From a virus, in the IMG/VR virus record IMGVR_UViG_3300022927_001696, positions 27,581 through 91,580 of that record: 64,000 nt of DNA; one strand, 5' to 3'. Shown here piece after piece: positions 1 to 64,000 of the stretch. The notes under the pieces are model-generated. The model did no database searches, had not been told where the DNA came from, and saw only the letters and a program-made list of their open reading frames with translations. Numbering within the stretch: position 1 is the first letter of the stretch; the number at the start of each line of letters is the position of its first letter. Both the position numbers and the translations under genes were made by a program.

Positions 1-1
1 T

Positions 2-2296
2 GAAGATGTTCCCTTAAATTGGACTGCACATGAAGTTATTGTTACATTAAGAAAAGAATTTGATAGTGCAGAAATATCTTCAATACAACAGCAGATAGAA
101 GATAAGAAAACGTTTGGCATAGGATACATGTTGACTAATAAATCTACATCTCTTTTAGCAGATAAATGGTATGTAATAGAAAATGAAAATTTAGATAAAA
201 CAAGTCCATACAACGTATCCAATGCAGGTAGCACAACGGGCTCACCAATAGATGCAAGTTGGGTAGTATTATTTAATTACGTTCCAATAGATGATAATTC
301 ATACAAGTATGATGTATCCATACGAGGTGAACAATATATATTACAAAGTGCTAAAGATATAAAATTTTACAATATCAAAAATATAAAAGTTGTAGATTCT
401 AATAATAAAGCAAACACAGATAAAATTACAATCACAACATTTAACGATAAACCCGGCAGTAGTGAAGTATTTAGATGGTACGACAGTACAGGTAATGGAA
501 TAGGCGATACCTGGTACAGTGAAGAGACTGCTTCTACTACCACACCAAACGGATTTGAAATAAATCTTCCATTAAGAACAAGAAATCAAAAATGGTATGA
601 TGTTGAATTTAACTGGGTCAGTAACTTTGGTATTTTAAAATCAGAGGGAGAATCCAATGTTTCAGTAATTACTGCAGAAAATGAATTTGTTCATGAAGCA
701 GTAGTTCCAATTAATACATATTTTGATAACGGTGATGCGGCCGCACTTACACCAAATGTAACTATAGCAAATAATTTGGGTAGAGTAAATAGAGTACCTA
801 GTAACGTAAATGTATCATTTAATAATGCAACATTCGGCTTTAATATTTTAGATGGGTCTGGAAATGTACATTACAAGCAATTAAATTCAGGCACAGGAGT
901 CGTAGAATTTTATCAGGCAAATAATAGTGGAGCCACAAAAAGTTTTGGTACAGACGGAGCAACTTATAATGCTAGTGCAGATGGGCATTTAATATTAACA
1001 AGCTCAAATACATCCACACAATCAGGCACATTCCTATATGAAGATTTAGATAATAATAATCATCTTTTAGCACAAGATTCTACTGCTGTAACAAGTACAG
1101 ATAAAATAAGATTGGATTATGTGAATTATAAAGAAAGATTAGACACTAACATAGATTGGCATATAGTTGATACTGTTATAGAAGATGACGGGTATACCGA
1201 TAGATCTAAAGTTGTAATTGCGCCTTTTGATACTGATAACGATTTGATCCCGGATAGACCGTTACAATTTTATGAATTTGTTGATACTGATGACTTAGTT
1301 TATTTAGAAAAGTATTTAGACTTTGATGGATATAGTTATGATGTCCCATCTTCAGGAAAAATTTTAGATTACCGTAAAGAAACATCTGTTAATTTGGACA
1401 TAGGTTCAGATACAATAAGTCCTACATCTTATAGTGACCCAGTTGATATAAGTGGTAATGATATAGCATGGATATCAGTTGTAAGTAAATCTATATTAGA
1501 GAATGATTTAGAAAATGACAGTGGTAAACTTTCCGGTACAAAGGTATATGTTGAATCAGAAGATAAGGTATATTTACTCACACCTAATAGTACGAATACA
1601 TTACAGATTAGAGGTGTTGTAACAACAGATTGTTCTGTAAGAAACGGTAGAGGGGAAACACAAAATACACTTTTACCAGTTAAAAATGCAATGATATTTA
1701 AATGGAATCATGTTGCTGATAAGAATGTAAGAATTGATCCCAGTATCAGCAATGTTGTAGAATTTTTAGTATTGACTGAAACATATAATGACCAAGTACA
1801 AAGATACCTAAATGTTCCTGGAACTGCCTTCCCATTACCTCCAACAAGTAATGATCTTGCATTAGAATTTGCAGATCTAAATCAATTTAAAACAGCAAGT
1901 GATATACTAGTATATAAAAGCGGTAAATTTAAACTTTTATTTGGCAACGATGCAAGTCCGGAATTGAGGGCAAAATTCAGAGTAGTAAAATTAAACGAAA
2001 GATTTAGTGATAACGAAATTAAAACAAGAATTATTAGAGCATTTAATAGATATTTTGACCCAACAAATTGGAACTTTGGGGAAACATTTTATTTTACAGA
2101 ATTAAGTTCTTTTATACACAGTCAATTAGGCAATAGTATAGGTAGTATAGTGATTTTACCTAAAAACACAAATGGAAAATTTGGTGATCTATTTTCAGTA
2201 AAAGCAGAATCAGATGAAATATTCTTAAGTACTGCAAGTGTATCTGATATAGAGGTAGTTAGTAAAATTACAGAACAAACATTAAAAACTAGATAA
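2..2296 (+). CDS. Baseplate wedge protein, gp6-like, 5' partial
   Basis: The reading frame is open to the left edge of the window, so the gene starts upstream; the first in-window ATG (128) is internal and has no ribosome-binding site. About 764 residues are visible. The last 110 residues carry a pattern like the C-terminal assembly domain of T4 gp6 baseplate wedge proteins: a stretch ending in NWNFGETFYFTELSSF followed by a short GSIVILP strand. The middle is beta-rich and Asn/Ser/Thr-rich, as in marine myovirus structural proteins. Its stop overlaps the next ATG (TAATG), indicating coupled translation with the giant structural gene. A wedge role is inferred from the C-terminal motif and position; another tail structural role is possible. 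Confidence 0.6.
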   Translation, partial: EDVPLNWTAHEVIVTLRKEFDSAEISSIQQQIEDKKTFGIGYMLTNKSTSLLADKWYVIENENLDKTSPYNVSNAGSTTGSPIDASWVVLFNYVPIDDNSYKYDVSIRGEQYILQSAKDIKFYNIKNIKVVDSNNKANTDKITITTFNDKPGSSEVFRWYDSTGNGIGDTWYSEETASTTTPNGFEINLPLRTRNQKWYDVEFNWVSNFGILKSEGESNVSVITAENEFVHEAVVPINTYFDNGDAAALTPNVTIANNLGRVNRVPSNVNVSFNNATFGFNILDGSGNVHYKQLNSGTGVVEFYQANNSGATKSFGTDGATYNASADGHLILTSSNTSTQSGTFLYEDLDNNNHLLAQDSTAVTSTDKIRLDYVNYKERLDTNIDWHIVDTVIEDDGYTDRSKVVIAPFDTDNDLIPDRPLQFYEFVDTDDLVYLEKYLDFDGYSYDVPSSGKILDYRKETSVNLDIGSDTISPTSYSDPVDISGNDIAWISVVSKSILENDLENDSGKLSGTKVYVESEDKVYLLTPNSTNTLQIRGVVTTDCSVRNGRGETQNTLLPVKNAMIFKWNHVADKNVRIDPSISNVVEFLVLTETYNDQVQRYLNVPGTAFPLPPTSNDLALEFADLNQFKTASDILVYKSGKFKLLFGNDASPELRAKFRVVKLNERFSDNEIKTRIIRAFNRYFDPTNWNFGETFYFTELSSFIHSQLGNSIGSIVILPKNTNGKFGDLFSVKAESDEIFLSTASVSDIEVVSKITEQTLKTR

Positions 2297-5200
2297 TGGC
2301 AGATAAATTATATAAAAAGTTACCAGGCATATTGCAAACGGATGCTACAAAGAATTTCTTTGAAAGTACTGTTGAGCAACTCTTCAGTAAAGCAAATGTT
2401 GAAGTAATTAATGGTTATGTAGGGTTACAGAAGTCTGAAGACTTCGATGTAACATCTGAGTTTTTAAGAGAAAGCACAGCAACTAGACAGCATTATGCAT
2501 TAAGTCCTGCTGTTAATACTTTAAATGCAAATACCAATGCCAGTGAAAATTTAATCTTTTATGATGAATTTTTAGATACTTTAAAAATTAGCGGAACTGG
2601 AACCAATAATCAAAATAGATTATTCAGTACAGATTATTCTTCTTTCCTTCCCCCTATAGATATTGATAAATTTGTAAATTATCAAGAGTACTATTGGAGT
2701 TATGATCAACTACCAGCAATAAGAATTTCTGGAACAGTAGATAATCCTATAGATATAGATGTTGATATTATTGGTAAGAAGTCATTCACATCAGCAAATG
2801 GAGTAACATTAAAATCAGGAATGAGAATTATTTTTGATGGTGGATATGTTATACCAGACACCAAAACTACAGCAGAATATTTTGTTGAAGGTGTAGGTGA
2901 ATCTATAAGACTTATAGATACAAACGAAAATGTAGAAACACCTTTTAGTACAGCAACATTAACAGCCTGGGATAGTACAGCATTCACAAGCAATGACAGT
3001 AATGTGGCATACACAGCCGGTAACATATCCTCTGTAAGTGTTTTACATGGCGGCATTGGTTATATAAACCCTGTGGTAAATTTTATAGGTGCTAATACAT
3101 CTGTTGCTTCTGCAACTGCAAATGTGGATAGCAATGGCACAATAACTGATGTTACTGTAACTAATACAGGTGCAAATTATAGTGCACCAATAAGCATACA
3201 AATATCCAGTGATTCCATTACAACAAGTTTAAATTCAGGAAATACCTTTGTAACATTTTTAAATGAAAGTATTTCACAAATTGCACCTTACAAAACAATT
3301 TCTGTAGATAGCACAAACGATGTTTTTGCTGGACAACAATTTAGCCTTAATGGCGAAACAAGAACTATAGAAACTGTTAATAATGCTAGTATTATTGCTA
3401 TAGAAAACATAACAAATCAATATGATTCCAGCAGAACTCCAGGTAGTTACATAGTAAATGGCACCGGCGGTTCAGGGTCTGGACAAGAATTTATTGTAGA
3501 TGTTGTTGGGCCTAATGCAGACGGTATTGTTGAAGTCGGAAATATCACATTAAGCAACACTTCCTTAACCGGTACTTATCCAATAGATTTTAGGTCTGCT
3601 AATAGTTTTATAGCAGGTAATATAACAACATCAGGCACTGGAGCAAATGCATATTTGTCCGTAACTTTGGACGGCAGTGGCGGTGCAGATATTGAGATTG
3701 TTAAGGGCGGAGATGGTTTTGTAGAAAATGATACTATTACTATAAGTGATAATATTTTAGGTGGCGACGGTTCAGGTAATTTAGAGCTCGTTGTAACAGA
3801 TGCCGTTACTGTAGGCGATACATTTATTTCACTTAGCAAGAACGGAAGCGGTTTTATTGTTGGTGAAACAATAACTATATCAGACAGTGATTTAGGCGGC
3901 GGCGGCGCAAACAACATTACTTTTGATATTGCAAGAATAGGTGATACTCTCACTATAGACGAAGAAATATATTTAGACGGCACAAGTAACGGGAATATAC
4001 AATTCATTGCTAACGGATTCCAAGCAAGTATACAAACAAGTATGTTTACACTTACATCTGATGCAAATGGTTCTGTAATTACCGGTGTTTCCTCTATGGC
4101 ACTTGCCGGAGTTAATCCAACAACAGGAGAATTTTATCTTAGTGGTAGTCCAGATTTTGGAGAGAATTTCGGTTGGGACATAGATACAGATAGTAGCCTG
4201 CCTGGTGGCGACGCGGAAGGCGATATTCCATGGGGAGGTAGAACAACTCAAGATAATCCAGATTATAATGTAGTAGGAAGAGGGGCATCTAATAAAAATA
4301 TCTGGAGTAGGGTAAACTTCTGGCATCATGCAGATAACTTTAAAGAAGCAGGAGTTGATTTACCTGGTGCAGAATATAGAGCTAAAAGACCAATTATAGA
4401 ATTTGATTATTCACTGGAAATGTTTAATACAGGAAACCTATCAGTTGGTGTCGTAAATATTGTAAGTAACGAATTTAATAAAGATGATATAGACGGAACC
4501 ATATCATCCGATACTGTTGATAATAGTCCATTAAGTATTGGTTCAACTATTATTTTCCCTAACGACGAAGACAACAAAAAGTACATATTTAAAATTGCCC
4601 ATGTAGGCGGAAATATCAGTTTATCAAAAATAGGCGACCCTATAAGTAATCCTGCAGATACAGAAGAAGGAGATGTAGGATTTATTCCTTTTGAATTTAA
4701 AGAAGGAATGCAAGTCAGTATAAAATCAGGCGCTTTGGGTAGAGGATTAGAATATCACTTTAAAGACAATAACTTAATTTTAGCACAGTCTAAATTAAAA
4801 TTACATCAGGCGCCTTTATTTAATTTATATAATGATGAAGGAAAATATTTAGGTGACGAGCTTTTATTTAAAGACAATACCTTTATTGGCTCTAAGATTT
4901 TTAATTACAAAGTCGGCACAGGCACAGATGATAGTGTTTTAAATTTCCCATTGTCATATAAACCTTTTACGAACTCTGCAGAAATAGAATTTCAAAACTT
5001 TTTAGAAACAGATAGAACAAATTATATTCCAGTAGGCTCAACATCAGAAACAGAAATTTTAGGTTACTATTATTTTAAATCTCAAAACGGGTACAGTAAT
5101 AACTGGAAGATGTCTGATTCTAAATCTATGCAAGATATTAAAACTTTTTATCATATAAACACTTTTAATATAAAGGATAAAAATACAAAATATTATATAG

Positions 5201-8200
5201 GATGTGAACCTAATATAAATTCTAATAAGTCTAGTGGGTATGACATAACCGTATTAAAAAATGGTAGTGAAATAAAAGATTACACTTACGTTGGAAAAGG
5301 ATTTATAGAATTTAATACTTTCAATTTTATTGCAAAAGATATTATAGAAATAATTGCTAAATCAGATTCTGGATTATTAAATGAAAGATCTATAAGTAAG
5401 TATACCATACCTTTAAACTGGTCTAGAAATCCGGATAAAGAAAATATAACATTTATTTCAGAACCAGAGTATTTAGGTCATTTTACCAATTTAATCAAAG
5501 GGCAAGAAAATTTTACTGGTAAAGAATTAGAAGCAAATAATTTTAAAGATACAGCAAAAAATTCTAAATTTGCTACAGACATAGTAAATGTTGAAGAGGA
5601 TTTAAGATTAGGAGCATTTTTATTAGATGATCAACCACATAACTTATTAGAAGCAATAAGATTTAGTGAAAGAGAATACACTAAGTACAAAAATAGATTA
5701 AGATCTGAAGTAACAAAATATTATAATTCTTTTGATGTAAATGAATTTACAAATGAATATATACTTAATCAAGTTTTAAGAAATGTATTATCTCTTAATG
5801 TAGGTAATAATACTTTTCAACAAACATACATAGTTCCCTTTGGAGATAATTATATAGAAGAATCATTTATAATAAATGATGTATCTCTTAGATCCTTCAC
5901 AATGACTGCCTATGAGGATTTAAAAAAATTAGAAAACAGTTTATTGGTCTATAAGGCCAGAGGCAATACACATACTCTTTTAACAATAAATGAAGAATTC
6001 ACTCTAGATTCTTATAACCCTATTAAAATTACATTAAACGCCAATTTAGATATTGAATTGGGTGATATTATATATTTAAAACTTTATAATAAAGATAGAG
6101 ATAGTGCCCAATGCCCACCTACACCAAGTGCAATGGGTCTTTATCCTCTTACATTACCAGTAATAGAAAAGGATTATTCTTTTAAAGAAGAAATTAGTGT
6201 GCTAGTAGGACACGATGGTTCAAGAAGCACTCTATTTGGTGATGCCAGAGACGATATAATTTTAGAATTTGAAAAGCGAATTTATAACTCGGCAATTGAA
6301 GAACTAATTGATGCAAACAGTTTACCCTCATTAAATATTTTTAATGTAAGAGCCGGAGCATTTAGAAAAACAAATTTCAGTAATAGTGAGTGGTTTGATT
6401 TGTTATCAAATAATTTTTCTAATTGGGTTAAAGATAACAACGTTGATCCGGTAATAAATGAAACATATAATTCATCTGATAGTTGGACATGGAATTTTAG
6501 GGGTTCTCAAGATATACCTGGATACTGGAAGGGCTGGTATGAATACTATTACGATACAGTAAGACCTCATACTCACCCTTGGGAAATGTTAGGTTTTACA
6601 GAAAAACCAAGTTGGTGGGAAGATGAATATGGTACAGATTATACTTCCACAAACACAGCATTGTGGGACGATTTAGAATTAGGTATTATTAGAAAAGGCC
6701 CTAGAGCAAACTTTGTAGATAACTCTTATTTGGATTTACCAAACAACCCATGTGCTAGAATAGGATTACACGAAGTAATTCCTGTAGACGGTAATGGAAA
6801 TCTAATATCACCTTATGATATTATATCAACAGGTAGCACTACATTAAAAACTGTATGGACAAATGCATTTGTTTCAAATACATTCCCAGGAAATACCTTT
6901 ATAAACAATGATGGTAGTTTAAACAATGGTGTATCTGTATCTACAGATGCATCAAACATTTACATTTCTAGTAATGCATTAGTAAACCATGATATTAATC
7001 TTACTACAAATAATGTAGGACATAATGAATTAGAAGAACAAATTATTAGTTACAATGTTCCTTTTACATCGATATCAGGAATTAATTCAGTAACATCAAA
7101 TCCAACAAGTATGCCAGAATATGCAATAGGGGTATTAGTAAACGGTCTCCCATTATACAATGTTGCATCAGAAAACAGTTTTGATAACGGTAACACTTGG
7201 CATTATAATAAATTATTATCTGAACACAGTGATTTAGAATTAGGCCATACTGATGAAAAAGGCCTTTTACATTATTATAAACCTAGTCCACAAATTCTAG
7301 GACTAGATGAATGGAGTACTGACGAGCATTCCCCTATAGTAGGCTGGAGTTTTGATGGTATTCCAATTTATGGACCTTATGGGTATACAGAATATGAAGC
7401 AAATGGCGACATAAAAGATAATACAATAACAAATATAAAGAGTTGCTTTAGATTGAGACTTGGAGACAGGATTTCAACTCCAAAAGGTTCTTATTCAGGT
7501 TACTTTGTAGAAGATTACGAATATGACAGTTCAAAAGAAGGTATACCAGGACATACCGGTAGCACAAGTTCAGGTTCATATGGAAAATACAATTTAAGAT
7601 ATGGTATTACGCCTGACTCCAATGGAACGCCTATACAGTTTTATGTTGCTACACAAGATGATAACGGTGAACCGATGTTCCCTTATGCTATAGGTGGCGG
7701 AACAAAAACACATTCAGGTGGAAACTTAGTATATGCTAATAAGTATTATGGAACACCTCAAGATATTGCTAATAATACATTATCAAAAGGTTACGAAAAT
7801 ACAAGTGCTTCTGAAATTGTAAGAACAATAAAGACTATAGATAAATCAAGTACAGACAAAATCAATGATTCATGGATGCTTGGTGACGGTGCTCCAGTAG
7901 AAAATGCATGGAAGTATAGTTCATCTTATCCATTCGCTATTACTACAGCATTATTACTTGCAAAACCAGGTAGATTTGCAACAGTATTTGCTGATCCTAT
8001 TAATGTAGTAAGCACAAATATAGAAAAGAAAAGATTAATACATAAAAATACCAGAAGATCTTGGAATTTTAAAGATTCAACTGATTTTATAATACACGGT
8101 AGTAGAGATACTAACGGTAATTTCGTTTCAAATGTTGGTTATACACAATTTATAAAATCATATTTAAATTATCAAGGATTAGAAATACAAGATAATTTTA

Positions 8201-11200
8201 TTACACCATTAAAAACTTTAAATATTAAATTAGCTCACAGAATGAGTGGATTTATTGATAAAGATACATCAACTATAAGAACTGATCAATATAGTATAAC
8301 TGGTTCGGCAAGAACATTGATAATACCTTCAGAAAACATATCAATAAATGTTCACGACTCAGCATACAAATCAAGAAATTCCTATACAGGTGTAATTATA
8401 GAAAAAACAACTAATGGATATAAGGTACGTGGATACGATAGAAGTTTTAGTTACTTTACAATATTAGAAAGTGATAAAAATGGTAGAAAACAAAGTATAG
8501 AAAGAGGCGGAAAGCCGGCTGACTATGTAAATTGGTCAACTAATCAGTCATTTAATATTAATACCATTGTAAAATATTTAAATTCTTATTATATTGCTAA
8601 AGAAAAGATACCAGCAAGTTCAAGTTTTGATAAATCACTGTGGTCAAGGCTACCTTCACTACCACAAATCGGAGGTGCTAAAGGTGTCTATTACAATGAT
8701 ACAACAGGATTTACAAGACGTGTAAATTATGATACAGAATACACAAAAGTTGAAGATTTATTTGATTTTCTTGTAAGTTTAGGAAGATATCAAAAATCTT
8801 TAGGTTATTCTTTTGGAGAATATGATACAACTATTAATGATGTGAGAGATTGGGCATATGCGGCGGAACAATTCTTGTTTTGGACAACAGGCGGCTGGGA
8901 AATAGGTAATACTTTAGAATTATCTCCTATGGCATCCAATGTGATATTTGAAAACAGTAATGAATTTGTCGCAAAAATTAATAAAACTGATAAAAACCAG
9001 TTTACTTTGTTAGATCAAGACGGAATATCTATATCTCCAGAAGAATGTAGTATTTTAAGAGAAAATAATAGAATAGAAATTACTCCACCACAGGGTAGAC
9101 AAATTTATAGTGCTGTATTATTCACAAAACAAATAGAACATGCTCTTATTCTTGATAATTTAACAGATTTCAATGATACCATTTACAATCCTTTACTAAA
9201 CCAACGACAGGATAGGATTTTTATTAAAGGTAAAAGAACATTAGGTTGGACAGGTCGTTTCAGTAGTGAAGGATACATTATAGACAATGATGAATTACAA
9301 CCTAATTTAGATAATGCTACAAGCACAATGGGAGACTACCATACATTAGGGTTTATACCTGTAGACAAAGACGTTTATGTGGCATCCAGAAGCCTTTTTG
9401 GATTTGAAGAAAGATCTTACCTAACAGATTTAGATATTTTAGATGACGATCAATTTGAATTCTATAAAGGTATGCTACAAAGCAAAGGAACAGAACAAAG
9501 TTTATCACAAATAGGAAGAAGTAGCTCTATTGTACAAGGTAATATTACAGTTTACAGCGAATGGGCCTTAAAAACAGGTGAATTTGGTGATACAGATAAC
9601 GAACAAAGTTTAGAATTAAAAATAGACAAGCACGAAATAGTTCAAGACCCACAATTATTTAAATTAGAATTTCCTGAAGACGTTACCGGTATAATTAAAG
9701 ATATTGTAATCACAGAAAACAAACACAAGTATTTTACAGTACCTTCTTTGGAAATATCTGCTCCAACTAAAGAACCCAAAGAACAGGCAACTGGATTAGT
9801 TACTTTAGATAGTGACGGACTTATATCAAGTGCAACAATCACAAATCAAGGTAGTGGATACGAATCTCAAAACGCAGTTGCAAAAGTCTTAGCAGGAAAT
9901 ATTAATATATCAGATACTTCTACTACATTTAATGTTGTAATTGCACAAAGTTCTGCATTATTTGGTAATGCTAACGTAGTAGGCATATCAGATATAGAAA
10001 TTACAGACCATTTTGGTAATGGATTAGCAACAAACATAGATTTAAGTTCAGCAAACACAGTGATAGACGTTGTATCAGCAATTAATTCTAATAGCATAAC
10101 AAATGCTAATGTTGTAGCAAGTTCAGTGGAATCATTTGATGCAAACAGCAATACAAACTTTTATGTATTACAGATAACTGGTAATGATTTTACATTAGGC
10201 GGTTCAGGGTTAGCAAATCTTAATATTTCTGCAGATAGATATCAACCTAAACAAAGATATGCTATAGATATCGCTGGAAATACTTCAGCAGGAACAGGAG
10301 CAACAGTTAAATCAGATATATTGGTATATGTTGATAACACTTTGGTTAGCGATACAAATTACGACTATGATGCAGGTGATAGATGGCAATTCACAACATC
10401 ATCTATAATTACATCTGGAAATTATGTACAAAATATATTAAATCCAGGTTCTGAAAATAGTAGTTCTGCATTTGCATCTGAAAATATTGTACAAGTAGAT
10501 GGAAAATATCCTTTTGTAGATGTTTATGTAAATGGCACCAAATTAATTAATGATACAAATCAAACACAATACACAGTTGCCAATACTACAGCAATCACTT
10601 TCCCTGATGTTACAAATTTACCAGGTGGAAAACTTGATACAAACGCAAATGTTTATATTGTGGAACGTGCAACTATAGATTTTGTTGATGCTTATCAGGG
10701 AGACATACCAGGAAAAACTTTACAAATAAAAGTACAAACAAATGATGGTATTGCCTTTACATATGGTGAGAAAAAATTATATACTATAACACCAGATATA
10801 GAAAACGACGAAATTATTACTATAGATATAGACGATAACGAAAGATTCCTTAAGAAACCAACAGGTGCTAGAAACAATAAATTATGGCCTACTACAGATA
10901 AAGTAAATTATTCAGGTGTAACAGATTCTGATTATAGAACTTTACCAAATGCAGGTTACGTTTTAAGGAATAATGTAGATTATCAGGCATATGGTGTTAC
11001 AGATATAGCAGATCTTTTTGATGTAGATAGATTATATAAACCAAGTAAAGACAATTTAATACATGTGGCATCAAGTGAGAACAAAGACTGGAACGTTTAT
11101 AAATTAAGACAGCCAGCCAATAGCCAAATATCTTTTGTAGAACAAGAGTCCATAGATGATACAGCATATCTATATTCTACATCTAATTTATTTGATTATA

Positions 11201-14200
11201 TAGACAGTAATCAATTGCAACAAAACGATTTATCAAGGTATTTAGATTATACATTAGTACTTAAAAAGGCAAGTATTACAGATAATTTAGTGATTTGGAC
11301 AAACCAAGAAATAGTTGATAAAAAATCTGCAATGATTAGAGATTTTGGTGCAGTATCAATGTTGCAAACAGATGTTGCGAACGTAACTCCTATTGATACA
11401 TATGAGATAACAAATATTCAACCTGCTTTTTCACAAGTAATTGAAGGGACAGCAACAGTAGGTGCAAACAGCACGGTTACAATCAGTTATAATCAGGGTG
11501 CACCTAAAAACGGAGACACAGTACGAATAGTTGATATTGCTGACAACAATCAAACATATAGTGCAAGTAATATAGCTCACAAAGATTACGGTAATGCAAA
11601 TTTATCACCGGCACCCGGAGCAGTCTATAATAGTTATATAGAGGTAACAACAAATGCGGCAAATGTTGCTAACATTGTGCCTAATGTGACGCCTATTGTT
11701 TTAACATTTACAGCAAGTGATTATGATGGTATAGAAGTTGAAGACGTTTTAGAAGAAGTATTTGTTGCGAGTAATGTAAATTATGCAACAGGCGTATTTG
11801 AAATTTACAGTGATTCTGCTGTGTTCCAATCCTATTTTGGAAATGTTGTTCATGATTCCAATATAGCAAATATAACCAGTAATATAACAAATATAAGTTA
11901 TTCAATAGATGTTAAGAGTAACATTCATAATCAACAGTATACAATAAGTAATGTAAATCCAAATACAAGTACATTTACAATTACTGATGCAAATGTAACG
12001 GCAAATGTTTCACCAGTTATGGTTGAATATTTCAATAAATGTGAACTTACCGTATTGCCTATTATTGCAAATACAACATCATATATGCACAATTTAGTTG
12101 CAGGAGATGTAATTAAAGTATTCTCACAAAATATCAGAGGGTACTATAACGTTCAAGATGCAACAGAAGAAACTATTATTATTAATGCACCTTATGATTC
12201 AAATATTGCAACAACAGGAAAAATTGTTACAAGAGGTGTAGATATACAAACAACCGAAAATCATAATTTAGATAAAAAGTATAAAGGCAAACGTGTTATG
12301 ATACACAATGCTGATAATAGATATTATAACCAGTTGTACAGAGTATTCAATGTTATTAATGACAATACAATAAGAAACACAGAAATATTTGCATACGAGC
12401 CAGGAAGAACCGAATTAGCAAATGCAATACTTACAACATTAGATCACGATGTTGTTAAGTTAAATAATACATCTATTAAAATAGACAACATATCCAGTGT
12501 TCCTGCTATTGCTGACAGTATAAACAGAACGCAGGCTATTAAACGTGGGTTTACAACCAGTGATACATTTGGATTAAGTTTCCCAATGCTTACAAATGGT
12601 ATAAACAATCTAGGATTTAAACCTTTAGATTTTGCAGGTAGTATACCATATGTCACAAAATTTGATAGAGAGGCATTAGAAAATTTAACCATAGCAGGTG
12701 GGTTACCCATAGCAAAAAATTTACCAACTGGATTTACTAAAGATAAAATAAAAGGAAATGAATTAGAGCCTAAGTATATAGAAGCAATGTCTAATAGAGA
12801 TGGAGTTCCTAATCCGATGACTTTTATAGAACCAATCGGGCAAGGTTCTAACTTACCATACAATCAACCAGTACAGAGTCCTATCAACAAAACTATTGAT
12901 CCTTATGTAGCACCAATTGATTATGGAGAGCCTAAGGATACAATTACAGAAGTTCCTGTTGTGAGAATAACAAGTAAAGGTGCTTCAAGACTAAAAGGTG
13001 TAGATAAAAATCCTAGATTAGGTAACAGGGAATCAGTTGTTTTGACAGCAAGTGTATTAGATACAGCACCAAAGAAAAAATGTGGTCCTGAGTGTTCAAC
13101 AACAAGATACAGAGGAACAAGAAAAGAAGATATTAAAAATCCAGTAACATGCTATACTGGTGTTAATCTTACAAACTGGTCAGTGAACGGAACAGGTAAA
13201 GACGAAAGAAAATGGCAGTCACAATACAGTGGATTTTATACCCCAACTAATTCTGCAGGTGGTAGTCATGGTAGTATTGGTTTCCAGAAACTTGGTATTG
13301 CTGGTGCAAAAACATGGAGTGATAACGGTTCTACAGAAAGTATCACAATGTCATTTACAAGTCAGACAAAAGGCACAATATACATACATGTATATCAAAT
13401 AGGTAAAGGAAGTTACGATACAACAAGAATAAGTGTTTCAGGAGGTTCACCTGATTTTAGCACTTTACCAGGTTATTATATTGGTAAGACTGAAAGAGCA
13501 GGTAGTGTATCACGAAATATAATTAGACTTGATTTAGAAGAAGGCGACAATATCACAATAACTGGAACTGTTAAGGGAGGTAGTAATCACTGGCATGCAT
13601 TAGAATTCCATTTATCCGCTCAAGAAGCCTCATTTAATACTTGTAGTCTTCCTCAAACAGACAATTCTGAAGAAGACTCTGGAACAGCAAATGCCCCATC
13701 TACTGGAACAGATACAGATAGAAAAATATTTGCTTATCATTATAAGGGTACTAGTATAGGATTCCCCTGGTGGTCTCAAGAAGAAAAAAGAAATCATTTT
13801 TATTCAGTTTCAAATGGCGGACTAGGCACATTGTTATTTGAACACTGGGGCATAGCAGATGCCATAAATATTTTCCAAGGTAAAGACAAAGAAAGTTGTA
13901 GTAAGTTAATCGGGCAATCTAATTTAGATCAATTAAGAAAATTAACAAGTGAAGAAAAAGATCTACTTATGCATGGGGAATTATGGGGGACAAGTGGTAC
14001 CAAAAATTTTGCTAAGACTCCATTTACAGGCGGTTTTAAACCTGAAAGTAAAATCACAAATAAAAGATACGGAGTAAGAGGTTCAGGTGCTTTAGACTTT
14101 AATATAAATGAAGAAGACGGAAAATTCTTGAGGATAGAAGTATACGGAAAAAGCACTTATCATCATGCATTACAACTACCAAATGTAATTCCAGATATAG

Positions 14201-17200
14201 AAAATCCAGGAGTAGATCCTAATCCAGTTGTAGGCTGTGGGGAGGAAACACCAATACCTGAAGATGCTAATTCAAGTGTTGTTGCAACACCTTCTGCAGG
14301 TGCTAAGACATCGATTATTACTCCTGTGGGCAACCCAACAACCAAGAAACAATCAGGCGGTAATAGAAGAAGAGGCGGTGGCGGCGGACACACCAGATAC
14401 GATCAGACTGCATATAAGTATCATCATAACTTTGCAGGCTTTAACAGGCCGTCTATGGCAGGATTTAGTTTTATACCAAGTATATTTAGAAAATCTGTAA
14501 AACTCACGTATGCACCAGACTATGGTGTTCCAGTTTCACTTGCTAGTGGTAGGTATGTAAATAATAATGTACAAAAAATCAGCGGTGGTTTCATATTACC
14601 ATTAGCAAAAAGATTGACATCTAATATTCCTTTAGATAGTGCACCATTAAGATCCTTAGACTCAAAAGAATTACCATTCTATAACATTTTAGATGCAAAT
14701 CAAAGATCATTTGAAAGAGGCGGTATTTTCTATAACTTTGATCCTAGAAAAATTAGTTCAAGTATTAAATTATCTGATGGCACATTCGTAGATGTTTCTA
14801 CAGGAACAACAATTACAGCAGGTGAAGACGGACAACTATTAGGATTAAATCTTGGTGAAACATTTAATTATGATAATCCATATGATGGTTCTAATCCATT
14901 TGGTCCACCGTCAGAAGACCCAGTTGACGTAATACCACCAGAAGAAATTTCTGAAGGTCCTGTACAACCTGATGAGTACAACGAAAATATGATTATTACT
15001 ATTACACCTACAGACGGTGACAATAATCCTGCAGGGCCCGAAGTTCCGGTGCCAATTTTTAGACCTACACCAGGATATACAATTGATTTAAATGGTATTA
15101 ATTTGAATCCAGAAGATGATTTCTTTATTAATGGAACTAGAATTGCTCCAAAAGGAAACAGTCAAGCAGATATTTTAAAATCTATAAATTGTGTAGCCGT
15201 AACAGGATTTGAAGCAAAACCTATAGGCAAAGATAAAATAAGGATCAGTAGTTGTACCAATGCTCCACTTACAGTAAAAGAAGGTTGCTCAGGTGGTGTA
15301 TACAAAGAAGTACTTGACTTCCATATTGTTAAATCATTTGTTAATTCTGAAGTAAGTAATACATCAGTACTAGCACCTGGTACAATATCTGGTAATACTA
15401 ATCCTGTAAATAATTACACACACTTAGATACTGATGGTGGTGTTATTGGAACATCCACATCAACAACATCAGGTGCAACAGGACAAGGTTATGTATTATC
15501 AAGTAAATCAGTAACCACAGGTGGTGACGGATATAGTGTTGGTGACAGACTTAGATTAATAGGTGGTACACCTATTACAGATCCGTTTGCAGGAATCAAA
15601 GAAATCTGTATTCCATTTGCAGGTGCCGGTTATAGTGCACCAGAAAATATTGTAATTACAATTGGAGATGGTACAACCCCAGGTAGAAATGCCACAGTTA
15701 AGGGTGTTGTATTTGATAAAAATAATGGTATTAAAAATGTACTTATAGATAATCCAGGAAGTGAATACGATGCAAATAGACCCCCAGTAGTAAATATAAT
15801 TGATACAGGTTCTGCACAATCACCTATAGTATGGGCAAGTAATATTTCAGTATCAACTAATGATTTAATTCAATACAACGTAAAGGGTGTAGAGTTTATT
15901 ACAAATATTAGCTCAGCAGATGCCGACAGAACACCAGGAACATACGATGTTGATACTTACAATTACAGTTTACAAGGTGGTAGAAAAGCAGAGTTTAGGA
16001 TTACTATAGATGAAACAGGCGCCGCAACAGTAGATATTTTAGCACCTGGAATAGATTTCCCTCAAATTGCAGGTGGTACGTTTACTATTGATGCCGGCGA
16101 TATAGGCGGCACAGGAAGTGATTTAACTTTTGATCTCTTTAGTGTAGGAACTGTAGACATAAAATATTATCAAGCATACGGTAATTTTACAACCGGTAAT
16201 ACATTTGATACAAATAATTTAAGAGAAAGAAACTCTTGGACTGCGCCTGTTCCTGCTAAATTAGAAGCAGTAGTGGCAGAAAACGGAAGAATACCTCGTG
16301 TTGCTAAATTTGAAGTAACAAGTACAGACTACTTAGGAGGTATAACATCTCTAAGAATAATAGACAGAGGTATATACAAAGTCTTCCCAAGTGACTTAAC
16401 AAATGGTTTACCTATAGAATACGATCACGTTAATTTAGGTGATGAAACCGGTACTGACGATGACGGAAACTTTACACAAGGTTCAGGTTTAGGTGAATTT
16501 GATCCTCAAACATTAATAGCTCTGGAATCACCTGGAGCATACGATCCTATATTAGGATTGACCGGAGGTGGTAGAGGTGCCAAAGTATTCTTAACTTCAA
16601 GAGAAATTCCAGACTGTAGTCAGAAAGGTGGAATGAAAGATGCTCTAGGCTTACCAGACTTAATAAACGATCTTAATCCTTTAGACGACTTAGCAAGTGC
16701 TATACAAGGAGCAATAGGCGATTACGGTTACGATCCAGATGATTTAAACGTTGACGTTGATGATATAAATGATTATATAGGCAGACTGAAAATAAATGCA
16801 CCTGGTTTCGAAGGCATTAATATAGATGAGTTGACACCAGGATTATTAACAAAATTAGGTATACCGCCTGGAGATTATAATGTTGCATCACTTTGTATAC
16901 AAGCAGTTGTAGAAACATCTGAAGCAGACGACAATCCGGTTGTAATTGATAAATTAACAGAATTTGCAGATAACTTAGGTTTAGGAATCAGTAAAGAAGG
17001 ACCTGTAGAAGTGTTAAAACTACTTTGTGTTGACACTATAGGTACAGGCCCAGGCTCACAGACACCTGGTCTTACAGATGACAATAATGTTAATATACCG
17101 GGTGCTTCATCTAATATAAATGGTGACGGTTCAAACGGGCAAGACAGAAATAGTATTTTTGGAGACGGTAAAGTTACATTTGCAAAAGACTTATATCAAT

Positions 17201-20200
17201 ATGAATTAAGAACAGTAACAGGTAAACCTGTAAATTTATTAGGTTCCGAAATAAGTCAGGAAACTGAAGTATTATATTTAGAAAGTCAAAGATACGATAC
17301 AGAAACTGCATTAGTTTCTGCAAATAATATAAACATTTCTAACAATATAAACACATTTGGTAATGTATGGATAGACGACTATCAAGGAAATGGTTGGGCA
17401 TATTTAGAAAACGGCGATATAATTCTACAACAAGAAGATATGGTTGATCCTAAATTTATAAACAACTCATTATTATATGATTCAGAAACAGGAAATAAAA
17501 AATATGACTTAGATCTGTGGGACCCATTTAAAGGTGTATTACCGGGCTTTATAGATAAAGAAATTGATTTTATAAGTGAAAATGATCCTGTAGTTTATAC
17601 ATCTTCCAGAAGTAAATTTGATGACAATTATGTTGGTAAGGTCTGGTGGGATACAAGTACACTAAGATATAATTGGTACGAACAAGGTACTAATAGACAA
17701 AGGTGGCTAAATTGGGGTAGCACGTTTCCTGGTAGTGTTATATCATTATATGAATGGGTTAAGAGTGATGTACCACCAACAGGCTTTGCTGGAGAAGGAA
17801 CACCTAAATCTACAGACGGTTATATAGAAAGAAAAGAAAGAAACCCTGTAACAAATATTCTACAACCTGTATATTACTACTGGGTAAGAAATTTAAAAGT
17901 TTTAAGTGATGAAGTTGCAAATAGATTAGGAAGAAATTACGATACATACACTCTAGCAACATATATTTCAGACCCAATAAATTACGGTTTAAATTTAATT
18001 AGTTTTATAAGTGATAATTCATTTGTTGCAAGTAACTTGTCACAAATAATAGATGATGAAGGAGATCATTTACAGATTAATTTCAGTAGAAGTTTAAATA
18101 ACGATGGTAAAAAACATGCCTCATGGGCATTAACTAGAGAAGGCGACAATAATAGTATTATACCAGAAGATCACAGTAGAAAATTAATAGATAGTATTTG
18201 TGAAAAAGATTCTGCAGGAAATATTGTACCGGACCCATTATTAAGTAAAGTACAAAAATATGGTATAAACTTTAGACCAAGACAAACAATGTTTAAAAAT
18301 GCTAAGGAAAGCAGAAGAGAACTTGTAAAATATTTAAACAATCTATTTGCTGGATTGAAATTAAATACAGAATATTCGAATTGGGATTCAACATTACCTG
18401 TAGAAAGAAAATATATTAAAACTGTTGATTGGTTTGAAACTAAAGGACGAGATAATGTTTCTAAACAACCTATTTATTTCGATGAAACATTTAAACCAAT
18501 TTACAAAGTTAATAGTACAGCAGAACTCTTTACATTAAATAATATAGATGACGGTACAGTTGTTCAAGTACAAGGTAGTGCTTCTGAAAGAGCAAAATTA
18601 TACATTTACGATGGCATTAGTAAGACATTTGGATTAATATCAATAAAAGCAGAAACAATACAAATAGATTCTTCTGCATATACCGATGATATAAACGACC
18701 AATTAGCAAATGAGTTACGTTTATTATTGCAATTATTAAAAGACAATGTTTTAAAAGAAAAAGTTATTTGGAATAATTTATTCTTTACAATGTTAAACTA
18801 TGCAATGGTAGAACAACCACAACTTGATTGGGCATTTAAAACAAGTTATGTATATGTCGAAAAAGAAGAAGAAGACCTTAAAGAATTTAAAGGATTTAAA
18901 CCTGATAACTTTGAAAAAGTTATAGAATATATGAATGAGGTAAAACCGTTTACAGCAAAAATCAGAGAATATAAAGACGGCAAGTCTACACCAATAGAAT
19001 ATATTAAAGATCAAATGATAAGTGATTTTGATAAACCGCCTTATGTAGATTTTGTAAATGGAACTGTAAGAATTTTAGATGAAAATAATGCAGACGATGT
19101 AACAATTTTAAGTACAGATACACAATATACAAAATACAATTCAATTTCTAATAAAGGCAGTAGCCCGATTAGACAAGGCAATACGACTATTGTATTTGAT
19201 AGAACAAACTGGAAACCCACACAATTTGAGTGGCAACCCTCAGTAGAATCCGCCAATTTAAGCATTGCCAAAAACTTAGCATGGTTGAGTTCAAGTTCAA
19301 ATACAATAGTTTCAGCCAACACAAATGTAAGGGCAGTTGATAGATTATTTAAATATGATAGTGGTATACAATCATCATTTAGTACAGGAATGCAAAATTA
19401 TTTAACAACAGAGTTAAGTTATTCTAGTGATGACGCAAGTAATATTGCAAATATAAATTTACAAAATAATATATTTAATGCTATAGAAACAGGATATCTT
19501 GATAGTACATTATCAGATCTTAAACTTAAAGTTGGAGGCAATTTTAAAGGTGAAATATTAGATGCAAATGTATTTACAAAGGTAGTTCCTGGCTCCGATG
19601 GCACCTCAGATTTGCAGACAACTTTTGCATATGATACATTAACATATGATTCTGATAGTTTAGATATAAATGCTGATGTTGTAAATTACTCAGGAACTTT
19701 CGATGATAGTGAAGTAGATTTCAGAAGATTTGATGCTACATATCAAGGTTTTGACGGCGTGACATTTAATAAAATGTTATATGGTGAAGAAAGACCGGAA
19801 GAATTGATTTCAATAGACCCACTAGAGAATTTTATAATTACAGTTACAACAAGTGGGTATGAAAACGGTGATGCAACTGGTAATCTAATTACTGCAAATG
19901 CAAGTACAGTAATATATAGAACACACAAAGACATGTTTGGTGGCGCAGAATTTATTAGAGTTAATTTATCAAATGCTACTACTTTATCAGCAAATGTTGA
20001 TGTAAAAGATGATGTTATAAGTGTTGTTGATGCTTCGATATTACCAAAACCTAGAGAAAATACACCAGGTGTTATTTGGATTGAATCAGAAAGAATTGAA
20101 TACAAATCTAGAGATACTGTTAATAATATAATAACTGAATTGACGAGAGGAACAAGAGGAACTACACCACAAAGTTGGATCATAACAGATGAGTCTGGTG

Positions 20201-20373
20201 CAAGTATTACAAGAAACGTATATGATGGTAGCGAAGATCAAACATTTACAAATTTAGTACAAGAACCAGAAAAAGGAATATGGTTAGACAGTGGTGCAAT
20301 AAGTTTATCTGATAAGGCAAATTCAGACATAGGAAATATATCAAGCATCATGAACTTCCTTCACAATAATTAA
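2296..20373 (+). CDS. Giant virion structural protein, 6025 aa, with YHYH domain
   Basis: This single uninterrupted frame fills 28% of the window. The N-terminus (MADKLYKKLPGIL) and position after a gp6-like gene suggest a baseplate or tail protein occupying the gp7/gp10 region of T4-type genomes. Visible modules: a basic N-terminal helix region; Gly-rich beta repeats with GSGY/GIGY turns near residues 240-310, 450-560, 2490-2530 and 4390-4600; a YHYH-type domain near 1590-1760 with VNGLPLYN and GWSFDGIPIYGPYGY; a Cys-containing carbohydrate-binding-like block near 3590-3790; a basic Gly-rich linker near 4015-4030; and a C-terminal region containing MLYGEERPEEL that resembles cyanophage structural proteins. 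The length far exceeds T4 gp7 (1032 aa), so it may be a fusion of several tail proteins. No stop or frameshift is visible. Confidence 0.8.
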   Translation: MADKLYKKLPGILQTDATKNFFESTVEQLFSKANVEVINGYVGLQKSEDFDVTSEFLRESTATRQHYALSPAVNTLNANTNASENLIFYDEFLDTLKISGTGTNNQNRLFSTDYSSFLPPIDIDKFVNYQEYYWSYDQLPAIRISGTVDNPIDIDVDIIGKKSFTSANGVTLKSGMRIIFDGGYVIPDTKTTAEYFVEGVGESIRLIDTNENVETPFSTATLTAWDSTAFTSNDSNVAYTAGNISSVSVLHGGIGYINPVVNFIGANTSVASATANVDSNGTITDVTVTNTGANYSAPISIQISSDSITTSLNSGNTFVTFLNESISQIAPYKTISVDSTNDVFAGQQFSLNGETRTIETVNNASIIAIENITNQYDSSRTPGSYIVNGTGGSGSGQEFIVDVVGPNADGIVEVGNITLSNTSLTGTYPIDFRSANSFIAGNITTSGTGANAYLSVTLDGSGGADIEIVKGGDGFVENDTITISDNILGGDGSGNLELVVTDAVTVGDTFISLSKNGSGFIVGETITISDSDLGGGGANNITFDIARIGDTLTIDEEIYLDGTSNGNIQFIANGFQASIQTSMFTLTSDANGSVITGVSSMALAGVNPTTGEFYLSGSPDFGENFGWDIDTDSSLPGGDAEGDIPWGGRTTQDNPDYNVVGRGASNKNIWSRVNFWHHADNFKEAGVDLPGAEYRAKRPIIEFDYSLEMFNTGNLSVGVVNIVSNEFNKDDIDGTISSDTVDNSPLSIGSTIIFPNDEDNKKYIFKIAHVGGNISLSKIGDPISNPADTEEGDVGFIPFEFKEGMQVSIKSGALGRGLEYHFKDNNLILAQSKLKLHQAPLFNLYNDEGKYLGDELLFKDNTFIGSKIFNYKVGTGTDDSVLNFPLSYKPFTNSAEIEFQNFLETDRTNYIPVGSTSETEILGYYYFKSQNGYSNNWKMSDSKSMQDIKTFYHINTFNIKDKNTKYYIGCEPNINSNKSSGYDITVLKNGSEIKDYTYVGKGFIEFNTFNFIAKDIIEIIAKSDSGLLNERSISKYTIPLNWSRNPDKENITFISEPEYLGHFTNLIKGQENFTGKELEANNFKDTAKNSKFATDIVNVEEDLRLGAFLLDDQPHNLLEAIRFSEREYTKYKNRLRSEVTKYYNSFDVNEFTNEYILNQVLRNVLSLNVGNNTFQQTYIVPFGDNYIEESFIINDVSLRSFTMTAYEDLKKLENSLLVYKARGNTHTLLTINEEFTLDSYNPIKITLNANLDIELGDIIYLKLYNKDRDSAQCPPTPSAMGLYPLTLPVIEKDYSFKEEISVLVGHDGSRSTLFGDARDDIILEFEKRIYNSAIEELIDANSLPSLNIFNVRAGAFRKTNFSNSEWFDLLSNNFSNWVKDNNVDPVINETYNSSDSWTWNFRGSQDIPGYWKGWYEYYYDTVRPHTHPWEMLGFTEKPSWWEDEYGTDYTSTNTALWDDLELGIIRKGPRANFVDNSYLDLPNNPCARIGLHEVIPVDGNGNLISPYDIISTGSTTLKTVWTNAFVSNTFPGNTFINNDGSLNNGVSVSTDASNIYISSNALVNHDINLTTNNVGHNELEEQIISYNVPFTSISGINSVTSNPTSMPEYAIGVLVNGLPLYNVASENSFDNGNTWHYNKLLSEHSDLELGHTDEKGLLHYYKPSPQILGLDEWSTDEHSPIVGWSFDGIPIYGPYGYTEYEANGDIKDNTITNIKSCFRLRLGDRISTPKGSYSGYFVEDYEYDSSKEGIPGHTGSTSSGSYGKYNLRYGITPDSNGTPIQFYVATQDDNGEPMFPYAIGGGTKTHSGGNLVYANKYYGTPQDIANNTLSKGYENTSASEIVRTIKTIDKSSTDKINDSWMLGDGAPVENAWKYSSSYPFAITTALLLAKPGRFATVFADPINVVSTNIEKKRLIHKNTRRSWNFKDSTDFIIHGSRDTNGNFVSNVGYTQFIKSYLNYQGLEIQDNFITPLKTLNIKLAHRMSGFIDKDTSTIRTDQYSITGSARTLIIPSENISINVHDSAYKSRNSYTGVIIEKTTNGYKVRGYDRSFSYFTILESDKNGRKQSIERGGKPADYVNWSTNQSFNINTIVKYLNSYYIAKEKIPASSSFDKSLWSRLPSLPQIGGAKGVYYNDTTGFTRRVNYDTEYTKVEDLFDFLVSLGRYQKSLGYSFGEYDTTINDVRDWAYAAEQFLFWTTGGWEIGNTLELSPMASNVIFENSNEFVAKINKTDKNQFTLLDQDGISISPEECSILRENNRIEITPPQGRQIYSAVLFTKQIEHALILDNLTDFNDTIYNPLLNQRQDRIFIKGKRTLGWTGRFSSEGYIIDNDELQPNLDNATSTMGDYHTLGFIPVDKDVYVASRSLFGFEERSYLTDLDILDDDQFEFYKGMLQSKGTEQSLSQIGRSSSIVQGNITVYSEWALKTGEFGDTDNEQSLELKIDKHEIVQDPQLFKLEFPEDVTGIIKDIVITENKHKYFTVPSLEISAPTKEPKEQATGLVTLDSDGLISSATITNQGSGYESQNAVAKVLAGNINISDTSTTFNVVIAQSSALFGNANVVGISDIEITDHFGNGLATNIDLSSANTVIDVVSAINSNSITNANVVASSVESFDANSNTNFYVLQITGNDFTLGGSGLANLNISADRYQPKQRYAIDIAGNTSAGTGATVKSDILVYVDNTLVSDTNYDYDAGDRWQFTTSSIITSGNYVQNILNPGSENSSSAFASENIVQVDGKYPFVDVYVNGTKLINDTNQTQYTVANTTAITFPDVTNLPGGKLDTNANVYIVERATIDFVDAYQGDIPGKTLQIKVQTNDGIAFTYGEKKLYTITPDIENDEIITIDIDDNERFLKKPTGARNNKLWPTTDKVNYSGVTDSDYRTLPNAGYVLRNNVDYQAYGVTDIADLFDVDRLYKPSKDNLIHVASSENKDWNVYKLRQPANSQISFVEQESIDDTAYLYSTSNLFDYIDSNQLQQNDLSRYLDYTLVLKKASITDNLVIWTNQEIVDKKSAMIRDFGAVSMLQTDVANVTPIDTYEITNIQPAFSQVIEGTATVGANSTVTISYNQGAPKNGDTVRIVDIADNNQTYSASNIAHKDYGNANLSPAPGAVYNSYIEVTTNAANVANIVPNVTPIVLTFTASDYDGIEVEDVLEEVFVASNVNYATGVFEIYSDSAVFQSYFGNVVHDSNIANITSNITNISYSIDVKSNIHNQQYTISNVNPNTSTFTITDANVTANVSPVMVEYFNKCELTVLPIIANTTSYMHNLVAGDVIKVFSQNIRGYYNVQDATEETIIINAPYDSNIATTGKIVTRGVDIQTTENHNLDKKYKGKRVMIHNADNRYYNQLYRVFNVINDNTIRNTEIFAYEPGRTELANAILTTLDHDVVKLNNTSIKIDNISSVPAIADSINRTQAIKRGFTTSDTFGLSFPMLTNGINNLGFKPLDFAGSIPYVTKFDREALENLTIAGGLPIAKNLPTGFTKDKIKGNELEPKYIEAMSNRDGVPNPMTFIEPIGQGSNLPYNQPVQSPINKTIDPYVAPIDYGEPKDTITEVPVVRITSKGASRLKGVDKNPRLGNRESVVLTASVLDTAPKKKCGPECSTTRYRGTRKEDIKNPVTCYTGVNLTNWSVNGTGKDERKWQSQYSGFYTPTNSAGGSHGSIGFQKLGIAGAKTWSDNGSTESITMSFTSQTKGTIYIHVYQIGKGSYDTTRISVSGGSPDFSTLPGYYIGKTERAGSVSRNIIRLDLEEGDNITITGTVKGGSNHWHALEFHLSAQEASFNTCSLPQTDNSEEDSGTANAPSTGTDTDRKIFAYHYKGTSIGFPWWSQEEKRNHFYSVSNGGLGTLLFEHWGIADAINIFQGKDKESCSKLIGQSNLDQLRKLTSEEKDLLMHGELWGTSGTKNFAKTPFTGGFKPESKITNKRYGVRGSGALDFNINEEDGKFLRIEVYGKSTYHHALQLPNVIPDIENPGVDPNPVVGCGEETPIPEDANSSVVATPSAGAKTSIITPVGNPTTKKQSGGNRRRGGGGGHTRYDQTAYKYHHNFAGFNRPSMAGFSFIPSIFRKSVKLTYAPDYGVPVSLASGRYVNNNVQKISGGFILPLAKRLTSNIPLDSAPLRSLDSKELPFYNILDANQRSFERGGIFYNFDPRKISSSIKLSDGTFVDVSTGTTITAGEDGQLLGLNLGETFNYDNPYDGSNPFGPPSEDPVDVIPPEEISEGPVQPDEYNENMIITITPTDGDNNPAGPEVPVPIFRPTPGYTIDLNGINLNPEDDFFINGTRIAPKGNSQADILKSINCVAVTGFEAKPIGKDKIRISSCTNAPLTVKEGCSGGVYKEVLDFHIVKSFVNSEVSNTSVLAPGTISGNTNPVNNYTHLDTDGGVIGTSTSTTSGATGQGYVLSSKSVTTGGDGYSVGDRLRLIGGTPITDPFAGIKEICIPFAGAGYSAPENIVITIGDGTTPGRNATVKGVVFDKNNGIKNVLIDNPGSEYDANRPPVVNIIDTGSAQSPIVWASNISVSTNDLIQYNVKGVEFITNISSADADRTPGTYDVDTYNYSLQGGRKAEFRITIDETGAATVDILAPGIDFPQIAGGTFTIDAGDIGGTGSDLTFDLFSVGTVDIKYYQAYGNFTTGNTFDTNNLRERNSWTAPVPAKLEAVVAENGRIPRVAKFEVTSTDYLGGITSLRIIDRGIYKVFPSDLTNGLPIEYDHVNLGDETGTDDDGNFTQGSGLGEFDPQTLIALESPGAYDPILGLTGGGRGAKVFLTSREIPDCSQKGGMKDALGLPDLINDLNPLDDLASAIQGAIGDYGYDPDDLNVDVDDINDYIGRLKINAPGFEGINIDELTPGLLTKLGIPPGDYNVASLCIQAVVETSEADDNPVVIDKLTEFADNLGLGISKEGPVEVLKLLCVDTIGTGPGSQTPGLTDDNNVNIPGASSNINGDGSNGQDRNSIFGDGKVTFAKDLYQYELRTVTGKPVNLLGSEISQETEVLYLESQRYDTETALVSANNINISNNINTFGNVWIDDYQGNGWAYLENGDIILQQEDMVDPKFINNSLLYDSETGNKKYDLDLWDPFKGVLPGFIDKEIDFISENDPVVYTSSRSKFDDNYVGKVWWDTSTLRYNWYEQGTNRQRWLNWGSTFPGSVISLYEWVKSDVPPTGFAGEGTPKSTDGYIERKERNPVTNILQPVYYYWVRNLKVLSDEVANRLGRNYDTYTLATYISDPINYGLNLISFISDNSFVASNLSQIIDDEGDHLQINFSRSLNNDGKKHASWALTREGDNNSIIPEDHSRKLIDSICEKDSAGNIVPDPLLSKVQKYGINFRPRQTMFKNAKESRRELVKYLNNLFAGLKLNTEYSNWDSTLPVERKYIKTVDWFETKGRDNVSKQPIYFDETFKPIYKVNSTAELFTLNNIDDGTVVQVQGSASERAKLYIYDGISKTFGLISIKAETIQIDSSAYTDDINDQLANELRLLLQLLKDNVLKEKVIWNNLFFTMLNYAMVEQPQLDWAFKTSYVYVEKEEEDLKEFKGFKPDNFEKVIEYMNEVKPFTAKIREYKDGKSTPIEYIKDQMISDFDKPPYVDFVNGTVRILDENNADDVTILSTDTQYTKYNSISNKGSSPIRQGNTTIVFDRTNWKPTQFEWQPSVESANLSIAKNLAWLSSSSNTIVSANTNVRAVDRLFKYDSGIQSSFSTGMQNYLTTELSYSSDDASNIANINLQNNIFNAIETGYLDSTLSDLKLKVGGNFKGEILDANVFTKVVPGSDGTSDLQTTFAYDTLTYDSDSLDINADVVNYSGTFDDSEVDFRRFDATYQGFDGVTFNKMLYGEERPEELISIDPLENFIITVTTSGYENGDATGNLITANASTVIYRTHKDMFGGAEFIRVNLSNATTLSANVDVKDDVISVVDASILPKPRENTPGVIWIESERIEYKSRDTVNNIITELTRGTRGTTPQSWIITDESGASITRNVYDGSEDQTFTNLVQEPEKGIWLDSGAISLSDKANSDIGNISSIMNFLHNN

Positions 20374-20393
20374 TAATATGTTTTTTGAAATAT

Positions 20394-20401
20394 GATAAAT
20401 A
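20394..20401 (+). promoter_or_regulatory. T4-type late promoter box (GATAAATA)
   Basis: GATAAATA differs from the T4 late consensus TATAAATA only at the first base. Five bases (GTTAC) separate it from the ATG at 20407, so transcription starting at the usual distance would begin at or next to the start codon. Confidence 0.6.
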
Positions 20402-20406
20402 GTTAC

Positions 20407-21045
20407 ATGGAACACAAGATGAAAGAAAATAACGAACAAAACGTAGATACAAGCCATACTATAGATAATGCCGGTATCAACGTAAGTGGTCACATCTTAA
20501 TCAGAGACAAAGACACAGGCGAAGAATTAATAAACAAGAGAAATGCTATCCATTATGGAAATATGGCATTTATTGTAGCACAGGCATTAAATGGGTTTAA
20601 TACAGAAAATGCATTTATAGATAGAATTGCATTTGGTAATGGTGCTACTAGTGTTGATACCTCTGGTAAAGTAATTTATAAGTCACCTAAGGTAAGTGAA
20701 TCGTATGAGAATTCTGCTTCATTATATAGTAGAACATACTCTAAAAGATTAAATCCTGCGACTTCGGATACATTCATAGAAACTATTAGTGGTGCAAGTT
20801 ATACTGATATAAAGATAAGTTGTACACTTGGTTATAATGAACCCAGTGATGCAGAAAATTTTGATTCTTCAGCAAATAATGAAGGTGACTATGTGTTTGA
20901 CGAACTTGGTCTATTTACATTTCCAACAGATGGTTCTGATATAGATACTAGTACCATGCTTACACATGTAATCTTTCATCCAGTGCAAAAGAGTCAAAAT
21001 AGAAAAATCGAAGTTGTATATACAGTAAGAGTACAACTGAGCTAA
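20407..21045 (+). CDS. Virion structural protein (tail/baseplate accessory)
   Basis: I chose the ATG at 20407 (MEHKMKENN) over the in-frame ATG at 20392 because the late box lies between them; the protein is 212 residues. It contains a conserved-looking block VSGHILIRDKDTGEELINKR followed by NAIHYGNM and ends in a strand-rich segment with HVIFHPVQKSQNRKIEVVYT. Similar small proteins sit among tail genes in marine T4-type phages, but I cannot name an equivalent T4 gene. It lies between the giant structural gene and a probable fibre gene, so a virion role is inferred from context and beta-rich composition. Confidence 0.6.
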   Translation: MEHKMKENNEQNVDTSHTIDNAGINVSGHILIRDKDTGEELINKRNAIHYGNMAFIVAQALNGFNTENAFIDRIAFGNGATSVDTSGKVIYKSPKVSESYENSASLYSRTYSKRLNPATSDTFIETISGASYTDIKISCTLGYNEPSDAENFDSSANNEGDYVFDELGLFTFPTDGSDIDTSTMLTHVIFHPVQKSQNRKIEVVYTVRVQLS

Positions 21046-21056
21046 TGGGGTAAACG

Positions 21057-23042
21057 ATGGCATATACAATTACAAATTCAGATAGTAGTGTTACAATAAC
21101 AGTTCAGGACACAACTGTCGATACAACCTATGCCTTAAAATTAATAGGTAGAAATGTATCAGGATACGGTCAGTACTTTGTAGAGAATACAGTACGACAA
21201 TTAGAAAATTTTGCAAGTACAGTTCAACCATCCGGTATAAAATTAGAAGGACAAATTTGGTACGACAAGGGTGAAAAAATTCTAAAAGTTTGGACTGGAA
21301 CTAACTGGAAAAGAGCAACAAATATTGTAATTGGTACATCTGAACCTACAAATTCTGTAGCAGGTGACGCCTGGTATAGAACAGATAACAAAAAATTATA
21401 TATTTACGATGGTTCAAATTTTGCTTTATCAGGTTATGCAGGTGAAATATCAGATGCATATAAAAACGATTCCACAGTAGGAAATCCAAATAATTACGGT
21501 ACAAAATTAAGAAACATCTATCTAACAGATAGTACAGGTAAAGCGAAACCAGTCTTAGCATTAACAATGGTTAACGATGGTTCTTTAAATGCTGGTACAA
21601 CTGTAACGCCAGATGGTAAAGAAACTATAATGGCAATATTCAGTGATCATCCGGAGTTTACTGCTAAAAACGATAACAGTATTTCAGAAGGGTCACAAAT
21701 AAATTATTACAATGAGTTAGTAAATTCAAGTGGTATAGGTACTACTATTAAACCAGGTCTTAATTTAAGAAGTGAGTATGCAGATACGGCTGTTGCACTT
21801 TCAGAAAGAGCATACAGATCAGATGCTTCATATAAATTAAATCTGGGAACACCTGGTACAGATGCAGGTAATATTGATGCAAGTTGGGTAGCATACAACA
21901 GAGTTGACTTTATACCTAATACAACAAACAGCATTCAATTAGGTAACGATCAAAAACATTTTGCAGGATTATACACAAATTTAATAAGAATAGGTGAAGG
22001 CGGAACAGCGGCCATAGAAGCAAATGGTACTATAAGTATTGGTAACAGCAGTAGCAGAGTAAATAAAATATGGTCACAAGATTTAGATGTTAGCGGAGAT
22101 ATAACATTTGGGTCAGGTGTGCAAAATATAGGTGCAAGTGGCACTCCAGTAGAGAATTTTTATACTGCGAATGCTGTAGTTAGTTCTTCTTTTACTGTTG
22201 GTAGCGGAGGTTCAGCATATACATTACCTTCATCAGACGGAACAACAGACTATGCTTTAATAACAAATGGTTCAGGCACAGTAAGTTTTGGACCAGTACC
22301 ATTGACAACAACACAAATGATTGCCGGTGCAGGTTTAACAGGTGGCGGTACTCTTGCAAGTGATAGAACATTTAATGTAGGCGCTGGTTCGTACATCACA
22401 GTAGCCGCAGATTCAGTAAGTGTTGACGGAACAGTACCAGCAACAGCAAGTAAAGTTGTTGTAAGGACAGGTTCAGGCGGAATTAATTCTGAAGGATTAG
22501 ATGCAGGTGCTGGAACAATAGAAACAACAGGAACAGTAAGAGGTGGTACTGTAACGGACGGAACATTAAGTATTTCTTCTGGAAGTATTACATCAGGTGC
22601 AACTGCAACATTCTCAGGTAATGTTGACGCCGCAAACTTTAACGGTGTAGCATCGTCGGCCAAATATGCTGACTTGGCTGAGATATATGAGGCAGATGCA
22701 GACTACGAGCCTGGTACAGTTGTTAAAATAGGCGGAGAAAAAGAAATTACACAAACATCAAGTCATGCAGATTTAGAAGTATTTGGTGTTATCAGTACAG
22801 ATCCTGCATATTTAATGAACAGTGATGCAAGTGGATTACCAGTAGCATTACAGGGTAGAGTACCAGTTAAAGTTGTAGGTAAAATTAAGAAAGGCGAAAG
22901 ATTAGTAGCAAGTGACGAACCAGGATATGCTTGGGGACTAGGATCAGACGAGTATGACCCAAGATCAATTATTGGTAGAGCATTACAAGATAAAGAAGAC
23001 GGCGGCTTGGGAATTATCGAAGCAGTCATAGGTATTAAATAG
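21057..23042 (+). CDS. Tail-fibre-like protein with C-terminal cleavage-type domain
   Basis: The 661-residue protein begins with a domain seen in fibres of marine T4-type phages (KLIGRNVSGYGQYFVENT, residues about 28-46, then LEGQIWYD). The middle is low-complexity Gly/Ser/Thr beta repeat (for example VGAGSYITVAADSVSVDG) typical of trimeric fibres. Residues about 535-650 (KYADLAEIYEADADYEPGT, then VALQGRVPVKVVGKIKKGE) resemble the Peptidase_G2/IMC autoproteolytic domain that caps some phage fibres and is removed after folding. The ATG at 21057 follows a GGGG ribosome-binding site. Self-cleavage is family-based inference; I did not identify the catalytic residues. Confidence 0.65.
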   Translation: MAYTITNSDSSVTITVQDTTVDTTYALKLIGRNVSGYGQYFVENTVRQLENFASTVQPSGIKLEGQIWYDKGEKILKVWTGTNWKRATNIVIGTSEPTNSVAGDAWYRTDNKKLYIYDGSNFALSGYAGEISDAYKNDSTVGNPNNYGTKLRNIYLTDSTGKAKPVLALTMVNDGSLNAGTTVTPDGKETIMAIFSDHPEFTAKNDNSISEGSQINYYNELVNSSGIGTTIKPGLNLRSEYADTAVALSERAYRSDASYKLNLGTPGTDAGNIDASWVAYNRVDFIPNTTNSIQLGNDQKHFAGLYTNLIRIGEGGTAAIEANGTISIGNSSSRVNKIWSQDLDVSGDITFGSGVQNIGASGTPVENFYTANAVVSSSFTVGSGGSAYTLPSSDGTTDYALITNGSGTVSFGPVPLTTTQMIAGAGLTGGGTLASDRTFNVGAGSYITVAADSVSVDGTVPATASKVVVRTGSGGINSEGLDAGAGTIETTGTVRGGTVTDGTLSISSGSITSGATATFSGNVDAANFNGVASSAKYADLAEIYEADADYEPGTVVKIGGEKEITQTSSHADLEVFGVISTDPAYLMNSDASGLPVALQGRVPVKVVGKIKKGERLVASDEPGYAWGLGSDEYDPRSIIGRALQDKEDGGLGIIEAVIGIK

Positions 23043-23049
23043 ATAAATA
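23042..23049 (+). promoter_or_regulatory. T4-type late promoter box (GATAAATA) with leader and ribosome-binding site
   Basis: GATAAATA overlaps the stop codon of the fibre gene. Unlike the leaderless cases, it is followed by a leader of about 23 bases with AGGAG at 23062-23066 before the ATG at 23073. Confidence 0.65.
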
Positions 23050-23072
23050 CACTATATATTTAGGAGATTTAG

Positions 23073-24110
23073 ATGGCATCAGGATCAACAGTTTCACTAA
23101 CAGGCGGAACTAATATGACGCAAGTTGTATCAGGTGACGTTATAGACGACGCAGATTTCAATAATGCTAGAACCAATGTAAATAACATGCTAGGCAATGC
23201 TCAGGATGTAACATTAGGCACATATACAGCATCATCAACATACGGTTACACCCAGGGTGGTGTAGGTGTAAATGCCGCTAGTGCAGGTGGATTGGTATAC
23301 GCCGATAACGCCACAGGCGGTTTTAAAAGATTACAAGACGATGTACAGGCATTATGTGCATTCTTAGGCCAAACTGTTAGAAGTGGTGTTGGTAGTGATG
23401 TAACAAGTAGTACAACTATTACAGCATCTACATGGTCTAATTTAATGTTAAACATCAAAGATTGTTGGGATAACAGATTTTCACCAGCAAGTAGAACTCT
23501 ATCAACAATAGGCACAGTAACTAGAACAAGTGCATGGAGTTCAACATTAACACAAGAAACAACATATACATTTGCTAATGAACAAACTGCTAGAGGTTAT
23601 TTTAACGGTGGTGGAAGAATTGGTTTCAGTTCAAGTAGATCAGGCGGTAGTTCAACAACTCAAAATACTGACTGGACAAACTTATTAAGTGCGATGGGTT
23701 TTGTGTATATTACACATAATACGGCAGGTGGTGCTTCAGGTACTAATGCAGGTAAAGGATTTTACGAGTTAACTACATCATATCAAACACTATGGACAAA
23801 ATACGGTTCAGGTGCTTATGCAAGTAACTTCTTTAGAATGGACGGTAAAGTTAATTCAACAACTAACCCAACAGTTGTAACACTTAAAGCAACATATAGT
23901 GATCCATATACAGCGGCGGCGGCCGCGGCGGCAGATGGTGCTGTGGGTCCTGACGGTGTACCAAGTACAGGTGACGATGCTTCAGGATACACAGACAGCA
24001 TTGACGGAACACTAACACTTAATGCTAGAGCACAGGTACCAGATGCTAACGGTTCAGGATTTAGTTTTTCTGCTCCAACAGACAGTATGGGTGCTATAAG
24101 CGGTTCATAA
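23073..24110 (+). CDS. Virion structural protein, Ala/Gly/Ser-rich
   Basis: This 345-residue protein starts MASGSTVSLTGGTNMTQVVSG and is dominated by small residues and short beta motifs, with a helical segment near residues 75-130 (KRLQDDVQALCAFLG). Near residue 280 there is a run of seven alanines encoded by an unusually GC-rich stretch (23912-23932), followed by a Gly/Asp segment reading DGAVGPDGVPSTGDDASG. It has its own late promoter and AGGAG site and is followed by an intrinsic terminator, so it can be a separate late transcript. Composition and position suggest an abundant virion component, perhaps a short fibre or decoration protein; no domain was recognised with certainty. Confidence 0.6.
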   Translation: MASGSTVSLTGGTNMTQVVSGDVIDDADFNNARTNVNNMLGNAQDVTLGTYTASSTYGYTQGGVGVNAASAGGLVYADNATGGFKRLQDDVQALCAFLGQTVRSGVGSDVTSSTTITASTWSNLMLNIKDCWDNRFSPASRTLSTIGTVTRTSAWSSTLTQETTYTFANEQTARGYFNGGGRIGFSSSRSGGSSTTQNTDWTNLLSAMGFVYITHNTAGGASGTNAGKGFYELTTSYQTLWTKYGSGAYASNFFRMDGKVNSTTNPTVVTLKATYSDPYTAAAAAAADGAVGPDGVPSTGDDASGYTDSIDGTLTLNARAQVPDANGSGFSFSAPTDSMGAISGS

Positions 24111-24127
24111 AATTAACAATATACAAG

Positions 24128-24150
24128 AAAAGGGCTATTGCCCTTTTTTT
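24128..24150 (+). terminator. Intrinsic terminator after the structural block
   Basis: AAAAGGGC, loop TATT, GCCCTTTT, then continuing T residues to 24150. An eight-pair stem with a T7 tail is a textbook Rho-independent terminator. It separates the virion genes from the following cassette. Confidence 0.9.
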
Positions 24151-24153
24151 GTG

Positions 24154-24161
24154 ACTAAATA
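24154..24161 (+). promoter_or_regulatory. Late-promoter-like box (ACTAAATA)
   Basis: ACTAAATA lies just after the terminator and exactly five bases (TTAGC) before the ATG at 24167. It has no room for a ribosome-binding site. The location between a terminator and a gene start makes promoter function likely despite mismatches in the first two bases. Confidence 0.55.
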
Positions 24162-24166
24162 TTAGC

Positions 24167-25402
24167 ATGTTAAATTACAAAATTACAGAGTTCTATATAG
24201 AACACTTACAGGGAGTTTTGGACGACCTTGTGCGTAATAATTATAATGAAGGAATAATTGAATTTAAAAATAAAAAAGTATTAATTCTTTACTTGGAAGA
24301 TCCTTTATTAGATAAAGCATTACAAACTTTTAAATTAATAAAAAAACATGATAATCTAGACGGTATAATATTATTTAATCCTTCAGAAGTAATAGACTTT
24401 GAAATAATAAAAGTATTTTATTTTTATTGTATAGATAATAAAATTAATCACATTGCTATACATGATCCTAGATTGAATGATGGTAATCAGATAAATTTTC
24501 CTTTTGCTGGAAGAAATGTATCCATGCCCGTAATACCAACAACAGTCCTAGGACTAATAATCAATACTAATATAAATCCAGATGTTATAGAAAATTTAGA
24601 TCTATCTAATACAGACTGGGAGGGCATTAACAAAAAATTACAGGAAAATAAATTAAGACATGATAGATATTACTATTATACAAAAGATAACTTCAAATCC
24701 GGTAGCGAAAGAAATGTTTTATTCACTTGTTATAATAGGCAACCAAGAGTAAATAGAGTTTTATTAATAAATGAAATTTGCAAACAGGATTTGCATGAAA
24801 AAGGTGTTATAAGTTGTGGGTATCATGATGCAAAATTTAAATATTATAAAGATTTAGTAGAAGAAAAATATGTAGACTTATTCCCCATGCAATTAGAAGA
24901 TAGTACGATATACACAAATCAAAGTATAAATGATGAAATATGTAACCAGTCTATAACTAATGAACAATTAAATTCTTTTATAAATGTTGTTTCAGAAAGT
25001 TCAAGTGATTGTAATATCTTACCTTTAGATAAGGACAGTTGGACAGCACCTTTTTTTACTGAAAAAACTGCAAAAGCATTTATTTGTCATAATATTCCAT
25101 TATTCTATGCAACAAGATTTTATGTAAAGAAATTAAGAGATTTAAATTTTGATGTTTTTGATGATTTTATAGATCACAGTTATGATACTGAAATAAACCC
25201 AATTAGAAGAGTGGAAAAACTCACAAATGAATTAAAACGACTATGCTCTTTGCCTAAATCAGAACTCGTCGATATAGTAGACGGGTTAGAACACAGAATG
25301 AAAAGCAACATGTTAAATCTTATACATTATATGAATGATATAGATATAGACAAATCCAAAGAATTTTTAAAATTTTTTGAGGGCGTAGCAAAAAATAAAT
25401 AG
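24167..25402 (+). CDS. Putative glycosyltransferase, GT10-like C-terminal region
   Basis: A 411-residue protein opening the modification cassette. Its C-terminal third contains FFTEKTAKAF, IPLFYATRF and FDVFDDFIDHSYD followed by a helical tail. This matches in order the corresponding blocks of the gene at 41026-42228, so the two are paralogues. The arrangement of an E-K motif, a short strand and an acidic D-x-x-D-H block recalls the nucleotide-sugar-binding half of GT10 (fucosyltransferase-type) enzymes. The N-terminal half is divergent and may bind the acceptor. GT10 membership is a fold-level inference; donor and acceptor are unknown. Confidence 0.5.
   Translation: MLNYKITEFYIEHLQGVLDDLVRNNYNEGIIEFKNKKVLILYLEDPLLDKALQTFKLIKKHDNLDGIILFNPSEVIDFEIIKVFYFYCIDNKINHIAIHDPRLNDGNQINFPFAGRNVSMPVIPTTVLGLIINTNINPDVIENLDLSNTDWEGINKKLQENKLRHDRYYYYTKDNFKSGSERNVLFTCYNRQPRVNRVLLINEICKQDLHEKGVISCGYHDAKFKYYKDLVEEKYVDLFPMQLEDSTIYTNQSINDEICNQSITNEQLNSFINVVSESSSDCNILPLDKDSWTAPFFTEKTAKAFICHNIPLFYATRFYVKKLRDLNFDVFDDFIDHSYDTEINPIRRVEKLTNELKRLCSLPKSELVDIVDGLEHRMKSNMLNLIHYMNDIDIDKSKEFLKFFEGVAKNK
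25394..25401 (+). promoter_or_regulatory. Late-promoter-like box (AATAAATA)
   Basis: AATAAATA overlaps the end of the preceding gene, whose TAG stop is embedded in the box, and lies five bases (GTTAT) before the ATG at 25407. Confidence 0.55.
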
Positions 25403-25406
25403 TTAT

Positions 25407-26036
25407 ATGGAACTATATTGGAAATTTGATATCCCTGCACAAAAATTGTCTGTAAATATAGATGACAATTTATCTTATCAGGCTCTTAAAGGCTGTCGTG
25501 AAGGAGTGATAAAAACTTATAACAGTAAGGAATCATTTATTTCTTATGAAGATTGGCAAACAGAAAAAGAATGGCTTTCTAAAAATTATTCTCATATTGT
25601 AGGTGAACTAAAGGAGCCAAGTTTAGAGGAAATGAATTCATATAGAGAAAGAATTTCTCACATAACAGATGATCCAGGTGAGCCCTCTCACGGAATATCT
25701 TTAGACGGCTGGGCATATGATCGAATGCAACGAAAATCTTTATGGTTGCAGAATGCTGAATGTTCTTTAATGGTAGAAATAGGCAGAATAGAAAATGTAG
25801 GTATTTTTGAAACACCAGACGGAACAAATGTTTATAAAAGACCGTGGTGTGAATACGAAAATACATATTATAATACTATGCCCTGTTGTGTCTTTCCGGA
25901 CAATCCTGGATGGCAAAAATCCAGTATACAAGAATTAGAAAAATATGATTTAGATATTAATCATGACTGGGTTAAAAGTAATTTAAATAATGTACAAAAA
26001 GATTTATTGAATTCTTTATTTGTTTTACCAGCATAA
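25407..26036 (+). CDS. Hypothetical protein, Trp/Glu-rich
   Basis: The 209-residue protein has no signal peptide or membrane segment. It is rich in Trp, Tyr and Glu, with blocks LSYQALKGCREGVIKTYN near the start and MPCCVFPDNPGWQKSS near residue 160 containing a Cys pair. The predicted leaderless start is supported by the late box five bases upstream. I do not recognise a family. Its place between a glycosyltransferase-like gene and other cassette genes suggests participation in the same process, but nothing in the sequence gives a reaction. Confidence 0.6.
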   Translation: MELYWKFDIPAQKLSVNIDDNLSYQALKGCREGVIKTYNSKESFISYEDWQTEKEWLSKNYSHIVGELKEPSLEEMNSYRERISHITDDPGEPSHGISLDGWAYDRMQRKSLWLQNAECSLMVEIGRIENVGIFETPDGTNVYKRPWCEYENTYYNTMPCCVFPDNPGWQKSSIQELEKYDLDINHDWVKSNLNNVQKDLLNSLFVLPA

Positions 26037-26043
26037 CTTTGTA

Positions 26044-26051
26044 GGTAAATA
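26044..26051 (+). promoter_or_regulatory. Late-promoter-like box (GGTAAATA)
   Basis: GGTAAATA in the 20-base gap between genes, exactly five bases (TAGAT) before the ATG at 26057, repeating the spacing seen at 20407, 24167, 25407 and 58994. Confidence 0.5.
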
Positions 26052-26056
26052 TAGAT

Positions 26057-26416
26057 ATGAGTACACATTTGAATAAAGCTCTTGAGTTTGCAAATTATCG
26101 AGTCACATTAAATAATCAGCATTCGCAACTTAAAGCAAAAACACAAAGTTTGTTAAGTTATAGTATAAATGGCGGAACATTTACTATAGATATACCCCTT
26201 ATCACATTTTGTAAACAACTATTAGATGACAAATATACTGATGTCATACTTTTAGATATTTACAATAATCCCATAAAAATAGATGTTAAAACGTTTTATG
26301 ATGAAATTCATAGTAGATATTTTGAAGTAACAAACGATTACTATGCTGAATATGAAAAACTTCGCAAAGCAAGAAAAGTTCATAAGGTTTTAGGTCTAAA
26401 TGAAAAAGGAGAATAG
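26057..26416 (+). CDS. Conserved phage hypothetical protein
   Basis: This 119-residue soluble protein is predicted helix-strand-helix, with ALEFANYRVTLNNQHSQLK at the N-terminus, a central FTIDIPLITFCKQLL and a C-terminal charged helix. I recall this general pattern as a small conserved hypothetical in marine T4-type phages, without an assigned function. Its start is preceded by a late-type box at the five-base spacing. It overlaps the following glycosyltransferase gene by 17 bases, so the two are probably co-translated. Confidence 0.65.
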   Translation: MSTHLNKALEFANYRVTLNNQHSQLKAKTQSLLSYSINGGTFTIDIPLITFCKQLLDDKYTDVILLDIYNNPIKIDVKTFYDEIHSRYFEVTNDYYAEYEKLRKARKVHKVLGLNEKGE

Positions 26417-27299
26417 TAAAGGATTTTTAATGTTTGCTCATAATAATGAGGAAATAGACTATATGCAATTGGCTGTAATAAACTCTTTACTAATACAAAA
26501 GCATCTTAAAATAAAAAACATCACAGTTGTTACTGATCCTCACAGTTTAAAACATGCCGAAAAAACATTAGGCAAAAAACTTATTAAAAAAGCAATTAAT
26601 AATTTAGTTGTTGTAGAAAAAGATAAAAAATTTAAAGCAAAAAATATTAGACTGTATAAAGATACAAGTCATACTGCTAAATCCTTACCTTTTTATAATG
26701 TAAATAGATGTGACGCATATGATATATCACCATATGACGAAACAATTCTTATTGATGTAGACTATCTTATATTAAGCGATGTTCTTAATCAATGTTGGGG
26801 ACACAATAATGAGGTTATGATGAATTGGAAATTTCAGGACATAATGTATGAAAGAAAAGATCCTACATTAAATAGACTATACGATATGGGTATAACCATG
26901 TATTGGGCCACAGTGGTTTATTTTAGAAAAACAGATTATGTTAAGGATTTATTTGAGTGTGTAAAACATGTTAGAAATAATCAGCAATATTATAGAGATA
27001 TTTATAAATGGCCCGGTAATCTATATAGAAATGACTTCAGTTTTAGTATTGCCGCTCATATGATGTCTGGCTTTGTGGATAAAGGTATACCACAACTACC
27101 AACTACATTATATAAAAGTTTTGATACTGATAATATTCACAAAGCAGTAGATGATGAGACTATAATTATGCTTTTAGAAAAGCCAAAGAGCCCGGGAGAT
27201 TTTATGTTGACCAGATGGAAAGGTCTGGATTTGCATATAATGAATAAATGGGCTATAAATAGAGCAAGTAAGGAATTGTTAAGTTATGTCAGTGACTAA
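26400..27299 (+). CDS. GT-A-type glycosyltransferase
   Basis: The 299-residue protein starts with a Rossmann-like segment (GFLMFAHNNEEIDYMQLAVI) and has a DVD motif at residues 119-121 within ETILIDVDYLILSD. This corresponds to the metal- and nucleotide-sugar-binding DxD of GT-A (GT8-like) enzymes. A later block KWPGNLYRNDFSFSIAAHMM resembles acceptor-side motifs of these families. It is clearly related to the gene at 28299-29162, which has DTD at the same place. Donor sugar and acceptor cannot be told; location in a cassette with sugar-nucleotide genes supports glycan assembly. Confidence 0.65.
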   Translation: MKKENSKGFLMFAHNNEEIDYMQLAVINSLLIQKHLKIKNITVVTDPHSLKHAEKTLGKKLIKKAINNLVVVEKDKKFKAKNIRLYKDTSHTAKSLPFYNVNRCDAYDISPYDETILIDVDYLILSDVLNQCWGHNNEVMMNWKFQDIMYERKDPTLNRLYDMGITMYWATVVYFRKTDYVKDLFECVKHVRNNQQYYRDIYKWPGNLYRNDFSFSIAAHMMSGFVDKGIPQLPTTLYKSFDTDNIHKAVDDETIIMLLEKPKSPGDFMLTRWKGLDLHIMNKWAINRASKELLSYVSD

Positions 27300-27471
27300 A
27301 ATAAAATCTCCTTGTGTGGGCATTTGTAATTTAGATTTTTCTACACATACAGTTTGTCAAGGATGTGGGAGATCAGTAGATGATATAGCAAACTGGTCAG
27401 TATATACTGATGAAGAAAAAATATCAGCAATAGAATCAGCAACAGAAAGAATGAAAGAAATAAATGGGTAA
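27286..27471 (+). CDS. DUF1289 family small Cys-rich protein
   Basis: The 61-residue protein has cysteines at 10, 14, 24 and 27 in the pattern SPCVGICNLD then CQGCGRSVDDIANW, which is the signature of DUF1289. These short bacterial proteins probably bind a metal through the four cysteines; their role is not established. It overlaps the preceding glycosyltransferase by 14 bases and the following gene by 8. The family is common in marine proteobacteria, so host origin is plausible. Confidence 0.85.
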   Translation: MSVTKIKSPCVGICNLDFSTHTVCQGCGRSVDDIANWSVYTDEEKISAIESATERMKEING

Positions 27472-27643
27472 AAAAAGACAACCAGAAATAGGAGACAAAA
27501 TAGAACATTTTTGTCGTTTGAACGGAGCATTTCAAGGTGAAGTAATAGAAATACTTGGTATGCAGTTTGTTTATAAAACAGGCGATGGTCTCGAAAGGCA
27601 TTGTCTGTTTAGAGAACAATGGAAATTTATAAATGAAAAATAG
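27464..27643 (+). CDS. Small hypothetical protein (59 aa)
   Basis: This short gene overlaps both neighbours: its ATG at 27464 lies before the DUF1289 stop and its TAG at 27641-27643 lies inside the next gene. The product begins MGKKRQPEIGDKIEHFC and continues GAFQGEVIEILGMQFVYKT, a compact strand-turn-strand pattern like an SH3-type barrel. Coupled overlaps on both sides and the absence of any other frame here support it being real. Function unknown. Confidence 0.6.
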   Translation: MGKKRQPEIGDKIEHFCRLNGAFQGEVIEILGMQFVYKTGDGLERHCLFREQWKFINEK

Positions 27644-28079
27644 ATATTATATATTAGCCGGTGTACTGTACACATTGTTTATAGGCTTTACTGCGAGTGC
27701 AATCCAGTACAGACTTTCAATGGAGGAAATTAAAGAACGGTATCAGACAGAATATTGTGAAGTTGTATATGAATACACAGGTGAAGTAGGCGGAGAAGAT
27801 TGGGAAGAATTGATGACTCTTGCTATAGAAATGCAGGAAGAACGTGACGAGTTACAAGAAATAGTTGACGAAGGTATAGACAAGTACTACGAAGAAGAAT
27901 TTGGCGAAAGCCGTAATCAAAGTGATGCTGATGCATACATAAGTTTATTTATGAATTTGACTGATCCTATTAATTGGGTATTCACATTGATAATTGCTAC
28001 ATTCATAGCAAGTTTTTATCTAGCATTTTATAGTTGTAAACTTGCTATAGAAAGACATTTTAGGAAAGAAGATGACTAA
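27633..28079 (+). CDS. Two-pass membrane protein, unknown function
   Basis: The 148-residue protein has hydrophobic segments at about residues 5-23 (ILAGVLYTLFIGFTASAI) and 112-132 (INWVFTLIIATFIASFYLAF). Between them is an acidic, helical region of about 85 residues rich in Glu that may form a coiled coil. Either end could face the cytoplasm with the acidic domain in the periplasm. It overlaps the preceding small gene by 11 bases and the following by 8. I do not recognise a holin or other named family. Confidence 0.6.
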   Translation: MKNRYYILAGVLYTLFIGFTASAIQYRLSMEEIKERYQTEYCEVVYEYTGEVGGEDWEELMTLAIEMQEERDELQEIVDEGIDKYYEEEFGESRNQSDADAYISLFMNLTDPINWVFTLIIATFIASFYLAFYSCKLAIERHFRKEDD

Positions 28080-28302
28080 GAAATATATACACGTTAATCA
28101 ACACAAGATTAGAAGTAATTTAAAACACGGCACTAACGAGCCTGTGATTACAATTAAAGAAGGACGTAATAACACATACTGCCACGAAGTAGAAGTCAAA
28201 GGTCCCAGCAAAGTAATTTACGGCGTAGACGGTGAAAAAATACTTGCCTGTGGTGCAAGAGTAGTAATAGAAACAGAGAGTGATATAGAAATAGTACGAT
28301 GA
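28072..28302 (+). CDS. Conserved hypothetical protein (76 aa)
   Basis: The product begins KYIHVNQHKIRSNLKHGTNE and contains GPSKVIYGVDGEKILACGA followed by RVVIETES. This arrangement recurs in short proteins of T4-type marine phages and bacteria without a known role. It is predicted to be all-beta. It is translationally overlapped on both sides (8 bases before, 4 bases after), which supports both reality and start. Confidence 0.75.
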   Translation: MTKKYIHVNQHKIRSNLKHGTNEPVITIKEGRNNTYCHEVEVKGPSKVIYGVDGEKILACGARVVIETESDIEIVR

Positions 28303-29162
28303 GTAGAGGTTATATAGTAATCGCACAGAATAACGAAACGACTGATTATTTAGAGCAGGCGTATGCACTCGCACTCAATTTAAAACTAACACAGACGGTT
28401 GTAAGCAATCTAACAGTATGTGTAGACACTGATACTAAGAAACTTTTAACGGCAAAACACAAAAAAGTCTTTGATAATATCGTAGATATTCCTTGGCAAG
28501 ATGATGCCGCAGATGCAGATTGGAAAATTAATAATAAATGGAAGTATTACTATATGACTCCGTACGATGAAACTGTAATACTAGACACAGATATGATATT
28601 CCCCACAGATGTAAGTTATTGGTGGGATATTATGTCACAACAGGACGTTTGGGCAACTACAAAAGTAAGAACTTATAGAGGAGAGGTTGTAACAAGTAAT
28701 TTTTATAGAAAATATTTTGTAGCAAATAACCTACCTAATGTATATACAGCATTTTTTTACTTTAAAAAATCAGATCTAGCAAGTGAGTTATTTGCTATGA
28801 TAGAAATAATTTTTCAACACTGGCAACGTATGTTTTACAAATATATGCCTAAAGGAAAACCAGATTGGTTGAGCGGTGATGTTGCATTCGCTCTAGCGAT
28901 GCAAATATTAGGTATAGAGGCAGAATGTACAAGAGAAAATATAGACGAAGTACCAACATTTATACATATGAAAAGTCATGTGCAAAATATACCTGATACA
29001 AGAATAAGCGAATTATGGACTGAAACACTCCCTACTTATTATAACTCATATAAAAATTTTAAAATAGGTAACTTCCAGCAACAATATCCTTTTCATTATG
29101 TAGAAAAAAATTGGATGGATAAAAATAAAATTAAACAAATGGAAAAAGAATTACTAGCATAG
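28299..29162 (+). CDS. GT-A-type glycosyltransferase, paralogue of 26400-27299
   Basis: The 287-residue protein opens GYIVIAQNNETTDYLEQAYA, parallel to the earlier paralogue, and has a DTD motif at residues 96-98 in ETVILDTDMIFPTDV. A later GDVAFALAMQILG segment fits the C-terminal acceptor region of GT8-like enzymes. It starts in an ATGA overlap with the preceding gene. Paralogy with different DxD surroundings suggests two successive sugar transfers rather than redundancy; substrates unknown. Confidence 0.65.
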   Translation: MSRGYIVIAQNNETTDYLEQAYALALNLKLTQTVVSNLTVCVDTDTKKLLTAKHKKVFDNIVDIPWQDDAADADWKINNKWKYYYMTPYDETVILDTDMIFPTDVSYWWDIMSQQDVWATTKVRTYRGEVVTSNFYRKYFVANNLPNVYTAFFYFKKSDLASELFAMIEIIFQHWQRMFYKYMPKGKPDWLSGDVAFALAMQILGIEAECTRENIDEVPTFIHMKSHVQNIPDTRISELWTETLPTYYNSYKNFKIGNFQQQYPFHYVEKNWMDKNKIKQMEKELLA

Positions 29163-29170
29163 GAGAATTT

Positions 29171-29815
29171 ATGACAACATCATTAGCAGAAAAAAGACGT
29201 AAATTATTTTTGAAGGAAAAAGAAAAACATGAAGATGTAAATGCCCTTATAAGGAATAATATAGAAAAAGATGTAGATGTATATTTTAATGATAACGGAG
29301 ATATTTTACAAATAGGCCATGGTAAAAGAAGAAAAAACAAAAAAGAATTAAAAATTACAATGAAGAGAGAACAAGTAAATATCTTAGAGGGGAAAAATTG
29401 GAACCTATATAAAATAGAAAAAGACCCTATAGAAGATAATGTTTTTTCTATTCAACTAAGACCAACAGAAAATTTATTTGTTAAAAGTGAAGAAGAGTTT
29501 TTGCAAAAAATAGAAACTGGAAACAAAAGAGATTCAGAAATAATTATCACTATAAAAGAATACTATGTAAGAATTGAGATGTCTAAAAAGGCTAAAAATA
29601 TTTTTAAAGGCAAAGAAAACGTTTCCATAAAAGGTTCTAAAGTCTTAAAATTCTATTTTACAGCAGAAAATGATCCTCATTATATGATACATGGTATAAA
29701 TGTTTTCTTAAAAGATTTAATAAAAGAAGAAGCAGTAGAGGTTAAAACACCTTTGGATGTTACTCACTGTGATGTGTATACCTATAAATTATTTGATAAA
29801 TATGTGCGTACTTAA
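29171..29815 (+). CDS. Hypothetical protein, Lys/Glu-rich
   Basis: The 214-residue protein is strongly charged and lysine-rich, with an N-terminal helix (LAEKRRKLFLKEKEKHED) followed by beta-rich segments. It has no membrane segment and no recognised motif. A good AGGAG site lies before its ATG (29161-29165). It sits between two putative glycosyltransferases, but its composition suggests RNA or DNA contact as readily as a role in sugar transfer. Function not assigned. Confidence 0.6.
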   Translation: MTTSLAEKRRKLFLKEKEKHEDVNALIRNNIEKDVDVYFNDNGDILQIGHGKRRKNKKELKITMKREQVNILEGKNWNLYKIEKDPIEDNVFSIQLRPTENLFVKSEEEFLQKIETGNKRDSEIIITIKEYYVRIEMSKKAKNIFKGKENVSIKGSKVLKFYFTAENDPHYMIHGINVFLKDLIKEEAVEVKTPLDVTHCDVYTYKLFDKYVRT

Positions 29816-29836
29816 AAAATACACAGGACGACACAT

Positions 29837-30835
29837 ATGGCAAAAATTGATGTTACAGAACTAGATATATTCTATATTTCTTACGATGAACCTAATGCAG
29901 AAGAGCATTGGGCTGATTTATTAAACAAAGTACCGTGGGCAAAACGTGTTCATGGAGTTACAGGCTTTGACGCCGCTCATAAGGCATGTGCAGAACAATC
30001 TGAAACAGACCGTTTTATCACAGTAGATGGTGATAATATAGTTATGCCTGATTTCTTTGAGCAGGTATTGGATGTACCTGATACTGACCATGACGGTAAT
30101 GACATCAGCCAAAGTATATTCAGTTGGAATGCTAAAAATATATTAAACGGTTTAGTATATGGTAATGGCGGACTTAAATGTTGGCCTAAGCAATATGCAT
30201 TAGATATGAAAACACACGAAGATGCAGATGATGATGAAGGCATGGAATTTTGCTGGAAACTTAACTACATACAACTAAACGATACATTCTCAGAAGTACA
30301 TCAGACTGCTTCTCCCTTCCAGGCATTTAGAGCAGGTTTTAGGGAAGGAGTAAAGATGAGCCTAGATCAAGGTTTAAGAGTTAGACCAGATGAATTTATA
30401 CAAAAAATTTGGTATGGCAACTATAATAGATTGCAAACTTGGTGTAACATTGGCAGTGATGTTGAGAACGGACTATGGGCAATATATGGTGCAAGACTAG
30501 GATGTGATATGACGGTATTAAGTGATTGGGACACTAATCTTATTTCAGACTACGATTGGTTTAAAGATTTTTTTAAGAATGACATAATTCCTCGTTTCCC
30601 TGGTGATACTATTTGTAACAATACCAAAGTCTCTTACAACTCAGAAATGTTATATATTGCTATACAAGATTTAGGAGTAAAACTAAATGAAAACATAAAT
30701 GAGATGATGCTATTTGATCCAAACGAACAAATGTGTAAATTTTTTAAAAAAACTTTTGTCAATCCTAGACGATGGGGTGTTATGATAAGAGAAAAACAAA
30801 TACAAGATTTATTAGAAAAAGGATTAATTAAATGA
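29837..30835 (+). CDS. DxD glycosyltransferase-like protein, single-domain relative of the 1280-aa repeat protein
   Basis: The 332-residue protein begins LDIFYISYDEPNAEEHWADL and carries VDGDN (residues 63-67), a DxD-like motif. It continues with a block holding NGLVYGNGGLKCWPKQ that is typical of this phage family. The same architecture (IFY strand, WVVDAD motif, YGYGGVKLFP) forms the last unit of the protein at 48372-52214, so the two are homologous. A GT-A fold is inferred from the DxD and strand order. It overlaps the outer-membrane protein gene by 4 bases. Confidence 0.55.
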   Translation: MAKIDVTELDIFYISYDEPNAEEHWADLLNKVPWAKRVHGVTGFDAAHKACAEQSETDRFITVDGDNIVMPDFFEQVLDVPDTDHDGNDISQSIFSWNAKNILNGLVYGNGGLKCWPKQYALDMKTHEDADDDEGMEFCWKLNYIQLNDTFSEVHQTASPFQAFRAGFREGVKMSLDQGLRVRPDEFIQKIWYGNYNRLQTWCNIGSDVENGLWAIYGARLGCDMTVLSDWDTNLISDYDWFKDFFKNDIIPRFPGDTICNNTKVSYNSEMLYIAIQDLGVKLNENINEMMLFDPNEQMCKFFKKTFVNPRRWGVMIREKQIQDLLEKGLIK

Positions 30836-31485
30836 TTAAAAGATATGTATTAGGATTCGCTACAGCAATATTATTACTATTATTAAGTTTTAAAGTATCA
30901 GCACTTGATGTTGGTTTGGGTATAGAGGAAGATGACGGCGATATAGAAATTGATTTAAGTCTTGATTGGGCAAATGAAGTTGGCCCATGGCAATCAATTG
31001 TAGAATTCGATCATGTAACAGAAGAATCTCAAGGAGAAGAGAAAACAAATTTAACATATTTAAATTTAAAACAAAATTATCAGTATAGTGATAAAATATA
31101 TGTTATAGGAATAGTGCAGTTCGATACAGATAAATTTAGGGAAGACTACAAAACAAGATCAGTAATTGGTGGTGGTATAGGTTATAAAATTTATAAATCA
31201 GATAGAATAAAAATTAGTAACGAATTTTCTGTTGCATATTTAGAAAGTGATATTACAGAAGAAATATATAGAAATAGTTTATGGGCATCTTTTAAACTTG
31301 CAGAAAAGATAAATGCATCTAATAAGTTTTTATATGAGTCTGGCGATGAGCCCTATAAAAGAAATGAATTTGAAATAGATTATCAACTAACAGAAAATAT
31401 GTTTATTGGATTATCATGGAGGAAAATACAAGAAGGATTAAAAGACAGAGATACAAAATCTTTAACTTTCAAAATTAAATTTTAA
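30832..31485 (+). CDS. DUF481-like outer-membrane beta-barrel protein
   Basis: The 217-residue protein has a classical signal peptide (MIKRYVLGFATAILLLLLSF, then KVSA, cleavage near residue 25). The mature part is made of alternating amphipathic strands such as YLNLKQNYQYSDKIYVIGIV and NMFIGLSWRKIQ. It ends in Phe (LTFKIKF), the usual BAM recognition signature of outer-membrane barrels. Length and pattern fit DUF481/YdiY-like proteins. Carriage inside a late phage cassette suggests insertion into the host outer membrane. It could alternatively be a lysis or receptor-masking factor. Confidence 0.7.
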   Translation: MIKRYVLGFATAILLLLLSFKVSALDVGLGIEEDDGDIEIDLSLDWANEVGPWQSIVEFDHVTEESQGEEKTNLTYLNLKQNYQYSDKIYVIGIVQFDTDKFREDYKTRSVIGGGIGYKIYKSDRIKISNEFSVAYLESDITEEIYRNSLWASFKLAEKINASNKFLYESGDEPYKRNEFEIDYQLTENMFIGLSWRKIQEGLKDRDTKSLTFKIKF

Positions 31486-33017
31486 TGAGCATATATGATC
31501 AAGCCGCAGATAAGGCCAAAGAACAATTAGATGCCATAAGCGATACAATGTGTTACGCAAAATGGACACAGGTGTCTATGCATTTAACAAATGGCAAAAC
31601 ACATAGTTGCTATCATCCTCCTACACATGATATAGATGTAGAAGAACTAGAGAATAATCCTTCAGCATTACATAATACAGCAGAAAAGAAAGAACAACGT
31701 AGACAAATGTTAGCAGGTGAACGACCTGAAGGTTGTAGTTACTGTTGGCGTATAGAAGATGTAGGCGGTAGAAGTGATAGAGTTTATCGTAGTGGTGAAT
31801 ACTGGGCACAAAACGCCAGAGAAGAAATATCAGAAGCAGGTGCAGACGGAAATATAAATCCACGTTATGTAGAAGTAAACTTTAACCAAGCCTGTAATTT
31901 TAAATGCTCATATTGTTCTCCTCATTTAAGTAATAGTTGGGAAAAAGAGATTAAAGAATTTGGTGCATACAAGATAATAGATGGTGAGCATAACAATTTA
32001 GAAAGTTTAAGTAATCAGAGATTACTACCACAAAAATTAGCACAAGGGGAAAATCCATACGTTACAGCATTTTGGAAATGGTGGCCTGAATTATACAAAA
32101 CATTAGAAGTATTTCGTATGACTGGGGGCGAGCCATTAATGGATAGTAATACATTTAAGGTTCTAGACTATGTGTATGAAAATCCAAATGCCTGGTTGGA
32201 GATGTCATTAACATCGAACATGGTACCACCTAAACCTATCTTAATGGATATGTTTATAGAGAAACTACAAAGATTAGAAGAGATACAAATTTGGGAAGAT
32301 CCAGAAAAGTTTAATCCAAACTCTGGAAATAACTGGTATGTAGCACCAGCATGTAAGAACTTTGCCACGTTTGTAAGTGTAGATGGTTACGGTGTACAAG
32401 CAGAGTATATGCGTACAGGTATGGATTTTTCAGTGCTACAAAAAAATGTAAAACGTATATTATCAGAAACAGATAATAGTACTATAACATTTATTAATAC
32501 GTTCAATGTGTTAAGTCTTACAAGTTTACGTGACTATTTACAATGGATATTAGACTTGCGAGATGAGTATGCTAAAGACAGACAAGGTATAAAATATATA
32601 CCTATACCAGATAATGGTGATCATAAACATGATGATTATGAAATAAGACCCAAACAAAGAATATGGTTTGATATTCCTTTACTAAGAGCACCTTTATGGC
32701 AATGTATACAAATATTACCTGAGTACTATCAAAGTTATTTAGAAGAAGCAATAGCATTTATGGAAATGAATCAAGCAGATGAAGTAAATATAGACTATAG
32801 AGGATTTAAAGACTTTGAGATAGACAAAGTTAGACGTAATTTAGAATGGATGAAAGCAGGTTCTAAAATGGAAAAAGAAGAAGTTATCAAAGCAAGAGCA
32901 AATTTTTATAAATTTTTTACGCAACATGACGAAAGAAGAAGCACAGATTTTTTAAGCACATTTCCTGAAATGGAAGACTGGTGGCAAATTTGTAAAGAGG
33001 CAGAGGCAATGGTATGA
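31485..33017 (+). CDS. Radical SAM protein 1 with N-terminal SPASM-like region
   Basis: The 510-residue enzyme has CX3CX2C at residues 137, 141 and 144 (NQACNFKCSYCSP), binding the [4Fe-4S] cluster that cleaves S-adenosylmethionine, and a downstream MTGGEPLM motif. Before the barrel, cysteines at 23, 42, 84 and 87 form a twitch/SPASM-like auxiliary cluster site; in most SPASM enzymes this lies C-terminal. It shares with the gene at 33265 the unusual block SC-(Y/H)-HPP-x-H, so these two form a subgroup. The substrate is unknown. Its TAATG overlap with the barrel protein gene indicates coupling. Confidence 0.85.
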   Translation: MSIYDQAADKAKEQLDAISDTMCYAKWTQVSMHLTNGKTHSCYHPPTHDIDVEELENNPSALHNTAEKKEQRRQMLAGERPEGCSYCWRIEDVGGRSDRVYRSGEYWAQNAREEISEAGADGNINPRYVEVNFNQACNFKCSYCSPHLSNSWEKEIKEFGAYKIIDGEHNNLESLSNQRLLPQKLAQGENPYVTAFWKWWPELYKTLEVFRMTGGEPLMDSNTFKVLDYVYENPNAWLEMSLTSNMVPPKPILMDMFIEKLQRLEEIQIWEDPEKFNPNSGNNWYVAPACKNFATFVSVDGYGVQAEYMRTGMDFSVLQKNVKRILSETDNSTITFINTFNVLSLTSLRDYLQWILDLRDEYAKDRQGIKYIPIPDNGDHKHDDYEIRPKQRIWFDIPLLRAPLWQCIQILPEYYQSYLEEAIAFMEMNQADEVNIDYRGFKDFEIDKVRRNLEWMKAGSKMEKEEVIKARANFYKFFTQHDERRSTDFLSTFPEMEDWWQICKEAEAMV

Positions 33018-33265
33018 ATACAAAAGTAATAATTGACGCACTTAAAGAAGGAGTTGTAACAGTTGTATTCGAAAAAATAGATACAGGCGAAATAAGAACA
33101 ATGCCTTGCACATTAAATAATAAAATATCAGGGACAAGTATGACAATAAAAGATTACAGTAGTCCTGATACTTTAGTAATGTATGGCTTAGATGTAAAAG
33201 CATGGAGAGATGTAAGGGTAGATACTATACAAGATTGGTATGAAGGATATCCAAAGGAGAAATAA
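33014..33265 (+). CDS. DUF2693/WYL_2-like small protein
   Basis: The 83-residue protein has the order KVIIDALKEGVVTVVFEK, RTMPCTLN and a C-terminal VKAWRDVRVDTI strand. This is typical of a short SH3/Sm-like barrel family (DUF2693, WYL_2) common in T4-type marine phages. These proteins may bind nucleic acids, but no role is proven. It lies in 4-base and 1-base overlaps between two radical SAM genes. Confidence 0.65.
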   Translation: MNTKVIIDALKEGVVTVVFEKIDTGEIRTMPCTLNNKISGTSMTIKDYSSPDTLVMYGLDVKAWRDVRVDTIQDWYEGYPKEK

Positions 33266-34929
33266 TGGGAAGAAGGCAAGGCGAAAGTCACAGAGAATAT
33301 AAAGCAAGGATGATAGATCCTGTTTCAGAATCCTTTTGTGGTGCTAAGTGGTACAATGCTACCATATGGCTAGGACACGGCGGAACAACCAGTTGTCACC
33401 ATCCACCTGCACACCAAATTGATTTAGAAGAGATTAAAACTAATCCTTCTGCGATTCATAACACACGTCATAAAAAGAAAATGCGTGATATGATGCAGAA
33501 AGGTGATAGACCTAAAGAGTGTGAGTACTGTTGGAAGATAGAAGACATGGAAAAAGACTCTGATGGTAATGAGCCTGTAAGTGATAGAGTTTACAAAACA
33601 GTTATATATGAAGATGAAGATTTACATACTGCGGCAACATTAGACCCGCAGTTTGATGTAAACTTAAAAACATTGGAAATAGCATTTAATAGAACTTGCC
33701 AATTAGCATGTAGTTATTGTAACCCAGCATTCTCCTCTACATGGGTAAAAGACATTAGAACTAATGGAGGTTATCAAGGAATTAAGAGTGATGCAAGAGG
33801 TCATTTTATCGACGATGCCCCCTACGCCGAACCATTTGATGAAGGGCAAGCCAACCCTTATGTGGATGCCTTCTGGAGATGGTGGCCAGAACTTAGTAAA
33901 GATTTAGAAGAAATCAGAGTTACAGGTGGAGAACCACTTATGACTCCTGACATTTATCAGTTGTTTGATTGGTTTGAAACAACAGACGAGCCAAATAAAG
34001 ATAATATGAGATTTGCTATTAATAGTAATTTAATGGCAAAGAAAAGTTTACTAGACAAACTTATAGCAGGTACACAAAATATTAATAGATTCCATTTATA
34101 TTCTAGTTGCGAAGCAATGGGCAAACAAGCAGAATATATCAGAGATGGATTAGATTGGGATACCTGGACACAAAATTTTGAAAGAATATGTAGCGAAGCA
34201 AATATTGAAGGACTACATATGATGATGACAATCAATGCACTATGTTTAGATACCATAGTGGAATTTTTAGATTGGATGCTAGGAATGAAACGTAAATACG
34301 GTCATAATCGTCCTGGATTTACCTGTAACATTTTACGTTTCCCTAGTTTCCAATCGCCTTTAACATTGCCTGACAACTTGCGTAAATTATATCACGACGA
34401 GATAAGTGCTTGGTTAGATGGAGTCAGAGAACGTGAAGAAAAGGATAAAGACGGATTACTACTAGTGCAACCTTGGGAACAAGACCAATTAACAAGACTA
34501 ATAGAATACTTAGATGTTGTTAAGACTCCACATAGAAATACTGCTGACAAAGAACTATTAGAACATGATTTTAAATTATTTTATGAGCAATATGATGCTA
34601 GAAGAGGGTATAACTTTAAAGAAACATTTCCAAGACTTGCAGAATTTTATGATAATATAAAGATTATGTCAATAGGAGACAATGAATTAGACGTACAAGC
34701 ACCTAAAACACACGGTGTTACTGATAGTTTATATGCTAAACGTATTGTTACAGAAGACGGTGAAGTAAAAGTAGTTGAAATGAAAATGCGAGGAAGAGAA
34801 ACAGGTGAAAGTCAAGATAACTACGACGATGAAAAGTATGCTGATGATGAAAGAAAAAATAAAACTGGCAGTAGTATTGGTTGGGACACTGAAACAGATG
34901 GGTTAGGCGGAGAAGTAGGCAATGATTGA
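33265..34929 (+). CDS. Radical SAM protein 2 with N-terminal SPASM-like region
   Basis: The 554-residue enzyme is a close relative of the one at 31485. CX3CX2C is at residues 145, 149 and 152 (RTCQLACSYCNPAF), followed by RVTGGEPLM. N-terminal auxiliary cysteines are at 25, 44, 86 and 89 within CHHPPAH and CEYCWKIED. It has an extra C-terminal acidic tail of about 80 residues (GETGESQDNYDDEKYADDE) lacking in the paralogue. The ATG follows AGGAG at 33256-33260. The radical chemistry is secure from the motifs; the substrate is not known. Confidence 0.85.
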   Translation: MGRRQGESHREYKARMIDPVSESFCGAKWYNATIWLGHGGTTSCHHPPAHQIDLEEIKTNPSAIHNTRHKKKMRDMMQKGDRPKECEYCWKIEDMEKDSDGNEPVSDRVYKTVIYEDEDLHTAATLDPQFDVNLKTLEIAFNRTCQLACSYCNPAFSSTWVKDIRTNGGYQGIKSDARGHFIDDAPYAEPFDEGQANPYVDAFWRWWPELSKDLEEIRVTGGEPLMTPDIYQLFDWFETTDEPNKDNMRFAINSNLMAKKSLLDKLIAGTQNINRFHLYSSCEAMGKQAEYIRDGLDWDTWTQNFERICSEANIEGLHMMMTINALCLDTIVEFLDWMLGMKRKYGHNRPGFTCNILRFPSFQSPLTLPDNLRKLYHDEISAWLDGVREREEKDKDGLLLVQPWEQDQLTRLIEYLDVVKTPHRNTADKELLEHDFKLFYEQYDARRGYNFKETFPRLAEFYDNIKIMSIGDNELDVQAPKTHGVTDSLYAKRIVTEDGEVKVVEMKMRGRETGESQDNYDDEKYADDERKNKTGSSIGWDTETDGLGGEVGND

Positions 34930-35686
34930 TCTTTATGCTAATATAGGCATGGCACATGAATGTGATTGGCAAGTCATAAAATCTAGAGTGGTAGCGGCGG
35001 CACAATGTAATGCTGATGCCGTAATAATGACAAAATCTACACCTAGAATTGCAATTCCGGAACACAAAAAATATGTTAGTATTCAGAGCAAGTGGGGAAA
35101 TTTACCATATATAGAAGTCGCCGAGCAAAGTGAAGTTGATGACCTTGTAATTAAAAAATTTAATGATTTAACAAAACAAATTGGTATACCGGTAATATGG
35201 TGTATAACAGATTCAGAAGCAGGAGGTTGGGTAAAAGAAAAAACAGATTGCCAGCATGTTAAAATACATTACGATTTTAAAAATGATAAAGAAACAATAG
35301 ATTATGCTATTAACAATTTTAAACAAATTATCTTATCAGGAGATAGTATTTGGAAGGATTACTGTATTAAATTATGTAAAAACGTAAGAGATCGCCAAAA
35401 CTTCTCTTTTTACCATACAACAAGTAAATTCCCTTCTCAAATAGAAGAACTAAATTTAAATCATATGAGAACATTTACTAAATTATCAGATTTCAAAATA
35501 GGATATGAAGGCAGATGTAATGGTATTTTTCCAGATTGTTCTGTAGTATTTAAAGATGTAGATTTTATAGAAAAATATTTAGGTGATAATGATACAGAAA
35601 ATTCTGTATTATTGAATCATCAAGAATTTTATGATTTTTTTGTAAATATGAATCAATTAGAAGTTGCAAATGGCAAAAAAGATTAG
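34922..35686 (+). CDS. NeuB-like (nonulosonate synthase family) TIM-barrel protein
   Basis: The 254-residue protein follows the NeuB layout. An early strand, YANIGMAHECDWQVIKSRV, has H-x-C in place of the usual N-H-N. Next come AAAQCNADAV (family: AGADAVKFQ), a central IPVIWCITDSEAG segment, IILSGDSIW and a late block EELNLNHMRTFTKLSDFKIG matching the NL...VGYSDH end of the barrel. The family condenses phosphoenolpyruvate with a hexosamine to make sialic, pseudaminic or legionaminic acid. Several hallmark residues are changed, so it may be divergent or inactive. No C-terminal SAF domain is present. Confidence 0.5.
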   Translation: MIDLYANIGMAHECDWQVIKSRVVAAAQCNADAVIMTKSTPRIAIPEHKKYVSIQSKWGNLPYIEVAEQSEVDDLVIKKFNDLTKQIGIPVIWCITDSEAGGWVKEKTDCQHVKIHYDFKNDKETIDYAINNFKQIILSGDSIWKDYCIKLCKNVRDRQNFSFYHTTSKFPSQIEELNLNHMRTFTKLSDFKIGYEGRCNGIFPDCSVVFKDVDFIEKYLGDNDTENSVLLNHQEFYDFFVNMNQLEVANGKKD

Positions 35687-37076
35687 ACCTAAATGGGAAC
35701 ACGGGCAAATGAGCCCAGACTCAGAAAACAAAGTTTTTTGTACTGCACCTTGGACCCACACATATATTTCTCCTCAGTCAGAGAGGCGTATGTGCTGTGC
35801 CTCCCGCGAAGATCACATGATGCAAAAGCAATATATAGATGCCAGTAATGACGAAAGTACAGGAATGTTTAGACCAGTAGGAACAATGGCAGACTATAAA
35901 CCAGTAACACTAAAAGAACACTGGAACTCAGCATATATGATGGACATAAGAAAGAAACTTATGGCAGGTGAGGAAATACCACAATGTAATGTTTGTAACG
36001 ATAGTGTGTTAAGCCAAAGTACATATAGACAATGGTTTACCGGTTACTTGTTTGAAAATAAAATAGATCAATGTTTTGAGGAGACAGACGAAAATGGATA
36101 TACTACAATGGAACCTATCTCTTTTGATTATAGGGTTAGTAATTTATGCAATTTTAAATGCCGTATGTGTGGTGAGCCGCTCAGCTCAGCATGGGAGGCC
36201 GAGAAGCGAAAGCATAATCAATGGTCGCCTGAAAACCAGCCGTTCATGGTTCCAGAGAATAAAAAGATAATAGACAAGTTTCAAAAGGAAGTAGTAGAAG
36301 AAGAATTTTGGGAATATATTTGTTCAGGAACAGTTGAAGAATTGTACTGGGTAGGCGGCGAACCATTAATGTATGATATACATTGGCGAGCAATGGATAG
36401 ACTAGCACAAGATGATAATCTTAAAAAAGTACATTTAAGATATAACAGTAATTTAAGTCGTGTGAGATTTAAAGACTATTACTTATACGATTGGTTACCA
36501 CAAGCAAAAGACTGGACAATGTGTGCAAGTATAGACGGCACGGGTTGGATAGGAGAGTTTATTCGTACAGGTCTTAATTGGGAAGAGTGGGATAAAAATT
36601 TCAGAGAAGGCGTGGCATTACCCGGTGGTAAAGATAAAATGTTAATGGATCTAACACTTACAGGTCCTGGTATGCTAGACTTAAAAAACTTTTTTGACTA
36701 TGCATTAGAACTAGATGTTAAAATAGAAACAAAACGTATGTTTGCATTTCATAGTGATATAGTTTTTAGTCCTATGGCATGGCCTAGACATATATTAGAT
36801 CGTATTATACATGAAAACTTAGACTATATACGCCCACGTGCAACAGATAAACAACAAACTCTAATAAATGAATTAGAAAATATGCTCACAGTTCCTAATT
36901 TTGAGGAACAATGGCCAGAAGAACATGAAGAAAATTTCTTTAGAGGCAGAGGGTGGCAAAGAAAAATTGCTGAGATGAGACCAGACCAAAAGTATACAAT
37001 TGAAGATGTTTATAAACTAGATGATCAATTATATGATTGGTGGATGAAAATAGATAAAAAGCATAACCAAAGATAA
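35670..37076 (+). CDS. Radical SAM protein 3 with N-terminal SPASM-like region
   Basis: I place the start at the ATG 35670 (MAKKIRPKWE) rather than the upstream in-frame TTG. In the 468-residue product CX3CX2C is at residues 150, 154 and 157 (NLCNFKCRMCGEPLSSAW), with VGGEPLMYD downstream. Auxiliary cysteines are at 24, 42, 43, 106 and 109, including VFCTAPWTHTY and MCCAS, matching the FC-x-x-PW...CC pattern of SPASM regions. It overlaps the NeuB-like gene by 17 bases. Family is certain at superfamily level; substrate unknown. Confidence 0.85.
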   Translation: MAKKIRPKWEHGQMSPDSENKVFCTAPWTHTYISPQSERRMCCASREDHMMQKQYIDASNDESTGMFRPVGTMADYKPVTLKEHWNSAYMMDIRKKLMAGEEIPQCNVCNDSVLSQSTYRQWFTGYLFENKIDQCFEETDENGYTTMEPISFDYRVSNLCNFKCRMCGEPLSSAWEAEKRKHNQWSPENQPFMVPENKKIIDKFQKEVVEEEFWEYICSGTVEELYWVGGEPLMYDIHWRAMDRLAQDDNLKKVHLRYNSNLSRVRFKDYYLYDWLPQAKDWTMCASIDGTGWIGEFIRTGLNWEEWDKNFREGVALPGGKDKMLMDLTLTGPGMLDLKNFFDYALELDVKIETKRMFAFHSDIVFSPMAWPRHILDRIIHENLDYIRPRATDKQQTLINELENMLTVPNFEEQWPEEHEENFFRGRGWQRKIAEMRPDQKYTIEDVYKLDDQLYDWWMKIDKKHNQR

Positions 37077-37096
37077 ATTTCTTTATCAAAAAACCT

Positions 37097-37104
37097 GATA
37101 AATA
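37097..37104 (+). promoter_or_regulatory. T4-type late promoter box (GATAAATA) with leader
   Basis: GATAAATA in the 63-base gap before the dehydrogenase gene, with AGGAG at 37129-37133 and the ATG at 37140. The box is also the right arm of a 7-base inverted repeat (TTTATCA/TGATAAA, 37082-37103). Confidence 0.65.
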
Positions 37105-37139
37105 TAACTGTATTTAATACAACACAACAGGAGATAAAG

Positions 37140-38462
37140 ATGGCCTCAGTCGGATTTATCGGTGTAGGTAAGTTAGGACAAGCCTGTGCCGAGATGGTCG
37201 CTGAAGTACATGATGTTGTTGGGTATGATGTTAATCCTGTAGAGCCTGAAAACTTTGCAATGGTAGACAGTATAGCAGATGCTGTACATGGTAGAGATAT
37301 TGTTTTTATAGCAGTACCTACACCGCATGACCCACAATATGATGGAAAAGCACCAACCAGCCATTTACCTAATAAGGACTTTGACTATTCATTGGTCAAG
37401 CAAGTACTTAGTGAAGTAAATGCGGTTGCAACAAAAGACCAATTAGTAGTCCTTATATCAACAGTACTCCCTGGAACAACCAGACGTGAGTTTATTGATT
37501 TAATTCCAAATGCCCGATTCGTTTATAATCCATATCTTATTGCTATGGGTACAGTAAAGTGGGATATGGTAAATCCAGAAATGGTAATGATAGGAACAGA
37601 AGATGGAAGTGAAACAGGTGATGCAAAAGAACTTGTTGACTTTTATAAAACAATAATGCAGAACGAACCAAGATACATTATAGGTACTTGGGACGAAACA
37701 GAATGTATAAAAGTATTTTACAATACATTTATTAGTGCTAAAGTAAGTCTAGTAAACATGATACAAGACGTTGCGGAAAACTTAGGCAACATAAACGCAG
37801 AAGTAGTTTGCGATGCACTTGCACAAAGTGACAGACGTATTATGGGACCAGGTTATATGAAACCAGGTATGGGCGATGGGGGTGCTTGTCATCCAAGAGA
37901 TAATATCGCTTTACGTTGGATGGCTGAAGAACTTGACCTAGGATATGACTTGTTTGATGCTGTGATGTTATCAAGAGAAAAACAAGCAGAAAACATGGCT
38001 AATAGACTTTGCGAACTTGCAGAAGGAGATTTTCATCCTACAACAAGAACAATGATAGGTGCATTGCCAGTAATTATTGTTGGTAAAGCATACAAACCAT
38101 TAGTAGAATATGAAGCCGGTTCGGCAAGTATGTTAGTAGGCCACTATGTACAAAATCGTGGTCATGAATTACATTACTTAGACGAAAAAACCGGAGATAT
38201 GCCTCCGCAATCAGTATTAGATAAACCTGCTGTATATTTACTTGCACATAATCCTGGCATAACATATGGTGATCAATTAGATACTGTACCAGGCTGGTAT
38301 GGTGATCATAAAGTTACAGACTGTGATGATGCATTAGTATCAACAGGTAATGGTACAGAGTTAAACTTTGCTTCAGGTAGTATTGTAGTTGACCCATGGA
38401 GAAAAACTCCAGACATAGAAGGTGTTAAAGTAATTCATTACGGAAATACTAGAGGAAAATAG
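37140..38462 (+). CDS. Nucleotide-sugar dehydrogenase (UDP-glucose/GDP-mannose DH family)
   Basis: The 440-residue protein has an N-terminal NAD-binding GVGKLG at residues 8-13. A central VFYNTFISAKVSLVNM segment contains the family's conserved Asn and Lys, and the GDGGACHPRD motif contains the expected catalytic Cys250. The family oxidises the C6 hydroxyl of a sugar nucleotide to the uronic acid in two NAD-dependent steps. The C-terminal domain after residue 310 is more divergent. It has its own late promoter and a strong ribosome-binding site. It would supply acidic sugars to the glycosyltransferases in the cassette; exact substrate unknown. Confidence 0.85.
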   Translation: MASVGFIGVGKLGQACAEMVAEVHDVVGYDVNPVEPENFAMVDSIADAVHGRDIVFIAVPTPHDPQYDGKAPTSHLPNKDFDYSLVKQVLSEVNAVATKDQLVVLISTVLPGTTRREFIDLIPNARFVYNPYLIAMGTVKWDMVNPEMVMIGTEDGSETGDAKELVDFYKTIMQNEPRYIIGTWDETECIKVFYNTFISAKVSLVNMIQDVAENLGNINAEVVCDALAQSDRRIMGPGYMKPGMGDGGACHPRDNIALRWMAEELDLGYDLFDAVMLSREKQAENMANRLCELAEGDFHPTTRTMIGALPVIIVGKAYKPLVEYEAGSASMLVGHYVQNRGHELHYLDEKTGDMPPQSVLDKPAVYLLAHNPGITYGDQLDTVPGWYGDHKVTDCDDALVSTGNGTELNFASGSIVVDPWRKTPDIEGVKVIHYGNTRGK

Positions 38463-38463
38463 G

Positions 38464-39798
38464 ATGTCAGAACCTAGATATTGCAGTTTACTTTGGGCAC
38501 ATATCAGTAATGAGCCTTTGGGTCATGTTAGAACATGTTGTATAGCAAAAGAGCGAGTCAAAGATGACGAAGGTAATGACTTTACACTGGGTTCAACATC
38601 TGTAAGAGACATTTTTCATAGTGAATTTTATAAAAAAATAAGACAAGACATAAGAGAAGGAAAACTTCCAGAAAATTGTGAACCTTGTTGGCGAGAAGAA
38701 GATAACGGAAAAAAATCTAAAAGACAAATTTATAATGAATATGCTGAATGGAGATTTGACCCTATAGATTATTCTAAAGAACCTGACATGCCTCAAGATA
38801 TGCAACTTATTTTAAGTACTACATGTAATTTAAAATGTAGAAGTTGTAATCCAAACTACAGTAGTAAATGGGTTAAAGAAGCAGATGCAAGAGGTCTTCC
38901 TTATTTTAAAGAAAAAGTTACAATCCCAATGGATGACCCTGAAAAGTCAAAGTTTTGGACTGAAATAGATGATTGGTTACCACATATTAGAAATCTAGAA
39001 ATTATGGGCGGTGAGCCTCTGTACATGAAAGAGTTCAAATCCTTTGCAAATAAATTAATAGATCAGAATATTGCACCTAAAGTAGGTTTAAGTTTTAGTA
39101 CAAATGGAACTATGGCAGGTGGAGAATTTTTTGAGAGAATTATAGATAATTTTAAATCTGTATCTTTTAATGTAAGTATAGATGCCGCTGAAAAGAAAAG
39201 ATTTGACTATTTAAGACACGGTGCTGATTGGAACGAAGTAGAAAAAAATTTAGACACAATTCACAGTATGATTGGTCAGGGGAATGTTTTTGCTGGAATC
39301 ACATGTACAGTAACAGCACTAAATGTTATGTATCTTACAGAAATGCATAAAGAGTTTAACGAAAGATGGCCTAAATTTCATATATTTCATAATATAGCAA
39401 ATTTACCTAGTTGGTATAACCCTAATGTGTTCCCAAATGAAATGAAAGAAGATATTGTTAAACCGTTAAGGGAAGGATTAGAAAATAATGTTTTTAAAAC
39501 AGATCATGCTATTTCAGAAATAACAGGTATAATAAATCATTCCATAGCACCCAGAGAAGATGTAATAAGACCATATGGCAATCAGCCTACAGATACAATA
39601 GAAAATGAAATTGCTGTACGTTGGAATATGTTTAGAAAGCAAGTAGTTGCTGGTGATGAATATAGAGATGAAGATTTTAGAGATGTATTTCCTGAGCTTT
39701 GGGAAATCGTAAAAGAGGATTTCTTTTATAGTAAATTATATGAAAGAGCAAAGGCAGACCCAATGTACGGTGCAATTGATAAGGGAACATTTATATAA
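38464..39798 (+). CDS. Radical SAM protein 4 with N-terminal SPASM-like region
   Basis: The 444-residue enzyme has CX3CX2C at 121, 125 and 128 (TTCNLKCRSCNPNYSSKW) and MGGEPLYM. Auxiliary cysteines are at 7, 25, 26, 72 and 75 (RYCSLLWAHIS, RTCCIA, CEPCWREED). It starts one base after the dehydrogenase stop, so expression is coupled. Its C-terminus shares with the other paralogues a helical tail ending in a VFPELW-type motif. Radical SAM activity is inferred from intact motifs; nothing shows the substrate. Confidence 0.85.
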   Translation: MSEPRYCSLLWAHISNEPLGHVRTCCIAKERVKDDEGNDFTLGSTSVRDIFHSEFYKKIRQDIREGKLPENCEPCWREEDNGKKSKRQIYNEYAEWRFDPIDYSKEPDMPQDMQLILSTTCNLKCRSCNPNYSSKWVKEADARGLPYFKEKVTIPMDDPEKSKFWTEIDDWLPHIRNLEIMGGEPLYMKEFKSFANKLIDQNIAPKVGLSFSTNGTMAGGEFFERIIDNFKSVSFNVSIDAAEKKRFDYLRHGADWNEVEKNLDTIHSMIGQGNVFAGITCTVTALNVMYLTEMHKEFNERWPKFHIFHNIANLPSWYNPNVFPNEMKEDIVKPLREGLENNVFKTDHAISEITGIINHSIAPREDVIRPYGNQPTDTIENEIAVRWNMFRKQVVAGDEYRDEDFRDVFPELWEIVKEDFFYSKLYERAKADPMYGAIDKGTFI

Positions 39799-41036
39799 TG
39801 AGTAATACTTTTTGTCCGCTACCTTGGATGCATTTAGGAACACACCCACATGGTGGTGTTACTCCTTGTTGTATTTCTGATATGACTGCCGGCAAGAATA
39901 GAGCCAGGAACTACACTGATCAAGGTGATGAGTTCTATAATTTAAATGATCACAATATTGATACACATATGAACAGTGATTATTTTAAAGAAATTAGATT
40001 GGAGATGTTAAATGATGTGGAGCCTAAAGCATGTAAAAGATGCTACGATGAAGAAAGAAAAGGAATTAAGAGCAAACGTGTCCACGAGTCCGAGGTATAT
40101 AAGGACTTTGACGCCGATTACTCATCCAGAATTACAAGTGAGGATGGTAGCATACCTATGGATCTTCGCTTTGTTGAGTTGCGTCTTGGTAACGTATGTA
40201 ATGTCCGCTGTCGCACTTGTAATCCAGCAAGTAGTTCGAGGTGGGTGGCAGACTATAAAAAGATTGTTGACTCGCTAGATTTTGTAAATGATGGATACAG
40301 TTGGTTAGATCACAAACACGATTTTCAATGGCCAGAAGATGAAAACTTTTATGAGGATTTATTTGAATGTGCACCTAACATGGAAGTTTTATATATAAAT
40401 GGTGGGGAACCAACACTAATTAAAGCACATTGGAATTACTTACGCAAATTAGTTGATAGTGGTCGTAGTAAAAATATTATATTGTGGTATAATATTAATA
40501 TGACAAACTTACCTAATGAAGCAATTCCGCTTTGGAAAGAATTCAAAGAGGCCAGAGTCTGTCCTAGTATAGACGATCTGGAACACAGAAACAAATATAT
40601 CAGATTTCCTACAGAATGGTCAGATGTAGAAAAGAATTTAGATACTGTAATAAATGTACCTGAACTCACTGTGAGAATAACACAAACAGTAAGTGCATAC
40701 AGTTACATTTATTTAGACGAGTTTTTAAACTGGGCACCATGCCCAGTTGATATGAACTTTGTATATGACCCTGATTACCTATCGCCTGGAATATTACCTC
40801 CTGTCGTGAGACACGAGGCCCATGCCAAGTTTAGAAAAACGATGGGTAACAGACATGAACTCGGAACATTGTTGAGCATGTATGATAACGATGATTGGGA
40901 TGAAGTTAAATGGGAACACTTTTGTCGGTACAATGACGAGTTAGATAAGATACGCCAACACGAAAATGGTTGGAGAGAAATTTTTCCTGAACTAATAGCA
41001 CTTTTAGATAAACATGGAGTAAAACATGCATATTAG
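39798..41036 (+). CDS. Radical SAM protein 5 with N-terminal SPASM-like region
   Basis: The 412-residue enzyme has CX3CX2C at 134, 138 and 141 (NVCNVRCRTCNPASSSRW), NGGEPTLI, and auxiliary cysteines at 6, 24, 25, 79 and 82. Its N-terminus is the clearest match to a SPASM core: FCPLPWMHLGTHPHGGVTPC followed by CKRCYDEE. The start overlaps the previous stop by one base (TAATG). The gene ends inside the next one by 11 bases. Substrate unknown. Confidence 0.85.
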   Translation: MSNTFCPLPWMHLGTHPHGGVTPCCISDMTAGKNRARNYTDQGDEFYNLNDHNIDTHMNSDYFKEIRLEMLNDVEPKACKRCYDEERKGIKSKRVHESEVYKDFDADYSSRITSEDGSIPMDLRFVELRLGNVCNVRCRTCNPASSSRWVADYKKIVDSLDFVNDGYSWLDHKHDFQWPEDENFYEDLFECAPNMEVLYINGGEPTLIKAHWNYLRKLVDSGRSKNIILWYNINMTNLPNEAIPLWKEFKEARVCPSIDDLEHRNKYIRFPTEWSDVEKNLDTVINVPELTVRITQTVSAYSYIYLDEFLNWAPCPVDMNFVYDPDYLSPGILPPVVRHEAHAKFRKTMGNRHELGTLLSMYDNDDWDEVKWEHFCRYNDELDKIRQHENGWREIFPELIALLDKHGVKHAY

Positions 41037-42228
41037 AATGTCCTTAAATATAGGATCTAAAGTCCTTGAAAATGGAGTAACTGTTTTTTTTAAAGACGAG
41101 TTTAGTCCTTGTAGACTATACAATGATTTACCAAAAGGAGACTATATTATAATAGATTTTAGTTCCGTCTGGGAACAAGACTTTATGTTTTTTGCTATGA
41201 AAACTATAGAAAAAGCAAAAGAAATCTCCAGAAATGTTATAATGACATATCAAACAGAAGCATTTCATAGTAAATTTTGGGAATTCACGTGCCAAATTTT
41301 AGAGGATCAAGGATTCAACAGGGCAATGATTATAGATGCCGGAATAAATTTAGGTTTTGAAGGTTATGTTAATACAGGACATAGATTAAAAGTAGTACAT
41401 GTTCCTGCTTCACAATGGTTTGATTATTATACAGATATCGTACCTGATAATTCACTACATATGCAAGAATTTCAAGGAGATAGAAGTAAACATTTTATTT
41501 CTCTTGCGAGGTTTGCCAGAGCGGAAAGAATAGAATTTACAAACGAAATATTAGATAGTTTTTTAAGATACAAAGGCAGATTCAGTTGTGGATGGGGAGA
41601 TATGCAGGATAACCCTATGGTTTGGCATAAAGATTCTACAGTATGGAGTTTAATACCTAATCATCTTAGGAAATATTACCCAATTACATTAGGTGATAGT
41701 CTAGATGATCAACACAAATTAATGGATCATATTGCCGATAATGTTTTTAATGTTGTATTAGAAGCAGAGACTGGGCATAATCCAGCATGTTATAAAATAC
41801 AGAGTGACATACGAGCAACATGGGAAAGAACTGCGGGTAGATTTTTAACAGTTTATAGTGATAGAATAATGGCAACAGAAAAAACCACAAAGGTTTTTGC
41901 AATGAATCAGATTCCTTTATTTTTAGGTCCTCCTGCTATGGTGTTTACACTGGATCATTTAGGATTTGATATGTTTGATGATTTAGTGGATCATGATTAT
42001 GATAAAAAGGATTCTTTAGAAACAAGAAGTAAATTATTAATTAAAGAATTAAAGCGACTTTGTACTAAACCTTTATCAGAATTAAACGAGTTTTTAGAAG
42101 AAAACAAAGATAGATTAAAAGGTAATCAAGATCATTGCAAAGTTTTAGGTAATAGATTACATAGCAGAGCAATAAATTACACAAAAGAGTTTATTATAAA
42201 TGGAAACTTGGAATATAGAGAATTATAA
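41026..42228 (+). CDS. Putative glycosyltransferase, GT10-like, paralogue of 24167-25402
   Basis: The 400-residue protein has the order ATEKTTKVFAMNQIPLFLGP, then FDMFDDLVDHDYD, and a helical tail, matching blocks of the gene at 24167. The stretch with an E-K pair followed by a proline-containing strand resembles the donor-binding half of fucosyltransferase-type GT10 enzymes. The N-terminal half is divergent. A GGAG site 7 bases before the ATG supports the start. It is embedded between radical SAM genes 5 and 6, which ties the glycan and radical enzymes to one transcription unit. Confidence 0.5.
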   Translation: MHIRMSLNIGSKVLENGVTVFFKDEFSPCRLYNDLPKGDYIIIDFSSVWEQDFMFFAMKTIEKAKEISRNVIMTYQTEAFHSKFWEFTCQILEDQGFNRAMIIDAGINLGFEGYVNTGHRLKVVHVPASQWFDYYTDIVPDNSLHMQEFQGDRSKHFISLARFARAERIEFTNEILDSFLRYKGRFSCGWGDMQDNPMVWHKDSTVWSLIPNHLRKYYPITLGDSLDDQHKLMDHIADNVFNVVLEAETGHNPACYKIQSDIRATWERTAGRFLTVYSDRIMATEKTTKVFAMNQIPLFLGPPAMVFTLDHLGFDMFDDLVDHDYDKKDSLETRSKLLIKELKRLCTKPLSELNEFLEENKDRLKGNQDHCKVLGNRLHSRAINYTKEFIINGNLEYREL

Positions 42229-43450
42229 AGACAGTGATGTAATGTGTATCCTACCCTGGATTCACATGCACCCGTGGCCAAACGGCAAAACTATGCTGTG
42301 TTGTGATTCTCCTTGGGAAGATCATATAGGTGATTTACGAGAAAGTAGTTTACAAGAAGTTTGGAATAGCGAAAAAATGAAGCAAGTTCGCTTAAACATG
42401 TTAAACGGTAAAAAGTGTTCGCAATGTGTACGTTGCTATGAGAAAGAAGAAAAAGGCCATGACAGTTTAAGAGTCAGAAGTAATCGAGATTGGTTAGAAC
42501 CTCATTGGGATAAAGTTGAAAAAACAAATGCAGACGGTAGTCTCGATGATCTACACATTGTATACTTAGACTTTAGATTTAGTAATGTATGTAACTTACG
42601 TTGTAGATATTGCGGACCTGAACTAAGCAGTAATTGGTATGCTGATGCTAAAGCAAGTACATTTAATATAAGTCCAACAGAACGTATCATACAAATTCGT
42701 AAAGACGTAGACGGCTTTATGGAAGAATTTGATCCTATGTTAGAACATATTGAACAAATATATTGGGCTGGCGGCGAACCTATATTAATGGACGAACATT
42801 GGGGTATAATGAACAGACTTGTAGAAATGGGTAAAACAGATATACGAATATTTTATAATACAAATTTTACAACATTAGAATACAAGGGGCAGAGTGTATT
42901 AGATTTATGGAAAAAATTTGAACATGTATGCATAGGAGCAAGTTTAGATGCAGAAGGTTCAAGAGGGGAATATCAACGAAAAGGTACTGTTTGGTCTGAT
43001 GTTATAAATAATATGGAAGAATTTAGAAAAGTCAATCACCTAACTAATAATCCTGCAAAAGACAAAGTTGTAGACTTCTACATAAGTGCAACTGTAAATG
43101 CCTATAATGCTTGGCACATAACAGATTTTCACAGAAACTGGGTTGATCAGGGGTACATATTACCCGGTGACTGGTATATGAATGTACTATTAAATAATCC
43201 ACGTTTTAGAATGAGTGTGTTACCTAAAGAATTTAAAGAAAAAATAAAAGAAAAATGGTTGGCACATTTAGAATGGCTAGAACCTTTAGATCATATAGGT
43301 AGAGCAACAGAAGGATATAAAAGTGCAATTAAATTTTTAGATGATGACGATACTGATCTTTGGCAGGAGTTTAAAGATTTTAATAAAGAGTTTGATAAGT
43401 TAAGAAATGAAACATTTGATGAAATATTTCCGGAGTTGGCAGAATTATGA
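42200..43450 (+). CDS. Radical SAM protein 6 with N-terminal SPASM-like region
   Basis: The 416-residue enzyme has CX3CX2C at 131, 135 and 138 (NVCNLRCRYCGPELSSNW) and AGGEPILM. Auxiliary cysteines include 16, 34, 35, 76 and 79 (MCILPWIHMHPW, MLCCDSPW, CVRCYEKEEKG), plus an extra Cys73. It overlaps the glycosyltransferase-like gene by 29 bases, an unusually long overlap, and there is no better downstream ATG before the SPASM core. Substrate unknown. Confidence 0.85.
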   Translation: METWNIENYKDSDVMCILPWIHMHPWPNGKTMLCCDSPWEDHIGDLRESSLQEVWNSEKMKQVRLNMLNGKKCSQCVRCYEKEEKGHDSLRVRSNRDWLEPHWDKVEKTNADGSLDDLHIVYLDFRFSNVCNLRCRYCGPELSSNWYADAKASTFNISPTERIIQIRKDVDGFMEEFDPMLEHIEQIYWAGGEPILMDEHWGIMNRLVEMGKTDIRIFYNTNFTTLEYKGQSVLDLWKKFEHVCIGASLDAEGSRGEYQRKGTVWSDVINNMEEFRKVNHLTNNPAKDKVVDFYISATVNAYNAWHITDFHRNWVDQGYILPGDWYMNVLLNNPRFRMSVLPKEFKEKIKEKWLAHLEWLEPLDHIGRATEGYKSAIKFLDDDDTDLWQEFKDFNKEFDKLRNETFDEIFPELAEL

Positions 43451-44640
43451 GTAAGTATTTTTGTCCAATGCCGTTTGTAAATTTAGAAGCCAGAACTGAT
43501 GGCTCAATGTCTATCTGCTGTCAAATGGATGAGCTAATCAGTAAAGACGGCCAAAATTTATCTCTTACACACGATGTATTAACCGACGGCTGGAGAAGTG
43601 AATGGTTAGCAAATTTAAGAAAAGATTTTTTAGATGGTAAAAAACCTGCTTCTTGCTACAGTTGTTGGACTGCCGAGGATGCCGGAATAGACAGTAAACG
43701 TCAGAGAGCATTGAGAGACTTCCCTACAGCATTAGAAGAAGCATTGGAAAAGAAAGAACACATTAAACCAAAATCTATGGATTTAAAACTTGGTAATGTA
43801 TGTAATAATAAATGTAGAATTTGTAATAGTTTTGCAAGTAGTCTATGGGTACCAGAAGAGAAAAAACGAGATGGTACAAACAATTTGTTTTGGGATAGAA
43901 TGCGTACAGTGGGTAGATGGCCAGAAACAAATGAGGCATTTTGGGAAGACTTTGAAGAACTTAGTGATGACTTAGAAGTATTAGAATTTTATGGCGGTGA
44001 ACCATTATTAATAAAAAGACATTATGATATTTTACAGGATTTAGTTGATTCCGGTAAAAGTAAAGATATAAAATTATTGTATAATACAAATGGTTCAATA
44101 TATCCTGAGAGAGGATTAGAACTATGGCCTCACTTTAAACAAGTAATGTTAAGTTGGAGTTTTGATGGAGTAGGAGAGCAATTTGAATACATAAGGCATC
44201 CTGCTAAATGGAACGAGGTACAAGAAAATTTACAAAAAGTATTAGATAAAAATATACCAAATATATTTGTAGACATATGCTATACTGTGGGAATCTTTAA
44301 CATTTTTTATATGGAAGAAATTTTAGAATGGAGGGACAATTTTAAACCAGATCTTCCTATATATTTTAATCATGTTTATACGCCAGATCATTTTAGTTGC
44401 AAGGTATTACCTAAAGAAATAAAAGATAAAATTGTAGACAAGTATAAAGATAATACACATCCTGACATTGTGAGTTCTGTTAAATATTGTACAGATGTAG
44501 ATTATGATGTAAGTCTTATGGAAATGTTCTATAAACAGGTTAAGTTTAGTGATGAATTTAGAGGAGAAAATTTTGCTAAAACTTTTCCAGAATTTTATAA
44601 TTTATTAAAAGAATATGGTAATGCACCGGAGGACTTTTAA
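43447..44640 (+). CDS. Radical SAM protein 7 with N-terminal SPASM-like region
   Basis: The 397-residue enzyme is the shortest of the set. CX3CX2C is at 119, 123 and 126 (NVCNNKCRICNSFASSLW), with YGGEPLLI downstream. Auxiliary cysteines are at 6, 24, 25, 70 and 73 (FCPMPFVNLEARTDGSMSIC, then CYSCWTAED). The start is in an ATGA overlap with the preceding radical SAM gene, and the stop overlaps the oxygenase start by one base, so radical SAM 6, 7 and the oxygenase are translated as a chain. Confidence 0.85.
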   Translation: MSKYFCPMPFVNLEARTDGSMSICCQMDELISKDGQNLSLTHDVLTDGWRSEWLANLRKDFLDGKKPASCYSCWTAEDAGIDSKRQRALRDFPTALEEALEKKEHIKPKSMDLKLGNVCNNKCRICNSFASSLWVPEEKKRDGTNNLFWDRMRTVGRWPETNEAFWEDFEELSDDLEVLEFYGGEPLLIKRHYDILQDLVDSGKSKDIKLLYNTNGSIYPERGLELWPHFKQVMLSWSFDGVGEQFEYIRHPAKWNEVQENLQKVLDKNIPNIFVDICYTVGIFNIFYMEEILEWRDNFKPDLPIYFNHVYTPDHFSCKVLPKEIKDKIVDKYKDNTHPDIVSSVKYCTDVDYDVSLMEMFYKQVKFSDEFRGENFAKTFPEFYNLLKEYGNAPEDF

Positions 44641-45263
44641 TGGATAAATTAATTTTAAAGTCTAAACTTAATAATAAACAACAACATATTTTGGGTAATA
44701 TTTTTGATTCTAATTTATACGAAGACTGGATTTATTATGATGAATCAGAAGCAAATAAAGATATTAAATCTACTGTTGAAGCAAGGGGAAGAAAATATCT
44801 AAACTTAAATGATATAGACAATAAGGAATTACAATCCGTATTAACAGAAATAAAAAAAGAATTATTTGAATCTAATGGATTTGATGAGTCAAAATTTAAA
44901 TTGATAGAGATTGATGAAGGAAAGGGTTTATACCCTACTATGCTTTCGTGTATATATAAAGTTGATGGACTACCTAATCATGGTGTACACACTCATAAAG
45001 ACTGGAGAGGTGCAAATGACGAAATGCAGGTAAGATTTAATTATCTTGTCAGGAAACCGGAAGAAGGGGGAGAACCTGTAATTAATAGAAGAGTAATTGA
45101 TTTACAGGAGAAAGAAGGTATGGTACTTTTTGCATCAGAATGGCTACATGCAGGTATGCCAGTAGAAGGTAGCAAAACAAGAATATTATTAAGTATTGGT
45201 TATCTTGTTGAAAACGAATATGCACAGGAATTAGAAAAGAGATTTAATTATGGAAGAATATAG
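44640..45263 (+). CDS. 2-oxoglutarate/Fe(II)-dependent oxygenase
   Basis: The 207-residue protein shows the metal triad of this superfamily: H119-x-D121 in VHTHKDWRG and a distal H170 in FASEWLHAGMP, followed by R181 (SKTRILLSIGY), which would bind 2-oxoglutarate. Spacing and length fit the prolyl-4-hydroxylase-like/2OG-FeII_Oxy_3 branch, which hydroxylates proteins, sugars or small molecules. It is sandwiched between radical SAM genes 7 and 8 with overlaps on both sides, implying action on the same substrate or pathway. Substrate unknown. Confidence 0.8.
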   Translation: MDKLILKSKLNNKQQHILGNIFDSNLYEDWIYYDESEANKDIKSTVEARGRKYLNLNDIDNKELQSVLTEIKKELFESNGFDESKFKLIEIDEGKGLYPTMLSCIYKVDGLPNHGVHTHKDWRGANDEMQVRFNYLVRKPEEGGEPVINRRVIDLQEKEGMVLFASEWLHAGMPVEGSKTRILLSIGYLVENEYAQELEKRFNYGRI

Positions 45264-46557
45264 TAAAACATTTTGTCCTTATCCTTGGATATCGATAATG
45301 ACTCAACCTACTGGTACTGTTAGTTGGTGTTGTGTTGCGAGAGACAATTTTAAAAATGATGACAACACTATGTTCGACCTTAATAAGGGAGACAAAATAG
45401 AATCTGTCTGGAATAACAATCATATGCGTAAAATCCGTAAGCAAATGATAGAAGGCGATGTGGTAAAAGGTTGCGAACATTGTTATGATTTAGAAGATAT
45501 GGGTTTTCCTAGTTATAGAACAAACTATATCAGAGACTGGTTTGAATATAGCGGAAGAGGAGAGGAAATACATGAGATTATAGAACGCAGTATAAACAAC
45601 GACTATAAAGTAGAAGAATCTCCAATGTACTTGGATTTTAGGTTAGGCAATATGTGTAACCTGAAGTGTAGAATGTGTCAACCTCAAAATTCAAGTCAAA
45701 TACAAAAAGAATATAAAAAAATAGAAACTGCTGATCCAATGGCAGGAAAATTTATTAAGGACAATTTCACCTGGGGTCAATTTGTTGATCACTTAACGCC
45801 ATGGCAAGATGATCCGGAGTTTCTGCGTCAAGTAGAAGAATGGTTACCCAGTGTTAGTAAATTATATTTCACTGGAGGAGAGCCAACTATTATAGAACGT
45901 GTATATTGGATCATGGAAAAATGTGTTGAAATGGGTATAGCCCAAAATATTGAATTGGTATTTAATAGTAATATGACTAACGTTCAAGGAAGATTTTTAA
46001 ATTTAGTAGAGCAGTTTAAAAATGTTTTAATGTGTATAAGTGTTGATGCATACGGCAAAGAAAACGAATATATCCGTGGGGCGAGCCATTGGAAACAAGT
46101 AGATAAAAATATTAGAAAATATTGTGAAAGTGAAGTTGTAGGTAGAATTTTATTTTCACCAGTAATACAAGTTTATAATATTTTAACAATTACTAAATTA
46201 TTAGATTACTGTGAAGAATTAGAAGAAGAATACGGTAGAGAAATTTTTGTTACGTTTTTAATATGTGATTATCCAACAAGTTTAGATTTTAGAATCTGTC
46301 CGGAGCAAGTTAGAGAAGTTGCGGCAGGAAGATTAGAGCAATGGCTTAAACGCAGTAAAGTACTTGTAAACAGGCCTGAAAATGTACAAAGTATAGAAGC
46401 AACAATAAAGGCATTAAAAGAAAATCGTAAAGAGAATTGGAGACAAGAATTAAAGACTTTTCAAAAGTATACAAATTTATTAGACAAGCAAAGAGACGAA
46501 TGCATGGAAGATGCATTACCGGAATTATATAGATTAATGTATCAATCAAATAGGTAA
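45250..46557 (+). CDS. Radical SAM protein 8 with N-terminal SPASM-like region
   Basis: The 435-residue enzyme has CX3CX2C at 136, 140 and 143 (NMCNLKCRMCQPQNSS) and TGGEPTII. Auxiliary cysteines are at 9, 27, 28, 75 and 78 (TFCPYPWISIMTQPTGTVSW, CCVARD, CEHCYDLED). The usual SS-x-W after the cluster is changed to SSQI. It overlaps the oxygenase gene by 14 bases. It is the last of the eight paralogues and is followed after four bases by a 40-residue peptide gene. Confidence 0.85.
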   Translation: MEEYSKTFCPYPWISIMTQPTGTVSWCCVARDNFKNDDNTMFDLNKGDKIESVWNNNHMRKIRKQMIEGDVVKGCEHCYDLEDMGFPSYRTNYIRDWFEYSGRGEEIHEIIERSINNDYKVEESPMYLDFRLGNMCNLKCRMCQPQNSSQIQKEYKKIETADPMAGKFIKDNFTWGQFVDHLTPWQDDPEFLRQVEEWLPSVSKLYFTGGEPTIIERVYWIMEKCVEMGIAQNIELVFNSNMTNVQGRFLNLVEQFKNVLMCISVDAYGKENEYIRGASHWKQVDKNIRKYCESEVVGRILFSPVIQVYNILTITKLLDYCEELEEEYGREIFVTFLICDYPTSLDFRICPEQVREVAAGRLEQWLKRSKVLVNRPENVQSIEATIKALKENRKENWRQELKTFQKYTNLLDKQRDECMEDALPELYRLMYQSNR

Positions 46558-46561
46558 TATT

Positions 46562-46684
46562 ATGGAAGAAAATAAAGATAAAAAAGAAATTAATGATGAA
46601 TTAGAATTGACTCCTGAAGAGGAAGAACAACTAAAAAAGAAATTAGAAGAATTAAGAAAAAGAGACCCTTTTATATATAGATGA
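46562..46684 (+). CDS. Small acidic peptide gene (40 aa)
   Basis: An ATG at 46562 opens a 40-codon frame ending TGA at 46682-46684, which overlaps the carbamoyltransferase start (ATGA). The product is highly charged and helical (ELTPEEEEQLKKKLEELRKR) with a C-terminal DPFIYR. The frame fills the only gap between radical SAM 8 and the carbamoyltransferase, and the coupled stop/start supports translation. It may be a small assembly or adaptor peptide. A modified-peptide precursor is conceivable but has no direct support. Confidence 0.6.
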   Translation: MEENKDKKEINDELELTPEEEEQLKKKLEELRKRDPFIYR

Positions 46685-48195
46685 GAATATTAGGTTTAAG
46701 TTTTGGATTTCATGATGCAGGAGTCTGTATGCTTGATAACGAAACCATAGAATTTGCAAGTCATAGTGAAAGATATAGTAAAATAAAAAACGATCCTTGG
46801 CTAAACCATGAAATAATTGCAGATGCTATTGCAGGCGGTAAACCTGATGTTATAGTCTTACATGAAAAAGCATGGGCCAAACGTGCAAGAAATATATATG
46901 CAGGTAATTGGTCGGCATTCAAGGAACCTACACAAACAGAATGGATTAAAAAGTTTTATCCAGAACTAAAAGATATACCTATTGTAGATTATTGGCATCA
47001 CGAAACACATGCGGCCGCAGGTGTACTAACAAGCAAGTTTGATAATGCAACGGTAATGGTTATAGATGCTATAGGAGAATTTGATACTGCAACTATTTGG
47101 GATTGGAATTGTGGTATACTAGAAAAGAAAGATAGTGTAAAGTTTCCTAACAGTATAGGATTATTTTATAGTGCCATAACAGCTCTAGTTGGATTGAAAC
47201 CAATGGAAGATGAATATATACTTATGGGCATGGCCGCATACGGTGAACCTAAGTATGCCAAATATTTAGAAAAAACTTTGTTTAAAAACAACACATTAAA
47301 AACAAGAAAAAATTTACAAAGAGGATTACCAAAGAATTTTTTAAATAGAGATCAATACACTACAGTAGATGAATTTGGGCATACAAAAATAGACTACGAT
47401 ATAGCCGCAAGTGCTCAAAAAGTAGTAGAAGATAAAGTTATGGCATACGCCAGAAAAGCAAAAAAGATTGCAAAACACAAAAATTTAGTTTTTATGGGTG
47501 GTGTATCATTAAATTGTGTAGCAAATAGTTTGTTACATAATCTTTTTGATAACATTTATATAATGCCTAACCCGGGTGACTGCGGAAGTAGTTTAGGGGC
47601 GGCGGCATTGTATCTGTATAACGAAACAGGCAAGTTAGTTAATTGGCATGATCCATATTTAGGATATAATATAGAGGGTAAATATCCTATTGAAAAATCA
47701 CTAGAAAGTTTAAGAGCGGGGGAAATATTTGGTATAGCGAATGGTAGAGCAGAATTTGGGCCTAGAGCATTAGGTAATAGGACATTGTGTTCCGATCCTA
47801 GAGGAAGTACAATTAAGGACAAAATGAATGTTATTAAAAAACGACAAAAGTTTAGACCATTTGCACCAATGATTTTAGAGGAGCATGTACACGAATATTT
47901 TGAAATGCCAGGAGGTATTTCACATGCACCTTACATGCAGTTTGTAGCAAAGTGCAAAAAGCCAGAAGAGTTTCCTGCCATTGTACATAAAGACGGAACA
48001 AGTCGAGTACAAACAGTTAGACGCAGTGAACACCCTGAATTACATAAATTATTAACTCTCTTTTACAAAGAAACTGGTTGCCCTATGCTTGTAAATACAA
48101 GTTTAAATATTAAGGGTCAACCTATAGTTAATGACGAAAAAGATGCAGAAACATTTGCAAAGCATTACGGAGTAAAAGTACATGTCAGAGATTAA
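46681..48195 (+). CDS. Carbamoyltransferase (NodU/TobZ/HypF-type)
   Basis: The 504-residue protein starts MRILGLSFGFHDAGVCMLDN, the N-terminal Kae1-like ATPase fold of O-carbamoyltransferases, and has the metal-binding HHETH at residues 106-110. The C-terminal domain carries GRAEFGPRALGNRTLCSDPR and KFRPFAPMILEEH, both diagnostic of the family. Such enzymes use carbamoyl phosphate and ATP to carbamoylate hydroxyl groups of sugars or natural products. The GT-rich context points to a sugar. Both domains appear full length and all key motifs are intact. Confidence 0.9.
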   Translation: MRILGLSFGFHDAGVCMLDNETIEFASHSERYSKIKNDPWLNHEIIADAIAGGKPDVIVLHEKAWAKRARNIYAGNWSAFKEPTQTEWIKKFYPELKDIPIVDYWHHETHAAAGVLTSKFDNATVMVIDAIGEFDTATIWDWNCGILEKKDSVKFPNSIGLFYSAITALVGLKPMEDEYILMGMAAYGEPKYAKYLEKTLFKNNTLKTRKNLQRGLPKNFLNRDQYTTVDEFGHTKIDYDIAASAQKVVEDKVMAYARKAKKIAKHKNLVFMGGVSLNCVANSLLHNLFDNIYIMPNPGDCGSSLGAAALYLYNETGKLVNWHDPYLGYNIEGKYPIEKSLESLRAGEIFGIANGRAEFGPRALGNRTLCSDPRGSTIKDKMNVIKKRQKFRPFAPMILEEHVHEYFEMPGGISHAPYMQFVAKCKKPEEFPAIVHKDGTSRVQTVRRSEHPELHKLLTLFYKETGCPMLVNTSLNIKGQPIVNDEKDAETFAKHYGVKVHVRD

Positions 48196-48379
48196 TTGGC
48201 ATAATATACAACGCAAACTAGAAGGCAGATGTCACATGTGCGGTGGTGAATTACCTGATCATAGAGGCGTATGTCCTGTGTACGGAGAAGAACTTAAGAA
48301 AAGATATGACTCCTTAAATGAATCTGTAAAAAAAATAAGTGATATAGCACAAGATATAATAAAGAAGCATAATGTTTGA
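48182..48379 (+). CDS. Small CxxC zinc-ribbon-like protein
   Basis: The 65-residue protein has cysteines at 17, 20 and 31 (RCHMCGGELPDHRGVC), a likely metal knuckle with His27 as a possible fourth ligand. A C-terminal helix follows (RYDSLNESVKKISDIAQDII). It overlaps the carbamoyltransferase by 14 bases and the giant repeat protein by 8. The role is unknown; it could be a partner of either neighbour. Confidence 0.65.
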   Translation: MSEINWHNIQRKLEGRCHMCGGELPDHRGVCPVYGEELKKRYDSLNESVKKISDIAQDIIKKHNV

Positions 48380-51300
48380 TATATTCTATATAGGCAAAAA
48401 CGAAACATTAGAGAAAGACTTTCCTTTCGCTAAACAAGTACCGAGCCATGAAGATATAAATCCTATTACAAAGATGTATTGGGTGGTGGAACCTAATATA
48501 GAAGTAATAGATTCAGAAGTTTTTAATTATAGACCTGAAAGTTTTGATATGGAATATAAACATATATGGAAATGGGACGATCAAAATTATGGTGGTATAT
48601 CATTAATACCAAAAAATAAAACAGAAGGTATAAAAGAAATTAATAAAGTAGTTTGTAAAAAATCTTTTACAAAATTAAATACTAAGACACCAGGAAAATA
48701 CTTTGAAAATAACCCCTACGCAACCCATGTTTGGTGTATTGATCCTGAATACAAATTGCCTGAGGATTTAAATTGGGCACCTAACAATTTTGAACCTAAC
48801 TTTATACATAGTTTTCATTTAAGAGGACAATTAGAGCATAAGTATCCTGCAGAAGAAGGAGGTATCAAACTTTATCCTAGAAACTGGAAAGAATGCGATA
48901 CAAAATATCATAATTTTTTAAATGCAAGTGCAACATATCCTGTATTTTATGTTAAAGATGTAGAAGATTATTCTCAACGTAAAATATTTACAGATGATTA
49001 TGTGTGGCTTATTGATTCACAATATAAGATAAACGCAGGTACTCTAGATTGGGTTCCAAATCCTTTTGAGGACACAATGATACATGTATTTAAAATGCCA
49101 TATCAATTACAAGAAAAATATCCTATGGCAATGGGCGGTATAAGACTCGTACCTAAAAAATGGCATGAAGCAGAAACAAAAATACATCCTGCTTGTCCTG
49201 TAGAAGATGAAAGTTATGACGTATTCTATGTAGATGAAGATGAGTTTACGGCTGAATCATATACAGAATGTGCCGAACGTAGTAAAACAGATTGGTTCTG
49301 GGTAGTAGACAGAGAGTTTCAATTTAACGGAAAACTATTATATGTACCTGCTATACACGAAAGAGATTATATACATGTATTTAAGGTCCCGGGACATTTA
49401 GAAGAAAGATATCCACCCGATTATACAGACGCATGGGATAATCGATGTGGCGGTATTAGACTTGTACATAAAGAGTTTGATTTCACTAAACACAAATATC
49501 AAAAAGATATTGTGCCTGTTAGGTATGATATTTTTTATACAGATAATATAAATGATTATGAATCAGCGGCTAGAAAGAGTAGAACAAAAATGTTTTGGTT
49601 AGTTGACAACGAGCACGAACTAAATGATGTTTTTAAATATGTTCCTGCTAAGTACGATCAAAAAACAATACAAGTATTTAAAATACCTAACCAGTTAGAA
49701 CATAAGTATCCAAAAAGTATTACTAATATAAGCGACAATAGATGTGGTGGTGTTAAGTTAGTACCTAAAGCATATAATACTGACAGCATTAAATATGTTG
49801 CTACTAATCCTACTAGCGATAGAAGTTACCCAGTTATTAAAGTTGATAACGTTGACGAGTATACAGAAGTATTTCAAGACTGTTGGATTGTTGACCGTGA
49901 GTACGAAATAAATCAAAAGATTGAATGGGCACCACCATTGTTTCAACAAAATTGCATTCATACATTTCATGTTGGAGATCAACTAAGACATAAGTATCCT
50001 GAAAGCATAGGTGGACTTAGATGGGTACCAGTAGATTGGAGTGGCGACATAGTCATACATGCAGAAATGCTAAATGCTATACCAGAGTATCCTATTTACT
50101 TTGTAGATGACCCCTCAATAAATCCTAAAAAAGATCACAGTTGTTGGGTAGCAGATAAATCATACCGCTTAGATGAAAGTATAAAATGGGCACCAAGTTC
50201 CTTTGACATAGACAAAGTTCATGTTTTTCATGTACACAATCAATTAACAAACAAATATCCAGAAGAAATGGGAGGCTTATATTGGTATCCTGATAGCAGT
50301 ACAGAAGAATTAAAAATACATAAAGAACCTTTAGTTATAAATGCCAAAACATTCCCGGTATATAGAGTAAGTAATCCAAGTGACTATAACGATATTACAG
50401 AAGATTGCTGGTTAGTGGACGAAGAGTATGTGTTAGATGATAATGATTTTAAATTTATTCCATGGCAGAACGAAAACGAAAAAGACCAAATACATGTTTA
50501 TCAAGTTAGCGGACAGTTAGAGCATAAGTATCCAGATGAGATGGGAGGTATATATTGGGTACCTGCTAATCATAAAGATAGCAAATTAAATATTCATAAC
50601 ACAACACCATTTGGAGAACAACTTACATTTCCTGTGTTTGAATCTGAAGAGCAAGGCCGTATAAAAACTTCAACTAGTTGGTTTTGGGTTATAGATCCAG
50701 ATGTAAATGTACTTGAAACTTTTGATTTTAGGTTTGTACCTAAAATTTGGGATAATGGAAAAACACATGTATGGCAAAAACTAAATCCAATTACGGGTAG
50801 GCAGTACGATTACGGTGGTGTAATGTTATGTCCTAAAGTAGCACAGACAAAGGGTAGACCGAAATATATTAGGGAACCTGCATGTACACAAAAAGAATAT
50901 CCAGTGTATAAGTTACAGGCAGATGACTATAAAGACGGCTTACAGAAGGTCTATGAGCGTCTAGCAGGGGATTGTGCAACAGATATGTATTGGATTGTAG
51001 ATGCTTACACCCAAATAGATCAAGATTTTAAATTTGATTATTATCCAACACAATGGGATAAAAAGAACGTTCATATATGGCAAAACGAGGATGGAGAATT
51101 TAGAAATATTAGATTAGTACCTAAAGAAACATTTTTAGATAGACAATATACTGATAAAGAGATTGCTAACAATAGTTTTGAACATCTAAAATTAATAAAT
51201 ACTATAGCAAGCCTTAAGCCTAAATGGCCAGTTATCCACTTGCAGAGTTTAGAACGCAAAGAGTTTATAAACGCGATAAAGGACATAGAAACCCCCTTTG

Positions 51301-52214
51301 TTTGGACTGTAGACCCAGATGTCAAAGTGGAACAAGACGTGCTTGACCGTGGATTCATGCCTTTGATTACTGACGTAAACAAAATTCATACATGGCAGAA
51401 AATAAATTCCAGAACAAAAAAAGTTCATGCATACGGCGGCTTAAGATTATGGCCCACTAATTTAGACCTTGATAATATAAAATCTGACGATCTTAAATTT
51501 AATAGATTTAAAAATTTACAATATGTAAAATCCCCAGGCTCTATTACTAATGAATATGATATTGTGTTTTTATCATATAAAGAAAAGGGTGCAGAAGAAC
51601 GATATAATAATTTAAAAGAAAAATACAATATTATATGGATTAAAGACATAGAGGGAATCTTTAATGCACATAAGAAAGCATCTGAAGAAGTAAATAGTAG
51701 TATGTTCTGGGTCGTAGATGCTGATGCAGATATAGTTGACGACTTTGATTTTTCCTATATACCTGATGTATATGATGAAGAAGTTGTACATGTATGGGGA
51801 AGTAAAAATCCAGTCAATAATTTAGAATATGGTTATGGAGGAGTAAAACTGTTTCCAACTAATATGGTTAGAGAAGCAGACACTTGGGGTATTGATTTTA
51901 CAACTGGTTTGAGTAGTAGGTTTAAATCTATGCCTCAAATCAGTTGTATTACAAACTTTAATGTTGACGAATTTAGTACATGGCGTAGTGCGTTCAGAGA
52001 ATGTGTAAAATTAACATTAAATAATGACGAAGAAAGTAATCAAAGATTAGAGGCTTGGTTAAAATGTGATACTGAAGCACAATTTGTAGAATATGCAAGA
52101 AAAGGTGCTGAAGAAGGCAATAAATATGCCAAAGAAAATATTAACAACATAGAAAATTTAAATAAAATAAACGACTTTAAATGGTTAAATGAGCAATATA
52201 ATAAATCTAAATAG
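48372..52214 (+). CDS. Twelve-repeat glycosyltransferase-like giant protein (1280 aa)
   Basis: The protein is built of twelve degenerate units of about 85-135 residues. Each has a W-x-(V/I)-(D/E) core, at about residues 36, 120, 210, 307, 407, 503, 591, 679, 770, 873, 976 and 1111. A typical unit reads: FPVF-type strand, CWIVDREYEI, WAP, IHVFHV, QLEHKYPE, GG(I/L)xW(V/Y)P. The last unit is most complete (FWVVDADADI, YGYGGVKLFP) and continues like the single-domain protein at 29837-30835. Most units lack a second Asp and have lost the DxD, so only the final one may be catalytic. A modular sugar-binding or scaffold function is possible. Confidence 0.6.
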   Translation: MFDIFYIGKNETLEKDFPFAKQVPSHEDINPITKMYWVVEPNIEVIDSEVFNYRPESFDMEYKHIWKWDDQNYGGISLIPKNKTEGIKEINKVVCKKSFTKLNTKTPGKYFENNPYATHVWCIDPEYKLPEDLNWAPNNFEPNFIHSFHLRGQLEHKYPAEEGGIKLYPRNWKECDTKYHNFLNASATYPVFYVKDVEDYSQRKIFTDDYVWLIDSQYKINAGTLDWVPNPFEDTMIHVFKMPYQLQEKYPMAMGGIRLVPKKWHEAETKIHPACPVEDESYDVFYVDEDEFTAESYTECAERSKTDWFWVVDREFQFNGKLLYVPAIHERDYIHVFKVPGHLEERYPPDYTDAWDNRCGGIRLVHKEFDFTKHKYQKDIVPVRYDIFYTDNINDYESAARKSRTKMFWLVDNEHELNDVFKYVPAKYDQKTIQVFKIPNQLEHKYPKSITNISDNRCGGVKLVPKAYNTDSIKYVATNPTSDRSYPVIKVDNVDEYTEVFQDCWIVDREYEINQKIEWAPPLFQQNCIHTFHVGDQLRHKYPESIGGLRWVPVDWSGDIVIHAEMLNAIPEYPIYFVDDPSINPKKDHSCWVADKSYRLDESIKWAPSSFDIDKVHVFHVHNQLTNKYPEEMGGLYWYPDSSTEELKIHKEPLVINAKTFPVYRVSNPSDYNDITEDCWLVDEEYVLDDNDFKFIPWQNENEKDQIHVYQVSGQLEHKYPDEMGGIYWVPANHKDSKLNIHNTTPFGEQLTFPVFESEEQGRIKTSTSWFWVIDPDVNVLETFDFRFVPKIWDNGKTHVWQKLNPITGRQYDYGGVMLCPKVAQTKGRPKYIREPACTQKEYPVYKLQADDYKDGLQKVYERLAGDCATDMYWIVDAYTQIDQDFKFDYYPTQWDKKNVHIWQNEDGEFRNIRLVPKETFLDRQYTDKEIANNSFEHLKLINTIASLKPKWPVIHLQSLERKEFINAIKDIETPFVWTVDPDVKVEQDVLDRGFMPLITDVNKIHTWQKINSRTKKVHAYGGLRLWPTNLDLDNIKSDDLKFNRFKNLQYVKSPGSITNEYDIVFLSYKEKGAEERYNNLKEKYNIIWIKDIEGIFNAHKKASEEVNSSMFWVVDADADIVDDFDFSYIPDVYDEEVVHVWGSKNPVNNLEYGYGGVKLFPTNMVREADTWGIDFTTGLSSRFKSMPQISCITNFNVDEFSTWRSAFRECVKLTLNNDEESNQRLEAWLKCDTEAQFVEYARKGAEEGNKYAKENINNIENLNKINDFKWLNEQYNKSK

Positions 52215-52869
52215 TTGGAAGGAAGTTACAGAATATATTGATAAAGGATTCTGGAAACCTACACCTAGTTATTTTGAACATATAGTCCAGCATGGAAACT
52301 ATTATCCTGCACACGCATTTAGCAAAGGACAGTTAGCAAGTAAAAGTTGGTTATTAAACGAACTTTATCACACATATCCTAAAATTCCTAATGTTAATGT
52401 AGCAATATTAGGTAGTTGGATAGGTGCATTAGTTGAACCATTACATCAAAATTTCAATATAGAAAGAATATATGGAATAGATACAGATGCAGAAGCAATA
52501 GAAAAATCAGAAAAATTAAATCAACCTTTTGTACAAGACAGTTGGAAATATAAAGGGATAGTAGCAGATGTAGACATGTTAGATTGCAGTAATATGGAGT
52601 TTGAAACGAGTGGAGAACTAATTAATGTAAAACCTGATTGGATAATAAACACTAGTTGTGAGCATATGAGTACAGGTTGGTTCGATACTGTGGATTCAGA
52701 TCAATTAATTATAATGCAAACTAACGATTCTCCAGATTTCGAGGGTCACATAAACCCTGTGGCAAGTTTAAAAGACATGGAACTACTCTATCCACTTAGT
52801 AATTCAATGTTTTCTGGCCAATTAAAGACACCTGCATACACTCGTTTTATGCAAATAGGATACAAATAA
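52189..52869 (+). CDS. Class I SAM-dependent methyltransferase
   Basis: The 226-residue protein has a Rossmann motif I region (NVAILGSWIGALVEPL, residues about 70-85), with the acidic end of strand 2 in IYGIDTDAEAIEKSEKL and motif IV-like INTSCEHM. The glycine-rich loop GSWIG is non-canonical but typical of this branch in marine phages. The start lies 26 bases inside the preceding gene and is the only ATG before motif I. Its stop at 52869 abuts the stop of the convergent gene. The target (sugar, protein or small molecule) is unknown. Confidence 0.65.
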   Translation: MSNIINLNSWKEVTEYIDKGFWKPTPSYFEHIVQHGNYYPAHAFSKGQLASKSWLLNELYHTYPKIPNVNVAILGSWIGALVEPLHQNFNIERIYGIDTDAEAIEKSEKLNQPFVQDSWKYKGIVADVDMLDCSNMEFETSGELINVKPDWIINTSCEHMSTGWFDTVDSDQLIIMQTNDSPDFEGHINPVASLKDMELLYPLSNSMFSGQLKTPAYTRFMQIGYK

Positions 52870-55305
52870 TTACAACCTTATATTAAATCCTAATTCGTAA
52901 GAATTCATATTATTAGAATTGATCTTAGCAGAAAAATATAAAAAATTATATCTATGTGTTAAACTAAAACTGGTTACTACCTCATCTCTATTATAATCAT
53001 ATTTTAAAATATCAGCAAATGTAGTTGTAGTATCATCAAATGTATTATAATAGTCTGCACCAGCAGTAAAAAGTGTTTGTCCTAATTTAGATTTATACAA
53101 ATAGTTTATATCAGTAAAAACACTAAATGTATTCATTGTAAAGTCGTGTACATGAACATTGTATTGGCTACCGTTTTCCTTAAAATCTTTTATAGTTGTA
53201 AAGCCTAAAGATGCCCCACTCCTATTAAAAAATCCGTTTTCAAACTGATATCTATACTCAGTAAATGTTAAAAGTGCAGAATAATCTATATCTGCATAGC
53301 CGGTTCCATACCACTTAGTTTTGTTATGCCCTTTTACTGTATTATTGATATAAGTTACACCTACATGCATATCACCTAGATCATAATCTATATTAATAAA
53401 TCCACCTTCAGAATTACCACTGCTTTTACCTATTGTAACTCCATATTTGTCGCCACTATGCGAATACCCTGTAATTTCCGAGTCTTCAAATTTATTATAA
53501 AACAAATTAGTTCCTGTAGTTTGCTTACGTAGGTCCTTATAGCGAATAAGATCGTCATAGACAGCATCTATGTGTCCCTTAGGCTTAGTGACTATATCTT
53601 GTTGCATTTCAGCAAAAGGGGGATCTAGTACTTGAAAGAATGTTAATGTTCTACTAGGTATACCATTTACATCTTGTTCACTCCAATTATATCCTATAAA
53701 ATCATACCAATATTTTCCATCGATTTCCACAGGGAAATAGGACATTCCTTTATTACCAAATTTAGGAAAGTCATCGTAAAGCCTAAATGTACCATTGTCA
53801 TTAAGTAGTACATATGTATCCATACTAGTATCAACAATATCAAGATCTCCGTCGTGATCAAAATCCACAATAACTATATCTCCCTCTCCGTTCCATAAAT
53901 TAGGATTAGTAATTCCTCCATCAGCATACTTTGTAGTTCCATACGTAGATGTCATATCTGTAAAAGATGTGCCACCATTGTTTTTAAAGAACTGTATCAT
54001 TCTACCTTTATAATAAGGGTCGTGCCTTGTAGTTGCTAAAACAATATCTATATAGCCATCACCGTCAAAATCAAATGCCTGCATATCATTGGCATTTCCG
54101 TTTTCACCAAAATAGTTATCTGGTAATTCTACCCATGCTCTATTACTCCAGTCATTATTACCGTCGTTAAAAAATACAGCACCAGCACTATTTTCGTATG
54201 TTTCTCCAAATCCATATTCTCTGGCTAGTGCAGGATTAAACCAACCAACTGCAACATCACCATGCCCATCGTTATCAAAATCAGCAACAGTGGCAGTGGT
54301 TGGCCAAAATATTTCAGACTGTCCTACTTCATAGGGTTCAGGTATTCTATAAAAATTTTGATTTGCTGTAAAGTTTCCATTGCCGTCATTTATTAACATA
54401 GTCCATGGAATCCTGTTATTATCCCAATCGTAATCAAAAACCGGTAAAAATATATCAACATCACCGTCGCCTTCAGCATCTCCTATTGCAGTATCATGAA
54501 AAAACAGTCTACCTAATTCTTCGTTAAAAAATAGATCGTTAGGTAAATTACTGTGACTTACATTTACTATTTTACCATTATCAGATAACATTAATGAAGA
54601 ACCTAAGAATAAATCAGTAATTCCATCGCCGTTAAAATCTGCGGCTTGACCTCCTCTATGAGAATCAGTCCAAGCACAATCACTATATGGATTACCCTGA
54701 TTATCCCTAGTATGCTCTGTGGCACTAGAAGAACCTCCATATAAACAAGTAGAGCCCTCAAAAATATCATTAGATAAAATAAAATGCCCATTGCCATCAT
54801 TAATAAATGCCATTAAATTAGATTCTGGAACATATTCTGTATCACCATTAAAGTAAGGCATAATGTAAAAATCCATCATACCATCACCATTTAAATCAGC
54901 CTCCCATAGGTAACTATGAGATGTAAAATGTCTTGATTGAACTTCTTCATCACCACAAGTTTCGTTAGGGCACCCATCATGATTACCTGTAATTGTTACT
55001 TCAAAAAATCCATAATCTGCAATTTTAAATTTTTCTGTTGGTGCTGGTAGTCCTGTTGTTGTATAAGGTGTCATACCATATGAAACTGTAATCTCATCAC
55101 TGTAACCATCAATATTAGGATAATATGTAAAAGAAAACTCATCAAAAGGTATTCTTTCATCTGTTGGTGTGGTTGAACCCCCACCATTACTTGGAGGTGG
55201 AGTAGGTGTTGCTGTAACTCCTGCACTTCCGCCACCACTTGCACAACTGGTTATAGCAAATATTACTACACCAATTAAAAATAAATCAACTAATTTCTTT
55301 AACAT
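52870..55305 (-). CDS. FG-GAP/VCBS lipoprotein with C-terminal beta-barrel
   Basis: I place the start at 55305 (MLKKLVDLFLIGVVIFAITS), 16 codons into the longest frame, because it opens a lipoprotein signal peptide with lipobox ITSC and follows an AGGGGGA site; the product is 811 residues. Residues about 60-560 contain repeated calcium-binding-type motifs of FG-GAP/VCBS propellers (DLNGDGMMDFYI, DFNGDGITDLFLG, DFDNDGHGDVAVG, DFDGDGYIDIVL, DFDHDGDLDIVD). The last 200 residues are amphipathic strands ending LGFNIRL, as in outer-membrane barrels. It shares a transcript with the SWIM gene under an early promoter. A role in altering the infected cell surface is inferred. Confidence 0.75.
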   Translation of the reverse strand: MLKKLVDLFLIGVVIFAITSCASGGGSAGVTATPTPPPSNGGGSTTPTDERIPFDEFSFTYYPNIDGYSDEITVSYGMTPYTTTGLPAPTEKFKIADYGFFEVTITGNHDGCPNETCGDEEVQSRHFTSHSYLWEADLNGDGMMDFYIMPYFNGDTEYVPESNLMAFINDGNGHFILSNDIFEGSTCLYGGSSSATEHTRDNQGNPYSDCAWTDSHRGGQAADFNGDGITDLFLGSSLMLSDNGKIVNVSHSNLPNDLFFNEELGRLFFHDTAIGDAEGDGDVDIFLPVFDYDWDNNRIPWTMLINDGNGNFTANQNFYRIPEPYEVGQSEIFWPTTATVADFDNDGHGDVAVGWFNPALAREYGFGETYENSAGAVFFNDGNNDWSNRAWVELPDNYFGENGNANDMQAFDFDGDGYIDIVLATTRHDPYYKGRMIQFFKNNGGTSFTDMTSTYGTTKYADGGITNPNLWNGEGDIVIVDFDHDGDLDIVDTSMDTYVLLNDNGTFRLYDDFPKFGNKGMSYFPVEIDGKYWYDFIGYNWSEQDVNGIPSRTLTFFQVLDPPFAEMQQDIVTKPKGHIDAVYDDLIRYKDLRKQTTGTNLFYNKFEDSEITGYSHSGDKYGVTIGKSSGNSEGGFINIDYDLGDMHVGVTYINNTVKGHNKTKWYGTGYADIDYSALLTFTEYRYQFENGFFNRSGASLGFTTIKDFKENGSQYNVHVHDFTMNTFSVFTDINYLYKSKLGQTLFTAGADYYNTFDDTTTTFADILKYDYNRDEVVTSFSLTHRYNFLYFSAKINSNNMNSYELGFNIRL

Positions 55306-55591
55306 GTTTACAATTCCCCCTAAATGTATATCCTGGACAACTACACTTACCATCTTCTATGGTATATGTATTGCCGTTTGAGCCTTTTACAATTACAACA
55401 TCAGAAGACAATTCTTCTGGACGTTCACCTATTTTAGTAAACTTACGTCTTGCTTTTGAAAACTGTTTTATTGGATTTTTAAATACTTTATCATTATACT
55501 GAACAAGTTGCCCTGCACTATTAACATGGTATACACCATTAGCAACTGGGTATTTGCCCCAATCAGTTATTTCCTGTAGTATCTCTATCAT
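55286..55591 (-). CDS. SWIM zinc-finger protein
   Basis: The 101-residue protein ends with CSCPGYTFRGNCKHVKEI, in which C83, C85, C94 and H96 form the CxCx(n)CxH signature of SWIM fingers that bind DNA or proteins. The N-terminal 60 residues include a basic segment (KQFSKARRKFTKIG). It is the first gene after a near-consensus sigma-70 promoter, with AGGAG upstream, so it should be expressed early. It overlaps the lipoprotein start by 20 bases. A regulatory or nucleic-acid role is likely from the family. Confidence 0.75.
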   Translation of the reverse strand: MIEILQEITDWGKYPVANGVYHVNSAGQLVQYNDKVFKNPIKQFSKARRKFTKIGERPEELSSDVVIVKGSNGNTYTIEDGKCSCPGYTFRGNCKHVKEIS

Positions 55592-55621
55592 AAATTACTC
55601 CTTACCTTAATTTATATAACT

Positions 55622-55649
55622 ATTATAGCAAAAAATGATAATTTGTCAA
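55622..55649 (-). promoter_or_regulatory. Early sigma-70 promoter for the SWIM/lipoprotein unit
   Basis: On the minus strand TTGACA (55649-55644), a 16-base spacer and TATAAT (55627-55622): both hexamers are perfect. The leader leads to an AGGAG site and the ATG at 55591, and its last 22 bases nearly match those upstream of the MoxR gene. Confidence 0.9.
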
Positions 55650-55660
55650 CCTTAAAAGAT

Positions 55661-55688
55661 AAAAAAAGGGCGCCTAAACACCCTTTTT
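55661..55688 (-). terminator. Intrinsic terminator after the winged-helix-like gene
   Basis: Minus strand: AAAAAGGGTG, loop TTTAGG, CGCCCTTTTTTT. It lies 16 bases after the stop at 55705 and just upstream of the next early promoter, insulating the two units. A second 8-base inverted repeat (55693-55709, CATAAGTT/AACTTATG) spans the stop codon. Confidence 0.8.
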
Positions 55689-55704
55689 CTAACATAAGTT
55701 AAAC

Positions 55705-55962
55705 TTATGAAGTAGCCAATGCTTTATAACCAGCGGCAATAACAGCTCTAGAAGGTGTACCTAATCTGTACACATTTCTGCTTCTGTTTTTAGTGTCAGT
55801 CACTGTGTTCAAATAGATTGGAAATCCTTTGAATCTTAGTGATTGAATCACTGCTTGTGGATTACCAGCACCAAATTGTGCTCTAATTTGAGCTGAACTT
55901 AAAGTTCTGCCTGATTGTAGTGCTGTAAGCACTTTCATTTCTTTAGTTGTTGAAGTAGTCAT
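55705..55962 (-). CDS. Small winged-helix/HTH-like DNA-binding protein
   Basis: The 85-residue protein is helical at the N-terminus (EMKVLTALQSGRTLSSAQIR), with AQFGAGNPQAVIQSLRFKG as a plausible recognition helix and a following wing (PIYLNTVTDTKNRSRNVYRL). This layout matches small winged-helix proteins found in T4-type marine phages. It has its own near-consensus early promoter and terminator, so it is an independent early transcript, as expected for a regulator of host or phage transcription. The target is unknown. Confidence 0.65.
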   Translation of the reverse strand: MTTSTTKEMKVLTALQSGRTLSSAQIRAQFGAGNPQAVIQSLRFKGFPIYLNTVTDTKNRSRNVYRLGTPSRAVIAAGYKALATS

Positions 55963-56017
55963 ATGACCTCCTATTTTTCTTCATTAAACAAAGCACTATT
56001 TTCATAGTATTAAATAC

Positions 56018-56045
56018 ATTATACATTCTTTTTACTTTTTGTCAA
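56018..56045 (-). promoter_or_regulatory. Early sigma-70 promoter for the winged-helix-like gene
   Basis: Minus strand TTGACA (56045-56040), 16-base spacer, TATAAT (56023-56018). Both hexamers are perfect and the spacer length is identical to the two other early promoters here. An AGGAGG site precedes the ATG at 55962. Confidence 0.9.
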
Positions 56046-56057
56046 CCTTTATATAAG

Positions 56058-56083
56058 AAAAAAGTGCCCTGTTTCCAGGGCAC
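56058..56083 (-). terminator. Intrinsic terminator after the MoxR-type gene
   Basis: Minus strand GTGCCCTG, GAAA tetraloop, CAGGGCAC, then TTTTTT. An eight-pair GC-rich stem with a stable GNRA-type loop makes this the strongest terminator in the window. Confidence 0.95.
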
Positions 56084-56086
56084 TCA

Positions 56087-56133
56087 CCTTGTGCGTTCTT
56101 TAGGTAGGGAGTAACATAGGTAGGCGCACAAGG
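56087..56133 (-). other. Stem-loop with repeated loop motif, upstream of terminator
   Basis: CCTTGTGCG pairs with CGCACAAGG (perfect nine-pair stem) around a 29-base loop that contains the octamer TAGGTAGG (plus strand) twice, at 56101-56108 and 56117-56124. It lies between the MoxR stop (56145) and the terminator (56083), so it would be the 3' untranslated region of that mRNA or a small RNA processed from it. It has no tRNA features. Confidence 0.45.
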
Positions 56134-56144
56134 ATTTTTAACTA

Positions 56145-57251
56145 TTATACTATGTACTTAATATATTTTTTACTAAATGTATCCCTAAGTTCCTTATCAA
56201 GATCAGTTCTCACATTAAATTTAATGTTATAATCTTTCATTATAGTTCTAAATAAGAACACAACCATTTCTGGTTCAAAGTTATCAAAACTAAATCTTAT
56301 AACATTATTAAGAGACTTAACAAAATCTTTATCTAGACCTTTATCCAAATACTTTTCATTTAGCTCGTATGCAATTCCTACAACCAAACTATATTTTGCA
56401 CTAAGCTCAGAACTAACCTTGTTATCAAGTTTCTTTGCTTTTCCGTCTAAAATATCGCTTGGATTAGGAAGATGTTTAGCAACTTTTCTGTGTTCTACAA
56501 ATTTTATTGACATTCCTTCACCTATAGCACCTGCAATTTCTGCCTTTTGTTCAAAACTTTCAGCAGTATCAAAGCCTGATGCACCAAGCATTTCACTAAC
56601 AAAGGTCCAACTTCTTGGTGTAGCAAAAGCCTGCGAACTAGATTTTGGATCAAAATCAAACAAGTCGCCTTTGCTGTAAGTTAAGTAACCTACAACATCA
56701 GGGTGTACGTTGTTATTAACAGCCCATTGTTGCCAATCATCAAAATTAACATCCATATTAATGTGTCTAAATCTGTTAGCCAATGGGGCAGGCATTCTAA
56801 ATGTAACACCTCTATCAGTCTCTCTGTTACCTGCGGCAACTATTCTGACGTTCTCTGGTAGTCTGTATTGCCCTACTCTTCTGTTTAATACTAGTTGATA
56901 CGCCGCGGCCTGCACACTTGGAGGTGCTGAATTAAGCTCATCTAAAAATAAAACAACATTATCATACTGACTAGCGAATTCTTCACTAGGAAGATCTGCT
57001 GGGGGCGACCACTCCATAGTATTTGTTTCTGGATTTCTAAAAGGATATCCTCTTAGATCGGTTGGCTCTAATAATGCTAAACGCATATCAATCATTGTAG
57101 CATTACCTAAATCACCACTATTAACAATAGACTCAACAAGTTCGGATTTTCCAATTCCTGGAGGCCCCCAAACAAATATTGGTCTATTTACTTTAAATGA
57201 TCTTAACAGAATTGGTTTAACCTGTGTTGATCTGACTTTTAATGTTTCCAT
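56145..57251 (-). CDS. MoxR-type AAA+ ATPase
   Basis: The 368-residue protein has Walker A GPPGIGKS at 29-36, Walker B LFLDELNSAP with D104 and E105, sensor-1 IVAAGNRETDRG, and an arginine-finger region PLANRFRHI. The order and length fit MoxR/RavA-type ATPases that remodel partner proteins, usually together with a von Willebrand factor A protein. No such partner is visible in this window. It is driven by its own early promoter, has AGGAG, and ends at a strong terminator. Phage copies are known in marine T4-type phages; their target is not known. Confidence 0.85.
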   Translation of the reverse strand: METLKVRSTQVKPILLRSFKVNRPIFVWGPPGIGKSELVESIVNSGDLGNATMIDMRLALLEPTDLRGYPFRNPETNTMEWSPPADLPSEEFASQYDNVVLFLDELNSAPPSVQAAAYQLVLNRRVGQYRLPENVRIVAAGNRETDRGVTFRMPAPLANRFRHINMDVNFDDWQQWAVNNNVHPDVVGYLTYSKGDLFDFDPKSSSQAFATPRSWTFVSEMLGASGFDTAESFEQKAEIAGAIGEGMSIKFVEHRKVAKHLPNPSDILDGKAKKLDNKVSSELSAKYSLVVGIAYELNEKYLDKGLDKDFVKSLNNVIRFSFDNFEPEMVVFLFRTIMKDYNIKFNVRTDLDKELRDTFSKKYIKYIV

Positions 57252-57282
57252 AAATTACTCCTTTACCTTAATTTACTATATT

Positions 57283-57310
57283 AGTATACTACAATTAAAG
57301 AGTTTGTCAA
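57283..57310 (-). promoter_or_regulatory. Early sigma-70 promoter for the MoxR-type gene
   Basis: Minus strand TTGACA (57310-57305), 16-base spacer, TATACT (57288-57283). The leader before the ATG (57252-57274) is almost identical to that at 55592-55613. Confidence 0.85.
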
Positions 57311-57328
57311 GTCTTTTTTTAGATTTTT

Positions 57329-57760
57329 TTACATTTTATCTATAAATGTATGAATGTCATTACCGTTAAGTTTATACCATGCGGCATCTTCCTTGCAATA
57401 TAAAACAAGTTTCTTTTTTGTAAAATAATAAGGCCATTCCATTGCATCATCTAAAAATAAATACATTTTAGGAGTAGGATTTATATCATGAGAAAAATCC
57501 CAATATTCAAAGTTTCTTTTTAATATTTCATTACCTAAAGATGTAAGTCTTAGACCTTGTGGTACTCCATTTTTTAAACGAAAATTACTAAAAATTTTAT
57601 ATCCTAATTTTTCTTTAGGTATATCTTTAAACTTTTCATAGAATTTGGAGTTTTTTGGTATGTTTGGTATTCTGGATCTATTATGTAGTAGACCTTCAGA
57701 AAGAATAGATTGTATAGAATTAATTATTTTATATTGTAAGGACTCTTTTTCATTCATCAT
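57329..57760 (-). CDS. Conserved phage hypothetical protein
   Basis: The 143-residue basic protein has [20 protein letters not shown] near the centre and ends [19 protein letters not shown]. It resembles small conserved hypotheticals of marine T4-type phages placed near the gene that precedes it here. There is no membrane segment or known motif. The start overlaps the preceding gene by 11 bases, and the stop is close upstream of the MoxR early promoter. Confidence 0.6.
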
Positions 57761-58046
57761 CTTCCAATACTACTACACCAGAAGTAAGTTTGATAACCTG
57801 AAAATCTTCTGTATCAAATAGTTTATTCAATCTTTCTGCAAGATTAAAAGCATGACCACTATTACTGAAAGAAACTTTTTTGTATTTAGGTCCTGGATAA
57901 GAAACTAATTTATTAAGAACTCTTAAATTTATTGGTTTTTCTTTATAAAATACACTATAGATAGCATCAGCAGATAGAATCTGTTCTGCTTTGTATGTCT
58001 GCTTGTTTATAGATTCTAAAAGTATATCTGGCTTAGGTCTGCTCAT
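57750..58046 (-). CDS. Conserved T4-type phage hypothetical protein
   Basis: The 98-residue protein begins [20 protein letters not shown] and contains [20 protein letters not shown] followed by [11 protein letters not shown]. This block is strongly conserved in cyanophages and pelagiphages as I recall, but has no known function. It has a late-type promoter box, a leader and an AGGAG site (58055-58060), so it can be expressed late and independently of upstream genes. Confidence 0.75.
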
Positions 58047-58069
58047 ATGTGTAATCTCCTATACACATA

Positions 58070-58077
58070 TATTTATC
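58070..58077 (-). promoter_or_regulatory. T4-type late promoter box (GATAAATA), minus strand
   Basis: GATAAATA read on the minus strand, followed by a 23-base leader with AGGAG and the ATG at 58046. Spacing and leader resemble the plus-strand element at 23042. Confidence 0.65.
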
Positions 58078-58099
58078 ATTTTTTTATTAAAACAGTTGT

Positions 58100-58549
58100 T
58101 TATTTTCCTGGTAATCCTGCTTCAATAAAAGCACCAATTGTTTCCATGTCTTTATCACTAAGCATTCCTGCCTGTGCCCACATAGTGCTACTCATTGCAC
58201 CAACTTGTTCTTTGTTTTTGTATTGTACAAGTCTTTGAACAATGTATGCTTTGTCTTTGCCTTGTAAACTTGGGAAAGGTCCCATACCGCCACCGTCTTG
58301 TCCGTGACATGCGGCACAACCTGCCCATAAACTTCTTATGGAACTAAACTCGTCCAAGTTAGCCAACTCCTTCTTTCTTTGTTCTATTTCAACAACTGTA
58401 CCGTTAAGAGCCACATATTCTTCGTAGCATTCTCCTGTACACGACCCCTGACTTGAATATCCTGTATATTCTAAATCTGGGTAAATTTTAAAACCAAAGA
58501 ACAATGCTATTGCCATTGTTCCTAATAATGCCATTCCTAATTCTTTCAT
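58100..58549 (-). CDS. Membrane-anchored c-type cytochrome
   Basis: The 149-residue protein has an N-terminal hydrophobic anchor or signal (MALLGTMAIALFFGF) and a class I cytochrome c domain. The haem motif C78-A-A-C81-H82 is followed by GPFPSLQGKDKAYIVQRL and a likely axial Met at 119 or 123 in GAMSSTMWAQAG, then LSDKDMETIGAFIEAGLPG, as in cytochrome c553/c4. It would be exported and receive haem from the host maturation system. An extra Cys pair lies at 37 and 41. Its start overlaps the glutaredoxin stop (TAATG). Confidence 0.85.
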   Translation of the reverse strand: MKELGMALLGTMAIALFFGFKIYPDLEYTGYSSQGSCTGECYEEYVALNGTVVEIEQRKKELANLDEFSSIRSLWAGCAACHGQDGGGMGPFPSLQGKDKAYIVQRLVQYKNKEQVGAMSSTMWAQAGMLSDKDMETIGAFIEAGLPGK

Positions 58550-58779
58550 TACTTACTTGCTTCTACTAAGGCTTTGTATTCTGTAAAGCCGCCTATCTTC
58601 TCGCCGTTTACTATAATTTGTGGGAATGTTCTTGCTCCTGGAAAAGTTTCGAATAACTCTTCTCTGCTGAAGTCTTCATCTAACATTTTATATATTAATT
58701 CATGTCCTTCTCTTTCTGCTAGACCTTTTGCTTGTACACAAAATGGACATGCTGGTTTACTGTATATTTCTACTTTCAT
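58549..58779 (-). CDS. grx: Glutaredoxin
   Basis: The 76-residue protein has CPFC with active cysteines 11 and 14, a TFPQIIVNG cis-proline segment and IGGFTEYKAL, the standard glutaredoxin order and length. It would reduce disulfides using glutathione, for example to support phage ribonucleotide reductase as T4 NrdC does. It is coupled to the cytochrome gene downstream and follows the cold-shock-like gene directly. Confidence 0.9.
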   Translation of the reverse strand: MKVEIYSKPACPFCVQAKGLAEREGHELIYKMLDEDFSREELFETFPGARTFPQIIVNGEKIGGFTEYKALVEASK

Positions 58780-58994
58780 TATTCGCTTTTAGTTTTAGGT
58801 GTGAGATCACACGTTGAGTTAATTTCCATACCGTTAATTTCCCTATTAAATTCTACTTCCATACCTTTTAATAATTCAGCAGGGGCAGGAGGATTTACAA
58901 TATGATGTCTTTTAACATACACATTATTCTTACCTTCAGATACTACACCGTAATGTTTTCTACTATTCCAAAAATTTAATGTGCCTGTATTCAT
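58779..58994 (-). CDS. Cold-shock-domain-like protein
   Basis: I place the start at 58994 (MNTGTLNFWNSRKHYGVV), not at the longer in-frame ATG 59054, because a perfect late box ends five bases upstream and the frame then begins exactly at a cold-shock fold. In the 71-residue product, KHYGVV replaces RNP1 KGFGFI and NVYVKRHHI replaces RNP2 DVFVHHS; LLKGMEVEFNREINGME matches the family's last strands. Such proteins bind single-stranded nucleic acid. The replaced aromatic residues suggest altered binding. Confidence 0.7.
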   Translation of the reverse strand: MNTGTLNFWNSRKHYGVVSEGKNNVYVKRHHIVNPPAPAELLKGMEVEFNREINGMEINSTCDLTPKTKSE

Positions 58995-58999
58995 AACTG

Positions 59000-59007
59000 T
59001 ATTTATA
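59000..59007 (-). promoter_or_regulatory. T4-type late promoter box (perfect TATAAATA), minus strand
   Basis: TATAAATA matches the T4 late consensus completely. It is followed by CAGTT and the ATG at 58994, the same five-base spacing seen at four plus-strand genes. Confidence 0.75.
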
Positions 59008-59014
59008 TTTTTAT

Positions 59015-59290
59015 CTAAGGATCTATTCTTAATTTGGCATGTATCAAATCCCATTTACTTTCAAATGTTAAAATTAAAGTTTGATCTTTATACCAGTCTT
59101 CATTAGAATAGTTCATATTTTTATGTGGTAAGAAATGCCAACCAAATTTTTTCCTGCAAATCTTTTTTAATTCTCCGATAGCAACACCAGATAAACCATG
59201 TTTAGGTGCACAATTCCATTGATATTTAAATATATGATTGTATCCATAACCTTCTGGTAAAGATAAAGTTTCAGTTAAATTGTCCGCCAT
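59015..59290 (-). CDS. Hypothetical protein (91 aa)
   Basis: The protein begins MADNLTETLSLPEGYGYNHI and contains KKFGWHFLPHKNMNYSNEDW and a final TLILTFESKWDLIHAKL strand-helix. It is soluble, with no recognised motif; the general pattern recurs in small early-region proteins of marine T4-type phages. It overlaps the 55-residue gene before it by 20 bases. Confidence 0.6.
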   Translation of the reverse strand: MADNLTETLSLPEGYGYNHIFKYQWNCAPKHGLSGVAIGELKKICRKKFGWHFLPHKNMNYSNEDWYKDQTLILTFESKWDLIHAKLRIDP

Positions 59291-59438
59291 CTAAATTTAT
59301 TTCTTGAATTTTATTTTCTGCAGTTGTGTCTATATTATCTAAAATACTTAATAACCAATCAACATTAACATTAAATTCTTTATGCCCTGATTTCTTTAAA
59401 TTTTTTAAATGAAGAACTAATTCTTGTAATTCTGTCAT
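59271..59438 (-). CDS. Small hypothetical protein (55 aa)
   Basis: This frame fills the otherwise empty interval between two genes. Its ATG at 59438 overlaps the preceding stop (ATGA) and its TGA at 59271-59273 lies within the next gene. The product is helical (MTELQELVLHLKNLKKSG, then VDWLLSILDNIDTT), suggesting a short coiled coil. Tight coupling on both sides supports it being translated; function unknown. Confidence 0.55.
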   Translation of the reverse strand: MTELQELVLHLKNLKKSGHKEFNVNVDWLLSILDNIDTTAENKIQEINLDGGQFN

Positions 59439-59953
59439 TTATTTTTTAATTTATTAAGTTTTTTAACTTCTGTCTTACATTCTATTTCAGTTTTGAAAGG
59501 ACCTATATATCCATAAGTAGCAAGAGTAACATACTTAGGACCTTTTGCTCTTTTCCAACCTTTTTCAAAATTAATTCCGTACCAACCAGCGGCATAATAA
59601 ACATCGCTGTCAGATGTTTTAGTATACAATGGAACTCTTTCATCATAATCAGGATGAGATGTATCTAAAGGATATGGATTTTCGTAGTCTATTTGGTACC
59701 CTTTTATGAAAAATTCTTCACTTACTACAGTAGGCTCATCTACTTGTTCAGTAAATAAATGTACATTGCCAAAATGTTTGACTACAGCAGTTTCGTCTTC
59801 AAATTTGACTGATTCTTTTCCAGTAATATAAAAAAACTTTTCCTGAATATCTTTATTTAAAATGCCAAGTCTTTTTTCTCCTTGACGTACAAGCCATGCA
59901 ACATCACTTATTTGTTGTAATTGAGTTTTACTTTTTCTTTTATTCTTTACCAT
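59435..59953 (-). CDS. Conserved hypothetical protein (172 aa)
   Basis: The protein has a basic start (MVKNKRKSKTQLQQISDVAW), then beta-rich segments including FFIKGYQIDYENPYPLDTSH and YYAAGWYGINFEKGWKRAKG, and a Lys-rich end. No membrane segment or catalytic motif is visible. Similar short proteins occur in marine T4-type phage early regions. It overlaps both neighbours by a few bases. Confidence 0.55.
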   Translation of the reverse strand: MVKNKRKSKTQLQQISDVAWLVRQGEKRLGILNKDIQEKFFYITGKESVKFEDETAVVKHFGNVHLFTEQVDEPTVVSEEFFIKGYQIDYENPYPLDTSHPDYDERVPLYTKTSDSDVYYAAGWYGINFEKGWKRAKGPKYVTLATYGYIGPFKTEIECKTEVKKLNKLKNK

Positions 59954-60180
59954 GCTTTATTCTCCTTATTTCCGTAATCTTCATCTTTACCTACAATCTT
60001 TCCATCAATAGAATATAATTGTTTATTTGGTGTGCCTTTAGAATTTTTAAATTCTTCTGGACATACATCTTGTCTCATTTGTCTATATACTTTAATTTGA
60101 TCTGGACTTGTATATATCCAATGTGGATTTGCTGGCCAATCCATTGTTATACGTTTGATAGCTCTATCCAACTTGTCCAT
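59947..60180 (-). CDS. Hypothetical protein (77 aa)
   Basis: The charged protein begins MDKLDRAIKRITMDWPANPH and has a helical middle (SPDQIKVYRQMRQDVCPEEF). No family recognised. It overlaps the end of the 5' nuclease gene by 17 bases and the following gene by 7, so it belongs to the same operon. Confidence 0.55.
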   Translation of the reverse strand: MDKLDRAIKRITMDWPANPHWIYTSPDQIKVYRQMRQDVCPEEFKNSKGTPNKQLYSIDGKIVGKDEDYGNKENKAW

Positions 60181-61162
60181 TTAAAAACTCTGCATAGTCA
60201 CCTGGGTTTTGAGACATTCTTTCTAAATTCCACTTAGCACAAAACTTCATAAAATACACACCTACTTGTTGTTTAGGTTCTTGTAGTTTTGCATTTTCAA
60301 TAATTTGTTTACTTTCTGCTTTTACTTCATCAGGTTGTTGTGTGAGATCTATAAGAATCTTATTACGTTCAAAGTCATCTCTAACTCTATGTTCTTGTTC
60401 TTCATGATCAACCCAACGTTGTAACATAAAGTTATTAAAGTTATAACCTCCATTATGTCTATCATCAAATGCTTCAGTAATACCTGTCTTGTTTTTAGTG
60501 CCTTTTAGTCTTGCACCAGGATAGGCACTAAACACATTATCAGCACTATCTCCTCTTACACACTTCTCAAACAATACCCATTCAGGTACTACTGGTGTTT
60601 TCTTTTCGTTTGTCTTTTTATCTATAACCCATTCACCTGTTTTTGCATTTTTAAAGCCTTCAAGTGAAACTATTTGATCTGTTGTGCCATTATATTGTAT
60701 AACATTATCCGCAAGTAATTGATAAAAGTCACTATCAGTACTAATTATAACATGCTTATCTTCTGGGTGTTCTTGTATCCAAGTAGCAATTAAATCATCT
60801 GCTTCTGCATTAGGTTGTTGTATAACACTTACATTAGTACGTTCTTCTAAAAATTTAGTTAAATCATTATATGATTCAAAAAACAATTCGTCATCTTCTT
60901 GCTCTTTAACACTTCTTTTGTCCATTAGAACTTTTCTATTTGCTTTGTAAGGAGGATAAAAGTCTTTACGCCAACTTCTACCTTCTAAACACATAACAAC
61001 ATGATCACCATCAAAGTCGTTCCATACTTTCTTAATACTGTTAAACATAATATGCATGGCCATTCCAACACGCATGTCAATATCCTTACCGCCGCCTACA
61101 TGTTTGGCACGAAAGAACATGTTTAAACTATCTACTAATATGTATGTTTTTTTACTCATCAT
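60164..61162 (-). CDS. rnh: 5'-3' exonuclease / T4 RNase H-type flap nuclease
   Basis: The 332-residue protein starts with ILVDSLNMFFRAKH, the first acidic metal ligand of the FEN/PIN superfamily. It has the arch motif DFYPPYKANRKVL, NAEADDLIATW with the metal-binding acidic cluster, ISTDSDFYQLL, and a helix-hairpin-helix region near GDSADNVFSAYPG. Length and motifs fit T4 RNase H, which removes RNA primers during lagging-strand synthesis. The start is ATGATG, so the first Met may be either codon. Confidence 0.85.
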   Translation of the reverse strand: MMSKKTYILVDSLNMFFRAKHVGGGKDIDMRVGMAMHIMFNSIKKVWNDFDGDHVVMCLEGRSWRKDFYPPYKANRKVLMDKRSVKEQEDDELFFESYNDLTKFLEERTNVSVIQQPNAEADDLIATWIQEHPEDKHVIISTDSDFYQLLADNVIQYNGTTDQIVSLEGFKNAKTGEWVIDKKTNEKKTPVVPEWVLFEKCVRGDSADNVFSAYPGARLKGTKNKTGITEAFDDRHNGGYNFNNFMLQRWVDHEEQEHRVRDDFERNKILIDLTQQPDEVKAESKQIIENAKLQEPKQQVGVYFMKFCAKWNLERMSQNPGDYAEFLNGQVG

Positions 61163-61400
61163 TTATTCCTAAACTATCATTTATTATAGCATCGAAAGGC
61201 GATTCTTTCAAGTTCTTTTCTCGAATATTTTCAAAATCTCTAGTAAGATCGTATTTTAAATGTTTACGAAAATTTGCCAATACATACTCTATTTCAGCAG
61301 AAGTAAATTCTTCTAACTGTTTTTCAACTACGGGTTCTATAGACTTAACTAGGATCGCTAGTTTCGTCTTCGCCTGTGTTTCCAGTTGTTCTGATGACAT
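61152..61400 (-). CDS. Hypothetical protein (82 aa)
   Basis: I place the start at 61400 (MSSEQLETQAKTKLAILVKS) because an AGGAG lies six bases upstream. The longest frame would begin at 61445 with no such site and a larger overlap with the preceding gene. The product is mostly helical and acidic. It overlaps the 5' nuclease start by 11 bases, so it may be a small replication-associated protein; there is no direct evidence. Confidence 0.55.
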   Translation of the reverse strand: MSSEQLETQAKTKLAILVKSIEPVVEKQLEEFTSAEIEYVLANFRKHLKYDLTRDFENIREKNLKESPFDAIINDSLGINDE

Positions 61401-61872
61401 CTGTGGCTCCTGTTTGTTCTTGTAACCCATAATCTTGATCTGCAAGTTCCTGTACTAATACGGTTCTGCAAACATCATTAAACCATTTGTTTACTACTGC
61501 TTCGTCACTTTCACCCGTATATCCGTTTTCGTGTAAAAATTTAACAAAGTGATCGTTCCAGTCTAATTCCATATAACCTGCTTTAGCATTTTCTGGATTT
61601 ACATCTAAATGAAGAACATTTACATAAGGTAATTCTTTAATATCAGCGATTGCTTTATCATATTCATATTTTCCAATTTTATCATTTTTAAATTGGACAT
61701 CTAATTTAGCAATTTCTTTATCAACATCTGTTTCTGCTTCTAATTGTGCTAAAACTTCTTCTAGTTCTTCACCATCATAGTAATATTCTGCTTCTGCTAT
61801 TGCTCGAGACTTACCTTTAAGCCCCCAACTAGCAGGCATCATGCTAAAAGGTAATTTAGTTTTCTTCGCCAT
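61345..61872 (-). CDS. Conserved hypothetical protein (175 aa)
   Basis: Start chosen at 61872 (MAKKTKLPFSMMPASWGLKG), where GAGGAG lies nine bases upstream. The middle is a charged coiled-coil-like segment (YYYDGEELEEVLAQLEAETD), followed by a globular part and an acidic, Thr-rich tail. The N-terminal block, with a short basic segment and MMPASWGLKG, recurs in marine T4-type phage hypotheticals. Function unknown. Confidence 0.6.
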   Translation of the reverse strand: MAKKTKLPFSMMPASWGLKGKSRAIAEAEYYYDGEELEEVLAQLEAETDVDKEIAKLDVQFKNDKIGKYEYDKAIADIKELPYVNVLHLDVNPENAKAGYMELDWNDHFVKFLHENGYTGESDEAVVNKWFNDVCRTVLVQELADQDYGLQEQTGATDVIRTTGNTGEDETSDPS

Positions 61873-62311
61873 CTTCTTTCTCCTCAATAACTTCTGTTAT
61901 TCTTTTTATAGTACACGGCCATAGTGCTGTTCTATTTGACCAACTTATAGGCATAATACTATCTCCCTTTCCAATACTGTTAAATCCACCCCACGGTTTA
62001 AATTGTAATCCTGTAGCATAAGGCATATCAAAACATCTATTAAAAAATTCTACATCTACTTGTTTTTTCCTGTTAAGTGTAAGTCTTAATGTATCTGTTT
62101 CTTCTATCCATTTCCAACTTCTGATAGAATCAACTCTAACACTTCTAACTTCTAATTCTGCTTTAGTGACCGGTATTCCATGTTCAGTATATCCCATAAC
62201 TTTATTTTCATCTGCTTTTGTTTCATATGCCACCATTAAAAAGAACATTACAACTGCTGTAATCAAAAGAGGACTCATATTTTTTATAAAATTCCAATCA
62301 TGTTTATCCAT
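61856..62311 (-). CDS. Membrane-anchored hypothetical protein
   Basis: The 151-residue protein has an N-terminal hydrophobic helix (residues about 13-28, PLLITAVVMFFLMVAY), then a soluble beta-rich domain with DTLRLTLNRKKQVDVEFFNR and PWGGFNSIGKGDSI and two cysteines (93 and 133) that could form a disulfide if exported. The helix could be an uncleaved anchor or signal. No family recognised. Confidence 0.55.
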   Translation of the reverse strand: MDKHDWNFIKNMSPLLITAVVMFFLMVAYETKADENKVMGYTEHGIPVTKAELEVRSVRVDSIRSWKWIEETDTLRLTLNRKKQVDVEFFNRCFDMPYATGLQFKPWGGFNSIGKGDSIMPISWSNRTALWPCTIKRITEVIEEKEDGEEN

Positions 62312-62519
62312 TATTACAGACTCCTTCTTTATAAGTTCCTTCCTCTACAATCGTTAAAGTATTTTCTATTACTACACGATACTCAGCATATTTATTTTCA
62401 CATTCAGCAAATACTTTTTGTTTAACTTCTTCTATAGAATTTCCTATAGCATGAGGGTACCAACCCATTTCGTAGGCTCCCCATCCTTTTATAAAAATTT
62501 GATATTGTTTACCCTTCAT
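62304..62519 (-). CDS. Hypothetical protein (71 aa)
   Basis: Start at 62519 (MKGKQYQIFIKGWGAYEMGW) in a TAATG overlap with the QueE stop and close to a GGGGG site; the longer frame from 62531 is less likely. The product is a small alpha/beta protein with no recognised motif. Translational coupling to QueE is the only functional hint. Confidence 0.6.
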   Translation of the reverse strand: MKGKQYQIFIKGWGAYEMGWYPHAIGNSIEEVKQKVFAECENKYAEYRVVIENTLTIVEEGTYKEGVCNNG

Positions 62520-63403
62520 TAAGTCCCCCATGCATTTCCAAATAAACTAATATGTAATCTAGGACTAAACTTATATCCAGTCTTCATACATATCTCAGCA
62601 ACATTTTTTTCAGTTAATGTTTGTTGCTCTAATGTAGCACCCTCAGGCATACAGTAAATAGAATCAAGTTTAACACCTGACTCTTTATAACTATCAACAA
62701 ACATATCAACTTCATTAAAACATTCCTCATCTCTAACAACAAACTTTGTATATAGATAACTATTATGAACAGAATTCATTGATAATAATGACTTTGGTAT
62801 TAGAGCATCATCAGTCTTCTCACCACTAATACTTAATTTAGGAGATGTACTCCATGTAACATGTAAATTAGGTTGTGTTAAGTTAAAATATGTTATTAGA
62901 TCATTTTTAATATCTTGCGTACCATTTGTTTCAAATGTTACATTTTTTAACCCTACATTCTTACACTTATCTAAAAGTGCTGGCCAAACACGTTGCCACC
63001 CTAGTAGCGGTTCACCACCTGTGATCACCAAGTGTATGTCTTCACCGTGTTGGCCAGTGAAAGTACCAGTTGGTAGCAATGATGTGATGTGATCAAACAC
63101 TTCATCTACAGATCGAGTAAACTGTAAATGTTTATACTTCATTGCCCAACTGGCACTTGAATCACACCCAATGGGTGTGACGGGTAAATCTTCTATGCTT
63201 TTATAAGCATCAGGATGGTTTTTATCTGCTTTAGGATCTAACATATAAGGCATTTGATCAGTTGCAATTAAATTTTCTCTAGGTTGTCCGAACCCAGCAC
63301 ATTCAAAATTACAACCAAATACTCTTAAGAAGATACTAGGCACACCAACAAATCTGCCTTCTCCTTGTACTGAGTAAAATGCTTCGCTATATCTTAATTT
63401 CAT
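62519..63403 (-). CDS. queE: 7-carboxy-7-deazaguanine synthase, phage-type
   Basis: The 294-residue protein has QueE landmarks: YSVQGEGRFVGVPSIFLRVF, ITGGEPLLGWQ, FETNGTQ and a final LHISLFGNAWGT. QueE is a radical SAM enzyme making 7-carboxy-7-deazaguanine, precursor of queuosine and of 7-deazaguanine DNA bases. The cluster cysteines are unusual: C31 and C35 (CNFEC), while the third is likely C80 (IGCDSSASW) after a 44-residue insertion instead of CX3CX2C. A FolE-like gene lies just upstream in the same operon. It may support DNA or tRNA modification. Confidence 0.85.
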   Translation of the reverse strand: MKLRYSEAFYSVQGEGRFVGVPSIFLRVFGCNFECAGFGQPRENLIATDQMPYMLDPKADKNHPDAYKSIEDLPVTPIGCDSSASWAMKYKHLQFTRSVDEVFDHITSLLPTGTFTGQHGEDIHLVITGGEPLLGWQRVWPALLDKCKNVGLKNVTFETNGTQDIKNDLITYFNLTQPNLHVTWSTSPKLSISGEKTDDALIPKSLLSMNSVHNSYLYTKFVVRDEECFNEVDMFVDSYKESGVKLDSIYCMPEGATLEQQTLTEKNVAEICMKTGYKFSPRLHISLFGNAWGT

Positions 63404-63896
63404 CTAATTCTACTTGTAATAAATTGTATAAATCTTCCATTGATATTTGTCCATCTATCATACTTTCAACAGCATCAAAAACAATGGTATGTAGCTCAGA
63501 GTTTTCAAACTGTCTATGTCCGTTATGTATATCTTCATAACATTCATATGCTAAATTTAAAAATCCTACATCAAATAATTTATTAAAATCTTCTAAATTA
63601 TCATTAATGACTTTACCAAATTGAACTATTTTTAAAAATAGGTTATCAGTAATGGAAACTGTTTGTATTTGTATGTCCTCATTAGTTCCTATATTTTTAC
63701 ATTTTAACCTGTCTCTAGAAGTAATACTATCAAGGTCTGCAATCGCATCTAAACATTCAAATACTTCTTCTTTACTAATTGGATATTTTTTACAAATAAC
63801 TTCCAACTCGTTACGTTCTACAATACAGTCAGTAATTTCCCTAATAGGAACACTAAATTTACCTACAACAAGATACCCGTTTCTATTATTAATCAT
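63387..63896 (-). CDS. Hypothetical protein (169 aa)
   Basis: The acidic, mostly helical protein begins MINNRNGYLVVGKFSVPIRE with a small beta segment, followed by helices such as PISKEEVFECLDAIADLDSI and ending SMEDLYNLLQVELDEI. No known family. It lies between the FolE-like and QueE genes and overlaps QueE by 17 bases, but need not act in the same pathway. Confidence 0.55.
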   Translation of the reverse strand: MINNRNGYLVVGKFSVPIREITDCIVERNELEVICKKYPISKEEVFECLDAIADLDSITSRDRLKCKNIGTNEDIQIQTVSITDNLFLKIVQFGKVINDNLEDFNKLFDVGFLNLAYECYEDIHNGHRQFENSELHTIVFDAVESMIDGQISMEDLYNLLQVELDEIKI

Positions 63897-63897
63897 A

Positions 63898-64000
63898 TTA
63901 TTTACTTGCGTATTCTTGTTGTAATTTTATATTATCAAAAAACTCTTTCTTTGTACTTGAATCATCAAAGAAAGAACCTTCTAATACAGTTGTTTGTGTT
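63898..64000 (-). CDS. folE: GTP cyclohydrolase I, C-terminal fragment (gene continues right)
   Basis: The last 33 codons of a gene entering from the right edge read VLEGSFFDDSSTKKEFFDNI and end EYASK. This closely follows the C-terminal pattern of GTP cyclohydrolase I (G-x-F, a short acidic turn, T-(R/K)-x-E-F and a helix). The enzyme makes dihydroneopterin triphosphate, the first step toward preQ0, fitting the QueE gene two positions downstream. Only the tail is visible, so the call is moderate. Confidence 0.55.
   Translation of the reverse strand, partial: TQTTVLEGSFFDDSSTKKEFFDNIKLQQEYASK

Follow-up and report, generated by a model that had tools for sequence, protein, structure and literature searches.

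Why should the hexamer TAAATA precede the start codon by exactly five bases at several genes of one marine viral genome? In the stretch analysed here (the window, 64,000 nt), TAAATA begins at positions 20396, 24156, 25396 and 26046 of the plus strand, with matching ATG codons at 20407, 24167, 25407 and 26057, and the same TAAATA-N5-ATG arrangement leads to an ATG at 58994 on the minus strand. A sequence-only reading of this DNA had named these five sites, four plus and one minus, as late boxes placed directly before genes, and each of them was located in the window sequence.

The first box, GATAAATA (20394..20401, +), precedes a predicted leaderless late gene of 212 aa (20407..21045, +) that is located downstream of a 6025-aa gene. 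It belongs to the phrog_11259 family by a PHROGs match obtained with the longer reading 20392-21045, which starts at a second ATG in the same frame, five codons farther upstream and within the box (20392); some orthologs carry an in-frame GTG at this position. Across about 60 distinct IMG/VR contigs the box and its spacing are mostly kept while the spacer letters vary, and among 63 non-redundant orthologs the spacing is N5 in 39 and N6-N8 in 14 more. Further along the same strand, an intrinsic terminator, AAAAGGGC-TATT-GCCCTTTTTTT (24128..24151, +; -18.1 kcal/mol, z -5.5), should block read-through from upstream; its 3' end lies about 5 bases ahead of the next late box, ACTAAATA (24154..24161, +), and this box stands 5 bases before the ATG of a predicted leaderless late gene of 411 aa (24167..25402, +), for whose product Pfam and PHROGs gave no match. 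The box AATAAATA (25394..25401, +) overlaps the stop codon of that gene and is followed, again after 5 bases, by a predicted leaderless late gene of 209 aa and unknown function (25407..26036, +). The fourth, GGTAAATA (26044..26051, +), serves in the same way a predicted leaderless late gene of 119 aa (26057..26416, +), whose orthologs in two relatives of 250 kb (G001, 72%) and 340 kb (G002, 57%) are both N5 and each follow a terminator or a T-rich terminator-like tail. On the minus strand, a perfect T4 consensus box, TATAAATA (59000..59007, -), lies 5 bases before the ATG of a predicted leaderless gene of 71 aa (58779..58994, -); this start was chosen over 59054 because the longer reading frame would overlap the upstream gene, and the genomes compared yielded no homolog of the product. 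Two of the five boxes, ACTAAATA at 24154 and GGTAAATA at 26044, differ from the NATAAATA consensus, one base before TAAATA.

The same phages also carry late genes with ordinary leaders, in which a Shine-Dalgarno sequence is present and the identical box lies about 17-35 bases ahead of the start. The window holds three that had been singled out as leadered, and all three are so arranged: GATAAATA at 23042..23049 (+), 37097..37104 (+) and 58070..58077 (-) lies 23, 35 and 23 bases before the ATG codons at 23073, 37140 and 58046, respectively, with AGGAG in each leader.

How far the arrangement exceeds chance depends on where it is counted. Bare TAAATA-N5-ATG matches number 7 in the window against 3.57 expected, a count reached by 9 of 100 shuffled windows, and the two additional matches, at 51691 (+) and 27938 (-), lie within other genes and are not starts. 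At gene starts, spacing 5 is found in 5 of 51 window genes vs 0.24 per other spacing (p 4e-6), and in 6 genes vs 0.38 over the whole 91.6-kb record (p 2.6e-6). The earlier claim, that five such sites among about 50 genes are striking, concerned gene starts and holds there. We confirmed that the enrichment is visible only at gene starts and that the lineage as a whole shows it much more strongly than the window: spacing 5 occurs in 31 of 259 genes of G001 (1.5 for other spacings; p 1.5e-30), in 19 of 379 genes of G002 (vs 1.65) and in 11 of 180 genes of the cultured Pelagibacter phage HTVC008M (vs 0.47; p 3e-12). Further genomes contribute 9 (G005), 4 (G006), 4 (G008) and 6 (Mosig) such genes, and Melnitz shows a weak excess (3 genes, p 0.06); T4, Syn9 and a distant jumbo relative (G003) have zero in the gene sets tested.

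The sequence-only reading had called for box-to-ATG distances to be counted genome-wide and in relatives, and a peak at five emerges in both. It is the sole peak in the histograms of the record itself, G001, G002 and HTVC008M, with hardly any genes at spacings 1-4, which fits the loss of the AUG that a closer box would cause. Over 17 records, GATAAATA-N5-ATG gave 52 matches vs 1 for the reversed control, and 120 IMG/VR stretches taken as an untargeted sample contain nine cases of spacing 5 ahead of an open reading frame vs about one for most other spacings. Twelve of the 14 TAAATA-N5-ATG sites of HTVC008M coincide with start codons annotated in GenBank, an annotation made independently of the present analysis. 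The arrangement is present in two groups of marine T4-related phages, one of them with a SAR11-grown member; a megablast search for near-identical phages in the phage collection gave no match.

The box itself is of the T4 late type. Its consensus across 73 N5 genes, (G/A)ATAAATA, is a strict 8-bp box of the TATAAATA type, and single-base variants at the N5 position occur near background, TAAGTA alone rising above it. A -35 element was sought in N5 genes, and their composition is flat from -50 to -14. A gp55-type late sigma gene lies at record position 16898-17758 (phrog_12791, E 3e-94). The gp45 clamp and gp33 co-activator were detected in HTVC008M, Mosig, Melnitz, T4 (gp33 weakly) and Syn9; with weak models neither was detected in the jumbo lineage, and the Pfam clamp model misses Syn9 too. 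Where the function of an N5 gene is known, it is mostly a virion function, and terminase, gp2, gp3, gp4, gp25, gp48 and the tape measure are among these genes, but genes for a 2OG-Fe oxygenase, endonuclease V and a cyclase are also present. Under such a promoter, expression would be predicted to be late and coupled to replication.

Several features point to transcription starting at the ATG. T4 late boxes are 8 bp long and begin at -13 (PMC2988020); with the box ending at -6 and five spacer bases following, +1 therefore falls on the A of ATG. The base at -1 is a pyrimidine (C or T) in 91 of 93 N5 genes vs about 30-50% among the remaining starts of these genomes, and the position of this pyrimidine-A initiator tracks the box rather than the ATG; where these phages have leadered late promoters, the pyrimidine-A step seen most often likewise falls at bases 5-6 past the box. 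Shine-Dalgarno sequences precede 4 of 67 N5 genes vs about half of the other genes, and 62 of 64 N5 gene candidates start with ATG. A terminator lies no more than 60 nt upstream of 12 of 93 N5 genes vs 7 of 1438 others (p 4e-11), and terminators end immediately ahead of the late box. The median upstream gap is 36 for N5 genes vs 2 for other genes, and 8% of them vs 54% of others lie within 5 nt of the upstream gene. In HTVC008M, the divergent genes gp2 and gp4 have starts 26 bp apart and one box each. The suggestion that the mRNA would begin at or beside AUG is supported by ortholog spacing, the pyrimidine-A step, terminators and divergent pairs, and we infer with some force that these late messages are leaderless.

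Based on the above data, we consider it very probable that a T4-type late promoter has been fused to the AUG in these phages, making a leaderless subset of late genes. The phage gp55-type late sigma would read GATAAATA and AATAAATA boxes, whose placement would make the A of the start codon the site of transcription initiation, and the resulting late mRNA, beginning 5'-AUG, would need to be translated as a leaderless message. The exact 5' end at this A is suggested by the box geometry together with the -1 pyrimidine, and leaderless translation, a mode that is resistant to kasugamycin (PMC5230787), is the predicted consequence. With the promoter fused to the start codon, the transcription start site would therefore also set the mode of translation start.

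Such a promoter could be real and yet the ATGs be translated mostly from longer read-through transcripts, the adjacency reflecting genome compaction. Read-through RNA could exist, since 55 of 72 N5 genes in the jumbo group follow a same-strand gene, but compaction alone predicts neither one exact spacing nor a near-empty range below 5. The missing Shine-Dalgarno sequences, the terminators directly ahead of the box (12/93), the larger upstream gaps and divergent pairs too tight for a further promoter and leader also speak against this account, which we regard as unlikely. Slightly less probable still is that the box is an (extended) -10 element of host sigma70, the genes being leaderless and not specifically late. 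Its position and distance to the start would suit a -10 element, and GTGATAAATA in one gene family looks like an extended one; however, the lack of base preference from -50 to -14 leaves no -35, and with all single-base variants except TAAGTA at background the box tolerates far less variation than a sigma70 -10. The T4-late-like box, the gp55 homolog and the N5 genes from terminase to tape measure listed above also favor a late promoter.

That TAAATA is a translation element, such as an A/U-rich ribosome or S1 site, appears highly improbable. It adjoins the start codon, where such elements act, but these phages also have the identical box at a long distance ahead of leaders with a Shine-Dalgarno sequence, and N5 genes tend not to lie inside operons. 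The pyrimidine-A initiator keeps its position relative to the box and not to the ATG, and a translation element would need no pyrimidine at -1. Chance in AT-rich DNA, with which the raw count of the window, inside the shuffle range, would agree, is a negligible explanation in light of the p values at gene starts in the window and in G001, and it is refuted by the conservation of the arrangement in orthologs from relatives.

Several possible causes of the N5 arrangement were considered. Ribosomal protein bS21 is encoded by HTVC008M, Mosig, Melnitz and G002; it was not detected in G001, the genome richest in N5 genes, and we rejected it as the cause; a search for phage-encoded IF3 found none. 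An alphaproteobacterial host is not sufficient, as the Caulobacter phage Cr30 and the Sinorhizobium phage phiM12 lack a spacing-5 excess. Nor does a host habit account for it: TATAAT shows no peak just before ATG in 400 kb of SAR11 genome, and TATAAT-N6-ATG is barely above control in three genomes. A single origin was set aside, as terminase and gp55 trees, which are small and have long branches, do not group the N5 phages together; one gain of the arrangement followed by losses may nevertheless have occurred. It is a speculative and rather doubtful extension that marine jumbo phages and SAR11 pelagimyophages, two lineages of the T4 superfamily, each evolved a leaderless late regulon of their own and that it acts as a translational switch, with ribosomes tuned late in infection, e.g. 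by phage-encoded bS21, to favor AUG-first messages.

In a published study, late promoters were sought in pelagimyophages with cyanophage methods but not found (PMC7029224); a box fused to the ATG may be the reason. A pelagiphage RNA-seq study covers HTVC022P and HTVC027P, not HTVC008M (PMC12753301). Our literature search found no published description of leaderless T4-type late genes. By one simple rule drawn from the arrangement, start codons can be corrected and late promoters located in abundant ocean phages, and HTVC008M, grown on Pelagibacter HTCC1062, is a system for immediate testing.

T4 late transcription is the classic example of phage expression that is coupled to replication and switched by a sigma factor, and a leader with a Shine-Dalgarno site is typical of T4 late genes. 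The promoters described here resemble those of T4 (gp55/gp33/gp45) in box sequence, the absence of a -35 element, a start about one helical turn downstream and a gp55-type sigma in the genome. They differ in their zero-leader subset and in the commonest first letter of the box, G here and T in T4; in T4 and Syn9 a leader separates the box from the start codon, typically by 20-28 bases, and the gene sets tested contained no case at spacing 5. The lambda cI message is a single leaderless phage mRNA, AUG-first and without a Shine-Dalgarno sequence, features that the N5 genes would share; however, cI is an isolated repressor gene, whereas here a single genome can have as many as 31 such genes, several of which are structural. 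Among jumbo phages, phiKZ late promoters consist of TATG with G as the start (PMC5312081) and are likewise a late class, defined by a very short motif close to the start, but they are read by a phage-encoded RNA polymerase, and box and enzyme are unrelated to those considered here. In Deinococcus-Thermus, -10 regions adjoin open reading frames and give leaderless mRNA under a spacing requirement (PMC12340547). The likeness lies in a promoter element directly before the reading frame; there, however, the host housekeeping sigma reads a loose TANNNT, whereas here a phage late sigma would read a strict TAAATA at one exact spacing.

All five sites at which the sequence-only reading had placed a TAAATA late box exactly five bases before an ATG (N5; ATG at 20407, 24167, 25407 and 26057 on the plus strand and at 58994 on the minus strand) are present in the window. 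The bare TAAATA-N5-ATG pattern is not significantly enriched there (7 occurrences vs 3.57 expected), because AT-rich DNA yields chance matches. At gene starts, a spacing of five is found for 5 of 51 window genes, compared with 0.24 at other spacings (p = 4e-6). Distances from TAAATA to the start codon were also taken over whole genomes using a simple gene caller, and five was the sole standout spacing. The observation holds in the window and in relatives. Six such genes occur in the source record (an IMG/VR virus record of 91,580 bases, of which the window is bases 27581-91580), 31 in G001 (p = 1.5e-30), 19 in G002 (p = 1.5e-14; a further 7 at spacing six) and 11 in the Pelagibacter phage HTVC008M (p = 3e-12). 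Counts in three other contigs (G005, 9; G006, 4; G008, 4) and in the Pelagibacter phage Mosig (6) agree with this peak, and the Methylophilales phage Melnitz, with 3, is marginal. Control motifs gave no peak at five. No gene has this spacing in T4, Syn9 or the distant jumbo contig G003; in all three, the boxes lie mostly 20-28 bases before the start, as expected of leadered promoters. In HTVC008M, 12 of the 14 TAAATA-N5-ATG sites are start codons picked by the GenBank annotators. The pattern GATAAATA-N5-ATG occurs 52 times in 17 records, against once for the reversed control, and 120 untargeted IMG/VR stretches contain spacing five before ORFs 9 times vs about 1 at most other spacings.

Other spacings were also seen. 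The untargeted sample (loci L212-L331) has a second peak before ORFs at N0 (TAAATAATG), perhaps reflecting stop-start overlap, and secondary groups lie at 17 bases in G001 and 6 bases in G002. At window position 57456 (+), AATAAATA is followed by TTTAGGAG and ATG, antisense to a called gene; a small ORF missing from the gene list may have a leadered late promoter here.

The usual bacterial initiator has a pyrimidine at -1 and a purine at +1. The T4 late box is 8 bp long and begins at -13 (PMC2988020); it thus ends at -6, and five more bases place +1 on the A of the ATG. A pyrimidine (C or T) occupies -1 at 91 of the 93 N5 genes (31/31 in G001 alone), whereas roughly 30-50% of the remaining starts of these genomes have one; the 93 genes are not fully independent because they are related across genomes. 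Late promoters with a leader in these phages also most often have their pyrimidine-A step on bases five-six past the box (38/79), and in most orthologs with spacers of six to eight bases (N6-N8) the ATG shifts while this step keeps its distance to the box. These three features, independent of the pattern itself, support a predicted +1 on the A of the ATG, and the proposal that these are leaderless late genes stands as one inferred from sequence.

The arrangement is retained among orthologs. Box-N5-ATG precedes 39 of 63 non-redundant orthologous loci of the 20407 gene, counting three ATGATG cases with the second ATG at five, and 14 have N6-N8 spacing; box and distance are kept while the spacer letters change. 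The most divergent orthologs (42-48% identity) have a 17-24-base leader or no box, with one exception at N8. N5 promoters also precede gp25 in the source record, G001, G002 and HTVC008M, orthologs of the 119-aa gene at 26057 in several genomes, and the terminase large subunit and head-tail adaptor in G001 and G002. Two window proteins, the baseplate protein and the one at 20392, share ~30-46% identity with their counterparts in T4-superfamily jumbo phages such as PA5oct, RaK2, 121Q and Phosso; nearer kin are uncultured contigs, among them G001 (250 kb) and G002 (340 kb). Directly 5' of the phrog_11259 gene at 20407, one uninterrupted ORF spans 6025 aa (window 2296-20373, +).

Transcripts reading through from upstream genes are unlikely to explain the N5 arrangement. 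A Shine-Dalgarno sequence is found at 4/67 N5 starts vs about half elsewhere, and N5 genes rarely occupy tight-operon positions (8% lie at most five bases from the gene before them, vs 54% of other genes). Intrinsic terminators lie ≤60 nt upstream of 12/93 N5 genes vs 7/1438 others (p = 4e-11); in the window, a hairpin (-18.1 kcal/mol, z = -5.5) ends about five bases 5' of the gene 24167 box. The divergent HTVC008M genes gp2 and gp4 (18916, -; 18943, +; locus L149) have only 26 bp between start codons and a back-to-back box on each strand, and G001 has a comparable pair 59 bp apart. The box could instead be read as a host -10 element; we favor a T4-type late promoter, given that the box is strict, that no base preference was seen at positions -50 to -14, and that the source record encodes a T4 gp55-family late sigma factor (16898-17758, beyond the window). 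N5 genes of known function are largely virion genes, with exceptions. The weak models used detected neither gp45 clamp nor gp33 in the jumbo lineage.

N5 promoters occur in two separate T4-superfamily branches and so characterize two phage lineages or more; they are absent from T4, Syn9, G003 and Caulobacter phage Cr30. HTVC008M and Mosig infect SAR11, and a CsgF-like protein and a cyclase gene common to HTVC008M and the jumbo contigs hint at similar hosts. This CHASE2 and adenylate/guanylate cyclase protein has a predicted N5 promoter in G001 (85415, -), G002 (251521, -) and HTVC008M (11972, +). As candidate causes, neither IF3 nor phage bS21 tracks the trait, the latter being encoded by several N5 phages (G002 145827-145979, -; HTVC008M 91237, +; Mosig 9983-10132, -; Melnitz 35461, +) but not by every one. 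In 400 kb of a SAR11 genome (L452-L471), the host genes themselves showed no leaderless -10 pattern, and only 43/386 have a Shine-Dalgarno core, found by the same test in about half of the phage genes.

The single study found on pelagimyophage late-promoter detection by cyanophage methods reported failure (PMC7029224), and the passages covered from the Melnitz paper give 15 late promoters with no comment on where they lie (PMC9004378). Leaderless late genes of T4-type phages were not found described in the open-access papers searched. Among published ideas, a -10 element adjoining ORFs in Deinococcus-Thermus comes closest (PMC12340547).
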